Assembly (NCBI GenBank): GCA_030280995.1
Contig: JASXTE010000014.1
Coordinates: forward strand, 20,219,650-20,283,649
Reading direction: 5' to 3'
Length of the DNA: 64,000 bases
Source: Hemileia vastatrix
Taxonomy: Eukaryota > Basidiomycota > Pucciniomycetes > Pucciniales > Zaghouaniaceae
How positions within the stretch are numbered: position 1 is the first letter of the stretch; each line of letters begins with the position of its first letter. This document shows, piece by piece, positions 1-64,000 of this stretch. The notes beneath the pieces are model-generated. The model had not been told where the DNA came from and ran no database searches. It was given only the letters and a program-made list of their open reading frames with translations. The position numbers and the translations under genes were made by a program.

Positions 1-309
1 CTTTTTTAATTATATTTCTGATTCATAAATTCAGGTCAATAGGGAGTTAAAAAACCCATCTGACCAAATCCTGCTAGAGGAATCTTCTCTGCCAGATGTA
101 TTTCAAGAATCTGATCTTTCTTTTAATGAGAACTTGGCTAACCATTCTAGCTTGACTACTTGAAGAGGATATAAATGGCCTCAAAGTAATTTATTTTTGC
201 TCTCTAAATTCAGGTTTACTCTTGAAAGACTTCTTTGAAGATGAAAAGTAAGACCAAATATATATTGAAGCCATTAAATCTACTCTAACTGAAGTTTACC
301 ATGACCTCA

Positions 310-1015
310 TAGATTTTTTTTCAAAACATAAGGTTAGAAAGCTACCATCCCATTGATCCTACAATCATCAAATAGAGTTAATAGGTCCTGTAAATTATTT
401 TTTGAAAGACAAATCTCAAGCTCTTTGAGACCACATTTCAGAGAATGTAGAAAAAGGTTTCATTCAATCTGGTTAATCTCCAACTAGCTATCAAGCTCTT
501 TTTGTTAAGAAAAATGATGGAAGTCTTGGGTTATGTGTTTATTATAGAAAACTCAAAGCAGTGACTAAGAAGAATGCTTATCCAGTTCCTCCTTTGTAAT
601 TAATTCTTACTTTGTTTAATGGTGCTTATTTCTTTTCTAAAATTGATCTCAGAAGTGCTTACAATCTTATACTTATTGTGGAAGTGCATGAACCTGTAAC
701 TGAAATGTGTACCAGGTTTGGTAGTTTTGAATATTTAGTAATGCCCTTTGGATTGTGTAAGTCACCATCAACTTTTCACACTTTTGTCAACAATATCTTT
801 CAGGATATTGTCAAACAGTTTATTGTTGTATATCTAGATAACTTTTTAATCTTCCCAAAGACCCTTGAAGAAGATATTCAACATGTAGAAATGGCTCTTA
901 TTTTCCTTCAAGAAAAAGTCCTCTACACCAAGCACACTAAATGTGAATTACACATAAATTATCAATGTATAAAGATTTTATGGTTGCCTTGCTGTAAGAA
1001 AAATGCATGGTAGTT
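310..1015 (+). pseudogene. Reverse transcriptase fragment of element H
   Basis: The frame before 612 contains the RT entry motif YPVPP and stops at several places. From 612 an open stretch of 133 residues carries motif A as KIDLRSAYNLI and the block FEYLVMPFGLCKSPSTF. The catalytic YxDD box is present as YLDN, so the second aspartate is lost. These motifs are diagnostic of Ty3/gypsy RT. Homology ends near 1015, where inserted sequence begins, and resumes at about 2205 with the next RT segment. Non-functional. Confidence 0.8.
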
Positions 1016-1436
1016 GGATAAACAGAAGAAACCCCTGTCTCTTTAAGTAAAATAAGAGTTTACAATATACTATGCTTAAGCAACTATTTTATGAGAAATG
1101 ACTTGTTGACCAAATTAATTTAATGGTTTAGAGATGGTGAATCTGTTTTCTTAAATTTAGGTAAAAGAAATACATCAGTAAAGTTGTACTAAGGAAGGTT
1201 ATTTAAATTATTGACTTTATATATTTTATGAATTTTATATTTTAGCTAACAGATGTTAAAATGGAGTCCCTGAAGTTTAGAAGCTTCCAATGATTCCCTA
1301 TAAGTATATACATAAGAGTTGTAGAGTAAAATTTATGATGAGTTATATAAAAGTGTTATTTTATAATGGTAATATAATTTATGAAATTTTATGTAAATTT
1401 AATTATGGCTTTGAAGTGAAGTTGTGTGATTACTGC

Positions 1437-1572
1437 CAATTTTGAAATTTTGAGTCTGGAGCATTCATATGTAATACTAAGTCATGTGCCTAACTTTCCC
1501 TGCCAGAGCTCATCCAAAGCTTGTCTGGAGCTTTTCCTGACATCCAGACTCAATTAGAACCTTAAAAACTTA
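1437..1572 (+). repeat. Dispersed repeat R, copy 1
   Basis: It matches the reverse complement of 63031-63152 over about 120 bases with many substitutions. Shared landmarks are AATTTTGAG at one end, CATGTGC in the middle and CCAGACTCAATTA near the other end. Family unknown. It lies directly beside the MITE at 1575. Confidence 0.5.
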
Positions 1573-1574
1573 AT

Positions 1575-1774
1575 AGGGGGTATCAAAGTTAGAAATTTTT
1601 AATTATTCAAAAGGTACTTCACAACACAAAAAGAAAGCCACAAACTTGACATTAATTCTTAGCAAAAAGGTGTTTTAATAACACAATATGGCATATTTTA
1701 AAAAAAAATCCTGGTTGACTTAGTGGAAAAAAGAGGTATTTTGAAGTGGAAGATTTCTAACTTTGATACCCCCT
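1575..1774 (+). mobile_element. MITE, GGGGGTATCAAAG family, copy 1
   Basis: This 200-bp non-coding element begins AGGGGGTATCAAAGTTAGAA and ends with the exact reverse complement, a terminal inverted repeat of about 20 bp. AAT flanks both sides, which fits a 3-bp target-site duplication as expected for PIF/Harbinger-type elements. The interior matches the reverse complement of 63729-63928 closely. The same terminus, with one base changed, closes the larger element ending at 8889, suggesting that element or a relative as the autonomous source. Confidence 0.85.
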
Positions 1775-2204
1775 AATAAAAAATCTAGAAAGATCACAGA
1801 TAATAAAGACCATTCTCTTTTATTTTCACAAATATTTTTTTAGTCTGCACTGTAGTATTCATCAAGCTAAAAATCATCAAAGTTAATCAATTTATCAAAA
1901 ATTAAAAATATTTAGAAACTTTATAAAATAATTAAAGATATAAGAAACTATCCTAAGATTCTTGATCTTCTTGAATTTCATTTCCATATGTTTTCCAGCC
2001 CATGAATATAATTTTGGCCCATTAAATAAATTTTTTATTTTGCACTTTTGATACAACCAATTTTAACCACACAATCAACCATTTTTCTTCATAATAAAAT
2101 AAAATAAACCCAATATTATCATAAATTCACCAAAAAATAATCCCCAAATAATAGTCCCTTCAAATTTTTGTGCTGCACAAAACTTGAGACAGCCACATTG
2201 ACTT

Positions 2205-2900
2205 TTTGGGTTTTACATTGTCCACTGATGGTTTAGTCATGGATGATAAAAAGGTTCAAAAAGTTTTGGAATGGCCTGAGCCTATAACTCTAGAATCTTT
2301 ACAGTAGTTTTTAGGTTTTGAAAATCTCTATCAAATATTTACAAAGAATTACTATAAAACTATTACAGATCTTGCTTTCTTCTTAAAAAATATATTCCTT
2401 TTGCCTTCAAAGTAATAGCCCAAATAGAATTTGAAGTATTGAAAACTGCATTCATCACACCTCCAATTCTTCAACAATTTGATCCTCTTGTCTTAAAATT
2501 ATTTGAGAAAGATGCTAGCCATTACACTATAGTGGGGGTAATATCCCAATAAAATCTTGAAACAAAATTGCTTCATCCTGTTGTGTTTTAATCATGCATA
2601 CTTATTCTAGAAGAACTAAATTAAGAAATTCATGATAAAGAATTGCTAGCTATAATTCATTTCATTAAAAAATGGTGTTCTTTTCTTCTCAATCTTAATA
2701 GTTCTTTTAAAATTCTAACTGGCCATATTTCTTTTAAATACTTCATGTCTTAAAAAGTACTAACTAGACATCAGGCTAGGTGGTCTGAGTTATTATCTGA
2801 ATTTTATTTTACTATTACCTACCACACACAAAAAAATTGGATAGTTCCAGATATTTTATCATTTTGGGACAACTTTTAGCCACAGAAGGAAGAGGCATTT
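2205..2900 (+). pseudogene. RT thumb and RNase H fragment of element H
   Basis: One frame, broken by stops, reads DFLGFTLSTDGLVMDDKK followed by a stretch matching the gypsy thumb (WPEP, then FLGFENLYQIF). RNase H hallmarks follow: SHYTIVGVISQ, where the usual DAS active-site start has decayed, then EIHDKELLAI, and TRHQARWSELLSEF near the end. This continues the RT that stops near 1015. Dead copy. Confidence 0.7.
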
Positions 2901-2999
2901 GCTAACAAGAAGTCAGCACATTTGAAATCAATTTTCAATGAATTAATGTTAGTAACTCATCAACTTAATTTGATGACAACACAATCAATTCAGGATCCA

Positions 3000-3790
3000 C
3001 TTTACAAAATTAGGGAAGCTCATTCAAAGGATAATTATTGCTTGGGGATTTAAGACAAAATACTCTTGAAGAAAGGAGTTAAGATATTTGGTATAGAATC
3101 AGGTTTGTTAATATTCAAAGGTAGAGTAGTCATACCTGAAAATAGGGAGATAAAATTATGGATATTTAATAGTAGACATGGTTCTCCATTAGTTGGTCAT
3201 TTTGGTGTTGATAAAACTTATCATTTAATAGTGAGGGATCTCTTTTGGCCAGGAATGACCAGGGATATTAAAGTCTATATTTAAGCCTGTTATGAGTGTA
3301 ATTGGGACAATGTACCTTGACACAGGAAGTATGGGTTGCTTCAACCACTTTAAATTCCCTTTAAAACATTGGAATCAATTTTGATTTATTTTGTTTCTCA
3401 ATTACCTCCATCAGATAATTTTGATGCTATACTATTCATAGTTGATAGATTCTCTAAAATTCCTATTTTTATTAAAGCTTATACTAGTACAACTGCAGAA
3501 GATTTAGAAAAAATATTTCTAGAATTTGTATATTTTAAACATGGCTTTACCTACTGGTATTATTTCATACAGATGCTCCCTGTTTAATTTTACTTTCTGA
3601 AATCAAATTTGTCAGCAATTAAATATTACAAGGAAAATTTCTACAACCTATCATCCTGATACAGATGGAAAAACCAAGAGAATTGTCAAATAATCAAAAA
3701 ATATCTTCCAATGTATGTCAATTATCAACAAGACAATTGGACCACATGGTAAACATTGGCCAAATTTGCTTATAAACACTCAACACATTC
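3000..3790 (+). pseudogene. Integrase fragment of element H
   Basis: An open stretch from 3066 carries RHGSPLVGHFGVDKTY and DLFWPGMTRDIKVYI, the zinc-binding N-terminal part of a gypsy integrase. After a stop comes the CxxC half of the HHCC finger (ACYEC). The core follows at 3369 with FVSQLPPSDNFDAILFIVDR. The first catalytic aspartate, normally in MDF, reads IYF here, so the DDE triad is broken. Frame is lost after 3590. Confidence 0.75.
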
Positions 3791-4204
3791 CTCAACAAAA
3801 CAATGTTCTTTCATAACAATCTATAGAAAATATTCTCAATTCAATCCAATTCATGTGGGATTTAATCATCCTGCTGAAAACTATCTTTGAAAAATTTAAT
3901 AACTTCAAGGCAAAATTCATTCTAGCATCAGGGTGGAAAATTGAAGGTATAAGGAGCAGGCCAACAAACATTGAAAATCTGCTCCACTTTTCAAAGAAGC
4001 CAATAAAGTATGTCTTGACTCTAAAAACATTCAACAACTTGACCATCAAAGAAACTATTGAAAAAATGCTTGGTTCCATTTGAAATTGATGCTGAAGTCT
4101 CCAAAAATTTATTTTGACTCATGTTACCTTTGAAATGAAAATCAATTCATTCTGGTTTTCATTTATATTTTCTGGAAATTACTTGATAAATATACCTGGG
4201 AAAG

Positions 4205-4440
4205 AACCAACCCCCTCTGGAACCAGTGGAAGTAGAGGATCATCTAGAGTGGGAAGTAAGTTGGATTCTTCATTCAAGAAGGAGAAAGGGAAAGCTTCAA
4301 TACCTTGTGGAATAGGAAGGCTATCTTGATAACTAGAATAAACCATCTTAGGAACCATCTTTTAATGTTTCAAATGCTCCTGAAATTTTAAAATCTTTTC
4401 ATTTAAAATGTCCTCAAAAACCTAAACCTTAAACTCAACT
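4205..4440 (+). pseudogene. Chromodomain remnant of element H
   Basis: The frame starting with EPVEVEDHLEWEVSWILHS and running through RRRKGKLQYLVE, then EPSFNVSNAPEILKSFH, matches the C-terminal chromodomain of fungal gypsy integrases. It is interrupted by three stops. Chromodomains in this family direct integration through histone marks (known family behaviour; no function is likely here). It marks the 3' end of the coding part of element H. Confidence 0.75.
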
Positions 4441-5280
4441 TTCTTTCTTTAAACTTTTAAAACATTTTTTTCTTTATAATCCAATTTTAAATTTTAATAA
4501 ATTTTTCTTTTTATTTCAATTCTTTTTTCTTTCTAAAAACCTAAAAAATAAATTTAAATTTAAATTTCAATTACAATAAATTAAAATTAAAATAAAACTA
4601 AAACTAAACTAAAATCAATTAAATAAAATAAATATAAAATCAATAAATCAAAATAAATTGAATAATACACAAATTAAAATTTCTTTTTCTCCAAATTTTA
4701 TTACACCAAATCACATTTTTATTTCTTTTCAATTATTTCTTTATTTTTATATCACTTCAACTCAACCTCAATTCAATCTTTTATTTCTACAGCTTCAATT
4801 CAACCTAAAACTTTTCTTTTATTTTATTTTTTCTTCTATCTAAACCATTCTCAAATCATCAACATCTTCATGAAATAACTAAAAACCATCATATTTCTCA
4901 ATTATCTTCAAAACTGAAATCTTTTTTCTTTTTTAAATTAATTCCTTTCTTCTATAACTTTTTATTTCTAAAAACACATTTCTTTCTTTTAAAATTTTTC
5001 TAAAACAAATTTTTTTCTTATCTCTCTTCTTCTTTATAGGAATTACAAAAATTAAAATAAAACTTCCAAATAACATAGTTTCAAATAAACTTAACTAAAT
5101 AACATAAACCAAATTTTTTTCTCTAAATCTCAATTTTCTTTTTTTCTTTTAAATAAATAAAAGTTTAATCAAATAAACAACAAAATATATTTAACAAAAT
5201 ATTCAAGACAAAAACTATATAAAATCTTTTTTTTTCTTTTTTTTCTTTTATTTCTATTTCAAAATTCTTTCTTCTATTTT
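4441..5280. other. AT-rich non-coding stretch
   Basis: Very AT-rich DNA with T/C-rich runs on the plus strand (for example 4480-4540 and 5220-5280). No gene, LTR terminus or inverted repeat is supported. It could contain the decayed 3' LTR of element H, but no matching copy is in the window. Confidence 0.4.
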
Positions 5281-5283
5281 CCT

Positions 5284-6190
5284 TCAAATAAAATCCTTCA
5301 TTTTTTCCACCACCTTTTGAATCTCTTTTCTACCCTTTTCAAATACCTCTTCTTCTCCAGCTGGAACAACTTCTCCAATGTACAGTAACTCTTTCGCTAC
5401 ATTATGCAAAGCCAAATTGAAAATTCCGTCAATTTTTTTGCATAGTTTTTTTGAAAAAAGTGATCCTGGGAGCCTGACCAGGCTTCTTTGACCACACCTG
5501 ATCAAACTCAACCTCCCCAATCAAATCATTTACAACAGGATTGGGATTTTCAATCCTCAAAGGACCTGCTTCAGTTGATTTTTCAACTTCTGTTCTAGGT
5601 TTGACAACATAATTAACTACTGGTTTGACAGGAAATTCTTTTATGATTTCTTCCTTCTAAAAACAAAGAATCAGTTAGCTACTAAATCAAAAACAACTTA
5701 AAATTTAAAACACTTACTTCAAACTCAGGTCTACTTTGATGAATAAAGTAGGCTTGGTGGCCTCAACTACCTCCACCTTCTCATCATAATCATCTTTTAA
5801 AATAAGTCAATTCTGTTTCTTGGTAGGAGCTACCTCAACTACCTGATCTGGCCCATCTTTGACAAGTTTTTCAAAATCATTTTCTTGGGCCATTGGCCGC
5901 TTCCAAAAATTAAGGGTGGTCACCCAGCACAAAATTTCCTTTCTCTCCTCTTGATTAAAAGTATCCTCTGTGCCATCAATCACCAACTCATTTTAAATTG
6001 AAACCTCCCATATTTCCTCAAAAATGGTGTGATCCTTAACAATTTACCAAAATTTTGGTTGAGGTAAAACTCCCTTCCATGACTGCATTTTTATATGATG
6101 CATCACAAGCTACTCAAAGCCATCAACAAACCTTGCACTTCTTGTGAGGATCTCAAGAATCCATACTCTCAACCCAAAATAAGTCCATAG
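5284..6190 (-). pseudogene. Unidentified decayed gene within probable element F
   Basis: On the minus strand a frame with a few stops reads, from right to left, MQSWKGVLPQPKFW, FEEIWEVSI, ELVIDGTEDTFNQEERKEIL, then CWVTTLNFWKRPMAQEN, and continues to a 78-residue open end at 5284. The sustained acidic, sensible protein text argues for a real ancient gene rather than chance. I do not recognise the family. A possible intron lies near 5650-5720. Position left of a Myb/SANT-like gene and a Harbinger-type terminus suggests it is cargo or part of that transposon. Confidence 0.45.
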
Positions 6191-7300
6191 CTACACAAGC
6201 TTTACAGGCTGCCTTGAACTGTTGTGTGTGTGTGCTGCCATTGGTGCAGGGGTGAGGAGGAGTCAGAGTCTAATCTTTATGTTCAGGCATGAAAAATTAA
6301 ATTATTATTTTTTATCTAAAACTTTTTTTAATTCAAGAAATAAAGTAGATAAGGTTAATAGAGAGTTCTCATGCTCAACAGAGCTTATGTTTTATACCCA
6401 AGCATCTGTCATGTGCCATGTGACATTCAAAGTAAAAGTTAAACTTTTTAATCCATAATCTAGTACACAAATACATATGCAAAGTTCAGAAGCAATATCT
6501 ACATAGCAACTGAATTTTTCATTTGTGTGTCTAAATTTGACTGTGCTATGAACTGCGCTATCTAAAACTTAAATCTAAATTAATCAATCATATGCTTATA
6601 CTTTTCAATCTTAGGCCAATGTGCAGTGTATTAGTGTTATGGTAAATGGTACATTGTAAATGTGGTTTATTGCGTATATGAGGGTAATCTAAGGTCTGTG
6701 AGTAGGAATAGGAGTGGGTTATATTGGAGGGACAGTGATTAATTAAGGATGTTTTATCAAAGTGGTCAATGCAAGGTGAAGTTATCTATATAATTGGGTG
6801 GATTTGGTTTAACATTCCTTAGAGATGAGTTATAATATTGTTTTGATAGTATTTGAATTAATATAAGGCTATTTGAGTTTCCTGCCTTACTTAATAATAA
6901 ATCTCATTAAATCTTAAATTTCTAAATATTTCTTTGATTTTTAAGCTTTAAACCTTCATAAGATCGACCTGAATATGTATAGTCACTTTACAATTACATT
7001 ATTATTCATCTCAAACATATCTTGAAGTAGTATTAATTTATCTTTGACATATCTTTGAACCACTTCCTTGAAGTAGTCCTCAAATATGTTTTCCAATCTC
7101 ACTTACTCAGGAACAACTTTGATCTTGTGTGTAGGCTGTCTGGTAACAGGTGGGGTATTGTGAAATTTTTTCAAGTCAAGAATTTTTTAAATTGAAATGA
7201 AAATATTAAACTAATAATGGATAGAGTAAAAAAATTGATGAAATTATGAAAAACTTTTATCTACAAATAATTATGAAAAAATGGAATATGAACAAAATAA
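6191..7300. other. No gene seen
   Basis: AT-rich sequence without a supported reading frame. A short open frame at 6222-6458 has no recognisable content. Nothing else stands out. Confidence 0.4.
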
Positions 7301-7309
7301 AAAAAAACT

Positions 7310-8480
7310 AGTCATAAAATGTTTTCATTAAGTGTTTAATTTCCTCAACAGATTTATTAGCTTTAACACACTCTAACAAGAAGACTTTATTTTTTGAACT
7401 ATCTTCAAGTTGATACTTGAGTTTCATCTGACCAAATAGGAAATATTACTTGAGTGCCTTTTTCTCTTTCTTCATCTCAATTTTCTTCCCCTGAAAGTCA
7501 TGTGCCCTCTCATCCCTCAGTAAAGAAAGCTTGAATTTCTTTTTCTTCTAGTCTTGTTCCCTCTCTTCCATCTGAAAACAGAGTATTAGTTTCTTCTCCT
7601 CCAAGACTTGTGCCCTATCTTCCCTGCTTAAGGAGAACTTGTATTTTTTTGTTTGAAATTTATAAGTATCTCTTTCAACTTCAACTTTACCTAGAGTTAG
7701 AAGGAATATTAAAAAAAATAAAGTCTCACTAAGTTATTAAGAGGTATGCTATCACTTACCAGCATCATTTTTCTTCAAAAAATCATCAATGGAAGAAAAA
7801 GGGGTTTGGGAAAAACTATCTCTGTTTCGTTTTCTTTGACTGTTGAAATTCAGAGTAGTTGATAGTATTTTCTTTTTTTAGAAGGTAAAATTTTCATCTT
7901 CATCATTAATGCTAGCTTAAGACTTTCTTGCTTAAGGATCCTGGGTTTTCTCATTATCCTTTTTAGAAATAAAATAATAAAATAACTAGACAAGAAATAA
8001 ATTCTCACTTGAGTGAGATCATGTTGGTTTATATTTCAATAAGGATCTATTGAAAAGATATCTTGACTGGTGGAAGTCAAATGAAAATTTTTTCAGGATT
8101 AAAGTTGGCTTTCTCTCCAAATATAGAATTCATCTCTTTATAGTAAGGACATAAATAATTAATTTTATCATCTATAGATTTGATGTCCTTACTGATATCA
8201 AGGTCAGTAATACCAAAACCAATGGAATATCAAAGAGTCTTAGCCTTCTTATATTTGGCTTCATAGTTCTTGAAGCATTCATAAATCTGTTTAGGAAAAA
8301 ATTCAATCCTTCTATTTGTCTTATTTTGTACTTTTTTGACCATTAGAAGATATTTATTGACTTTTGATTCAGGGGGCCATCATACATTAGTTGCATTCTC
8401 AGTAACAAAACAAGAATCATAATTAGTTTTAGTTTTCAGCCAGTTGATAAATATCAGGTGATAATCTTTTTTGTTGAAAG
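7310..8480 (-). pseudogene. Myb/SANT-like Harbinger accessory gene of element F, decayed
   Basis: The minus strand reads KQIYECFKNYEAKYKKAKTL followed by SIGFGITDLDISKDIKSID, the pattern of the Myb/SANT-like DNA-binding domain that PIF/Harbinger elements encode beside the transposase. Its far end, near 7310-7560, has a charged coiled coil ending LLECVKANKSVEEIKHLM, which matches the ends of the corresponding genes in element B (LTCINANKSNANIKELLSLL) and element A. Several stops are present. The gene is oriented away from the terminus at 8889, as in B. Confidence 0.6.
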
Positions 8481-8864
8481 TATTTGATTTGTCAGCTCAA
8501 TGGGGGAAAGAGGGAGTATTGGGATTTGAAGAACAACTGTGTGGAAGTCTGCCTTTGAGAATATCTATAATGAGAAGGAATTTTAGGATATTTGAAGATG
8601 AAAAGGAGAAGAAACAAGAAGATGGGTTGGGCAGGGGTTCTGAATGCATAAAATGAATAGACAGGATGGGAGTTCACAGAAAGGTAGGGAGGCTGTCACA
8701 TCAAAAAAGTTTTCCAAGATGTTGTTATGAAAAATTGACAATAAAAATTTTAGATAAGATGTAAAGATTGGCACATAAAATATCTAATAACCCAATTATT
8801 AGCAAGAATAATTGCAAAAGATCATTGAGGTATAATGATTTTTATCTGAAGTTAATTTAATTGT

Positions 8865-8889
8865 GGATCCCTTAACATTGATACCCCCT
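8865..8889 (+). mobile_element. Right terminus of Harbinger-like element F
   Basis: The sequence AACATTGATACCCCCT, followed by ATT, is the same terminus as the MITEs at 1575 and 63729. No matching left terminus was found, so element F probably lost its left end; its body is taken as about 5280-8889. Confidence 0.6.
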
Positions 8890-9339
8890 ATTATATGAAG
8901 CTGATTGTTTTTCTGATGCTTTATGATGGCTTTTTTTGATGGTGCATTTTTTTTTCAATTTTAAATTATCAGTTCTTTATTTTATGTCCCTTTTTTCAGA
9001 ATGGTGATCAAATATTCTTTGAGCTGTATGTGTACACATGCAGGCAATATAAGTCTGGTAGTTTATCAACCATTTTTGAAAAGTGTGTATTCTCACACTT
9101 TCACAAAAATGGTGGTCACTCAAATATTTTTTGAATACATGTGACTAAATATTATGCAATATACAAAATTTTTTGGGTTTCCATGTCCTTAAGCTCATAT
9201 TATATGGCTTCAATTTTTCTACTTTTACTTTGATGATGTACTTTGTTTTCATGGTGAATGAATTATTTCAATGGGCTACCTTTCTTTAATTATTTATTTT
9301 AACTTATTATGTGTGATATTTGAGTTTAGAACTTAAATG

Positions 9340-10130
9340 TAAAATGAAAATTGAGATGATAAAATAGCTAGAAAAGTAGGAAATATGATATTTGAGTGTA
9401 AAATTATGACAGAAATATTGCATGTGAAATGAGATTAAAATGTTATTATGTGATGAAATGTGATAGATATCAAATTATAATTATGAAATAGCAATTTAAA
9501 TGAGAAATAATGTTAGAAAATGATGTAATTCAATTTTTTAGTATACAATTAAAATGGAAAAGGTGAATATGAGATGAGATATAATTTATAAAACGATAAA
9601 ATATGCTATTTGAGCAGAAAATAGTTTTTTGATAAAGGCATGCAACTTGAAAATAAAATTTTTTGAAAAATGAAATGTGATATACCATTATCAAGTTTTG
9701 ATTGAGAAGTAGAAAATGGTAGCATGAAAATCTTAGCAAAAGATGAAATGTGATATTTAAGTATAAAATTATTATATAAAAATATCACATGAGATGATAA
9801 AAATTATTAGCATATGATGGAATGTGATAATTTAGTATAAAATTTTTATACAAAAAGCCATATGAGATGAGATAAAACTTGTAGAATGATCCAATATTTT
9901 TTTATAATTATAATATTGATTGAAAAATAACATGATATGTGGTTAAAAACTTATTGAATATTGAAGGCTGATGGAACAGTAAAAAAATTTATGACAAATT
10001 TTTTTTCAAATGATTAAATGTGATATTTGAGAAAACTTATATTATGGTAATAGAGAGATTTAGATAAGAAAAAATGTTAGAAAGTGATGGATTGTGATAT
10101 TTTAATATTAAATTGATCTTTCAAAGGGGA
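9340..10130. repeat. Diverged tandem repeat around GAAATGTGATATTT
   Basis: Words such as ATGAAATGTGATATTTAAG, GTATAAAATT and ATGAGATGAGATA recur roughly every 80-110 bases (for example near 9440, 9560, 9680, 9745, 9820, 10015 and 10090). Units differ by many substitutions and indels, so this is an old minisatellite-like array. Confidence 0.6.
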
Positions 10131-11029
10131 TGAAACCTTACTGGTAGTTAAAGAAAAGTTACTGAATGAGTTCTGGTCAAACTCTACTCAAAGGCTGAAC
10201 TAGTGCTGAAAAATTTCTTTTTGAGTGTTGTCTACACTCCAGACTTGCATGCAGGTCCCCCTCCGTAATTTTTCCTGGTGAAGCCTGATAAAGCCCATGC
10301 TCTACATGACCTTTATATCACATTCGGAATCTCTCAGTTATCTTTTTTAGATTCAGAATAATTTTTTTTCTTTTGGCCTTAAAATATTTTAATCTAGATC
10401 AAATAGTATCAAATATGAGTCTAGAAACTTTATATAATAGTAGATTTCAAGTGTTATTTTATGGTGATATTGGGGCTGAAAATAAAAAAAGTAAAATTAT
10501 CTATTTATATTAATATAAGAGTATAAAAGGAAGTTAAAGTGTAGAAAAAGGTAAAATAATGTTTTCATTCCCGCAAAAAAAATCTTGCACCTGCTAGAAG
10601 TTTCCTATCCCTAACTTAACTATGGTATTTCAATGGAGGGATGGAGCCTGATAGTAGGTTCTAAAAGTTCTTTCCTGGCTCATGAAAGCAATAAATTCAG
10701 CCAATTCTAGTATTTAAATAAAATTTATATAATATTTCATATAAATATTGACAGAAAGAATAATTCACTTCTAAATTAGATGACATAGGGAAAGAATAAA
10801 ATCTACACAATCTGTGTGAACAGAAAGCTTGAGAAATGTCTCACACATATATAGTGGTTCTTTTTCATTAAATGTAGTGGAAATTTTTGTGATACAACTT
10901 GTATTTCAAAATATTATGCATTAACTCATCCAATAATTTAACTGCTCATCTTTAATAATGTTTTTTACACTTCACTTATGAAATAAATAATTTTACAATG
11001 AGCTTTATAGATTGTTTCACATTTGGGTA

Positions 11030-11350
11030 TGAGTACATTGGAAATTTTCTAATAATATTCATGAGAGTTAAATAAGGTTCTAAAAAGCTAATAAGGATTC
11101 TAAGTATTCTTGAAATATTTAAATAAGATTCCAAAAAGCTAATTAAAGTTTTAGGTACTTTGAAATAGTTAAATAAGTTTCAAGGAATATTGAAGATGAT
11201 GAATAAGGTTTGAGGTATCCTCAAAAATGAAATATATGATTTGAATAATCCTTGAAGATGATAAATAAGGCTTAATTTTATGTCAAAGAAAATAAATAAG
11301 GGTTAGGATTTCTTAAAAGGAAATATATAAGATTTAATATAAATGCAAGA
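11030..11350. repeat. Short diverged tandem repeat around GATAAATAAGG
   Basis: Forms of GTTAAATAAGGTT, GATGAATAAGGTTT and GATAAATAAGGCTT recur about every 40-60 bases. No coding content is seen. Confidence 0.5.
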
Positions 11351-13757
11351 TTAAGTGTAAGTAATCTGATGAAAGTGAGTAATCTCTCAAAGATTAATAA
11401 AACTTAGTAGGATATGTTTCAAATATAAAAAGTGAATATGAAATAGATTTGAAAAAAATTTCAAATAATATAAGAGAATACCACGACACACTATTTGGGG
11501 GAACTTTCTAGCAAGTCCTCAACTTGAACTTTGATGGAACTCTGATGGAACCTAGACTGAAATCTTCCTTGAAATAAACTTGAGCTCTTTAGAAAAATTG
11601 ATGTATCTTTACTGAAAGAATAGTGAAAATTTAATGAAAACTGAATAAAAATTAGAGTTAGAAATCTTAACATTATGCTTAATCGACTGATTTTGTAATG
11701 AAATATATTTGGATTATCTTTTTTAATTCTAGCTTAACAATATAAAGACCAATAATTACATTATTCATTTCCAAAGTATCACTTTAAATTGATTTTATAA
11801 TTTAACAAAATATTTTTTAAGACATAGAAGACTCAAACACTGCTTATTCTATGGCAAAAACCTATTTATTGAAAATTCAAAAAGTAATTTTAAAATGGAA
11901 ACAATATAGGCTGAAGTTCCCTCTGATGTTCAAAAGGAACCTTTTGATTAACAAAAATAATTTATTGAACTTACATGAGCTATATTGAAAGCACATAGAA
12001 CCATCAGAGCTCTTAAGTTTTGTGTTCTAGTATACAGAAAAAAACACAAAAAACTGAAAAAATAATGCACAGTAATATGATATTTTATAATTTTATGCTA
12101 AATGAAGCACTTTAGAAGTTTCCTTGCACTAATTAATAGCAAATAAAAAATATTTAATTCTATATCTTCAAAAAAGCTTAGTTTTTGATGTGGCAGATTT
12201 GAATCCTGTTTCTTAAACTTTCAAATGGAAAGACATTGTCAAGAGAGAAATGAAAGTAGTGTTTGTCTTTTTATAGCTATACTTATGGCTCAACTAATAA
12301 TAAATATGCAATAAAAATTTTTAAGATAAAATATATAGCTCAAATTTTAAATTTTGTTTGTATTTTTCCCATTGATAATATGTAGAATTTCATTGAGAAG
12401 TATAGTAGTCTCATGAGCTCACAAATATGAATCACCACTCAATGAATTTTTATTTTGAAAAAATGAAAATCAAAAAGAATTTAAAGGTTTGAATTGGAAA
12501 TTATAATAAAACAATAAATATTGCTTGAAAATTTTATTTCAATTTTATTTTGTGTGCGAATTCCATTTTTTATTAAAACAATAGTGTCCACCTTTAAATT
12601 TACAACAAAGATTTTACAAAGTGCATCCATGTGAAGAGAGTTTATTTGAAGCTTAATTTTTGATGTATTATTGTTCAGTTACCTCTCTGAATAAACAGAG
12701 GCAGTATTTATTTTAGCATTATACCAGTTTATTCATGAAAAAATTGCATTTAATATTTGTTGAAAAAGTGGAAACAATAAATTTTTTAAGTTATTCCCAT
12801 ATAAGATTCACACATTACAATAATTATATTGAAATTAATATAAACTTAAGAAATAATTTTGAAAGTATATCTAAAATATTCCAATTTTTAACTTTTTTAC
12901 TTTATAATAGAGTAAAAATTTTCAGGTACACACTGTTGTTTTCTGGAACAAAAATTTTAACAAGATAAATATACTTATTAGAACATAAAAATAATTCTTA
13001 AGTGAAAAAATATGGGTTATGGATTTATTAATGCTCTATCAGAAAAAAGCTACTCAAATCAATAATTAAAAGAAATAAATTTATATTCAATTCAAATATT
13101 AAATATATACAATACAATATATTTAATAGGGGGTCTCAAACATTACCAAACACATCTAGCATGTTTTATTTGAAAAAAGCCACACAACACACCACGAAAC
13201 ATGGCTTATTTGGTACTTGGGGTCTCAAACATGGGGTCAAATACATCCTACTTTTGTACAATTTTATTACCCACAATTTGGCCCACAAGTACCCACATCC
13301 TCCCAATCAGCTGTGCATCATCTTCCTTCCATCCTCACCAATATACTATATGTCACAACTCTTCTCCCCCAGTTCATTTCCAAATCAAATTTTTCTCTTT
13401 CAAACCATGGTAAGTCCATTGAATTTTATTCTTTTTTTAAAAAAAATTTCTGCTCAAATTCATATACTCACTACTTCTTATTTTTATACAAGGAATCATA
13501 AATATCTAAAATCTTTGTTAGTTTCTCCTTTTCTTCAACAAAATTATCTTTTTTCACAAATTTCTTTGTATAGTTTTAATTTAGCATGCCTTTCAAAAAA
13601 TCTATTTCTCAAAAATTTACTTAATTGAAACCATCTGACCTACAGATTGTAATTATCAGGCTGAAAATTGAATCTAATTTTAATTCCTATTTTGGCTGTG
13701 CAAATTCCACAAAAATTTTTTTTTCCACTGGCATCAAATTTGAGTGGCTTTTATTAA

Positions 13758-14851
13758 ATGGAAGTGGAGTTGAAATCAAAAAGTAAAGGTAAGATGAATT
13801 TTACAACAAATAAAATTAGGCAAAGATTCAAAAACTATCAAACAAAATACTAGAAAGCAAAGTTGGATTCTTCTTCAACTGTTTTTGAAGTTACCAAAGA
13901 TTATGAAAATCATGGAATCACATCTTTTCTAAAAAACTCAACTCTCTGTGTCCTCTATATGATCAAATTGGTGAAATCTTTGGACAAAGGCCCAATGTCA
14001 ACCCCTTGCACATGAATCAAGGTCCAAGAATTGCTGAGTCTTACATGAATAGTGAAGATTTTCTTTAGATCCTTCACTTGACTCTCCAGAATTTGGAGAA
14101 CCATCTGTGTATTCTGACATTGAGAATGATGAGCCCATGGTAGTAAGACTAAACTACTTTTGCTATTCTTTTTTTTGTATTTCTGATTTACTCCCCATGT
14201 ATCAACCAGACCCAAGGTTCTTCAAATCAATAAATTTGTAACAAAGTAGCTGAAGATGAAATATTAGAGGATCAATAATCAACCCTTCCTAGCAACATAC
14301 TCAAGTGATGAGCTTCTTCTAGTTTTAGGACAACTCAATCAACATCAAAGGCTGTTTTTTTTGCTTATGGGGAGATTTTTAATAAACATGAGCAAGGTTA
14401 TATTTTTTACTTTTGTTTTGACTAAAGAATTTTTCATAATTTATTTATCTTACTCTTAAAAGTTAAACTTGTTTCAGTAAAAGAACACGTACAAATTGAA
14501 ATCATGAAGTTGGAGTCTCAAGAAAAAACCGCAGAAGGTAAACTACTTTTTGAGGAAATGAAGTGGTTTCATTCACAATCAAAGATAGAAAAATTTTTAT
14601 AAATTACGAAAGATCTTATATATTTGGATAGAGAGAAGGTTAGGCTTCAATGAGAGGATAAAGAAAAATTCAAAAATAATTAATTCCAATTGTAAAACAC
14701 CAAAGTTCATTTACAAGCCAATGAATTAAAAATGAAGCAACTCAATGCTGAAAAATCAAGAAATAAAGCTTTTTTACTTCTCTGTGTTAATGCAAATAAG
14801 TTGAATGCTGATATTAAAGAGTTGATTTACTTACTATATAAAATTAAATAA
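13758..14851 (+). pseudogene. Myb/SANT-like accessory gene of element A
   Basis: The frame starts MEVELKSKSKGKMNFTTNK and continues with RQRFKNYQTKY, the DNA-binding helix region also seen in element B. Next comes LYDQIGEIFGQRPNVNPLH, again matching B. The last exon is a charged coiled coil that ends at the stop at 14849-14851 (NKLNADIKELIYLLYKIK). Frame breaks and stops interrupt it. In PIF/Harbinger elements such proteins bind the transposon ends and help import the transposase (family knowledge). Confidence 0.65.
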
Positions 14852-14854
14852 ATA

Positions 14855-15050
14855 TTAATACATTTCTTTCTGAATTTCTTCTTTAATATCAACATGAAAT
14901 TCCTCCGAAAATTCATGTATCTCCTTCCTTAAATTTTTAAGCTCTCCAACATTTTTTGTCTAACCAAACCACTTATATCTAATAATCAAGATCCTACTCT
15001 GTCAATAATACTTTTTATTTTTTCATTAATTATGTTTAATCATCCTGAAA
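14855..15050 (-). pseudogene. Small coiled-coil gene of element A, 3' part
   Basis: On the minus strand it matches the small gene at 26310-26650 in element B: both end EEFHVDIKEEIQKEMY or a close variant (EEFHVNIKEDIQKEIY) before the stop. It is convergent with the Myb/SANT-like gene, only 3 bp apart. A stop interrupts it. Function unknown. Confidence 0.5.
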
Positions 15051-15059
15051 TCTAATATA

Positions 15060-15215
15060 TTATGGGGCCCAGACCACCAAATTATTTCTAAGTCAAAAAA
15101 ATTTATGTCAAAAAAATTTTTTTTGGAAATACCCTCCCATGCTATTTAACATAACATGGGGTGGGGATCACCATTTTTTTTCTAAGTCAGAAAAAAATTT
15201 ATGATAAAAAAATGG
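15060..15215. repeat. Hairpin module shared by elements A, B and C (copy in A)
   Basis: It contains CCCATGCTATTTAACATAAC followed by ATGGGGTGGGG, an inverted repeat, between T-rich tracts with TCTAAGTCA. The equivalent position in B (25990-26175) and C (34040-34190) holds the same type of module. It lies between the accessory genes and the (deleted) dioxygenase. Confidence 0.5.
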
Positions 15216-15479
15216 CAATAAACTACCCTGATTTTTATTGAAGTAGAGGCATAGATTGCTAAAATTTATGTTCATTGCATAAACTAACATGTAAACAAGT
15301 CTTATAAGATAATTAAAAAACCTAAATTAATGAAAATACAAGTAAAAATATGAATGGAAATTTTCTGTGACCAATGTCAATTAAATCAAACACTTATGTA
15401 TACATGAGCTTCATGAGAAAAACAAGGTTCCTCATGATTACCATTATACAACACAGGGCCTGATGGCTCATTAATTTAG

Positions 15480-16760
15480 GTAAGTAGGGTATCATATATT
15501 ACTTGTAAAATGTTAATTTTTGAAATAAAATAAACTTTGAAAACCTATATTACACCCCATAATTAATCAAAATTGGATGGAAATTAACCAAAAAGCTCTT
15601 CTCAAACTACCTGAAAAAAATAGTCCCAAAAATTTCCAAAAAAGAGTCCCAAAAGCTCATCAAAAGAGCCCCAAAAGATGTCAAAAAATTGTCCCAAAAT
15701 TTTCCAAAAAGTGTTACAAAAGTTTACAAATAAAGTTTCCCAATAGTCTCCTAGAATTATTACAAAAGTTTCCAAAAAAAATATCCTGAAATTCCCCTAA
15801 AACATCCCCAAATATTTCCAGAAAAGTTTCAAAAGGTTTCCAGAGAGGTTCCAAAAAGTGACAAAAAAAAGTGACAAAAATTTTCCAAAAAAGTACCAAA
15901 CCCACTTAAAACACTTTAAAATGATTTTGAAATAATTATAATTGGTTTCCAAGGGTTTCTGTGTGTTTCCAACTTTATTTAGTGAAAAAATAGACCTTAA
16001 GTAGCCCAAAAACACCTCTAATTCACTGAAAAATGCTTGTAAAATGTTTCTGGAAGGTTTTAACAAAATAAAATACCAAAAACAGGCCAAAAACACCTCA
16101 TAGCAAGTGGAAATTTCTTGGAAAACATTTCTGAAATTTTTCTGAATGATTTTGAAGCAATTTAGCAAAGAAAAAAGCCAAAAAAGTGAAAATGCCTAAA
16201 AATGACCAAAAAACATCAAAAAGTCAATAAATCAAGAATAAAAATGATAGATAACTAGAAAAAAAGGAAAAAAAATATTTGAAAAGGAACTAAGAGCTGA
16301 TTAATCAGAAATCAAAAGAAAAAAGATAATAAAAAAGAAACAAGAAAAGAGACAAGAAAAAAGACATTTCAATTAGAAATTAAATTTAAAAAAATGAGAA
16401 AGTGACTTACTTTGAGTGCTGTGAAGTGAGAAGTATCAGAACCAGAAATGAATGATGGAAGTTAGAAATAAAGAGAAGATGAAATATCTTAGTTAGACAG
16501 AATCTTAGAAATTTTATTCTATTTCAAGTCTGGGAGATGAACCAAAACAAATGAAACTAAGAAACTTGGGAATTTCATTGACAAAAATTATTACAAAAAA
16601 AACAAAACTTTAAATCAGTTAAGCTAGGTTCTTAAAATGAGTGACTTGCTTTGTCTAAAGAAGAGCTGCTCATTGATGGTGGACTGAAAGTGGCACGTTA
16701 TGCTAGTGAAATGTGGTACAGATTAAGGGTAAGTGTATGATTATGGGATTGATTAAGTTC
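15480..16760 (-). other. Low-complexity spacer of element A
   Basis: The block 15577-15900, full of CCAAAAAA and GTTTCCAAAA words, is the reverse complement of B 24110-24370. 15900-16640 continues to match B 23390-24110. At about 16640 the match jumps to B near 22190, which marks the deleted transposase. The open frames here come from low-complexity sequence. Confidence 0.6.
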
Positions 16761-17064
16761 TTGTAAGTCATATACCTTGCTCATATGAATAAGCCTTTAA
16801 GGATTTGGTGAAAAAAAAATCTAGGTGTTGGATCTTTTGCACCTAGTGTTGGTGTCTTTTTATCTAGTGCTGACTAATCATGATGTTGAAGTGAAGTGCT
16901 TTAATGACTTATTTGACATAAAAGAAGACTTTTGGGGGGAAAATATGCTGTTTAAATGCAACTGTTCAGGGAAGGTGTATTTCATTTTTTGATGTCAGGT
17001 TTGGTACCTTTTATGTGGTGTGTTTATCTGTTGTATCTGGTAATGCTTGAGACCCCCTATTTGT

Positions 17065-18120
17065 CAGCCTGTATATACCCAGGACTGATTAAAAAGTACT
17101 TATAAGTTATTTTAAACACATGAAATATACATGGGAACAATAAATTAGAGTACACAAACAGTATACATAAGTAAAATTATGATAATACACAAAAAATGCC
17201 ATTATGACACCTTATATACACACATATATCCACCTTTAAAAGTCTAATGAACTTAATATTAAGTTGGAATATGCTAGGGTAACCTTAAGAAACTTAATTA
17301 TAAGGCTACATAATTTTTAAGTACACTTAAAGTTGTTATTTTCATTGCTTTATACAATAAACAAGAAATGGGCTTTAAATCACTTAAAAGTTGATTATAT
17401 GTGCTATAGATTTAAGAATATTAAAAATGCGCTTTGACAGTTCAATTTGTCTCATTTAGGACTATTGATTTGGCTACTTAAATGCATAAAAATAACACTT
17501 TTCAAATTTGGGGTTTATTATGCCAGAAATGGCTTCTGTGTACTGGCCACTAACTTCCTGCATTTTTCCCATGTTAATAGCTTCATTTTTAGCAAAGTTA
17601 GCTTTTTCACACTGTAATTACCCCACATTCTACGCCCACTGTGGGGAAACACTCTAAAATAGGCGAGAGGCACTTATTTAGTGTCCTAGCTTAATTAATA
17701 ATGCATTGACCCTCTTTATATGCACTAATTTCATTAATAACCTCACTCTTGGAACCTTATTTCACTACCACGCTTAAATTCACCTAAAATTAGTCAAGTA
17801 TTTACCTGTGCAAGCGCCTGCCAAGGACTGCATGTAGTTACCCCACATCTCATGCCCTTTTTTGGGTTTCTAGGTGGTTTCTCAGTCAATTTTGGTCATT
17901 TTTGAATGGGAATTTTACATAGTATAATGTCAGGATTAGACTCATCATTTCTACTGTGAATATCCCTTATTATTAAGCTCTTATTAAACTTAATTTTCTC
18001 TCTTTAGTCTTTCATATTGATGTATAATACGCATATACTCTCTTTTTTACTTATTCTTTAATTTTGATGGATTTTCCCTATTATTACAGGATTTTGGCGG
18101 GTGATATTCTTCTAATTACG
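17065..18120 (+). repeat. LTR-like relic (tentative)
   Basis: Just outside the right end of element A the sequence TGTCAGCCTGTATATACCCA, followed by GGACTGA, resembles the start of the element E LTR in its own orientation (TGTCAGCCTAAATATCCTTA, then GGACTGA). Further similarity fades, and the right end is not defined. It may be a solo LTR of a related element. Confidence 0.3.
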
Positions 18121-19275
18121 TTATGGGTCACTTGGGATGTTGATGGGAATGTCTAGTAGTTGGATGGAGGCGTCATTAACTGTGTATAGGACTGGTAAAT
18201 CAAGGGATTCATTGGGGAACTTATTGTGTATAAACGGAGGAGGTTTTGGGTCTTGTTTTCTACATTCTTTATCATTAAAATTTAAACATATAACCAATAC
18301 AATTACAATACATATCAATATTACTTATAAAGTCTTTGAATAGTATCTGAATTTATCACAAGATTTATCTATTTACAAAGATTCATGTAGTTTTAAATTT
18401 AAATCTTTTTGATTGATAAATATGCCTGTTTATATATTTATATATTCTGATATTAAATTTAAAAAAAATCTTGTTGCTTAACTTAACTTCAACAACAGTC
18501 AGAAACTGGTTGAAAATAGGAGTTCAATCTAAGATCTATAAAAACTTAGATATATATATTTTTTTTAATTATATATTAATTCGCCTAAAAAATTGTGAGT
18601 AATAAAAAGGATCAAAATGTTGTTTACTGCTACTAAAGAAATGAAAATCTATGTATAAAGATATATAATTAACTCCATTATCTTATATTTGAAATTGTTA
18701 CATTTATCTTTTCTGGTATGTATTACAATTTAAAAGCAAAAAAGGAAGCTAAGAGGTGAGATATATCAATGGATTTCAAGTTAAAAATTTGTTTAAACTC
18801 TATGATGCATGTCAAAGCTGTTCTGAAACTCACAAATAGATCTGAAATTTAGATTTAAAGCTAATATATTTCACTTCATCATATCAAAAGCAATTTTTAT
18901 AACTTTTAATATTGGTTTTTTTTACTAAAAATTCTTTCTAAAAGTTACCAATACTATTTGGCTTTTCATCAGAGGCATAAGTATTTTCCATATTTCAGGA
19001 AATAATTTTTTAGAACTGTGTACTATTATTTCATTTAAACTTTTTATATTTTAATATTTACTTGGCCTTAAAAGTCATTTTTTTTTAAAAAAGAAAAAAC
19101 ACAGATGTATTTTGAATGGAAAAGGGTGTATATAAGTCCATACACCATAATTTTCCATCATTTTATGTGTAAAATCTATTATGTAGCTGTATTTGAAGAA
19201 GGTTAGAAATGTATAGCTTCAAATAAGTGCTTATTCTTTTTAGCTACAGCTAAGTCTGTATTTGGTGATGTAAGA
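18121..19275. other. No gene supported
   Basis: A 65-residue minus-strand frame (18121-18318) starts with a hydrophobic segment but has no recognisable domain. The rest is AT-rich without coding signals. Confidence 0.35.
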
Positions 19276-19279
19276 TGGA

Positions 19280-19317
19280 GGTGGAATCTGATGTTCAGCC
19301 AAACATCAGAGTCCACC
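19280..19317. repeat. Near-perfect hairpin
   Basis: GGTGGA-a-TCTGATGTT pairs with AACATCAGA-g-TCCACC around a 6-base loop: 15 pairs with one mismatch. It abuts the polypyrimidine tract. Function unknown. Confidence 0.7.
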
Positions 19318-19319
19318 TT

Positions 19320-19925
19320 TCCTTTTTTTTAAAAAATTTTACTCCCCTCACCACCCTTTCCTTCCCTTTTGCTTTTCTCTTACTTTCCTCCCCTTTTTTT
19401 TCCACAAAACGCCTCTCTTCATTTTTTCTTCTCTTCCTATCTTTCCCCACCCCTTTCCACTTCTTCTGCTTCCCTCTTCACCCTTCCCCTGACCTTTCAA
19501 TCCCTTTTTCTACCCTTCCCACCCACAACCACTCACTTTATTACCCTCAAGACCCATCCCAACTCCTATTCTTACCCTACCTACCCCTCACTACCCCTTT
19601 TTCTGCCCTCCCCCCCCCCTCAAAAACCTTTTACTTCCCTTTTCATCCCCCCTCACCCCTTCTTTTCTCCTTCCACTTCCTATCCCACCAAAATCCATTT
19701 AATCTTCATCCTTCCCTCTTTTCCTGCACTCTCTGTCTCTTTTTCTCAATATGGAGTAAAAGGGGTATAGAGTGGCGGGGAAGGGAGTAAAAGGTATGGG
19801 GCAGGATGAGAAGTTGTAAATAAGGGTTTGTATGTGAGAGGAAGGCAAGATTATCAAGAGGATGGGGTGGTGAAGTGAGAGGGGATAACAGATGGATGCA
19901 CAAGAGAGGGAAGGGTAGTAGTTTT
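19320..19925. repeat. Polypyrimidine tract followed by polypurine tract
   Basis: About 425 bases (19320-19745) are almost all C and T on the plus strand. About 175 bases (19750-19925) are mostly A and G. The outer parts are roughly complementary (TTTTACTCCCCTCACCAC against GTGGCGGGGAAGGGAGTAAAA-like sequence). Long open frames on both strands here are by-products of the base bias. Confidence 0.7.
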
Positions 19926-20505
19926 TTTGAGTAAAATGATGCTATAGAGGATATAAAAACTTAAATTACGAGGAATACAAAGGGTGATTACCTGAAGCCA
20001 AAATACTAATAATACTTCTAGTGAGCTTTTTTTCATGTTCTTAAATCACATCAAAAATGTTGACTTTAAATTTTTAGATGTTCAAAGATGGAGTCAAGTG
20101 ATTTCAAACAATAATAGTACTCATATATTTCTTTTACTAACTTTTAAAAATAACATATATATTTATTTGAAAAGCTATTTTTCAGCTTTTTTCATCTTAA
20201 CTTCATTTATAAGGTTCTTTTACTTTCTACTGATGATCTGAAACCTTATGAGACTTGTTAATAACTGGTCAAAAAATGAATAAAAATTATTTTTGTGAAA
20301 TTTGTGCCAAGAATATTGTGAGGAATAATAACAATGAACTTTAAAATCCTTCTTGAATGATTTCTTATAATATTATATAATTTATTTATATATTTTAGCT
20401 AAAAAAAACATATTATTATCTAAAGTTGAGTTTGATTCAATCTACATGGAGGATATTTTTATTTTGATGAAATTCAACCAATCCCAGTAATTTTCTTTAA
20501 ATCTT
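19926..20505. other. No gene seen
   Basis: AT-rich, with short open frames only. Confidence 0.4.
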
Positions 20506-20805
20506 TTGTATTTACCAGCCTGGATTAGTTATGGGGCACACAGATTTCATCATTTCATCAAAAAAATTATATTAGTAACACTTCAAGATACTTTTAAGAA
20601 ATATTTTTCTATGCTTCAAGAACTATTCAAGTTGTTTTCAGAAAAAGTTGATCAAATTTTCTCCTTTATTTTGTGGTTTCTTTGTCAACACCTCAATTTG
20701 TGCTTAATGTGTGATGAATTTAGGCTCAAGGTTACATCATTGCTGGCATGTCTGCCCCCCATATTGTCTTATGTACTAAGAAGAAAATTTTTAAAGGATT
20801 TATAA
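20506..20805 (+). CDS. Unidentified ORF, possible gene fragment
   Basis: A 99-residue frame reads YGAHRFHHFIKKIILVTLQD, then a helical stretch, then LCQHLNLCLMCDEFRLKVT and LLACLPPILSYVLRRKF before the stop. Composition is less biased than neighbouring chance frames, which suggests a remnant of a real protein. I do not recognise a family. No start context, intron or neighbour clarifies it. Confidence 0.25.
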   Translation: MYLPAWISYGAHRFHHFIKKIILVTLQDTFKKYFSMLQELFKLFSEKVDQIFSFILWFLCQHLNLCLMCDEFRLKVTSLLACLPPILSYVLRRKFLKDL

Positions 20806-21149
20806 AGACAAATTAGAAGTTCACTTCTAAGAAATGAATATGAATACTACAGGAAATCATATACCCAAAAAAAAGTAGCGCTTAGACTCAAAATTCTAAA
20901 GATATCAAAAATGTTTTAGCATAAGCAACAATGTCAATTTACTATACTAGTTAAATAAATATGAAACCAAATATATAAAATGAAGGAGGAATATGCATTG
21001 AATGAATAATGTCTATAATGATTGAAACTCTGAGTAAAATCTGGAGAAAACTAAACATTAAAATTTTCACAACTTATTTAAGAAAATTTAAGCAAGGGAA
21101 ATCCTTTTTTTTGACCAACATTCTCTAGATCAAAAAAGTGTTAAATTAA

Positions 21150-21471
21150 CTGTAAAAGAATCAAATAAACACACCACAAACAATGTTCCTAATGAGACAT
21201 CCAAAAATTAAATACATCTAACCTAGACAGGTGCATTTCTGCAGTGTGGCTTCCCCACAAAATATTTGTTTTTGGTTCAAACTAGTGATTAAAACACTTC
21301 CTTTTGTATTGGTGGACTGAATTTTCGTTGAGCAAATGGCACAAAAGTAGGAAGTATTTGAGCCCATGTTTGAGACCCTAATTACAAAATCAGCCATTTA
21401 TCATAGAACTTTTATGTTTTGTTTTTAAAATAAAGTTTTATAGGCATGTATGGTAATGTTTGAGACCCCCT
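21150..21471 (+). mobile_element. Short relic of the A/B Harbinger family
   Basis: The right end (TGGTAATGTTTGAGACCCCCT, followed by AAT) and the preceding 160 bases match the right terminus of B (62712-62875). The left part (ACACCACAAACA, TTTTTGGTTCAAACTAGTG) matches the left subterminal region of B. The left TIR itself is not recognisable. It looks like a MITE-sized deletion derivative. Confidence 0.55.
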
Positions 21472-22199
21472 AATATTATATTTTAGTTTGTTTTTACGGG
21501 GAATAATGGACTATAACCAAAAATATTTTGGCATTTTGGAGGTCTAAATCTTAGTATGGCACTAAATAATGCTTAAAAACTATTTTGGGATGCTCACTAT
21601 CGAGTAGTAAAGGGATATATCATTTTATTATGAATTTATTATAAAGAGAATGGTTGGTATTATGGCAAAAATTGTTCTAATACTTGTGTCAAGATGAAAT
21701 ATTTATTTAACAGCCAAGAAATGTAGCTATAGGCTTATAATTGTATGGAATTAAAATTCAGGAGTCTCAAAAACGTTTGGAGATGTTTGAAGAGTTTTGA
21801 ATATTTTTCTAATATTTTTAATTACTTTATTAGGGGGTCTCAAACATTACCAAATACACCACAAAAACATGCCACAAAAAAGGTACCAAGCCCGCAATCA
21901 AAGAATGAAATAGGCCTTCCCTGGAAAGGTGGATTTCAACATCATATTTTTCCCCAAACACGTCTTATTTTGGTTCAAACAAGTCATAAAAAAACTTCCC
22001 TTCATCATCATGATTAGTCAGCACTAGGTACAAAAGCACCAACACCTAGATTTTTTCCTCCTAATCCTTAAGGGCTTATTCATATGAGAAAGGTATATGA
22101 CTTACCAGAAATTAATCAACCCCATAATCATACACTTACCCATAATCTGTACCACTGTTCACTAACATAACATGCCACTTTCAGTCCGCCATCAACTTG

Positions 22200-23330
22200 A
22201 GATCACTGCTGCAGATGTAGCTCTTGATCTAATGGTTAATTCTGATGCATAAATTGACTTGGATTTTATGTGCAAAATGTTGGAGAACTGATATTTATTT
22301 CCTAGAACACCTTCTATATGACACCAACCTTGATATAACCTTGATGTTTTTGCCAACATTCCTGAAGCTAGCTTTCAACGGATGTTTCATACAACTTTTC
22401 CTGGATTTCATAGTTTACTTGAATTTATTCAAGATCATTAAATTTTAAAAAAAAATTCTCATTGTCCTCAAAGATATCCAGCAATTCAAATATCTGTGTC
22501 ACTTTGCCGTTTGGCTCAAATTGTAATGGTGCAGCATTAACCCATCTTGAAAACCTCTTCCTGCTTATTCAAGGAACATTTCACCTTTATACAAAGCAAG
22601 TCATAACTGCAATTCTTTCTCTTGAAGCTCAACTTCTGAAATGGCCCAATGAAGAAGAAAGGTTGTCAAACTCTCAGGTGGTGCAAAAAGAAGGTTTTAC
22701 TGGCTGCATTGGTTTTTTTGATGGTAACACCATACCCTTGACTCAAAAACCTGCCAGAGATGGAAATAGCTATTTTGATTTCAAAAAAAGGTGATATTTT
22801 TTTTCTGTTAAAGTTTCAAAAAAACTCATATTAATCTTTTTCTTTTTTTAGGTACTCAATAACTCTTTTATTGGTTTGTGATATTAATAAGAAATTCACT
22901 GCTTTTCATGCTGAATTCCCTGCTTCTCACCACGATTCCTCTGTACTTCAGAAAATCAATATTTATCAACATTCTCAATATTTTTTTGATGAAAATCAAT
23001 ATCTTTAGCAGACTCTGCTTATTCAAATGGTGTTTATGTCATCCCTGCTTTTTGTGGGACTGGTGATGAAGAAAGTGAAAAATCAAGATTCAATACTCAT
23101 CTAGAAGAATCTCATGTTAGTATTGAGCATGCAATCAGGATATGGAAAGGCTGATTTACTTCTCTAGGAGAACTAAGGACTCCACTTCATAACAAAAAGA
23201 GAAATGAAGGTTACTGTAGATTGGAATGCTGCTTGTCTTTTATTACACAATCTTCTTGAAAACTCAAAAGATGGATGGATGAGATTCCTGATCCATCTCC
23301 ACCAATAGAATCTAGCAGTACTTCATCATC
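22200..23330 (+). pseudogene. PIF/Harbinger DDE transposase of element B
   Basis: Reading across two frames gives an N-terminal region (IPEASFQRMFHTTFPGFHSL), then a central block with GFTGCIGFFDGNTIPLTQKP, whose aspartate codon at 22720-22722 is the first catalytic residue. After a likely intron (about 22794-22852) come LLVCDINKKFTAFHAEFPAS, then LADSAYSNGVYVIPAF with the second aspartate (23011-23013), and VSIEHAIRIWKG with the glutamate (23125-23127). This is the DDE_Tnp_4 endonuclease fold of PIF/Harbinger elements. Stops and one frameshift near 23005 make it inactive. Confidence 0.8.
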
Positions 23331-23389
23331 TTAACCCAGTTCTATGTGTGCTAAAATACTATCAATCACCCTTTCTCATATTGAGGGCC

Positions 23390-24440
23390 TAGATTAACTG
23401 ATTTACAATTTTGTTTTTTGAGTAATAATTTTTGCCAATGATATTCTGCAGTTTCTCAGTTTTATATGTTTTGGTTCAGCTCCCAGACTTGATATTGCAT
23501 AACATTTTCAAACGCATAACATTTCTAAGATTCTGCCTCACTGAGATATTTCATCTTCTCTTCATCTCTAACTTCTATCATTCATTTCTGGTTCTGATAC
23601 TTCTCACTCGAAAGCACTCAAAGTAAGTCAATTTCTCATTTTTTAATTTAATTGCTAATTGAAATGTCTTTTTTCTTGTCTCTTTTTTTGTTTTGATTGC
23701 TGATTTATCTTTTCTTATTTCTACTTCACCTTTTTTCATTTTTTTCATGTTCTCTATAATTTTAATCTTGATTTATTGACTTATTGGTGTTTTTTGATCA
23801 TTTTTAAGCATTTTTTATTTTTTGGCCTTTTTCTTTGCTAAATTGCTTTGAAATTATTCAGAAACAAGTTGTAAATGCTTTACAATAAATTTTCACTTAC
23901 TTTGATTTATTTTTGGCATTTTTTTGGTATTTTATTTTGTTAAAACCTTCCAGAAACATTTTCCAATCATTTCTCAGTGAATTCTAGGTGTTCTTAGGCC
24001 ATTTTAGGTCTATTTTTTCACTATATTGATTTGGAAACGCTCAGAAACCTTTGAAAACCGTTCAGAAATATTTTAAAAGCATCTTAAAGTGTCTTTAAGT
24101 CATTTTGGCACCTTTTTTAGACAATTTTTGGAACTTTTTCTGGAACTTTTCTGGCAATTTTTTGGGAGGTTTTAGGGGACTTTCAGGACACTTTTTTTGA
24201 AAATATTGAAACACTTTTAGGAGAATTTTGTGACACTTTTTTGGAAAATTTTGGAACACTTTTTGGGCACTTTTGGGACTCTTTTTTTACAACTTTTCAG
24301 GCTCTTTTGTTGAACTTTTGGTACTCTTTTTTGGAAATTTTTGAGACTGACTATTTCTTTCAGGTAGTTTGAGGAGAGATTTTTAGGTAAGTTTCATCCA
24401 ATTTTGTTTAATTTTTTTTTAGATTGATATTTTTCTTTTG
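23390..24440. other. Spacer between transposase and dioxygenase genes in B
   Basis: Non-coding. The block 24110-24360 is a degenerate tandem repeat of words such as ACTTTTTTGGAAAATTTTGG and CACTTTTGGGACTC at 20-45 base spacing. The same spacer survives inverted in element A. It probably includes the upstream region of the dioxygenase gene. Confidence 0.55.
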
Positions 24441-24451
24441 TTTAGGAAAAA

Positions 24452-25681
24452 ATGACTGAGAATCTAGACTCATCTAAAAATAAAGAAATATCTTCCTCAA
24501 ACTCATTCCTTTCTTCACTTACCTTGATATCTTCATCTTCTCTTTCTTCACTTTCTTCAATATCATCTCTTTCAAAACCTGGTCACAGTAGAAATTAAAT
24601 GAGAGAGAAACAATTTTGTTCCAAATTTTTTGGCAGTTAAACTGGCTTCAGATACTTCAAAACTAGATTCTTCCAAAAAAAAATTTATCCAAATAACTAC
24701 CTGAAAATATAAAATTTTTTCCTGAGCCTATAAACAATAAAAATTAAATTCAAGTAAAAATGAAGAAGATAATACTGGAAATAAAAAAAAATTACTGTTT
24801 TTTCTAATTCTTTTAAACCTCAATTTATTTTTGAGATTCACTCATTTGAAGAAAATATGAATGAAAGGTTTCAAAATTTATCAGATCTTATATTGACTTT
24901 GTATCAAATGGCCTTAGCTCATTAACCTTTATCAAACAAAAATTTTCTTGGAGGTTTCATGTATGGTATTGGTTGGAGACCAGCATATGACAAAGTTTTT
25001 TCACTCTGTAAGCTTATTTATAGATGAATGAATATAAAAAAATTCATTATTCTTTTTACAGGTATTTATTCTTTACTTCAAGATCTTACTTCCCAAGAAA
25101 TCAAAGAAGATTTGAAAAAATGGGACTCCTTGTGGAAATTCAACTATTTTTTAGCTCATTGATTAAAGAATCTATGTCAATATGCTTTTGAATCTAATCA
25201 TGAATTGGAAAAACGTTTTAAAATCCCTAATTTGACAGATGCAGAATGGCTAAAACTTGTTGATGATGATATTTTTGCTTCTAATGTCACAGTAACCTTT
25301 GGTGGTTTTTATAACAAAATTCACATGGATAAAAACAATCTGAACTGGCTCACATTTGGAATATTTTCATAAATTAATCCAAAAACTGGTCTTCCTATCC
25401 CCTCATCCTCCTTGTCTACAAAAGGCAATGGTCTATACTTTCCAGACCATTGATGCATTATTGACTTTGGAACAGCAAATGGAATAATTGAAGCAATCTG
25501 GTATTTGAATCTTCACTATTGCCAGATGACTAAAACACCACCTGGCTTGGAATCCTGTGAAGAATTCACACATTTTGGATGTTCATTTCAAATAAATAGG
25601 GAGCTGGTAAATAGGATTGATAAGGTAAGAGAAAAAGGTGAGGTAAATCAAAAAACATTAGGTAGAAAAAAAAAAGTATAG
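24452..25681 (+). pseudogene. Tet/JBP-like 2OG-Fe(II) dioxygenase of element B
   Basis: The likely start follows a TTTGTTTAG acceptor at 24452 and a serine-rich N-terminus. Then come FMYGIGWRPAYDKVF, an intron of about 39 bp (25023-25061), and LLQDLTSQEIKEDLKKWDS. The core reads FGGFYNKIHMDKNN with the iron-binding H-x-D (25322-25330), then WLTFGIFS, PKTGLPIPS, YFPDH, DFGTANGIIEAIWY and THFGCSFQINRELVNRID. The order and motifs match the Tet-like oxygenases abundant in rust fungi. The distal histidine appears as cysteine (YCQMTK against NHQTTK in element C). Several stops occur. Active relatives oxidise 5-methylcytosine or related bases. Confidence 0.75.
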
Positions 25682-25989
25682 GTGTAATATAGGTTGTTGA
25701 CTTTTTTTTTATTTCACAAATTAACATTTTACAAGTTATAAATGATACTCTACTTACCTAAATTAATGAGCCATTGGCTGTGACATATAACGGTAATGAT
25801 GAGGAAATATGTTTTTCTCATGAGGTCCATGTATAAATTTTTGTTTTATTTCATTAACTTTGGTCACAGAAAATTTCCACTCACAATTTTATTTGAATTG
25901 TAATTAATTTAGGTTTTAAATTATCTTATAAGACTTGTTTTTATGTTAATTTACGCAATTAAAATTAATTTTGAAATCTATGCCCCTAC

Positions 25990-26175
25990 TTGCATAAAAC
26001 ACAGGGGAGAATATTGCCATTTTTTTGCCATAAATTTTTTTCTGACTTAAAAAAAATATGGTGATCCCCACCCCCTGTTATGGTAAATAGCAGGGGAGGG
26101 TATTGTTAAAAAAAAAGTTTGACATAAATTTTTTTTGACTTATAAATAATTTGGTTTTCTGGACCCCATAGTATG
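25990..26175. repeat. Hairpin module shared by elements A, B and C (copy in B)
   Basis: Contains CCACCCCCTGTTATGG and ATAGCAGGGGAGGG, complementary arms around a short loop, with T-rich flanks and a second partial unit ending CCCCATAGTATGG. It sits between the dioxygenase 3' end and the small coiled-coil gene. Confidence 0.5.
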
Positions 26176-26309
26176 GTAAATTGCAGGTTAATTTGTTGCC
26201 AAAATAAACTTGAATACTTTGCTCCCATAAATATTCTTGGTCTACTAAGATCCATTTTCTATAACAACCAAAGTATATTTCAAGTTTTGTTTTCTCCAGA
26301 ATATTTTAG

Positions 26310-26650
26310 ATGAGTACCTCATCTATTATTGAAGACTATTCTAACAAAGGCTATCCTTCAAGTAGTAGATTGCATAAAAAACCAAAAGAGAAGAATCTGT
26401 GCATGATAATAGTATTTGGGAACAAACAAAAGAAAGTGATAAATACAAGACAAGAGAAAAATTCCTAAATGTAATTGATGAAAAAATAGAAAGTATGATT
26501 GACAGAGTAGAATCTAGATTATTAGATATAAGTAGTTTAGTTACACAAAAAATTTTTGAAGAGTTTAAAAATCTAAGGAAGGAGATATGTCAATTGTTGG
26601 AAGAATTTCATGTTAATATTAAAGAGGACATTCAGAAAGAAATTTATTAA
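26310..26650 (+). pseudogene. Small coiled-coil gene of element B
   Basis: A start at 26310 follows a CCAG acceptor-like site and reads MSTSSIIEDYSNKGYPSSS. A one-base shift at the A-run near 26374 leads into the 83-residue frame KFLNVIDEKIESMIDRVESR, then LRKEICQLLEEFHVNIKED, ending at 26650. The protein is strongly helical and charged, with no known domain. It is convergent with the Myb/SANT-like gene, 13 bp apart. A homologous copy lies in element A, so it belongs to the transposon family. Function unknown. Confidence 0.5.
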
Positions 26651-26663
26651 TGTTTACCCAATT

Positions 26664-27770
26664 TTAACTAAGTAAAGAAAGCAACTCTTTAATATTAGCA
26701 TTTGACTTATTTGCATTAATACAGGTAAGTAAAAAAGATTGATTTATTGATTTTTCAGAATTTAGTTGCTTCATTTTTAATTCATCAGCTTGTAACTGAA
26801 TTTTGGCATTTTCCAATTGAAATTGATTATTTTTGAATTTTTCATCATCCTCTCTTTGAATCCTTACCTTCTCCCTCTCCAAATGTAAACAATGTTTCTC
26901 AATTTCTAAAAAAATTTCTTCCTTTGATTGTGAATGAAACCACTTCTTTTCCTCAAAAAGTAGTTGACATTCTGCAGTTTTTTCATGAGACTTCAACTTC
27001 ATGATTTCAGTTTGTACTTGTTCTTTTTCTGAAACAAGTTTAACTTCTAAGAGTAAGATAAATAAATTATGAAAAATTCTTTAGTCAAAACAAAAGTAAA
27101 AAATATAACCTTGCTCATGTTTATTAAAAATCTCCCCATAAGCAGAAAAAACAGCCTTTGATGTTGATTGATCTGTCCCAAAACTAGAAGAAGCTCTTTG
27201 CTTGAGTCTTTTGCTAGGAGGGGTTGATTTTTTATCTTCTAATCTTTTATTTTCAGCTACTTTCTTGAAAATTTCTAGATTTAATGAGGCTAGGGTCTGG
27301 TTTATACATGGGAAATAAATCAGCACTAAACAAGAAACAATAATAGAAAAAGTAGCTTAGTCTTACTACCATGAGCTCATCAAGCTCAATTTCAGAATAA
27401 GCAGATGGTTCTCCAAACTCTGGAGAGTTAAGTGAAGAATCTAAAGGAAAATATTGACTATTTTTATGAGACTCAGGGATTCTTGGGCCTTGATTCATGT
27501 GAAAGGGGTTTACATTGGGCCTTTGACCAAAGATTTTGTCCATTTGATCATAAAGAGTACACATAGAGTTCAGTTTTTTAGAAACCGATGTGATTCCATC
27601 CTTTTTATCATCTTTTGTAACTGGAAACCCAGTTGAAGAAAAGCCATCTTTGCATTTTTGTATTTTGTTTGATAGTTTTTGAATCTTTCCCTCATTTTCT
27701 TTGTTGTCAAATCCATCTTACCTTTAGTTTTTGATTTCAACTCCACTTCCATTTGATTAAAGCCATTCAA
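26664..27770 (-). pseudogene. Myb/SANT-like accessory gene of element B
   Basis: From right to left: QMEVELKSKTKGKMDLTTKK, RERFKNYQTKYKNAKMAFLQ (DNA-binding helices), LYDQMDKIFGQRPNVNPFH, an acidic stretch ending SEIELDELMV before an intron, then LKQRASSSFGTDQSTSKAVF, another intron (about 27003-27110), and a C-terminal coiled coil rich in E, K and Q that stops at 26664. This is the Myb/SANT-like partner protein expected in PIF/Harbinger elements. A stop (FLKN, then TAA) separates the first two parts, so this copy is probably inactive. The gene reads inward from the right end of B. Confidence 0.65.
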
Positions 27771-28219
27771 TTCTGATGCAGGTGTATGACCTACTTAAGT
27801 GGACTTGGCACAGCCAAAATAGGCATCAAAATTAGATATTATTTTCAGCCAGTTAATTACAATCTGAAGTTCAGACAGTTTCAATTGAGAAAATTTTTGA
27901 GAAGTAGATTTTGGACAAGGCATGATTAATTAACACTAAACAAAGAAATTAGTGAAAAAAGAAAAAAAATTTGAAGAAAAGGAGAAATTAAAAAAGATTT
28001 TAGATATTTATGATTCTTTGTATAAAAATAAGAGGTTGTGAGTATAGAGATTTGAGCAGGAAAATTTTTTAAAAAACAGAATAAAATGTAATAGACTTAC
28101 TGTGGTTTGAAAGAGAAAAATTTGATTTTGAAATGAGCTGGGGGAGAAGAGTTTTGATGTGGAGTATATAGGTGAGGATGGAAGGAAGGTGGTGCGCAGC
28201 TGATCAGGAGGATGTAGGT
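27771..28219. other. Upstream and subterminal region of element B, left of G1
   Basis: Non-coding; it matches the reverse complement of 13205-13690 in element A. It ends in TAGGT (28215-28219), the left copy of the G1 target duplication. Confidence 0.7.
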
Positions 28220-29003
28220 TGTCAGCCATCCTGCTAGACTTACCCAGTAAAATAATTAATTATTTACTGGGATGAAGTCACGCCTTATTATTTTTATTTT
28301 CATTAATTATAATATATTTACATTAAATTTATTTATAATAAATTAACTAATTACAAAAAGTTAAAGTTAGTAAATAATTGATATTAATATTTAAATGTCC
28401 CTTATATTTTTATTTTCTAAAACCATGATCAATGACAGGTTAAGAGAAAAAAAAATTAATATTAAAAATAAAATTTAATATTTAAATAAAAATAACTATA
28501 TACAAGAAACTCAAATTACTTATTAAAAATGACACTTACAGTAATTTTAAATAAACTAATTTATTTCTGTCATATACAGTAAATACACTTTTCTAACACC
28601 TTTATTTAGAACAACCTTATTAATTAAAATTGTTTTCTGGAATATTCCTTTTCTTCTCTGATACTAATCTATTTAGGATTTTTACTCAGTGCTTTTTCTC
28701 TCCTTTGCCTATATAAGGCCTCCCTTTCTGGTTGCTTTTATCATCCATTACTTACTTATTTTATTAAAACATTTATTACAATTAAAATAAATTATTACTA
28801 TTAATTTTTTCTTTTAGTATTTAAAAACACATAATTTTAAATCATTAATTAAATTAATATTTATAGATTTTTCACCTCTTTAAATTGAGTAAATAAATAA
28901 AAGATAAATAAATTGTACCCTTGACTTTGAAACTCCAAAATACACCTATCACCGCCATTGGACCTCTGTTAAAAATCTTCTAGACCAAAAGAACGCTTCA
29001 ACA
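28220..29003 (+). repeat. 5' LTR of G1
   Basis: Pairs with 61921-62706. By hand comparison there are about 50 differences, or 6-7%, pointing to the oldest of the three LTR insertions in the nest. It starts TGTCAGCC and ends TTCAACA. Confidence 0.9.
28710..28716 (+). promoter_or_regulatory. Probable TATA box in G1 LTR
   Basis: TATATAA within CCTATATAAGGCCTCCC; the same sequence is conserved in the 3' LTR at 62413-62419 although the LTRs differ by several percent. Confidence 0.5.
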
Positions 29004-29339
29004 CTTGAGGCCCATTCCAAATTTTTGATGTCGCATCAATATCTTGAAGCTGGAAACCAAGGGACCATCAATGACGAGGTACCAGTAAGACAAGTAGATG
29101 ACAAAAACAACAAGCATCATCAACCACATGACTTACTTTTTTGCTGTGACTGTAATCAAACCGCGCTCCAAATTTTAGGTTCATATATTGACAATAGTCA
29201 TATTAGTGGTAATTATTTTATTACTATTTGTGGGTCATTTTTCACATTTCATTTTTCACATACATCTTTTTTACTGAGCACTCTGTAAAGTGGAATTAAC
29301 TTGCTCATTTTATAGGGGGAGGTGCCTGGCAAATAAAAT

Positions 29340-29830
29340 TTTTTTTCTTAGTTGACAAAGAAAGAACTATATTGTTCTTAGTCCTAGAAGTAATACAAAA
29401 AATTAAAATTAATTATATTAAAAAATTTTTAATTATTTCATTTGACTTCTGTCCTGATAGTTAAAATTTTATATTATTGTTTAAGTTGACAAATTTTCCT
29501 GGCTATAAAATAATAATATTAAAAAATTAATTAAATTTCATATTAAATTATTTCAGTTGACATTAAGTCCTGGTAATAAAAATTATTTTCAGTTGACACT
29601 AAGTCCTGGTAATTAAATTCTTCAGTTGACTTCTAGCCCTGATAATTGTCAAAATATTAATAATTATTATATTATTATATTATTTCAGTTGATTTATTTT
29701 ACATCCTGGTTATAAAATTATCTAAAAATTAATTTATAAAATTGTGATTATTATTTCAGTTGATTTTTTGTCCTGATAAACATTATATTTTAATTATTCC
29801 AGTTGATTACAAAGTCCTGATAATTACTTA
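29340..29830 (+). repeat. Leader array of CAGTTGAC...GTCCTG motifs in G1
   Basis: About nine copies of CAGTTGAC, 5-14 variable bases, then GTCCTG with AATTA-like spacing, for example at 29443, 29484, 29553, 29592, 29624, 29687, 29757 and 29801. The halves are partly self-complementary (CAG/CTG and GAC/GTC). The array lies between the LTR and the first ORF, where packaging and translation signals of retroelements are found. Confidence 0.65.
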
Positions 29831-29932
29831 TATAAAAAAAATTTTTTTTTCTTATTTTTCTTTAAATAAAGTAAAAATAATAACTGATCAAATTTTAATA
29901 TTTCTTTCTCTCATTTCAGGTTAATTACAACT

Positions 29933-30514
29933 ATGACTGATCAAGGTTCCTCTGCTGGCTGTGATGAGGAACTAGATTTAATTGATTATGATAAATCTTC
30001 TTCTGTAAGCTCTCCTTTGCCTACAAAACTGGCTCAAATTTATCAATTACTGGACCAATCAGGATGTAGAAATGCAGGAGATGCAGATATTAGTGAAGAC
30101 AACTGCTCAGGATCAAAAGCCTTTTATCAACCCCCCAGAAGATCTTCCCAAAGGCTTCAAAATAAAAAAGATGCCCTTGAATCAGCAAGTCAAAAATCTC
30201 TCCACTCACATCAAGGATTTGAGGCCAGAAAACCTCAAGCTGAGGTCAAAAACAGACTCTCTAGAAGACAAGGTAAGAAAAATAGAGTTCTTCCTTCAAG
30301 AGAGGAGGAAAACTTCTCCCCCAAAAGCCCTTCCACAATTGGTCCCCCAGGAACAAAAAAAGGTGGAAGTCTCAAAGTGGCAGTGGGATTGGCTGAACAC
30401 CCAGTGGTATTATCTATCTCAAAAACAACAGCAACAAGTACCTCAGGAAGTTCCTTCAAGAACCAATCAGTTCAACCCCACACCTCCTCACCCCTATCAA
30501 GGAGGAAGAATTAG
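29933..30514 (+). CDS. G1 N-terminal ORF, frame a (gag-side frame)
   Basis: A 193-residue frame starts MTDQGSSAGCDEELDLIDYD after a pyrimidine tract and AG. It is in the same frame as the gag ORF at 30635, from which stops at 30514 and about 30620 separate it. The second half overlaps frame b (30072-30554). The sequence is basic and low in recognisable domains. The corresponding ORF in E is 43137-43724, also in frame with gag. It may be the N-terminal gag segment, or a passive frame under frame b. Confidence 0.45.
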   Translation: MTDQGSSAGCDEELDLIDYDKSSSVSSPLPTKLAQIYQLLDQSGCRNAGDADISEDNCSGSKAFYQPPRRSSQRLQNKKDALESASQKSLHSHQGFEARKPQAEVKNRLSRRQGKKNRVLPSREEENFSPKSPSTIGPPGTKKGGSLKVAVGLAEHPVVLSISKTTATSTSGSSFKNQSVQPHTSSPLSRRKN

Positions 30515-30554
30515 AAAAAACAATCACGTCCAATTCTCGCCCAAGACATGGTAA
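30072..30554 (+). CDS. G1 overlapping ORF, frame b, coiled-coil protein
   Basis: A 160-residue frame contains an amphipathic helix region (LNQQVKNLSTHIKDLRPENL, then LEDKVRKIEFFLQERRK) and a tryptophan motif KWQWDWLNTQW, and ends PPHPYQGGRIRKN...KTW. Element E has the equivalent frame at 43178-43699, with coiled coil, KWKWDWFHQQW, HPYKGKK and a terminal W. This protein-level match in the overlapping frame suggests it is the translated one. Function unknown; it may be a gag-associated product. Confidence 0.55.
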   Translation: MQEMQILVKTTAQDQKPFINPPEDLPKGFKIKKMPLNQQVKNLSTHIKDLRPENLKLRSKTDSLEDKVRKIEFFLQERRKTSPPKALPQLVPQEQKKVEVSKWQWDWLNTQWYYLSQKQQQQVPQEVPSRTNQFNPTPPHPYQGGRIRKNNHVQFSPKTW

Positions 30555-30634
30555 GCCCCTCTATTGAATCTCAGGTACCATTTCTTTTTACTGATTCAGT
30601 TCCATCAGGTAATTCTTGAAGAGGAGATGAGACT

Positions 30635-33034
30635 GTGAGACCAGTAGATACTGAGAGTAGTAGACAAATGGCTCAATATTCTAATGTATCTAATCCTTTG
30701 GTTTTGATTGGTAATTCAATGATTAATCCCGATATGGCTATTATTGATGAGACACTTGATCCTGAGTTTTATGAGAATCTGGAAAGTTATTCTGTCTCCA
30801 TATTGAGAAATACTCCATATGTAGCTAACATTAATGATGAATATTTGAGGGATATTATTGCTAAACAAAATCATATAATGAACAACATGCAATCAACTCA
30901 GAAATATAATAGTTTGTTAAGTAAACAGGGTTATCAAGCATTGAGGAGTGAGTTACAGATAGTTTCTGATGATTTGTTTCATTACAAAGTAAAACATGAA
31001 AAAAAAATTTGCTTTATGGAAAAATATCAAAAATGATTTGTCTAAATTAAAAGATGATGTATCCATCTATGGCCAGGAGCTAGAAGGACATAACATGAAC
31101 TTAGAAAGATTGAGTAACCGTTATTCATCTTTACAAAATAAGAACCAGTTATCTTTTACAACAATTAATGAGAATTTATGTAGTATTCCAAGAGTAAAAA
31201 CTAGGTTAATAACCATTGAAGAGAAATTGAATTCATTGTTATATAATCAAAAGTTTTCTAACATTTCTTTGAAAGAACCTGTTGAGCAGGATACCCCAAT
31301 TTTACCTGTTCCTAGTTCATCCAAAGTAAAATTAGTTCCAGAAATACCTGTTGACACCACTGAATTTCCATCAAAAATTTATGATGTACCTGGATCACCT
31401 ATAAAAGGATTAAACAATGAGATTAATGCCCAATCGGAGAAGTTAGAGCTCCTTCTCACTCAGAAACAAGCTTGTAAAAAAGAAACTACTTCAAATCAAA
31501 AGAATTGGCCAAAACTTGACCAGTATCCAACCTTTGATGGTGACTCTTCCTTTGATTGGCAGCAGTTTATTTTCAGGATTGATAATTCAAAAAATTCTTA
31601 CAAACTCCCAGATGAGGAAATTGTGTCAAAATTAATTTCTTTATTTACAAATGTAGCCCTAATGTGGTATGAATCTGTTCTCTTGGATAAAAATGACTAC
31701 TCATGGGAAGATTGGAAAAAATTAATTAAAGCACAATTTGGTGGTTGCAAGTTTAGATTAGCTCAACAAAGGCAATATGAAGAAACCATATATAGCTCTT
31801 TTACTAAAAAACCTATTGAGTCCTTGATAAAACTTGTGAAAATCTTGAGGGCAATGGACCCAGATATGGAGTTTGATTTATTGAAGGACAGGATCCTCTA
31901 TAAATTACCTATGTCTCTGATAGACTTAATAGTTGCTAGGAATGAGTTCTCAAGGGAAACTTCTTCTTTCATTAATACTTGTAATGAGATCCTTCTAAAC
32001 GACAAGTATGATTCTATAAGATTCATTTCTAAAAATTCATTGGTGAAAACCTTCAGTTACCAAAAAAAACCTCTGGAAAAGGTTAGTAAACCTTCTGCCT
32101 CTGTTGCACCCAAAAAGTATGCAACAAATAATTGCTTCAAATGCAGTAAGCCTTGGAAGAAAGGCCATGTTTCTGAAAAGAAGATACATCTTGTTAAGCA
32201 AGCAGAGGAACTTGCTGATGACACAATAGCACTGTATGAAACTTCAAGTGATTTTACCAGCAATATCTCATATGAATCTCACCAAGAAATATTAATTCTG
32301 GAAGAGGATATTCATTCTTTAAATAATATTGATATTGAGAATAATGATTTATCTACAGTAGAGGATGCTGAGATCATAAAAAACCTTGAGGACAGCTCAA
32401 TTATTATTGCCCCTCTCAAGGCACCAGTCTTGATCAATGGAAATAGCATTGAGGTTGTCTTAGATTCTGGAGCTGGAGGAAGTGTAGTATCTGAAAAAGC
32501 ACTTGCTTCATTGGACCAAGATTATAAATCAAAACTTATGCCTATCATTTCTGTGAATTGGAGAAATTATGACTCAGTTTTGTCCCCCATTTGTAAATAC
32601 AAAGCCACAGTATTTTTCAAATATAACCATGGTTTTGTAAGAGCTATATGTGATTTTTTTTGTCATGAAAAATGATAACTTGAGTAGTTGGTTCATTGTG
32701 GGAAATGAAATTTTAACAAAATATGGCATAAAATTAGATCCTTAAAACCAATGCTTCACAATGGGGATGAATGGGAAGAGAAAATTTAAAATTTCCTCCC
32801 CCAAGAAATTATTAGCATCAGGATTGAACACATTGCATTTTTTAGTTCAATATAAAGGAAGATCTACAAAAAAATGACTTCCCTTGTGTCTGAAATAGAC
32901 AATTCTTCTTTTGTAGAACAACTTTGTGTTGAGGATAAAGATTCCATCATTAAATTGATCAAATCTTTCCCTATGGCCTTTGCTCATGGATCACATGAAT
33001 AAGGATTGGTAATAGAAGAAATGAAACTTTCATT
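30635..33034 (+). pseudogene. G1 gag, protease and start of pol
   Basis: Gag begins in the 30635-31036 frame and continues, after a slip in a 9-A run at 30999-31007, in 30996-32675. The capsid-like core is NWPKLDQYPTFDGDSSFDWQ through LPMSLIDLIVARNEF. The zinc knuckle reads CFKCSKPWKKGHVS, so the last cysteine is serine. The protease has VVLDSGAGGSVVS. Unlike E, gag and protease are fused without a stop. After 32675 stops accumulate up to IEEMKLSL at 33034, where element C is inserted. Confidence 0.75.
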
Positions 33035-33039
33035 AGGGG

Positions 33040-33240
33040 TTGTCAGTTCTGGCAAATACGCACTTACAAATCCGCACTTAAATTTGACCAAATCCGCACT
33101 TAAATAAGTGCGGATTTCCAAAAAACACTAGCCCCAATACTGGTGGGTTTCCAAATGAAATAAGTCACTTATTTCACTCAAATCCGCACTTTCTCAACCA
33201 AAAGTGCTGATTTCACCATCAAGTCCCATTTCACTGATTT
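33040..33240. repeat. Left subterminal repeats of element C
   Basis: The word AAATCCGCACTT occurs at least four times here, once as an inverted pair (CCGCACTTAAATAAGTGCGG). Matching AAGTGCTGATTT and CTGCACTTAA words lie near the right end (58570-58935). Clustered subterminal words usually serve as transposase or partner-protein binding sites. Confidence 0.65.
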
Positions 33241-33342
33241 GTCAGCATCATCCCATTCATATGCAGCACTCCACAGCATAACACTTCATAACTCAAAACA
33301 TCGTACATCACTTACATCTTCATATCATATCATATAAGAGTT

Positions 33343-34000
33343 ATGCCTTCCTCACTTTCAAATTGTGATAAATTACATAAAGCAATGACTTTCATGGTTC
33401 TTGAACTGCTCTTGGACTCTGATTGCGATTCTGACTCTGATTTAGAAGAAGATTTTGTCTTTTTATCAAAAATGGCCACAAAAAGTTACCTTCTTCCCAG
33501 AAAGCCTCAAGTACTTCATACCCCCAAGTACACCATCCAAACACTTCTTAAACTATCTACACCCAGTTTTAGACAGCTGTTCAGGAATTCTCAGGAATGT
33601 TTGCTTAAATTTCTTGAGCTTATTCAGGATCATCCCATATTTCACAATAATTCTCAAAAAGAACAACGACATCCTTCAATTCAATTGGCCATAACACTAT
33701 GTCGTTTGGGTTCAAATGGTAATGGAGATGCTTTGAAATGTTTAGAAAATGTCTTTGATTTAGGGTATGGTTCAGTTAACACTTATACCAAACAATTTAT
33801 CACTGCCATCAACTCCTTGTAATCTCAACTTTTCACCTGGCCAACAAAAGAAGAGCGACTTGAATCATCTCAGGTTATGCAAGCAGAGGGCTTCCCAGGA
33901 TGTATTGGTTTTGTTGATGGTACTGCTATTCCTTTGAGCCAGAAACCTGCTCAAGGTGGAAACAATTACTTTCACATTCTCGTCAAAAATTTTCACCAAA
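33343..34000 (+). pseudogene. Truncated PIF/Harbinger transposase of element C
   Basis: The frame runs from MPSSLSNCDKLHKAMTF through an acidic stretch, TPSFRQLFRNSQECLLKFLE and LCRLGSNGNGDALKCLENVF to a stop at 33820-33822, then resumes in frame with GFPGCIGFVDGTAIPLSQKP, carrying the first catalytic aspartate. Homology ends around GGNNYFHI (about 33985). The parts with the second aspartate and the glutamate, present in element B, are missing. The C copy cannot encode an active transposase. Confidence 0.8.
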
Positions 34001-34039
34001 ATATTTACAAGTCAAAAAAATTCTATATCTGTTTTAAAA

Positions 34040-34190
34040 AATTGGCAATACTCTCCCCTGCATTTTATTGAAGCAAGGGGTGGATATCACCAAAATTTTT
34101 CTAAGTCATCAATTTCACATGTCAGATTTGAAAATTTGGCAATACCCCCCCCCCCCTGCATTTTATTGAAGTAAGTGGTGGAAGTCATCT
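34040..34190. repeat. Two hairpin modules of element C
   Basis: Two tandem units about 95 bases apart read TGGCAATACTCTCCCCTGCA and TTTTATTGAAGCAAGGGGTGG, with a variant in the second unit after a run of 13 C. CCCCTGC and GCAAGGGG form the arms. It corresponds to the modules in A and B and lies between the transposase remnant and the dioxygenase 3' end. Confidence 0.55.
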
Positions 34191-34355
34191 AAATTTAATA
34201 GAATTACGTAAATTATTAAATAAATATCTAATATATATCAATTTCCCTAGTTTAAAGTAATGACAATCCCTCTCTAGAAACAAAAGTTTCGGACTTTCCA
34301 CAGGTATAGGCTAGAGGAACCCCATGAAACAAATAAATGTTATCATGATTACCAT

Positions 34356-34699
34356 TTATACAACACAAGGTTGTTGGCCCATTACTTTTGTTGAGGAAAT
34401 TGATACATAAAAAATATTTATTAAAAATTTATGAAAAAATATAAAATTTTCAATGACAACTCTAATCCCCATACTTTTTGGATCTAATTTTTTTTTTAAA
34501 AATCGATTAACTTTACCTTCTTTCATTACCTTATTGATTCTTTGAATCAACTTATGACTGATTTGAAATGAGCAACCAAAATGTGTTAAATCTTGACAGG
34601 ATTCCAAACCAGGAGGAGCTTTGGTCGTTTGATGATTATCCTTAGAAGAATTCCAAATAGTTTCGATGATACCATTTCCCAAACCAAGATCCATGATGC
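34356..34699 (-). pseudogene. Tet/JBP-like dioxygenase of element C, 3' part
   Basis: Reading leftward from the D insertion: MDLGLGNGIIETIWNSSKDN, then HQTTKAPPGLESC, then THFGCSFQISHKLIQRINKV and a lysine-rich end. The histidine codon at 34632-34634 (NHQTT) fits the distal iron ligand of the 2OG-Fe(II) oxygenase core. It continues the 5' part at 56887-57267. Compared with the copy in B, the ligand is retained here. Confidence 0.75.
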
Positions 34700-34705
34700 A
34701 CCGGA

Positions 34706-35796
34706 GTGGTCTTCCAACATTGGCAGGGGCCTTTGTTGTGTGATTTGGCGCTGTTTGTGCATGTCTTAATTGACATCTGTTAAGGAATTTGGTATTTTTC
34801 TGGTTTTATTCCGTGGATATTGGGTCTGCGGGTATGTGGGTACTATCATTGGATAGCCCTGGTTTTTCTCTATATTTTATGTCTTGAAGAAATTTTTCAT
34901 ATTCTGAGTTTTAAGGGGTCATTTCCTCATTTTTCATTTATAAAAGATTGCTGTTTAATTTTGTTTTTCGTGTTTTATGGGCTAACCTTAAGTCTTAGGG
35001 TTAAGTGCTTAGTACCATTGGATAGAGCTAATTTTTCTCTATATTTCATGTCTCAATGTTGTTATAGTGAAATTCCGTGTTTTAAAGGTTTTAGTAGTTG
35101 TAGCTAATTTTTCTAAGTAGATTAGTGGTTTTTATTGGTTTTCTGGCTTCAGGGAGGCCGGGCCGCTTCAGGCAGCATCTCCGACATTGGGCGGCCCACC
35201 CACCTCTGTTTTAGGAGGTTGGGGAGTGCTCCAGGAGGGTTTTTTATGCAATTTGGCAGGTACAGGCGCCAGATTGGTGGGTGCGCATGGGCTCTTAGTT
35301 AGTGGTCTGTGTGTACATAGTGAATAAGACAGTTTGGGGCAACCTTAATCATCATACAACCATCCGGAGGTGATCTCATTGTTCCTCACTCAGTTTTCAC
35401 TGTTTTCTGGCCACAATTGGCTGTGTTTGTTGCAAGTGAGTTCTTCATTTAACTTAACTTTAGCAACTGTTTTCTCTGTTATAGTCTTGCAAGCTATAGC
35501 AAGTATTATTGCTGTCTCTGGTATGGATTTGCAGCCTACATCAAGTATCTTTGCTGTCTCTGGTGTGGACTTGTTCTACATTTCAGTTCTTTGGTCTGGT
35601 AGTCTATCTGGGGACTACTTTCTTGGCTCATCAAGCAGTCAAGTGTGTTAAAAAGGGGCTTTAGCAAAACAGGAACTAACTTACTTTAGCAAGTAAATCT
35701 CACTCTATTTTTCTAAAGGGACAGGGGATTTTCTCTCTGGTTTTTCTCCAACTTCCTTGGTCAAGTCCTATAGCTAGTACTATAGGATTGTCTACA
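34706..35796 (+). repeat. 5' LTR of D
   Basis: Differs from 55797-56886 at about 21 positions (hand count, about 2%). It contains a GC-rich block near 35150-35200 (GGCCGGGCCGC). Confidence 0.9.
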
Positions 35797-35800
35797 TTTC

Positions 35801-35818
35801 TGGCGCCCAACGTGGGGT
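35801..35818 (+). promoter_or_regulatory. Primer-binding site of D
   Basis: TGGCGCCCAACGTGGGG, four bases after the LTR end, has the TGG start and form of a retroelement primer-binding site. Its sequence suits a lysine tRNA 3' end; the isoacceptor is inferred, not verified. Confidence 0.75.
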
Positions 35819-35886
35819 AGAACTTGCTAGTTCTTTGGAATCTCTGTTTGCTTTGGTTGGCTCTTTTTGGTGTTTGGTCAGGAGGA

Positions 35887-36569
35887 ATGGCTTCTGATTC
35901 TGCTATTCCTGTGGTGACTGTCAGTGGGGGGAATGGTCCTCCTTCTGTGATGGTTAGGGAGTGTGTGAGGATTAAAACTTGGGATGGTACCAAGTTTAAT
36001 GGGGAGGATGTCAAGTGGTTTCTAGAGAAGTATGAAACTGCTGCTGGAGTGGATGGTGCTTCCTACCTGGACATGGTGAAGCAGATTATCTTCTTCATTG
36101 GTGATAGGTCAGTTTAGAAGGAGATTGTGGCCATGTCTGGCTACAAGAAGAGGGATTGGAAACTTTTGTGTAGGGAAATGGTGGATAGATGGGGTGTCAG
36201 GTTCACTATGGTGGATCTGAACAAGGTTGTCAGTGAATGGCAATCTTATGGTGGTGTTGGTAACTTACATAGTTACAGGAAGTTTCTGCTACAGTTTGAT
36301 CCTGTGGTGGAATATTTGGTGGAAGTGGAGGAGCTGGCACATGAAAATGCTGCCAAGGATGTTTTTTGGTCTGCCCTGGCTAGAGATGTCAGGATGGATG
36401 TGTTGAAGGAGTTTTCAAGAAAGGAATTGATGAAGACTCTTTCTAATGGGGATCAGAATTTGCCTGCCTTGGATAAGGTGAAGGAGGCTGTTGAGGCCCA
36501 TTTAAAGTTATTGGCTGTGGACACCTATCAGGAGGGGTGTGCCAAGTATGTCAGCAAAGTCAGTGAGGC
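35887..36569 (+). pseudogene. D gag, 5' part
   Basis: The likely start is MASDSAIPVVTVSGG at 35887. The frame is interrupted once at 36115-36117, where a TAG stands where a tryptophan codon (TGG) is plausible, and reopens with KEIVAMSGYKKRDWKLLC. It reads on to KVSEA, where E is inserted at GAGGC. Joining to 45417 restores the frame (KVSEA-LAEEEVREKK). It is a gag capsid-type region of alpha-helical composition. Confidence 0.75.
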
Positions 36570-37746
36570 TGTCAGTATAGTCTAGTATATAAGTATGATA
36601 TAATAGTGTTATTTTATGGTCCTACTACTTATTAATAAATGATTTAGTGATTAAACCTCAGGGGAAGACTAATAGAATAGTTATACTCAAATAAAACTCA
36701 CAATACTTGGATTTAAATGCGTGCTAGTGGTGGAAAATAGAAGAATAAAATAGAGTTATAGCTTTTATAAAGATAATATCAATTTATAAGGGCTTTAAAA
36801 TATATTTCTGAATACTAATAATTGTATTGTAGTGTTTGTTTGAAGTGTAGTAATTGAATGATGATAATAAACCGTCAAAATCCCTCCTTACTTATACCCA
36901 AATCCACTGGAGTGCACAGACCTTCAATCCAGATGATGTCACTGCTATCCCCGGCAATTACAGCACTGTGAGGGCCCATCACCTCCCCATGGCGTCCACT
37001 TCAAGCAGTTTCAACACCCAGACCTCCAGTAAGGACCCTCCATCACTATTAATAATAACACAGAGTCATACCATAAATAGAAAACCCAGATAAAAGCAGA
37101 TACCATAAAGAAACAGGTAAAATAAATGATCAAAAAGAGGTTTAATGAAACTAAAAGCATACAAAGGAAACAAATAGAATGTCCAAGCCCCCAATAACAT
37201 CCCCAAGCATCCACATTAACCCAAAAACATCTTTCCAACCCATAAATCCGTGAATAACCATCCAAGGAAGTAATTTTAGTTGTCCAAACTGGGTGTATGC
37301 ACCTGATATAGGTGTCTATGCTTCTGTAGGCGTTGTGAGTCCACTGATTTCGTCCATATGACCTAAAATAAGCAGAAAAACAAAGGTTATAGGCTATTAA
37401 GGGGCTAAAACCCACTTATATACCTAAATATACATAATATACTGCATATTTCACTGAATATGAGATTTATGTATACATATAAGCTTATGTATGTCAATAA
37501 TTACTTCATATCACTTAAGATAAGTATATTATGACTCCATTAACACCTTAATAAGTATTATTAGGCCATGGATAAGCTATTTAAACTATTATAAATTATA
37601 TAATAGAATAATAATTATATATATATATAATAAAATAATATATATTATTATTTTAACCTTATTTTTAAGATATAAGCTTAATCTAGTTAAGGTTATCTTA
37701 TTTTAAGCATAAGAAATACTCAGTCCTAAGGATATTTAGGCTGACA
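36570..37746 (-). repeat. 3' LTR of E (element orientation)
   Basis: 1177 bp, about 99.6% identical to 44235-45411. A 134-residue hydrophobic frame in it (37011-37415) is repeated in the other LTR and is not taken as a gene. Confidence 0.95.
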
Positions 37747-37758
37747 CTCCCTCACCCC
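37747..37758 (-). promoter_or_regulatory. Polypurine tract of E
   Basis: On the minus strand GGGGTGAGGGAG lies directly before the 3' LTR, the position and composition of a second-strand priming site. Confidence 0.75.
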
Positions 37759-37856
37759 AAAAAAAACAAAAAAAAAAATGTTAAGACATTTTAATTAATC
37801 TTAAGGAATGAAATAAAAAAATTAATTTTTATAATACATATACTGAATGAACAGTA

Positions 37857-40800
37857 TTATTTAGATTTAAATTTTTTCAAGAGATTTTTAAGATCAGAGA
37901 TTTCATTTTCTGGAATCCACTGGTCATATTCACTTGATTTATTTTTAAATCTTAATAAATACTCAACTCCCTTTTCTTTAGTAAGGTGTCTCTTTTTAAG
38001 TATCTTTTCAATTTCTGCTTTTTCCACTATTTCTTCAGGTTGCTGTTTATGCCTTCCTGATCTTCTTGGAAAGAGAGCAGTATCATTAGAATGGTATGGT
38101 TTTATAAGAGAAATAGGAAATACTGGATGTTTTCTATCATAAGGTGCATATAGAATAACCTCAACAGCATTATTACCAACCATCTTTTTAACTACAAATG
38201 GTCCAATGAATGGATCCTTCAATTTAACATTACCATTTAAATTGAAATGTAGCGTTGAAATAAGGACTTCATCACCCTCTTTGAACATTTGTTCTTTATG
38301 GGCTTTATCCCATCTTTTCTTTTCATACTCAAAAGCCTTATTTATACATTCTTGAGCATGTTTTCTGCATAGTTCCTGCATCTGAAGAAAAGATTTAGTA
38401 CCTGGATGAATATCCAATCTAGGTAACTTATTAAGAGTTTTAGCAGGGGTATTAGGTACATAACCCAACCATAACTCAAATGGCTTTTTGCCAGTGACAG
38501 AATGTACTGTACTATTATATGCAAATTCTAAACCTGGGATAAGGGTTACCCAATCATGCGTGAATTTGTCATTGTCTTTAAAATTAAGACCAAAAGCACA
38601 GTATCTTCTTATCATATCTTCTAAGGTTTGTATCATTCTTTCTGCTAGCCCATCAGTTTGTGGATGGTGTGCTGTAGAAAGTTTTAATTGACACCCTGAA
38701 ACATCCATAAGTGACGTCCAGAACTCAGAAGTAAATTTAGGATCTCTGTCAGAAACTATTGCTTTGGGGAAACCTGCTGTATTTAACATTTGTGTCCACC
38801 ATAAAAAAGCTAAGTCCTTTGCAGAAACCTCTTTGTGGGTAGGAATAAATTTACACATCTTTGTAAATCTATCTACAATTACCCAGCAGGAGTTATAACT
38901 CTTATGCCCTGCTATTGGCAAACCTGTTACAAAGTCCATGTTAATGATTTCCCATGGAGCTTTTGGTTGCTCAATTTGTTGTAATAAACCAGCCCTTTTT
39001 CCTGTTAATCTTTTAGATTTTTGACAAGAATCACATGTTTCAACATATTTCTGAACATCCTCAGACATGTTAATCCACCAAGCTGTGTTTTTTACTCTTG
39101 TTAATATTTTATGGTAGTCAAAATGACCTGCTAATATATCATCATGACATATACTTAACATTAACTCCTTCATTGAAGGGGGAATTACAATTACATTACT
39201 TAATTTTTTCCTGTAATATATAAAACCATCCTCAATGGAAAATTTTCCTTTCTCTAATTCCTCTTTATACTTATTTGGTAATGTTTTTATTAAAACATTC
39301 ATTGAAGCATTAGATGGATCATTTAATATTGTAGTTAATTTACTTAAGTCAGGATCTGAATTATAATTATCAAGAATTGATTGCATAAATTCATCCTCAA
39401 GGTCTACAATATAAATGCCATAAATGTTAATAATCTCTGATTCAGGAACATAAGCAGGATTATCATCATTATTAGGCAGAGGTACTCTAGATAACAGATC
39501 TACATTAGAGTGCAAGGTTCCTGCTCTATGTGTAATAGTCATCTGTCCTCTGTATTCTTGTACAGCTAATTGCCATCTAAACATGTGTCTATTAGGAGTT
39601 TTCATGTTTAAGAGTGACTTAACTTCACTACAGTCAGTTATTAACTCAAATTTTTGGTCTTCAAGGTAATAATGTAGCTTTTCAAGAGCCCATACTACTG
39701 CCAAACATTCAAGTTGAGTAGCACCATATTTCAATTCACCACTTCTCAGAGTACGTGAAATATAGCAGATTACTACTTCTGACATTTTACCTTCAATAAG
39801 TTGTTTTTGATGCAAAGCAGCACCCAGTCCAATAAAACTTGCATCTGTATATAACACAAAAGGTAATTGGAAATCTGGTAATCCCAAGATAGGAGCTGTC
39901 ATTAAAAATTCTTTCAACTTATTAAAAGCTTGTTGTCTTTCATTATTCCAAATGAAAGCTTCTGATTTCTTTATCAGTGTGGTCAGTGGTGCAGCAATTG
40001 ATTGGTAGTTTTTTATATATTGTCTATAATAACCACACATTCCAAGAAAAGATTGTACATCCTTCACATTTTGAGGAATGCCAATATTCTTTATTGCAGC
40101 CACTTTATTTTGGTCTACACATATTTGTAAGCCAGATACAATATGACCAAGCACTTTTAAAGATTCAAACCCAAATTTACATTTTTTCAATGCAAGGGTC
40201 ATTTTTATTTCATCCATTTTCTGAAATACTTTCCTTAAATGGATTAAGTGTTCATCAAAAGTTTTAGAGAAGACTATGATGTCATCAATGTATACCATTA
40301 ACCATCCCTCAATCATTTCATTATGGAATGTTATATCCATTAACTTTTGAAATACTGATGGAGCATTCTTTGGTCCAAATGGCATTCTGACATACTTATA
40401 AATTCCCATGTGTGTTGTTATCAACAAAAAGTTCTGTGAATTCTTTTCAACAGGAATTTGATGGTACCCTTTATTTCCACCTAGGCAACTTATATATTTA
40501 GCACCTTTAAGGGTAGCATGTATAGAGGCAATCCTTGGCAAGGGATAAATATCATCTACTGTAAATGTATTTAATGCTCTATAATCACCGCACAGTCTTG
40601 CTTTATCTTGTTCATAAGAAATTAGCACTGGTGATATTACACAATATTTTGGCGTAGTTTCAACCTTCTCAAGAATGTTCATTTTTAATAACATCTTAAT
40701 ATTATCCTCTATGTCTTTCCTCTTCATTGGTGAAGCAGGGTATGGTTTCTTTTTAAGACTAGCAGGAATATTATCCATGTCACAGGTTAAACTAATTTTC

Positions 40801-41531
40801 ATTTCATGATCTTTTACAAGGCCAAGTTCATTTGTACCATGTTCAAAAGCCATTGGAAAAGCTTTAATTAATTCCAAAATATTATCCTTCTCAGTTTCAC
40901 TTATCTGAGTGCCAAATGATGCTTTTGAAATTTCTGTTTCCAGAAGTTCCAACTCATTGGATTCTCTTCCTTTAGACGGGGAATTTGTTACTGACTCAAT
41001 GTGTAAGACAGTGTTAAAAGAATTTATTTTAAATTTCCTTTTACCATTCATGCCAATTGTAAAATTGTTATTAGCAGGGTCTAATTTTACACCAAATTTA
41101 GTCAGAATATCATTTCCAATGATAAAACAGTTACTACAATTTGTATTATCCATTACTACAAAGTCACAAGTTACCCTTACATAACCATGTTGGTGTTTAA
41201 AGAAAACAGCAGCTTTGTATTTACCAATGGGGTGTAGTACTGATCCAAAACCTCTCCAATTTTTATTTTGAAGTGGTTCAAGCTTAAACTTATATTCACT
41301 ATCAATTTTCTGTAATGTATTAGTGGAAACAACTGAACCAGCAGCTCCTGTGTCCAATACTATATTAACATTTTCACCAGAAATGATAGCTGGAACCTTG
41401 ATAGGTGTCATTCTAAAGTTATCAGCTTGTATATCCTTAATGATTTCAGCATCCTCAAAATTCATTAAAGATTCATTTGAGTCCATATTTAATATTGGAT
41501 TTTCAAAGATGGACAAATCATCTTCCAACAT
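37857..41531 (-). CDS. E pol polyprotein: protease, RT, RNase H, integrase, chromodomain
   Basis: An open frame of 1224 residues. Protease active site DTGA at 60-63; RT from about 260, with YIDD at 414-417; RNase H with TDAS at 562-565; integrase zinc finger H797, H804, C834, C837; integrase catalytic D867, D929 and E965, a DD35E spacing; chromodomain-like segment about 1165-1224. The RT motif A reads YISCLGGNKGYHQI, so the catalytic aspartate expected after CL is glycine (codon at 40489-40491); G1 keeps aspartate there. The frame is otherwise intact, but RT should be inactive. It follows gag in the same frame, separated by one TAA and four codons. Confidence 0.9.
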   Translation of the reverse strand: MLEDDLSIFENPILNMDSNESLMNFEDAEIIKDIQADNFRMTPIKVPAIISGENVNIVLDTGAAGSVVSTNTLQKIDSEYKFKLEPLQNKNWRGFGSVLHPIGKYKAAVFFKHQHGYVRVTCDFVVMDNTNCSNCFIIGNDILTKFGVKLDPANNNFTIGMNGKRKFKINSFNTVLHIESVTNSPSKGRESNELELLETEISKASFGTQISETEKDNILELIKAFPMAFEHGTNELGLVKDHEMKISLTCDMDNIPASLKKKPYPASPMKRKDIEDNIKMLLKMNILEKVETTPKYCVISPVLISYEQDKARLCGDYRALNTFTVDDIYPLPRIASIHATLKGAKYISCLGGNKGYHQIPVEKNSQNFLLITTHMGIYKYVRMPFGPKNAPSVFQKLMDITFHNEMIEGWLMVYIDDIIVFSKTFDEHLIHLRKVFQKMDEIKMTLALKKCKFGFESLKVLGHIVSGLQICVDQNKVAAIKNIGIPQNVKDVQSFLGMCGYYRQYIKNYQSIAAPLTTLIKKSEAFIWNNERQQAFNKLKEFLMTAPILGLPDFQLPFVLYTDASFIGLGAALHQKQLIEGKMSEVVICYISRTLRSGELKYGATQLECLAVVWALEKLHYYLEDQKFELITDCSEVKSLLNMKTPNRHMFRWQLAVQEYRGQMTITHRAGTLHSNVDLLSRVPLPNNDDNPAYVPESEIINIYGIYIVDLEDEFMQSILDNYNSDPDLSKLTTILNDPSNASMNVLIKTLPNKYKEELEKGKFSIEDGFIYYRKKLSNVIVIPPSMKELMLSICHDDILAGHFDYHKILTRVKNTAWWINMSEDVQKYVETCDSCQKSKRLTGKRAGLLQQIEQPKAPWEIINMDFVTGLPIAGHKSYNSCWVIVDRFTKMCKFIPTHKEVSAKDLAFLWWTQMLNTAGFPKAIVSDRDPKFTSEFWTSLMDVSGCQLKLSTAHHPQTDGLAERMIQTLEDMIRRYCAFGLNFKDNDKFTHDWVTLIPGLEFAYNSTVHSVTGKKPFELWLGYVPNTPAKTLNKLPRLDIHPGTKSFLQMQELCRKHAQECINKAFEYEKKRWDKAHKEQMFKEGDEVLISTLHFNLNGNVKLKDPFIGPFVVKKMVGNNAVEVILYAPYDRKHPVFPISLIKPYHSNDTALFPRRSGRHKQQPEEIVEKAEIEKILKKRHLTKEKGVEYLLRFKNKSSEYDQWIPENEISDLKNLLKKFKSK

Positions 41532-41543
41532 ACAGACTTCATT

Positions 41544-43136
41544 TTAATCACTATATGAGATATTTCTGTCATAATCACTTGATTCTTTACTTTTTTCAGT
41601 TTCAGTTTCAGATTCATGTTGATTTTTAACAATATTTATGTTTTTCTCACATTTGTGACCTTTGACCCAAGGTTTGTTACACCTATAACAAGTATTTGTT
41701 TCATACTTTTTTGGTACTACAGGTGCAGTAGGTTTTTTCTGCTTCTCCTGAAGTGTTTTTGAATTCTGAGTTTTTACAGGTTCAACATTTTGCTTATAAG
41801 TGGAATACCTTGATTCATACTTATGGTTTAATAATATTTCATTGCAAATATTAATAAAGTCAGAATATTCAGTAACATTTAATGTTCTAGCTACAACAAT
41901 GTCTCTGACAGATATAGGTAATTTGTATATTATCTTATCTTTCCATAAGTTAAAATCCATATGAGGCTCAATGGCTTTTAATATTTTGTTTAAATTCATT
42001 AAAAATACCATAGGTTTGTCACCATTCAACGGATTATATCTAGTCTTCTCATACAGTCTCTGCTGAGTAAGCCTGAATTTAGAACCTCCAAATTGTTTTT
42101 CAATAAGTTGTTTCCATTCAGCCCAAGAGTAGTCTCTACCCTCACTTAAGACAGCTTCAAACCATAATAAAGCAACATCCTTAAATAAAGAAATTAATTT
42201 TGATGTTATCTCTTCATCTGGTAACTTATATGAGAATTCCAAGTTGTCAATTCTTTGAATAAAATGTTGCCAATCAGAGCTGGCTTCCCCATCATAAGTT
42301 GGGTACTGATCTATTTTGGGCCAGTTCTTCTGATTGGACTTTATCTCACTAATCTTAGGTAAATTCAACAACTCATTCACTTTTGATAAATGGTCTTGTA
42401 TTTCTTCCTGCACGGATTTGTGACTTACATTTTCAGATTTGACACTACCACCAGATGGTTTTAATTGTGGTGGTACAGGGAAGGAATGAGATTCACTTTT
42501 GCCAATGAAAGGATTATTATTATATTGATTATACTTATGTTTATCCTGGTTCATCAGTAGATTGGCAGTTTCAATCTCAACTTTAGTTAATCTTTGTAGC
42601 AGCTCAGAGACACTTTGATTTGTCTGTGCAAAAGATAAATTTGTTCTTGATTCAGTTTTTAATAAATGTGTTTCATATAATTTTTCTAACTCACAAAATT
42701 TGTTTGAAAGGTCATTATATTTATTACTCAATGAATCATATTTAAGAGTTAGAGACAAATGTTCTTTCTCTAATTCTTTATTACGTGTTGCTAATTGAGA
42801 AATGTTCAATGTTAAGGATGAAATTGTATCACTAGTGAGCTTAACTGTCTGTTCCTCACAATCAGTCATTCTATTCCACAATGCTGAAACAATTCTATGG
42901 ACAGTTGGATTATTGTTAAAATATTCCATGTCCTCCTTTTCAATTCTCTCACTCTCCTGTGAACTTCTCATCTCACTAGTAGGTGGTTGCAACTGAGGAT
43001 TAACTGTATTATCATTGTATATAGTACTGTTATTATGGACAAAAGACAAGTCAGGTGTATCTACTCTAAAACCTAAATTTCTTAAATCCTCCTCTATTTT
43101 TTGTACAGATTTAACATCAATAGAATTACCTATATT
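41544..43136 (-). CDS. E gag
   Basis: The frame is open from a TAA at 43137-43139 to a TAA at 41544-41546. An N-terminal helical region with coiled-coil character precedes the capsid-like core NWPKIDQYPTYDGEASSDWQ through LPISVRDIVVARTLN. Near the end is a zinc knuckle, CYRCNKPWVKGHKC, in the spacing CX2CX7HXC. No convincing ATG opens it, so it may be made as an extension of the upstream ORF, or start at an internal site. Pol continues in the same frame after the stop. Confidence 0.8.
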   Translation of the reverse strand, partial: NIGNSIDVKSVQKIEEDLRNLGFRVDTPDLSFVHNNSTIYNDNTVNPQLQPPTSEMRSSQESERIEKEDMEYFNNNPTVHRIVSALWNRMTDCEEQTVKLTSDTISSLTLNISQLATRNKELEKEHLSLTLKYDSLSNKYNDLSNKFCELEKLYETHLLKTESRTNLSFAQTNQSVSELLQRLTKVEIETANLLMNQDKHKYNQYNNNPFIGKSESHSFPVPPQLKPSGGSVKSENVSHKSVQEEIQDHLSKVNELLNLPKISEIKSNQKNWPKIDQYPTYDGEASSDWQHFIQRIDNLEFSYKLPDEEITSKLISLFKDVALLWFEAVLSEGRDYSWAEWKQLIEKQFGGSKFRLTQQRLYEKTRYNPLNGDKPMVFLMNLNKILKAIEPHMDFNLWKDKIIYKLPISVRDIVVARTLNVTEYSDFINICNEILLNHKYESRYSTYKQNVEPVKTQNSKTLQEKQKKPTAPVVPKKYETNTCYRCNKPWVKGHKCEKNINIVKNQHESETETEKSKESSDYDRNISYSD

Positions 43137-43724
43137 TTAATTATCAGTATTATGTCTAATCTGAGAGGGTAATTTACTTACCAAGGGATGGTTGCCAGTC
43201 CTGATTTTTGGTGCTTTTTTCCCTTGTAAGGGTGAGCTGAGGAAGTCAGATGAGGGGGTGGATCCCTGTTGCAACTGTGGCTTGTCCACTGTTGGTGAAA
43301 CCAGTCCCATTTCCATTTGTCTACCAGGATTTTCTCCTGGGAGTGAGTGGACCCTCCTTGGGTAGGGGGTTGCTGATTTGATTGACTGGGCTGGCCTCCC
43401 TTTAATTCTGCCATTGCCTGATTCATCTGCTGAAATCCTACCTTGCAATTGTTTTGCAACTGCTCTACTTCTTTGAACATGAGAGATTTTGATTCCTCTA
43501 GCTTCAGAACCTGTTTGGCCAGGTGGGACAGTTGATCCTGAAGAGGAGGAGACGTCTTTTTGATAGTTATCTTTTTTAAGAGGGCATCCTTTTCCTCTAT
43601 ACTCATGCTTTCTGGTTGGGGGTACTGTTGTCCCTCCATGGTGATGTCCTGGAAAGTTTTTGTTAGCTTTAGACCTGGTATTATAAGCAGGCTGTTCACT
43701 TACACTACCCTGGGGAGCACTCAT
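43137..43724 (-). CDS. E N-terminal ORF, frame a (in frame with gag)
   Basis: A 195-residue frame starts MSAPQGSVSEQPAYNTRSKA, a start typical of gypsy gag proteins (NTRSKA), and ends at TAA 43137. Gag follows in the same frame. It overlaps frame b for almost its whole length. The text is basic, Ser/Pro/Gly rich and without a domain. Confidence 0.5.
   Translation of the reverse strand: MSAPQGSVSEQPAYNTRSKANKNFPGHHHGGTTVPPTRKHEYRGKGCPLKKDNYQKDVSSSSGSTVPPGQTGSEARGIKISHVQRSRAVAKQLQGRISADESGNGRIKGRPAQSIKSATPYPRRVHSLPGENPGRQMEMGLVSPTVDKPQLQQGSTPSSDFLSSPLQGKKAPKIRTGNHPLVSKLPSQIRHNTDN
43178..43699 (-). CDS. E overlapping ORF, frame b, coiled-coil protein
   Basis: A likely start is MEGQQYPQPESMSIEEKDAL. 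A coiled coil follows (LQDQLSHLAKQVLKLEESKS) and the motif KWKWDWFHQQW, then HPYKGKKHQKSGLATIPW and stop. G1 has the matching frame at 30072-30554. The two elements agree better in this frame than in frame a. Function unknown. Confidence 0.55.
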   Translation of the reverse strand: MNSLLIIPGLKLTKTFQDITMEGQQYPQPESMSIEEKDALLKKITIKKTSPPLQDQLSHLAKQVLKLEESKSLMFKEVEQLQNNCKVGFQQMNQAMAELKGGQPSQSNQQPPTQGGSTHSQEKILVDKWKWDWFHQQWTSHSCNRDPPPHLTSSAHPYKGKKHQKSGLATIPW

Positions 43725-44219
43725 ATTGTTCAGAATAACAATATTTTACGTCTACAAAAGGAAAAAACTCTATGGAATTAGTAGACAAAAGATATTAGTA
43801 ATTATATTACTAATAAAAAAGCAATGGAGCTTACCCTGAATTTATATCTTTATTTATTTAAATAAAATATAAGAAAATTCGAAAAAATCTGTTAAAAATA
43901 TAATAATAAGTTTAACTAGACCTCTATAAGGGTGAATAATTAGCTTACCAAGCTTTAGCCAAATACCAATTTAATTGGGTGTTATATTGGTGTCCAAATA
44001 CCAAGTGAAATTGGGTTTATATTGGGTACAGTTACTACTGTAAATATCTAATTTTTATGATAAAAAATTAGTACAATTATTATAAGGGTTCTTTTCCGCA
44101 ATCAATGAGCTATGATGACCCACTAATATGCAGCAGACCCAAATATTTGGTTAATTTTGAGTTGTACTAAGGTAAAAATCATGTCCCAAGGCTTATACTA
44201 AATAATAAGTAAAATATAA

Positions 44220-44232
44220 GGAAAGACCCCCA
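44220..44232 (-). promoter_or_regulatory. Candidate primer-binding site of E
   Basis: On the minus strand TGGGGGTCTTTCC starts two bases after the 5' LTR end. It has the TGG start of a tRNA-primed site; the tRNA is not identified. Confidence 0.45.
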
Positions 44233-44234
44233 AT

Positions 44235-45411
44235 TGTCAGTATAGTCTAGTATATAAGTATGATATAATAGTGTTATTTTATGGTCCTACTACTTATTAA
44301 TAAATGATTTAGTGATTAAACCTCAGGGGAAGACTAATAGAATAGTTATACTCAAATAAAACTCACAATACTTGGATTTAAATGCGTGCTAGTGGTGGAA
44401 AATAGAAGAATAAAATATAGTTATAGCTTTTATAAAGATAATATCAATTTATAAGGGCTTTATAATATATTTCTGAATACTAATAATTGTATTGTAGTGT
44501 TTGTTTGAAGTGTAGTAATTGAATGATGATAATAAACCGTCAAAATCCCTCCTTACTTATACCCAAATCCACTGGAGTGCACAGACCTTCAATCCAGATG
44601 ATGTCACTGCTATCCCCGGCAATTACAGCACTGTGAGGGCCCATCACCTCCCCATGGCGTCCACTTCAAGCAGTTTCAACACCCAGACCTCCAGTAAGGA
44701 CCCTCCATCACTATTAATAATAACACAGAGTCATACCATAAATAGAAAACCCAGATAAAAGCGGATACCATAAAGAAACAGGTAAAATAAATGATCAAAA
44801 AGAGATTTAATGAAACTAAAAGCATATAAAGGAAACAAATAGAATGTCCAAGCCCCCAATAACATCCCCAAGCATCCACATTAACCCAAAAACATCTTTC
44901 CAACCCATAAATCCGTGAATAACCATCCAAGGAAGTAATTTTAGTTGTCCAAACTGGGTGTATGCACCTGATATAGGTGTCTATGCTTCTGTAGGCGTTG
45001 TGAGTCCACTGATTTCGTCCATATGACCTAAAATAAGCAGAAAAACAAAGGTTATAGGCTATTAAGGGGCTAAAACCCACTTATATACCTAAATATACAT
45101 AATATACTGCATATTTCACTGAATATGAGATTTATGTATACATATAAGCTTATGTATGTCAATAATTACTTCATATCACTTAAGATAAGTATATTATGAC
45201 TCCATTAACACCTTAATAAGTATTATTAGGCCATGGATAAGCTATTTAAACTATTATAAATTATATAATAGAATAATAATTATATATATATATAATAAAA
45301 TAATATATATTATTATTTTAACCTTATTTTTAAGATATAAGCTTAATCTAGTTAAGGTTATCTTATTTTAAGCATAAGAAATACTCAGTCCTAAGGATAT
45401 TTAGGCTGACA
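44235..45411 (-). repeat. 5' LTR of E (element orientation)
   Basis: See the 3' LTR. Starts and ends TGTCAG...CTGACA and is followed by the GAGGC duplication at 45412-45416. Confidence 0.95.
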
Positions 45412-45416
45412 GAGGC

Positions 45417-46110
45417 TTTGGCTGAAGAGGAAGTTAGGGAGAAGAAGGAGGAGAAGAATTTGGTGCAGGTTCCCAAACAGGAGAGGGACCCAATGGTGGA
45501 GCAGCTGGCTGATCTGACAAAACAGCTGCACATTTTTGTCCAGGAGGCCAAGAAGTTTAATAAGGCACCTTCTCAGCCAAGAGAGTTTGAAAGGAGGGCT
45601 GGTAGGAGTGATCCTTGGGTTTGCTCTTATTGCAGTAGGAGGGGGCACAGGTCCAATGATTGTTGGGCATTGAACAGAGATGTGTCTGAAGGAAAAGTGG
45701 AGTTTGATGGCAGGGTTTTTAAGTTCCCTGACGGTTCTTTTGTGAAGCCCAGTGAGGGGCAGGCTCCTGTTGATTTGGTCAGGAGAAGAGGTGGTCTAAA
45801 TCAAAGGAGGCCAAGGTTTGAGGAGATTCCTGATCAGGGGAAGTCTTCTGTTAAGGTAGATGAGGACGTCAAGGGAAAGGGGAAGGAGGTCAATAAGGTC
45901 TCTTTTTCTACTTCCTTTGGTGGTTTGGAGTTGTATTCTTGTGGTGGACAGTCAAGTGGTGAATGCTTGGCTGGTGTTTATGATGTGGAAGCAGGGAAGG
46001 TTGGTAGGCCTAAGAGCAGTTCTCAGGCCCAACCAAAGCCAAATTCTTAAAAGGGTGATCCTAAGCTGAGTGCAGCTAGGAAGAGGTACAGCAAAGAGGA
46101 GCTGTACAAG
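45417..46110 (+). pseudogene. D gag, 3' part with zinc knuckle
   Basis: It continues D gag after E. A coiled stretch (VEQLADLTKQLHIFVQEAKK) precedes a canonical CX2CX4HX4C zinc knuckle, CSYCSRRGHRSNDC. The frame meets a TAA at 46048-46050 (PNS-stop) and then stays in the same frame into the protease region, so this is a single point stop. Confidence 0.8.
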
Positions 46111-47115
46111 ATGCAGAAGGGTATGGCTGACATGGGCCCCCCTAGTTTTGGTGCATTGGACCTGAATGGTGAGCCAATGCCAATGGAGGTGGATTCTGAC
46201 TCCGAGGAGGATGTCCCTTTGGCTTCATTGCCAAAGCCTGTTGGAGTCAGAGGTTCTGGTGAGGGATCTGGTTTGGTTCCTGTTAATGGTAAATCTGTTG
46301 GTGGTGCTGGTCCTCAAGAATCTTCTAGGACCAAGGTGGTGAAGCAAAGAGCTCACTTTGAGAGGCCAGTAGTGTCTGGTCAAGTTAATGTTATGGACTC
46401 TGTCCTGGAAAGGATGAACCAGGGTCAGGTTTCCCTATCTTATGGGGAATTGTATGCTATCAGTCCAGGGTTGGCTGATAGGCAGAAGAAGTTGTTGACA
46501 AGGAGAAGGGTTTCTTCTGGTGAGGTAGAATACATTTGTGATTCTGCTGAAAAGTTTGGTGAGGGGTTGGAAACTCATTTTTCTGCTCCTCTGGGATATG
46601 TCAATGTCACTCTGAATGGCAGGGAGGCAAGGGCATTGGTGGATTCAGGTTCTCAGATAAACCTGATTTCTTTGTTTGAGGCAACTCATATGGGCCTCCC
46701 CATCAAAACTGGTATTGGTGGGAATTTGAGAGGGATTGGTGGCCATGTCACTGAATTGGTTGGAACTTCAGAGTTTGTGAAGTTAGATGTTGGAGGAGCC
46801 TCAGGGAAGGTTCATTTTTATATTGCTAAAGGTAATGTAAAAGCAGTTTTGGGTGGGCCATTCTTGATGGATTTTCAGGCAAGAATAGGTTATCAATTTG
46901 ATTTGGGAATCAGTTTGGAGTTGACTGGTGAAAACAAAAGGAGGCTTCACATGAGGTTATCATCCCCTGGAGAGGATGGTTGGGAGACTAGGCCTGGTTT
47001 ATCTTCAATGTGCCAGTGCATGGACTGCTGCAGGAGAAGGAAGGAAGTGGGTGCTGCCTCTGGTTTTTTGGAGTGCGGCTCAGGCTCTATTGAGAGTCTG
47101 TCTTTTTTAGAGTAA
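46111..47115 (+). CDS. D aspartic protease region
   Basis: A 334-residue frame, in phase with gag. An acidic segment (EVDSDSEEDVPLASLPK) leads to the retropepsin domain: YVNVTLNGREARALVDSGSQ with active-site DSG, then the flap region and AVLGGPFLMDFQ. The C-terminus has CQCMDCCRRRKE. The stop TAA at 47113-47115 overlaps the next ATG as TAATG. Confidence 0.8.
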   Translation: MQKGMADMGPPSFGALDLNGEPMPMEVDSDSEEDVPLASLPKPVGVRGSGEGSGLVPVNGKSVGGAGPQESSRTKVVKQRAHFERPVVSGQVNVMDSVLERMNQGQVSLSYGELYAISPGLADRQKKLLTRRRVSSGEVEYICDSAEKFGEGLETHFSAPLGYVNVTLNGREARALVDSGSQINLISLFEATHMGLPIKTGIGGNLRGIGGHVTELVGTSEFVKLDVGGASGKVHFYIAKGNVKAVLGGPFLMDFQARIGYQFDLGISLELTGENKRRLHMRLSSPGEDGWETRPGLSSMCQCMDCCRRRKEVGAASGFLECGSGSIESLSFLE

Positions 47116-50100
47116 TGAGGGCTGATCACCCTAGTGCTACAACCTCTCCCCGAGATGAGGAAATCCCAGGTTGTAGTAGGTCAGCTCCCTTGGAGATATA
47201 CCAAGTGGACTTTCAACTTTCTCTTTTTAATGTTTCTCTTCTCTGCAAGTATTCATCAAGTTTTTTATCAAGTCTCTGTTCTCTCTCAAGATTCTTAATT
47301 ATTTTTAATTCAAGTTTAAAGAAGAAGATTGGTTATATATCTTTATTGAAAGATATGCGGAAAAGCTTTGGGGCGGTGAGATTGGGGTCTAAAAGTAAGT
47401 CCTCCCAATTGTGCACCGCTAGGGTTTCTTCTACACCTTTCAAAAACATTACCTGGGCCACACCTGTGAGCATTGGGGAAACCCCTGGTTATTTTTGTAG
47501 GACAGAAGAAAACTCAAGAAAAGAAGATAAAAATTTCAAGATAATTCATGAAAATCAAGAAAAAAATCTGAAGATAATGAAGAAAGAAGATGCAAAATAT
47601 TTTTGTGAAGATCATCAAGATCTATTTTTGGGCCTCCAGCATGAGGTTAAACTGCAGAAAAATTTGAAGAGAGAAGATCATCAAGATCAATTTTTGGGCC
47701 TCCAGCATGAGGTTAAACTGCAGAAAATGTTGAAGAAAGAAGATCATCAAGATCAATTTTTGGGCCTCCAGCATGAGGTTAAACTGCAGAAAAATTTGAT
47801 GAGAGAAGATCATCAAGATCAATTTTTGGGCCTCCAGCATGAGGTTAAACTGCAGAAAATTTTGAAGAAAGAAGATCATCAAGATCAATTTTTGGGCCTC
47901 CAGCATGAGGTTAAACTGCAGAAGATGTTGAAGAAAGAAGATCATCAAGATCTATTTTTGGACCTCCAGCATGAGGATAAACTGCACAATTTTAGAAGAT
48001 GTGATTCAGAAGATGAATCAAGATTTGAAGATTTGGAAGTTGGAAGTGAGGATGAAGATGTGGAATTGGGTAAAAGTTTTGGAGTGGTGAGATTGGGGTC
48101 TAAAAGTAAGTCCTCCCAATTGTGCACCGCTAGGGTTTCTTCTACACCTTTCAAAAACATTACCTTGGCCACACATGTGAGCAATGGGGAAACACTTGAT
48201 TTTCGTTCCACGTCTGGTGGTGAAGATTTCCTGAAGATCCCTCAAGTTGAAGGTGGAGCGGCAAAGTATAAGAAGGTAGCGCAGAAGATTAGGCCTGTCA
48301 ATGAGCCTATGCCTGTGGGTTTGAATCCGCCTTTGAAGAGACCTCCTTTGTCAAGAGATCCGTACTGTACTCCTTTGGTGAAGAACCCTCCAGAATTTGT
48401 AGAGACGGGGAGGGTGACCGTGGAAAGATTGAAAGTTGTTAATTTTGGTCCTGATGGGTGGTTGTCTGAGGAAGAAAAGAAGTTGTTGTTGCACGTTATT
48501 GTGCTAAGGGAAAAAGCGGTGGCATTTGTTGAGGAGGAAAGGGGTGTTCTGAAGCACTCTTATGGGGAACCTTACTTGATTCCTGTTGTTTGTCATGAAC
48601 CTTGGCAAATCAAACCGATTCCGATTCCAGCCGCTATCAGAGAGGATTTTGTGGAGATTATTAGGGAAAGAGTCAGGACTGGGTTATATGAACAATCAAC
48701 ATCCAGTTACTCAAGTCCGGTGTTCTGTGTAAAGAAGCAGAATGGAAAGTTGAGGGTGGTTCATGATCTTAGAGCCTTGAATAGAGTCACTATCAAGGAC
48801 GCTGGTATGCCGCCAAGTGCAGAGGATTTTGTTGAAGCTTTTGCTGGAAGGGTGTGTTATGGTTTGGGTGATATTATGGGTGGTTATGATGAGACGGAAC
48901 TACATAAGGATTCAAGGCCTCTCAAAACTTTTGAGACTCCTTTGGGAAGATTTCAGCTCACTAGGTTGCCTCAAGGAGCAACTAATTCAGTGGAAGTTTA
49001 TCAAGCACAGATGGCTTGGATTTTGCAGGATGAGGTTCCTTCTCATGCTGGTATTTTTATTGATGATGGTGGAATTAAAGGACCATCCACTGATTATGGT
49101 AATGAGGTGTTATCGGAGAACCCTGGAATAAGGAGGTTTGTGTGGGAATATGCAATAACTCTAGAGAGAGTGTTGTTCAGGATTGAAGAGGCTGGTTTGA
49201 CCATTTCAGGGTCAAAATTCTGTTGTTGCGTTCCTGCTTTGGAAATTCTGGGTCATGTGGTATGTAAAGAGGGAAGGATTATGGCGAAGAAGAAGATTAA
49301 TAAAATTCAGGCATGGCCAAGGCCTAAAAATACTACTGAAGTCAGAGGATTTTTGGGTGTATGTGTATATGTCAGGATTTTCATTAAGGATTTTTTGTTG
49401 ATGGCTTCACCTTTAAGAAGGTTGACCAGAAAAGATGCAGATTGGGAATGGACGGAAGAGTGTGAAGAGGCTTTTCAGAAGCTGAAAAAGGTTGTTGGTG
49501 AAGATATAATTCTTCACAAGTTGGATTATGGTGTTGGTGCTGGAAAGATTTATCTGGCAGTGGACTCATGCTATATTGCTTCTGGTGCTGTTTTGTCTCA
49601 GGAGGATAAGACTGGGAGGGTTAGGCCAGTAAGGTATGAGTCTGTGGTGTTTAATGAGGTGGAATCTAGGTATTCTCAACCTAAGTTGGAATTGTGTGGT
49701 GTAGCTAAAATTTTAAAGAAGCTACAGATGGTTTTGTGGGGGCAGCATTTTGAGCTGCAGGTGGATGCAAAATCTTTGGTTCAGATGATCAATACACCTA
49801 GTCTTCCAAATGCTCCAATGACTAGGTGGTTGGCATTTATTCAACATTTTTCTTTTGACCTGGTACACAAACCAGGTAAAACTTTTACTATGCCTGATGG
49901 ATTATCAAGGAGGCCACCTACAGATGAGGATTCTGATTCTGAAGAGTTTGACAAAGATGTTCCAGTGATTAGGGCCAGCACAAAGGGTGCTGAGGGTTTT
50001 TCTTTCCTCCCCCATGAGGCTAAACTGGATGATTGTTCTGACCTCCCCCAAGAGGTTAAACTGGCTGGATCTTATCTTGATTCTGGTGATCAGGATGTTT

Positions 50101-50651
50101 TTGTTGATGAAGATGGAGTTGTTGTTTGGGACAGCTCAAAATTGGAAAAGGGTGTTTTTGTTAGTGGACTGGATTTTCACAAGGTTCAGTGGAAAGAGAA
50201 GGACGTGCCAAAATTTAAGGATTGGTGTCCTGGTTGGGCTTCTCAATTGGCTCATGTTCACACTGGTGATTTTGATGACAGAGTTGTACCCTTGGATGTT
50301 GTTTTGTTGGATTTTGAAGATGAGACCTGGGGTCAATCTGGGTTTTATTTTATTTTGGTGGAATATCTGTTGTCCTTGGAGAGGCCAGATATTTGTGATG
50401 ATGATACTTGGTTGGCAATCAAGAAGAAGAGTCCTGGATTTTATGTGTCAGGAAGGCGCTTGATGAGAAGGAGAAATCCTAATCCTCAAGTGGTGGTGAC
50501 TCAGAAGAAAGGTCAAGAATTGGTTTTGAGGTCTTTTCATGAAGACCTTGGTCATAGAGGCTTTGGGGAGACTTATAGAAGAGTAGCAGACAGATTTTGG
50601 TGGCTGGGTATGAAGTTGGCTGTGCAGGGTTGGGTTCAATCTTGTGAATAA
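47115..50651 (+). CDS. D pol: reverse transcriptase, RNase H, integrase zinc finger
   Basis: A 1178-residue frame starting at the TAATG overlap. The first 370 residues hold two copies of a KSFG...ATPVS segment around a 22-residue tandem repeat. RT motifs include SSPVFCVKKQNGKLRVVHDL, GLGDIMGGYDE (motif A aspartate present) and IFIDDGG (FIDD variant of YxDD) near residue 647. RNase H follows (YLAVDSCYIASGAVLSQ), ending in KTFTMPDGLSRRPP, then two LPHEAKL-type motifs. The integrase finger begins HEDLGHRGF and stops at SCE-TAA, just before the last zinc cysteine. Confidence 0.85.
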   Translation: MRADHPSATTSPRDEEIPGCSRSAPLEIYQVDFQLSLFNVSLLCKYSSSFLSSLCSLSRFLIIFNSSLKKKIGYISLLKDMRKSFGAVRLGSKSKSSQLCTARVSSTPFKNITWATPVSIGETPGYFCRTEENSRKEDKNFKIIHENQEKNLKIMKKEDAKYFCEDHQDLFLGLQHEVKLQKNLKREDHQDQFLGLQHEVKLQKMLKKEDHQDQFLGLQHEVKLQKNLMREDHQDQFLGLQHEVKLQKILKKEDHQDQFLGLQHEVKLQKMLKKEDHQDLFLDLQHEDKLHNFRRCDSEDESRFEDLEVGSEDEDVELGKSFGVVRLGSKSKSSQLCTARVSSTPFKNITLATHVSNGETLDFRSTSGGEDFLKIPQVEGGAAKYKKVAQKIRPVNEPMPVGLNPPLKRPPLSRDPYCTPLVKNPPEFVETGRVTVERLKVVNFGPDGWLSEEEKKLLLHVIVLREKAVAFVEEERGVLKHSYGEPYLIPVVCHEPWQIKPIPIPAAIREDFVEIIRERVRTGLYEQSTSSYSSPVFCVKKQNGKLRVVHDLRALNRVTIKDAGMPPSAEDFVEAFAGRVCYGLGDIMGGYDETELHKDSRPLKTFETPLGRFQLTRLPQGATNSVEVYQAQMAWILQDEVPSHAGIFIDDGGIKGPSTDYGNEVLSENPGIRRFVWEYAITLERVLFRIEEAGLTISGSKFCCCVPALEILGHVVCKEGRIMAKKKINKIQAWPRPKNTTEVRGFLGVCVYVRIFIKDFLLMASPLRRLTRKDADWEWTEECEEAFQKLKKVVGEDIILHKLDYGVGAGKIYLAVDSCYIASGAVLSQEDKTGRVRPVRYESVVFNEVESRYSQPKLELCGVAKILKKLQMVLWGQHFELQVDAKSLVQMINTPSLPNAPMTRWLAFIQHFSFDLVHKPGKTFTMPDGLSRRPPTDEDSDSEEFDKDVPVIRASTKGAEGFSFLPHEAKLDDCSDLPQEVKLAGSYLDSGDQDVFVDEDGVVVWDSSKLEKGVFVSGLDFHKVQWKEKDVPKFKDWCPGWASQLAHVHTGDFDDRVVPLDVVLLDFEDETWGQSGFYFILVEYLLSLERPDICDDDTWLAIKKKSPGFYVSGRRLMRRRNPNPQVVVTQKKGQELVLRSFHEDLGHRGFGETYRRVADRFWWLGMKLAVQGWVQSCE
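47361..48197 (+). repeat. 126-bp direct duplication flanking the 66-bp array in D pol
   Basis: 47361-47486 and 48072-48197 are nearly identical (both contain GTCTAAAAGTAAGTCCTCCC and ACCGCTAGGGTTTCTTCTAC). The copies bracket the tandem array, which suggests the array arose with, or was captured by, a local duplication. Confidence 0.8.
47605..47990 (+). repeat. 66-bp tandem array, about six units, in D pol
   Basis: Units start every 66 bases (stem starts at 47633, 47699, 47765, 47831, 47897 and 47963), encoding a 22-residue repeat with DHQDQFLGLQHEVKLQK. Each unit carries CCTC-CAGCAT-GAGG followed by a base and TAAACTG. Units differ only at a few sites. The period is a multiple of three and the frame stays open. 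Confidence 0.95.
50006..50063 (+). repeat. Two stem-loop modules at the RNase H-integrase linker of D
   Basis: CCTC-CCCCAT-GAGG-C-TAAACTG at 50006-50027 and CCTC-CCCCAA-GAGG-T-TAAACTG at 50042-50063, encoding LPHEAKL and LPQEVKL. Confidence 0.9.
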
Positions 50652-51599
50652 TTTCAAAGAAGAAGTCACTTGAAACCTAAAGAGGTGGGCCGTGCTACTA
50701 ATGAATCAACTGTTTTTGGAAGGGTCAGTCTGGATGCTGTCCATATTAAAGAGGGCAGGTATAAATACTTGATTGTTGCTAGGTATGATTTGTCTGCTTG
50801 GGTTGAGGCAGTGCCTCTGGTTAATTTTACTGCCAAGAATGTGGCAGAGTTTTTGAAGAAGGAGTGGATTTATAGGTATGGGTTGATGAAGTTGGTGACT
50901 GTTGATGGTGGGCCAGAGTTTGGTGCCGAATTTAAAGAAGCTGTGGCTAGTGTTGGTTCTAGGGTTAGAGTGGCTACACCGTATTATCCTGAAGCTGAAG
51001 GCATGGTTGAAAGAGGCCATCAAGTTATCAAGAATGCTTCGGTGAAGATGTGCGGAGATAGTGCTGAAAAGTGGAGGCATTATTTACCCTTGGTTTTATT
51101 TGAGGATAGGGTCACTGTGAAGAGGACAACTGGCTATTCTCCTTATGAGTTAATGTTTGGTCAAAAAGCCGTTCTACCAGTGGACTTGGAAGCTGTCTCT
51201 TATCTTGGAATTGATTGGGATGACGTGCACTCAACAGAAGATTTGCTCTGTGCCAGGATGCAACAGTGGGAATGTAGAGAGGAATGTCAAGAGAAGGCAT
51301 ACTCTAGAATGATGAAGATTAGGAATCAATCAGTCAGATACTGGGACAAGAAGTTAGCTTATAGACTCAGGAATCCCTTGAAACCTGGTTGTTTGGTTTT
51401 GGTGTATAATAGAAGTTTGGAGAGTCAGTGGGGGAAAATGTTTGCTGACAGATGGAATGGACCTTACAGAGTCAGATCTCAGGTGTCTGGAGGTTCTTAT
51501 GTTTTGGAAGAGCTGAATGGTGCAGTCTTGAAAAAGAGGGTGGCTGCAGACCAAGTGAAGAGGTTTTATCCCAGAGGCACTAGGCATGAAGAAGATTGA
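50652..51599 (+). pseudogene. D integrase core and GPY domain
   Basis: It continues the pol frame after one TAA at 50649-50651; the next codon, expected cysteine of the zinc finger, is phenylalanine. The core has SLDAVHIKEGRYKYLIVARY, VDGGPEFGAEF and EAEGMVERGH, giving the D, D and E residues. A GPY/F domain follows (WGKMFADRWNGPYRVR), then a basic end. Only the single stop and lost cysteine argue against function. Confidence 0.8.
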
Positions 51600-52129
51600 C
51601 TCCGCAATGAGGATAAACTACGGACCATTCTTTAATTTTGGTTTTTTGTGGTGATGCTATGCATCTGTTTGTTGGAAACTTTTGTTAGAGGGTACCCATG
51701 GGTGGGGCTTCTAGATTTGATCTTGGCAAGTGTGGGGGTGACTGATGGGCTGGCTGCTCTATCAACAGTTACCCCAGATTGTCTGTTTCAAACCCTTTCT
51801 CTTAATTTGGTTGAATCCTAGTATTGGTTTATTTTCACAGGTTTTAGTCCTCTATGACTTTAAACTGGAAATTCCTTTGGTTTTCATGTGCTGGTCTCTT
51901 CACTCTTATTGGTTTTGGTTTTTTTGTGTTGGATGTTGGATTTTTGTTAGAAGGTACCCAGGGGGGGCTTCTAGATTTTATTTTGGCAAGTGTGGGGGTA
52001 ACTGATGAGCTGGCTGCTCTGTAGAACAGTTACCCCAGAATGTCTGTCTCAAGTCTTTTGTTTTTCCTAGTTGAATTCTAGTTCTGTTGTTTATTATTCA
52101 GGTTTTAAGTCCGCTATGACTTTAAACTG
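51599..52129 (+). repeat. 3' region of D: stem-loop modules and 95-bp repeats
   Basis: A module overlaps the integrase stop (51599-51620, stem imperfect). Full modules AGTC-N6-GACT-T-TAAACTG lie at 51846-51867 and 52108-52129. Two copies of a 95-bp repeat (GGGGCTTCTAGATTT, CTTGGCAAGTGTGGGGGT-like, GGCTGGCTGCTCT, ACAGTTACCCCAG) lie at 51686-51775 and 51952-52045; a third diverged copy is at 54807-54902. No sense-strand gene is present. Confidence 0.8.
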
Positions 52130-52400
52130 GTTTGGGACTGGCTTCTTTATCTTTGGTTCTTTCAGATTGGTGGTGGATCACTGGTGGTCTCCTGTCATTT
52201 TTACTTATTGGAGGGAGCCCACCCAGTGATCATTTCTATGGACCGGACTTTCCCTTATTGGACCATCTATGGAGCTGGACTTTCTTTGATTTGGCAGTTA
52301 TGTTTTTGCTAGATAGTAGTTTTAGATTATTTTCTTTTTTCTCTTTTTTTCTTTCATTTTTTATGGGGGTTGTTAAAATTATAAAATCAAAAATATAGGG

Positions 52401-52665
52401 TGTTACCACATCAGGGTCACCTGGATGTGGGCAAGCATTGGTGGGGAAAGGCTCATCAATTGGCTGGGCAATGCTATTTTATTTTTATATATTATTTATT
52501 TCATGTGTTTCTGTGTTTCATTATTTTTTATTATCTTCTGAATTTCTAAATTTTTGTTTTTTTCTGTTAATCATTTAAAAGATTTAATTGTGTATCCACA
52601 TCAAGGTGCACTTGGATGTGGGTAAGGTATCAGGGGTTCAGCTCATCAATTGACTGGGGGATACC
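52401..52665. repeat. Pair of 75-bp repeats in D
   Basis: 52401-52475 and 52591-52665 share CCACATCA, GGATGTGGG, then CTCATCAATTG and ACTGGG. The span up to about 52860 is otherwise AT-rich and non-coding. Confidence 0.65.
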
Positions 52666-52882
52666 ATTTGTATTATTTTTTTATATTTTATTTTATTTCA
52701 TTTATGTTATTTCATTTCATTTTAATTATTATTTTTTTATTTTTTTAATTTAGTATATCAGTAGACCGTAAAAAAAAAATAAAAATAAAATAAAAATAAA
52801 TAAAAATAAAATAAAAAAATTCTGAAATTATTTTTATTATTTGTTTTATATTATTTTTATGTTTCTAATCTTTTGCAGGAGC

Positions 52883-54452
52883 TCATTGTCTGGATGAGGA
52901 AGCTTCTGGAGGCTGGTCCGGATTGTGATGATGTTTTTGTTTTTTGTTGGGATTGTGGGAAGCACTGTGTTCTTTGAAGTGCATCCTGCTGGAGAGATTA
53001 TAGGGATTGTAATGATCAGGGATTGGATTAGAGGGAAGTTCAGAGGAGGAGGAAGAAGAGGCAGGAATGGAGTGCTGGAGGGTGTGTTTAATGATCCTAG
53101 ACATCTTCCAGTGGTCGTCCAGTAGGCGCTTTCTCAGGGATTTTTCAAAGTCATTCAAGGGTCCATGGAGGGCGAAGGCTTTTAGCATATTGGAACACAT
53201 GGTGCTTAGGTGTTTCTTCATGTCTCCATAATCCAGGGTCAAAGAAGTTTCAAGAGTTTGGCCAACTCCAATAATAGATTCAGGAGGAGGGGTGCCAACT
53301 AGACAAGAAGAATTGGATCAGTAATTATTTTTGTTGAAGAAAAGGAATAATTAATTTGGTACTCACAGATTGGAAGCTCATCAAATCTGTAAGCAGCTGG
53401 GATTTGGATCTCTGACAATTTTGTTATGGCCATAGTGGGTGGATCAACTAGGGAAAGATACGGATTCTCATGGTCTTCCTCTGAAGGATCCTGAGAAGGT
53501 GAACTGGGATGATGAGGTTCCTGGGGCCTAGTTGGAGCAGTGAGATTGTTGTTGTTGTTGTGGTTGTTATTTCTGTTGGATTCAGCTGGAGGAGGTGCTG
53601 GTGATGGAGTACCAGGGTTGTTAAAGGATGGAGCAGGAGAGGGGGATTTGTAAGCAGACTGCTCTTTTCTGGATGGAGAATTTGAAGAGATGGAACTGTC
53701 AGAAGAGTAGTTGGCTGACAGAGGAGAGGTGTAGTTTCTTTGTCTTAGTTGGGGACAAAGTTGTTGTTGTGGAGCAGTGTGTGGTGTTCTGGTTTCTTCT
53801 TGGGGTTCTCTGGCAGTTCTCTTAGAAATCTGGGAAATTTTGGTGTTTTGGATTTTGGAAGGGTGGATTGCATTGCTCTGGGAGCAGTAGGAGGTAGTTG
53901 GGTTGAGTTTTTATTGTTATCTGGATGAATTTGGCTATTTTCTGGCCGTTTTTGGAGGTTTTGGCCCTTATTTTTGCTGTTTGGTGAGGCGGGCGGGCCT
54001 CCCGACGTCGGCCGGGCCGCCTGGACGCGGTCTAGAAGCCTAGGGGTTGATTTTGAAGCTTTTGGAGCTAATTTAGCAGTGATAAAAGCAGTTTCTTGAG
54101 AAGCTAAGGCTGGTCTTTTTGGAAGAGTGCGGGAAGCTGAGCTTCTGGATCTTCTGAAAGGAGCTGAAGATAGAGAGGAAGAGGATGGACCAAGTTCTGG
54201 AGACCTGGTAGGGGATCTGGAGATGTACTTGTGAGAAGGAGAAAGCGGAGGAATAGGATAGTGGGCATCTATGTCACATTTCTTTTTTTTGGAATAGCAA
54301 GAGTCACAATCCCTGTTGTAGAATTTGGCTTCTGGATTTGGAAGAGTGAATGTGCAAGGTCTGCACATGTGTATGCACTGTTTGCAGGCATAGTCCCTTG
54401 GAGCAGTGAAGCAAGGAAGAGTAGAAGAGTCAACAGCAGGGGATCCAGACAT
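52883..54452 (-). CDS. D antisense gene 1: Zn2Cys6-pattern protein
   Basis: The start at 54452 gives MSGSPAVDSSTLPCFTAPRD and a cysteine cluster, CKQC-X6-C, 15 residues, CDSC-X6-C, the spacing of fungal Zn2Cys6 DNA-binding domains (an additional cysteine lies in the first X6). A long Ser/Pro/Arg-rich disordered region follows. The frame changes near 53745-53830 (frameshift or unseen intron) into an Asn/Pro-rich region (NNNHNNNNNL-like), then ELPI, a 68-bp intron at 53299-53366 (GTGAGT...CTAG), and a last exon with LDYGDMKKHLSTMCSNMLKA that stops at 52883. Suggests a DNA-binding regulator made antisense to the element; partner or target unknown. Confidence 0.6.
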
Positions 54453-54599
54453 GATTTGTGTGGTGAAAGGTGATGAAAAGGATAAGAGAAGATTTTGTCA
54501 GTGATGAGTAGAAGATGAAGTGAAGGTGGACGCTCCGTGGGTCTGGCTGTGTGTGTATTGCATGAAATTGGCTGGGTCAGATTCATGCAAGATTCTGAC

Positions 54600-55043
54600 A
54601 GTCCTCTATGACTCTAAACTGGAAATTTTATCAGTCCATAAAGACTCTAAACTGAAAAAGCTATGGTATCAAGGTAGTCCGTCAAGACTTTAAACTGAAT
54701 ACTGTGTTAGTCTCCCAAGACTTTAAACTGAGGGTTGTAAGTCCCCCAAGACTATAAACTGAGGGAAAAGTTTTTGTTGTTGGAGTTGTTTTGAAAGATT
54801 GGTTGAGGGTATTCACAGGGGGAGCCTCCGAATTTAGCAAAGGCAAGTTTGGGGGTAATTGATGGGCTGGCTGCTCTATTCACAATTACTCCAGAATGTT
54901 AGTTTTTTCTCTGTGTCTTAATGTGGTTGATCTCTGGTTCTGGGTTCATGATTTAGGTTTTTGAGTCCCCCAAGACTTTAAACTGAGGGTTTTTGAGTCC
55001 CCCAAGACTATAAAATGAGGTTAGTCCCCCAAGACTTAAAACT
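54600..55043 (+). repeat. Cluster of stem-loop modules between the two antisense genes of D
   Basis: Eight modules of AGTC, six bases, GACT, one base, TAAACTG or a near variant start at 54600, 54633, 54676, 54709, 54740, 54964, 54996 and 55023. Loops vary (CTCTAT, CATAAA, CGTCAA, TCCCAA, CCCCAA) while stem pairing is kept. They lie upstream of antisense gene 1, in the 3' non-coding part of the sense transcript. Confidence 0.9.
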
Positions 55044-55105
55044 AAGGGTTGTTTGTGGTTACATCCTATAGAGGGTGTGGTTAATTTTTCTTTTCTGAAT
55101 CAAAC

Positions 55106-55746
55106 TCAAGTACTAGTGGAATTACAGAGGGAATCAAGAGATGAAATGAAGTGTTCAGAATTGGCCTTGAACGGGTGAATGAGGTGTCTTCTGTTCTCAA
55201 TGTCCTGTGGATCTCTAGCAGGAGTGGATTGGAAGTAGTGAAGCAGAAGTTGTTTCTGTTGAGATGTGTGTTGTTGGAACTTGGCCTTGATAGTGGGCAA
55301 GTGCGTTGGTGTTGGTGGTGCAATGGATCCTACATTGTTATCATCACTATCAGAAGAGGAAGGAACTGAGAAGTTATCAGTTTTAAAATTGAAGGAAGGA
55401 ATGAATGTTCTTTACCATCAGATGGACCAGGGATGGGGGAACTAGTTGTTTTATGGGTTGTGGCACTCTTCTGGGAAGGGTGGAGCTTTTTGATTAATCT
55501 GGGTATCAGGATGGATGGCCTAGATCTTTTGGTGCTGGCAGAATAAGGACCAGGTTGAGGTGGAGGTGAATCTGTTGTGGAAGAAAGTGGACAAGGTCTG
55601 TGGCAGGTCTTCTTTATGGAGTGGCAGACATTGCAGGACGTTCTGTATGGATGGACAGGTGGTGTCATGGCGCAGATTAAATTATTGTCAATGCAGTATT
55701 GGCAGGGGCCCATTTCAGAGGCAGATTTGGGAAGGAGGTTAAACAT
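55106..55746 (-). CDS. D antisense gene 2: small Zn2Cys6-pattern protein
   Basis: Exon 1 (55746-55416) starts MFNLLPKSASEMGPCQYC; the cluster is CQYC-X6-C, 12 residues, CNVC-X6-C, matching the Zn2Cys6 spacing CX2CX6CX12CX2CX6C. An 86-bp intron (55330-55415, GTAAAG...GTAG) joins in phase to exon 2 (55329-55106), giving 184 residues that end SLDSLCNSTST. The frame is also open upstream into the 3' LTR, so the start could be earlier. Shared cluster design suggests common origin with antisense gene 1. The short length lacks the usual activator domain. Confidence 0.6.
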
Positions 55747-55784
55747 GGTGGTTGGATGAAGAAAGAATGCGGAAATTCTCAATT

Positions 55785-55796
55785 GGAGGGAGGATG
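55785..55796 (+). promoter_or_regulatory. Polypurine tract of D
   Basis: GGAGGGAGGATG directly before the 3' LTR. Confidence 0.7.
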
Positions 55797-56886
55797 TGGT
55801 CTTCCAACATTGGCAGGGGCCTTTGTTGTGTGATTTGGTGCTGTTTGTGCATGTCTTAATTGACATCTGTTAAGGAATTTGGTATTTTTCTGGTTTTATT
55901 CCGTGGATATTGTGTCTGCCGGTATGTGGGTACTATCATTGGATAGCCCTGGTTTTTCTCTATATTTTATGTCTTGAAGAAATTTTTCATATTCTGAGTT
56001 TTAAGGGGTCATTTCCTCATTTTTCATTTATAAAAGATTGATGTTTAATTTTGTTTTTCGTGTTTTATGGGCTAACCTTAAGTCTTAGGGTTAAGTGCTT
56101 AGTACCATTGGATAGAGCTAATTTTTCTCTATATTTCATGTCTCAATGTTGTTATAATGAAATTCCGTGTTTTAAAGGTTTTAGTAGTTGTAGCTAATTT
56201 TTCTAAGTAGATTAGTGGTTTTTATTGGTTTTCTGGCTTCAGGGAGGCCGGGCCGCTTCAGGCGGCATCTCCGACATTGGGCGTCCCGCCCACCTCTGTT
56301 TTAGGAGGTTTTGGAGTGCTCCAGGAGGGTTTTTTATGCAATTTGGCAGGTACAGGCGCCAGATTGGTGGGTGCACATGGGCTCTTAGTTAGTGTTCTGT
56401 GTGTACATAGTGAATAAGACAGTTTGGGGCAACCTTAATCATCATACAACCATCCGGAGGTGATCTCATTGTTCCTCACTCAGTTTTCACTGTTTTCTGG
56501 CCACAATTGGCTGTGTTTGTTGCAAGTGAGTTCTTCATTTAACTTAACTTTAGCAACTGTTTTCTCTGTCATAGTCTTGCAAGCTATAGCAAGTATTATT
56601 GCTGTCTCTGGTGTGGATTTGCAGCCTACATCAAGTATCTTTGCTGTCTCTGGTGTGGACTTGTTCTACATTTCAGTTCTTTGGTCTGGTAGTCTATCTG
56701 GGGACTACTTTCTTGGCTCATCAAGCAGTCAAGTTTGTTAAAAAGGGGCTTTAGCAAAACAGGAACCAACTTACTTTAGCAAGTAAATCTCACTTTATTT
56801 TTCTAAAGGGACAGGGGATTTTCTCTCTGGTTTTTCTCCAACTCCCTTGGTCAAGCCCTATAGCTAGTACTATAGGATTGTCTACA
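55797..56886 (+). repeat. 3' LTR of D
   Basis: About 98% identical to the 5' LTR by hand count. Antisense gene 2 starts about 50 bases away and reads away from it, so an antisense promoter in this LTR is possible (inference). Confidence 0.9.
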
Positions 56887-57267
56887 CCGGTGGTCTGGAA
56901 AATATAAACCATGTCATTTGATTTTAGCTGGAGATGGTATTGGTTGGCCAGTAATCAGTTTGATATATGAGAATATACCAAAAGTAAGAAAATTGGTGTC
57001 CTTGGTATCGGTGTGAATTTTATTGTGAAATCCAGAATGAGTGATAATAACATTAGAAAATAAAAGATATTCGTGGCTGATATCTTCCCATTCAGAGTCA
57101 CACCAATTCGGTATTCCAACTTTGGTTGCAAGTTCATGATTTTTTTCAAATGCTGTATTACAGTGCTTTTTGAGTCGAAGAGCAAGAAAAGAGTTAAAGG
57201 AAGGTAGAGTGTCCCATAAGCGAAAATCTTCATCTTTTTGAGCTTTAGTGATATTCTTGAGCAACAA
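56887..57267 (-). pseudogene. Tet/JBP-like dioxygenase of element C, 5' part
   Basis: On the minus strand: RLWDTLPSFNSFLALRLKKH, EKNHELATKVGIPNW, EWEDISHEYLLFSNVIITHS, then GFHNKIHTDTKDTNFLTFGI with the H-x-D iron ligands (57007-57015) and TGQPIPSP. One TGA follows near 56915 before YFPDHR, where D is inserted. Upstream exons corresponding to FMYGIGWRP in B were not found. Together with 34356-34699 it keeps H-x-D and the distal histidine. Confidence 0.75.
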
Positions 57268-57369
57268 ATATATGCCTATATAATTGAAATGCCTAGATAA
57301 TAATCATATAAGAGTTTCAGAATCCTTATCCTCTAAATATGCAATATAAAAATGTGAAATAAGACAAGT

Positions 57370-57700
57370 GAAATTTGGAAAAAAGGCTCAACTTCAAAGG
57401 TCAAAATCTCAGCAACCACTGAACCTAACTCAAACCTGTTTGTGGGAAATGAAAGATATGCTTTAGTAGAATCTTCAGTTAAAGGACATGTGATTTAAAT
57501 AAACCTAACCCTAATTTGTTACATAAAAAAATGAAATAAAAATTTAAATTGGGAAAAAAAGGCTCAACTTTAACAGTCAATATCTCAGCAACCACTGAAT
57601 CAAATTCAAATCTGCTTGTGGGAAATGAAAGGTAGCCTTCAGGAGAATCTTCAGTAAAAAGAACATTAGATTTGAATAAACCTAACCCTAATTCCGAGTC
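57370..57700. repeat. Tandem duplication of about 175 bp in element C
   Basis: Two copies, about 57370-57515 and 57545-57693, share GGAAAAAAGGCTCAACTT, TCTCAGCAACCACTGAA and GTGGGAAATGAAAG. Non-coding, upstream of the dioxygenase. Confidence 0.8.
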
Positions 57701-58948
57701 TGACTTTCAAAATTTTACAAAAACTTGAAAAGTGGTAATGAAGATGAGATCAAAAGGAGTTTTATAAGTTCACTGTTATCTAGATAAGAGTCATACATAT
57801 ATTTAAGTATGAACTTTTCATAAAAGGAATGAGATATCATATAGGCATGAAAAAAAGGAGATGAAACTTACCTTGATTGAAAAGTAGGAAAAATAGAGTG
57901 AGAAAGATTGATGTTGGAATTGTGGGGAAATTGAATATGGAGTAAGTGAAATGCATAAAGAATGTGCAATGTATGTGTTTCAATGAAATGGAGCCAAAAA
58001 AAGTGAAATAAGGGAAAGGGGGGATAATGACCATGCCAAGGAGGGATGAAGAGTAGGGTGATGGAGCTAAAAAAGAAAGTAAAGAGGGAGAGAAAAAAAA
58101 GGTTAATTATACCATTGAAATCCAAAATAAACACTTACAAAAAAATTTAGATAAAAAAAATAAAATAAACAGAAAAAAACAAAAAAAATTATAATTAGTA
58201 ATCAAAAAATCAAAAAAAAAGAATAAAGTGACTTACCTGGAGAGATGAGATGACAAAATGAATGAAACCAAATTGTTTGAGGGATTTTGGAGGAGAATAG
58301 GAAAAGGATATGAGGGATGAATGAAAAAAAAAATCACTGACAAAATATGTGATTTCAGAAAATATGTGATTTCATGTTGAGCTGGTGAAAGAAAACCAAT
58401 GAACCATCCAAAAAAAAAATTCACCGTAAATTCCAAAAAAAATGAATATGCAACAAACCAAAATACCAACCCAAGTGAATGAAGTACACAAAGAGGACAT
58501 TTGGAGAGTACAAAATGGTATGGGAAAGAAAGGGATGATGTGGCCAACATGTGGTTTTGAAAAAAAAAATCATGAAAAAAGTGCTGATTTGAGGTCAGAA
58601 CTGACACCCATAGAAAAAAGATTAAGAAGTAGAAGAAATAAGTAAAAAAGAATATAAACATGCCTGGTCAAAATATTGAAAATGTCAGGAAGGGGTGTGT
58701 GCCAAGGATTGATGGGTAGGTAGCGAGGAAGGTCAGTGTGTCACATGTGACAGGGATGGGGTAAGAAAGGAAGGGATGTTTTGTGGCCAAAATGTGGTTG
58801 TGAAAAAAAACAGGAAAAAAGTGCTGATTTGAGGTCATAACTGACACCCTTTTTTGAAATAAGTGACTTTTTTGCAAAATTTAAGTGCTGATTTGGTTTG
58901 AAATCTGCACTTAAGTTAAGTGCAGATTTTCCAGAACTGACACCCCCT
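57701..58948. other. Right non-coding part of element C
   Basis: No gene. Near the end, 58500-58612 and 58755-58855 are diverged direct copies, each with GTGCTGATTTGAGGTCA and AACTGACACCC; the latter resembles the TIR, so an internal TIR-like copy lies about 340 bp inside the true end at 58948. Confidence 0.6.
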
Positions 58949-61889
58949 ATTATCTTGCCCATTGACAGAAATACTACCTAGTTTAAAGAAGAAGACTTTT
59001 CCAGCTTCTCCCACAAAGAGAAAAGATATTGAAGACAATATCTCTACCCTTTTAAAAATGAATATTATTGAAAAGGTAGTTGAAACACCTAAACATTGTG
59101 TTATCTCAGCTGTCCTAATTTCTTATCAGAAAGATAAAGCCAGGTTATGTGGTGATTATAGAGCATTTAACACTTATAATGTTGATGATATCTATCCGCT
59201 ACCCAGAATTAGCTCTATACATGCCACCCTACAAGGTGCTAAATATATCAGCTGTTTGGATGGTAATAAGGGATAACACCAGGTACCTGTTGAGAAGAAT
59301 TCTCATAATTTTCTGATGATTCCTACTCATATGGGTATTTATAAGTATATTAGGATGCTATTTGGCCCTAAAAATGACCCTTCAGTTTTTCCAAAAGTTA
59401 TGGATAACAAATTCCATCAAGAAATAATTGAAGGATGGCTGATGGTTTATATTGGTGATATCATTATATTCTCTAAAACATTTGAGGACCATCTTAACCA
59501 CCTGTGTAAATTTTTCCATAAGATGGATGAGATAAATATGACACTGGCTTTGAAGAAATGCAAATTTGGTTTTCATTCCTTAAAAGTGCTTGTTCATGTT
59601 GTCTCAGGTTTACAGATATGTGTTGACCAAAACAAAGTGAGAGCCATACAACAGGTGAAGGCTCCTACCCCAGTTAGAGAGCTACAGTGTTTTTTGGGAA
59701 TGTGTGGATACTATAGACATTATGTTAAAAATTACCAAGTCATAGCATTACCCCTTACCCAACTGACTAGGAAAGATGTTGCTTTTGTCTGGAATATTGA
59801 AAGACAAAGAGCTTTTGGCACTATGAAACATTGTTTAATTTCAGCACCAATTCTTTCTTTACCTGAATTTAATTAACCATTTGTTTTATACACTGATGCC
59901 AGTTTTATTGGTCTTGGTGCTTCCCTCCATCAGAAACAAGTGATGAATGATAAAGTATCAGAAGTAGTAATTTTTTATATCTCAAGATCCTTGAGAAATA
60001 TTGAATTGAAATATGGTTCCACTAGGCTAGAATGTTTAGCAGTATTATGGGCTCTAGAGAAGCTACATTATTACTTGGATGACCAGAAATTTGAACTTGT
60101 CATTGACATCAGTGCAGTTAAATCCCTACTAAACTTGAAAACACCTAACAGACATATGTTCAGATGGCAACTGGCTGTTCAATAATATAGAGGTAGAATG
60201 ACAATAATTCATATGGCTGGTATTGTTCACTCAAATGTGGATATTTTATCAAGGTTACCTTTGCTAAATGATGACTCAAATCCTGCATATGTTCCTGAAG
60301 ATTAAATTATTCATATTCATGGGATATATGTGGTTGATATGGAGGAAGAGCTATTACATCTTATTCTGGATTCATATGATTAGGACACTAACTTAAAAAA
60401 GTTATGTACCATATTCAATGATCTAAAGAATGCTTCAATACAAGCATTAATTAAAACCCTTCCACCAAAGTACCAAAAAGTATTGGAAAAAGGTAAATTT
60501 TCAATTTATGAAGGATATCTATATTATAGAAGAAAGTTGAGTAATGTCATTGTTATTCCTCCTTCTATGAAAGAAATCATCTTGAAAATTTGTCATGGTG
60601 ACATATTAGCTGAACATTTTGATCTTGAAAAAACAATGATCAGAATTAAGAACACTGCACGGTGGGTTAATATGTCTGAAGACACAAAATTATATGTTGA
60701 GTCTTGTGATTCTTGCCAAAAATCAAAAAGATTAACTGGTAAAATAGCAGGATTAATGCAACATATTGAGCCTCCTGATGCTCCATGGCAAAGAATAAAC
60801 ATGGATTTTGTAACACGATTACCTATTGCTGGTAAAGACAGTTATAACTCTTGTTGGGTTATTGTGGACAGATTCACAAAAATGTGTAAATTTATCCCTA
60901 CCCATAAGGATGTTTCCACTAAAGAATTAGCTTTCTTATGGTGCTCTCATATTTTTAATACTGCTGGTTTTCCTAAAGCCATAATCTCTGACAGAGAGCC
61001 TAAATTTACTTCTGAATTTTGGATTTCTCTGATGGATGTTTGTGGTTGTGATCTGAAACTTTCTACTGCCCATCACCCTCAGACTGATGGTTTAGCTGAA
61101 AGAATGATTCAGACTTTAGAGGACATGATAAGAAGATATTGTGCCTTTGGCCTTGAGTATAAAGATAATGACAGATTCACTCATGATTGGGTTACCTTAC
61201 TTCCTGGGTTAGAATTTGCTTATAATAGCACTGTTCATTCTGTTACTCAAAGAAAGCCTTTTGAGCTCTGGATTGGATATGTTCCAAATACTCCTGCCCA
61301 AATTCTCAATAACAAAATACCTAAATTGGATTTACATCCTGTTGTAAAATCTTTTCTTCAAATTCAAGAACTATGTAGAAATCATGCTCAAAAATGTATT
61401 GAAAAATCATTTGAATATGAGAATAAAAGATGGGAAAAATCCCATAAAGAATACACTTTTAAAAAGGGTGATGAAGTGTTGATTTCTACAGTCCACTTCA
61501 ACTTACAAGGTAATAACAAATTGAAAGATCCATTTGTTGGTCCATTTGTTGTCAGAAGAATGATTGGAGATAATGCAGTTGAGGTTATTTGGTATTCTCC
61601 ATATGACAGAAAACATCCTGTTTTTCCAATATCTCTTTTGAACCCTTACACATCCAATAGTGATTTATTTCCAAAAAGGAGGGGAAGACCAAAGAAAACC
61701 CCAAATGAAATCACTGAAACAGCAGAAATTGATAAGATTCTAAATGAAATAATAGTTACTGCTGAAAAAGGTACAGAATACTTATTGAGATTCAAGAATA
61801 AATCTTCTGAATATGATTCTTGGATACCTGGGAAAGAGATATCTAATCCTTCTACTCTGCTAAAGAAATATAAAAAGAAAAAATCATAG
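58949..61889 (+). pseudogene. G1 pol, 3' part: RT, RNase H, integrase, chromodomain-like tail
   Basis: After element C the RT resumes with LPSLKKKTFPASPTKRKDIE and motif A SCLDGNKG, then stops at 59274-59276. The next frame carries YIGD instead of YIDD. RNase H is broken by stops near 59874 and 60183. The integrase part is open for 468 residues from 60483, with NMSEDTKLYVESCDSCQ, MDFVTRLPIAG, SDREPKFTSEFW and DGLAERMIQTLEDM, and ends in a chromodomain-like segment. Very similar to E pol, but dead. Confidence 0.85.
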
Positions 61890-61908
61890 CATTTTTTTTA
61901 TTTTTTTT

Positions 61909-61920
61909 AGAGTGGTGGAG
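61909..61920 (+). promoter_or_regulatory. Polypurine tract of G1
   Basis: AGAGTGGTGGAG abuts the 3' LTR. Confidence 0.65.
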
Positions 61921-62706
61921 TGTCAGCCAGGCTTCTAGACTTACCCAGTAAAATAATTAATTATTTACTGGGATGAAGTCATGCCTTATTATTTTTATTT
62001 TTATTAATTATAATATATTTACATTAAATTTATTTATAATAAATTAACTAATTACAAAAAGTTAAAGTTAGTAAATAATTAATATTAATATTAAAATGTC
62101 CCTTATATTTTTATTTTCTAACACCGTGCTCAATGACATGTTAAGATAAATAAAAATTAATATTAAAAATAAAATTTAATATTTAAATAAAAATAAATAT
62201 ATACAAGAAATTCAAATTACTTATTTAAAAATGACACTTACAGTAATTTTAAATAAACTAATTTATTTCTGTCATATACAGTAAATACACTTTTCTAACA
62301 CCTTCTTTTTATAACAACCTTAATAATTGAGATTCTTTTCTGGAATATTCTTTTTCTTCTCTCATACTACTGTATTTAGGATTTTTACTCAATGCTTTGT
62401 CTCTCCTTTGCCTATATAAGGCCTCCCTTTCTGGTTTTTTTTATCATCCATTACTTACTTATTTTATTAAAACATTTATTAAAATTATAATAAATTATTA
62501 CTATTACTTATTTCTTTTAGTATTTACAAACACGTAATTCTAAATCATTAATTATAATAATATTTATAGATTTTTTACCTCTTTAAATTGAGTAAATAAA
62601 TAAAAGATAAATAAATTGTACCCTTGACTTTGAAGCTCCAAATTACTCCTATTACCGCCGTTGGACCTCCGTTAAAAATCTTCTAGACCAAAAGAACCCT
62701 TTGACA
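61921..62706 (+). repeat. 3' LTR of G1
   Basis: Pairs with 28220-29003. It ends TTTGACA and is followed by TAGAT, the right copy of the target duplication, then by element B sequence. Confidence 0.9.
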
Positions 62707-62711
62707 TAGAT

Positions 62712-62875
62712 ACTTGTGGGCTGAATTGTGGATAAGAAAATTGTACAAAAGTAGGACATATTTGACCCCATGTTTGAGACCCCAAGTACCAAATCAGCCA
62801 TGTTTAACAGCATGTTTGTGTGGTGTTCTTCAAAGGAAACAAGCTACGCCTGTTTGGTAATGTTTGAGACCCCCT
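62712..62875. mobile_element. Right end of element B, beyond G1
   Basis: ACTTGTGGGCTGAATTGTGG continues the B subterminal region that breaks off at 28219, as shown by the uninterrupted counterpart in A (13128-13300, inverted). It ends in the TIR. Confidence 0.85.
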
Positions 62876-63728
62876 ATTAAGTATTTTTGATTATGTTTGA
62901 TTTATTTTAATTTACTTAACTTTTCATGATTTTTAGCTCAGGGAATATGGTTTCACAGGCTATAAATCTTAGATGATATGCTCTCCAGAGGTAACCCTAT
63001 CATCTTTAGTTTTTGTAGATTTTTATTAAGGCTTTAAGGTTTTAATTGAGTCTGGAAGTCCATAAAACTCAGGCAGTTTCTGGACAAACTCTGGAAGGGA
63101 AAAAAGGTGCATGTGACTGGACTATGCATATAAGGGCTGGGAACTCAAAATTAGAGGGGATTATATATTAATAAATTATCCATAATACAACATAATAACA
63201 AATAACCACCATCATTTAACATAATATTTTACAATTTTTAATTCCCATATAAATATAACATTTTTATATAACACTTCATAAATATTGTACACAACAACAT
63301 ATAAATATATACATAAAGTGTATAATTAGAAAGCTTTCAACTCCAGGAACATGATTTTAACATCTCTTAACTAAAATATAAACTTCACAAAAACATATAA
63401 AGTCAATCATTTAAATAACTTTTCTATTGTAAAACTTTTTGTTGTATTTCTTTATATTTACCAAAGAACACAGATTTTAACATATCAATACTATTAATTA
63501 GAACTTTTTAAAAATTCAGTCTATTATAAAGCAGATATTTGAGCTTAGTTAACTGTGAACTCTTTATTTACTTAAAGGAACAGGGTTTGCTCAGGTTTAT
63601 CCAACTCCCTTAGATTCTGCTTACAGCATGGCACCTTTAAGAGTCTTTCTAAAGCATCTATTACAGTTTTTATTACTTGGTTTAATAAAATAATTATTAT
63701 TAAATATATTAGTTTTTTCTTTTAATAA
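62876..63728. other. Non-coding right flank
   Basis: AT-rich, with repeat R copy 2 at 63031-63152 (minus). No gene seen. Confidence 0.5.
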
Positions 63729-63928
63729 GGGGTATCAAAGTTAGATATCTTCCATTTCAAAATACCTCTTTTTTCCACCAAATCAACCATGACCATTTTT
63801 TAAAATATGACATATTGTGTCCCTAAAACACCTTTTTTTTGAGAGTTAATGTCAAGTTTGTGGCTTTCCTTTTGTGCTTTGAAATGCCTTTTAAATAATT
63901 ACAAATCTCTAACATTGATACCCCTTAA
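63729..63928 (-). mobile_element. MITE, GGGGGTATCAAAG family, copy 2
   Basis: Inverted relative to copy 1 at 1575-1774 and closely similar along its length; ends AAGGGGTATCAAAGTTAGA and CTAACATTGATACCCCTT, flanked by AAT on both sides. Confidence 0.85.
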
Positions 63929-64000
63929 TATAGTTAATAATATTTTGATAAGCTACTCCAGAGTTTTTGAAAGCTCAAGGGTTCAGTTTGCTTCAAAAAA

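Follow-up and report, generated by a model that had tools for sequence, protein, structure and literature searches.

The Ty3-type LTR retrotransposon D, found in a 64,000-nt stretch of the Hemileia vastatrix genome (hereafter the window), carries 19 copies of a 22-base module, all of them on the + strand between positions 47633 and 55044. The module is conserved and sharply bounded, and it looks like a docking site for a protein which has been kept in the element and would be read either as DNA or as folded RNA. Our tentative preference is for a multi-copy cis-acting DNA recognition site bound by the zinc-cluster-like proteins that D encodes in antisense orientation. The locations of the modules and of the surrounding features are listed in Table 1.

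Table 1 Features of element D and the module copies it contains
Feature	Positions	Strand	Remarks
Ty3-type LTR element D	34706..56886	+	paired LTRs, Pfam pol domains
LTRs of D	34706-35796 and 55796-56886	+	1072/1091 positions identical
Nested element C	36570-45411		interrupts D
66-bp array holding six CCTC/GAGG modules	47633..47984	+	in-frame tandem, between protease and reverse transcriptase
Six CCTC/GAGG modules (47633, 47699, 47765, 47831, 47897, 47963)	47633..47984	+	one per 66-bp unit
Two CCTC/GAGG modules (50006, 50042)	50006..50063	+	RNase H-integrase linker, flanks unlike
Mixed module ACTC/GAGG, tail TAAACTA	51599..51620	+	pol frame
AGTC/GACT module	51846..51867	+	3′ end of repeated unit u1
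AGTC/GACT module	52108..52129	+	3′ end of repeated unit u2
Antisense ORF 1	52883..54452	-	zinc-cluster-like cysteines near start; exon boundaries read by eye
Five AGTC/GACT modules (54600, 54633, 54676, 54709, 54740)	54600..54761	+	upstream of antisense ORF 1 first ATG (54452)
Three AGTC/GACT modules (54964, 54996, 55023)	54964..55044	+	first one ends unit u3
Antisense ORF 2	55106..55746	-	related cysteine pattern; intron read by eye

Element D is a Ty3-type LTR retrotransposon as judged by its paired LTRs and its protease, reverse transcriptase, RNase H and integrase domains, with Pfam matches to aspartyl protease, RVT_1, RNase H and Integrase_H2C2. The pol ORF is closed by a stop at 50651, and no Pfam match was obtained for positions 50652-51599, where the integrase core is expected. 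The linker between RNase H and integrase is 221 aa long versus a median of 140 aa in the 84 relatives from which it could be extracted, some of which reach 303 aa, so that D is not alone in having a long one. These relatives come from the best 120 of 583 hits, scored among the 7988 candidates sharing most words, and one look at them took in the first 50 of the 120. Searches of viral contig and prokaryote genome contig collections with single-sequence patterns from the reverse transcriptase segment confirmed no relative; a pattern scan of the viral contigs returned at least 120 stretches, and the 80 listed had one match each, taken as chance.

The original prediction of about 19 copies sharing one plan, namely a 4-base arm, a 6-base loop, the complementary arm, one base and the tail TAAACTG, was confirmed, the copies comprising eight CCTC/GAGG modules, ten AGTC/GACT modules and one mixed module. 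Between 45412 and 55795 every one of the 16 TAAACTG words on the + strand is accompanied by a perfect 4-bp dyad at this spacing and none occurs on the - strand, whereas 500 dinucleotide shuffles of the same region gave a mean of 0.60 tail words and 0 modules. A lone TAAACTG at 36110, on the - strand of the 5′ portion of D, has no dyad, and the LTRs of D contain none. The mixed module has three of its four pairs, as had been noted, plus one departure in the tail, and its first base is the last base of the codon ending the second pol ORF; in the AGTC class, tail departures are found in the last two copies, 54996 and 55023. The number of independent copies is lower than 19, since the six CCTC copies of the array form one tandem repeat and several AGTC copies are local near-duplicates.

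The spread over pol, the stop region and the 3′ region described earlier agrees with the mapped copies, as does the placement of the CCTC class in coding sequence, with all eight copies in the pol reading frame. The AGTC copies are spread over all three frames; they had been called non-coding, which holds in the sense that 10/10 lie outside gag-pol, while some fall within short open frames of at most 87 codons. Eight of these ten copies precede antisense ORF 1, at distances of about 150-590 bp upstream of its first ATG.

Within each class the arms are identical (10/10 AGTC, 8/8 CCTC), with loop bases 6-8 and the flanks varying widely. Identity, calculated for 14 of the 19 copies with five array copies omitted, is 0.76 in the module versus 0.33 and 0.29 in the flanks. 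Among the ten non-coding copies the differences amount to 0.00 in the arms, 0.56 at loop bases 6-8, 0.09 in the tail and 0.67 in the flanks, with a random expectation of 0.73. In the coding copies (15 of the 19 compared, four array copies omitted) all differences change amino acids and occur at positions that also vary in the non-coding copies, which places the constraint mainly on the nucleic acid and not on a peptide. The coding founders vary solely at Q/P, H/Q and V/A/D codons, and CTC, GAG, AAA and CTG are fixed; outside the modules CTC and CTG account for 5 and 11 of the 103 Leu codons of that pol ORF, or for 11% and 16% of Leu codons with the modules' own included. A general extension of the stem was rejected, with the outer pair being standard in just 4/15 copies and the inner one in 1/15.

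The two classes differ on both sides at two of the four stem pairs, with no such difference within a class and no G-U pair. In the 15 copies used for the pairing analysis (four array copies omitted) 98.3% of the 60 cells are paired and the covariation score is 0.429, a value reached by 0/500 shuffles, though relatedness alone can beat these measures; the counts of pairs and of pair types with both-sided change were reached by 387/500 shuffles. The paired stem changes that had been reported are thus real at two pairs but represent a single class contrast and not many events. Moreover, either a dyad DNA site or arm copying by template switching, which according to passages of PMC8794818 can fix stem pairing and yield multibase compensatory changes, gives the same paired change. 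The further reading as a folded RNA or single-stranded DNA is partly supported: the plan is far from chance, but two isolated modules folded as RNA (2/19) gave -3.8 and -1.7 kcal/mol with z scores of -0.50 and +0.36, neither being more stable than shuffled sequence. No regional folding excess was detected in the main cluster at 54460-55100 (mean z 0.03 on the + strand and -0.03 on the - strand), and over 251 nt unit u2 plus its module is no more stable than shuffled sequence (z -0.14). The repeats u1-u3 near the modules do possess a 10-bp hairpin in which one change affects both sides; it also has two G-U pairs, which are standard on the sense strand only. A second stem in the repeats h1/h2, covarying by eye, was discounted as the minimum-energy fold of h1 differs.

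Both antisense ORFs share the cysteine pattern C-x2-C...C-x2-C-x6-C, and a BLASTP comparison between them gave an E value of 0.001 covering 37 positions only. In ORF 1 there are two overlapping frames at 53745-53910 with no intron visible by eye. ORF 2 matches Zn_clus PF00172 weakly (E 0.38, 11.3 bits, far below the cut-off of 21), PF00172 has no match in the ORF 1 pieces scanned, and neither Zn_clus nor any other Pfam family exceeds its cut-off in the antisense pieces scanned, which leave out the last exons of both ORFs. A search for homologues of the first exon of each ORF returned none. The sub-threshold score, the unmatched ORF 1, the first exons with no homologues and the short span of the match between the two ORFs all count against zinc-cluster readers.

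A protein-bound DNA site is favoured here because of the fixed arms, the 10-bp spacing of the half-sites and the two antisense ORFs with zinc-cluster-like cysteines; from these we infer the binding itself, DNA rather than RNA as its target, the choice of protein and a regulatory role. The sharp module boundaries, the weak RNA stems, the eight non-coding copies upstream of ORF 1 and the precedent of Retand elements described below also speak for it. Selection on the nucleic acid would keep the module as a cis-acting recognition site, most likely recognised in duplex DNA through a dyad together with a fixed side contact. The two identical half-sites, whose centres are 10 bp or about one helical turn apart, would be held by a dimer, and TAAACTG might be contacted by the dimer protein itself or by a partner protein. 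The likely readers are the products of the two antisense ORFs situated after pol and before the 3′ LTR, both zinc-cluster-like, and the sites may be used to control the expression or silencing of D; two related proteins could explain the two half-site classes. On the other side, the single orientation of all 19 copies is unneeded by a DNA site, although tandem duplication or reverse-transcriptase jumps would preserve it, nine copies are placed within pol or at its end, distant from the antisense ORFs, and the combination of two half-site classes with one tail demands an extra assumption. The usual half-sites of zinc-cluster proteins are CGG triplets, from which those of the module differ.

A close rival, somewhat doubtful in its own right, would have the sense RNA form a stem-loop followed by an unpaired UAAACUG tail; such stem-loops would recur all along the genomic RNA and be recognised by Gag or a different protein of the element, for example as a dispersed packaging signal, a known concept (passages of PMC6281560), or in RNA export. 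It would account for the uniform orientation, for the both-sided change at two of the four pairs and for copies lying within pol and throughout the 3′ region, and the u1-u3 hairpin is consistent with it. Against it stand the weak folding of the two isolated hairpins, the main cluster and u2 folding like shuffled sequence, and the pairs themselves, which include no wobble: a stem needing pairing alone would be expected to drift, yet the arms are identical within each class despite the varied loops and flanks. It is improbable that the modules are a copying artefact with little or no function, spread and homogenised in their arms as reverse transcription or replication switched templates. The documented effects of template switching on pairing, the tandem arrays and the constant orientation agree with such an origin, but a neutral copy should decay evenly, whereas divergence is 0.56-0.71 at loop bases 6-8 and in the flanks, 0.00 in the arms and 0.00-0.09 in the tail.

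The coding copies lie at the protease/reverse transcriptase boundary, the RNase H/integrase boundary and the end of pol, all in one frame, as polyprotein cleavage sites with a peptide motif L/V-x-x-E/D-x-K-L might, and most non-coding copies would read V-x-x-D-x-K-L in one frame. Such a peptide is nevertheless a very unlikely explanation, and as the sole one it is largely refuted, given the ten copies outside gag-pol in all three frames, the fixed wobble bases where amino acids vary, and the absence of the motif from the 84 linkers extractable among the 120 relatives. Anywhere in the protein, [LV]..[ED].KL occurs in 34 of 121 sequences (the 120 relatives and one translation from the window, the latter with no match) versus 20 after one shuffle. 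Least credible of all is a target site for a host or element small RNA: the module is near small-RNA length, but with loop bases 6-8 variable no single small RNA fits all copies, and nothing in the window scored at the gathering level of any Rfam family, which leaves room for an undescribed one. A match to MIR8024 (E 0.0066) on the - strand overlapping the repeated modules was rejected at 29.5 bits versus a cut-off of 57.3.

Element D brings together a compact, sharply defined module, its two classes and candidate readers, making the function of such repeats and antisense ORFs directly testable. We consider it rather unlikely that the antisense zinc-cluster protein pair and its docking sites, roughly 19 in number, matched to it in two specificities and spread through pol and the 3′ region, form a built-in, element-wide system of self-regulation or anti-silencing. 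Among titles and the beginnings of abstracts no publication on this module was found, which does not prove its absence from print.

VANDAL transposons carry many copies of a short motif bound by the element-encoded protein VANC, and D resembles them in the many short-motif copies within one element and in the predicted binding by a protein of its own; VANDALs differ in being DNA transposons, and their motif and protein are not known to be related to those of D. If the sites are bound by D's own proteins, D would be a retrotransposon parallel to such motif-plus-protein systems. Sites of fungal Zn(II)2Cys6 proteins (PF00172) are likewise dyads of half-sites, and the two antisense ORFs have a zinc-cluster-like cysteine pattern; D departs from them in its half-sites, which are not the usual CGG, in a Pfam score under the cut-off and in a tail that is asymmetric and fixed. 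Ty3 elements are known to have repeats and antisense ORFs in the interval from pol to the 3′ LTR, their function not being known, and the antisense ORFs of Retand elements, found there together with tandem repeats, are predicted to bind DNA (passages of PMC11963269). Retand-type plant elements thus share with D an extended stretch separating pol from the 3′ LTR, antisense ORFs and tandem repeats, but belong to a plant lineage and have a TRP28 domain; the passages of PMC11963269 and PMC7264820 describe no sharply bounded dyad-plus-tail module, and D has copies within pol as well. The dispersed packaging signals of RNA viruses, as presented in passages of PMC6281560, are similar in that many sequence-structure motifs along one genome share a recognition motif, but there the coat protein recognises the viral signals, whereas in D the arms are fixed and the stem is weak.

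Nineteen sites in element D, a Ty3-type LTR retrotransposon, fit the plan that had been claimed for the module, namely a 4-nt arm, a 6-nt loop, the complementary arm, one spacer base and the tail TAAACTG. On the + strand of 45412-55795 all 16 occurrences of TAAACTG are preceded by a perfect 4-bp dyad whose loop is 6 bases long and which ends one base short of the tail, the - strand has none, and 500 dinucleotide shuffles gave a mean of 0.60 tails and no modules. The 5′ part of D contains a single tail word (- strand, 36110), which has no dyad, and the word is absent from the D LTRs. When other loop lengths (3-8) and tail distances (0-3) were scanned, no unrelated word exceeded 6 copies, the number expected from a six-unit 66-bp array, versus 16 for the module. 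Six of the 19 modules form this single tandem array, and those at 54709-55044 have downstream bases in common and look like local duplicates; judged from the flanks rather than computed, there are perhaps 10 or 11 independent contexts. A 135-nt direct repeat (92% identical) flanks the array.

The D LTRs are identical at 1072 of 1091 positions, and the + strand ORFs contain aspartyl protease, reverse transcriptase (RT), RNase H and integrase zinc-binding domains according to Pfam, with no Pfam match for the segment 50652-51599. This copy of D is disrupted at its integrase zinc-binding domain, where an in-frame stop (50649-50651) breaks the pol frame. The best 18 of 583 hits show 68-75% identity across 66-73% of the query, and the named records among them are from Puccinia, except one labelled as a bacterial MAG, so that D probably resides in a rust fungus or something closely related; single-sequence searches with the RT segment confirmed no relative in viral contigs or prokaryote genome contigs. 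The sequence TGGCGCCCAACGTGGGG directly past the 5′ LTR resembles a tRNA primer-binding site, perhaps of the tRNA-Lys type. Two G+C-rich patches, noticed by eye in the AT-rich D, have the word GGCCGGGCCGC in common.

Coordinates of features in and around element D
Feature	Position	Location or strand
LTRs of D	34706-35796, 55796-56886	
Putative primer-binding site	35797-35818	
Nested second LTR element	36570-45411	within D
135-nt direct repeat	47356-47490, 48067-48201	within pol ORF
u1-u3 hairpin repeat, three copies	51690-51800, 51950-52062, 54806-54915	3′ of pol (two), between antisense ORFs (one)
Lone strong predicted hairpin	52170-52240	
Repeat of about 75 nt, two copies	52402-52477, 52593-52667	
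G+C-rich patches	53985-54040, 35150-35215	antisense ORF 1, LTR

Identity is 0.76 in the module versus 0.33 and 0.29 in its flanks (14 of 19 copies, five array copies being left out). The 10 non-coding modules, those with AGTC/GACT arms, have no differences in the arms (mean pairwise value 0.00) and few in the tail (0.09) or at loop bases 5 and 9 (0.10), but many at loop bases 6-8 (0.56), at positions 10 and 15 (0.54) and in the flanks (0.67), with a random expectation of 0.73. Since fixed and variable positions adjoin within 22 bases, recent copying alone is an insufficient explanation. In the coding modules the codons CTC, GAG, AAA and CTG are invariant and the observed substitutions change amino acids; of the 103 Leu codons that this pol ORF has elsewhere, only 5 are CTC and 11 are CTG. 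Judged from these comparisons, the constraint is mainly at the nucleic-acid level. The AGTC copies do lie outside gag-pol, spread over all three frames, but some fall in short open frames (at most 87 codons), which qualifies their description as non-coding.

The original claim of paired stem changes holds in part: the CCTC and AGTC classes have different bases on both sides of pairs 1-14 and 2-13, but this is a single class split, and pairs 3-12 and 4-11 are invariant. In 15 distinct rows (four array copies left out), 98.3% of 60 cells are paired and no G-U pairs occur. The cells paired, the cells with both-sided change and the covariation score each beat 500 of 500 shuffles, as relatedness alone can do; the numbers of pairs with both-sided change and of pair types were matched by 387 of 500. 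With the partner slid one column as a control, one pair with both-sided change remains. The module at 51599 is intermediate between the classes and has one broken pair. Two of the 19 modules were folded, with stability no better than shuffles, and no folding excess was detected for the 251 nt that hold repeat unit u2 and its module (z -0.14) or on either strand of 54460-55100, the region richest in AGTC modules.

The units u1-u3 are three repeats of about 230 bp, each ending in a module, which agree at 19-21 of 22 positions in the module, 38-41 of 45 in a hairpin and 36-45 of 66-67 between them. The hairpin, found twice 3′ of pol and once between the antisense ORFs, encloses an inner stretch that hardly varies, ATGRGCTGGCTGCTCT, in a 10-bp stem; this stem shows one both-sided change and, on the sense strand, two G-U pairs. 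As all copies also fold better than shuffles (z -2.94, -3.48 and -2.41), some sense-RNA structure close to the modules is plausible. The repeat of about 75 nt (z -3.40 and -2.30) begins with a stable hairpin carrying one both-sided change, its second part folding differently in each copy; the lone hairpin has z -3.91.

The module could be read as a dyad site in DNA or as a sense-RNA hairpin. The single orientation of all copies, their presence within pol, the paired change between arm classes and the structured neighbours argue for the hairpin, a close rival that we consider less likely than not. Stems can also be homogenised by template switching, a mutational route to paired changes that is documented in PMC8794818 and that limits the proof value of such a change here. 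The DNA dyad ranks above the hairpin, though as a tentative choice at somewhat below even chances, on account of arms that keep one sequence within each class, half-sites whose centres lie about one helical turn from each other, the weak RNA stem, the zinc-cluster-like antisense proteins and a parallel with Retand elements. Candidate readers of such a dyad would be these proteins, encoded by two - strand ORFs between pol and the 3′ LTR which have a cysteine pattern in common; ORF 2 gives a Zn_clus match below threshold. Eight of the 10 AGTC modules sit between the two ORFs, upstream of the first ATG of ORF 1. In PMC11963269 and also PMC7264820, Retand elements are likewise described as having antisense ORFs predicted to bind DNA and, often, tandem repeats between pol and the 3′ LTR.
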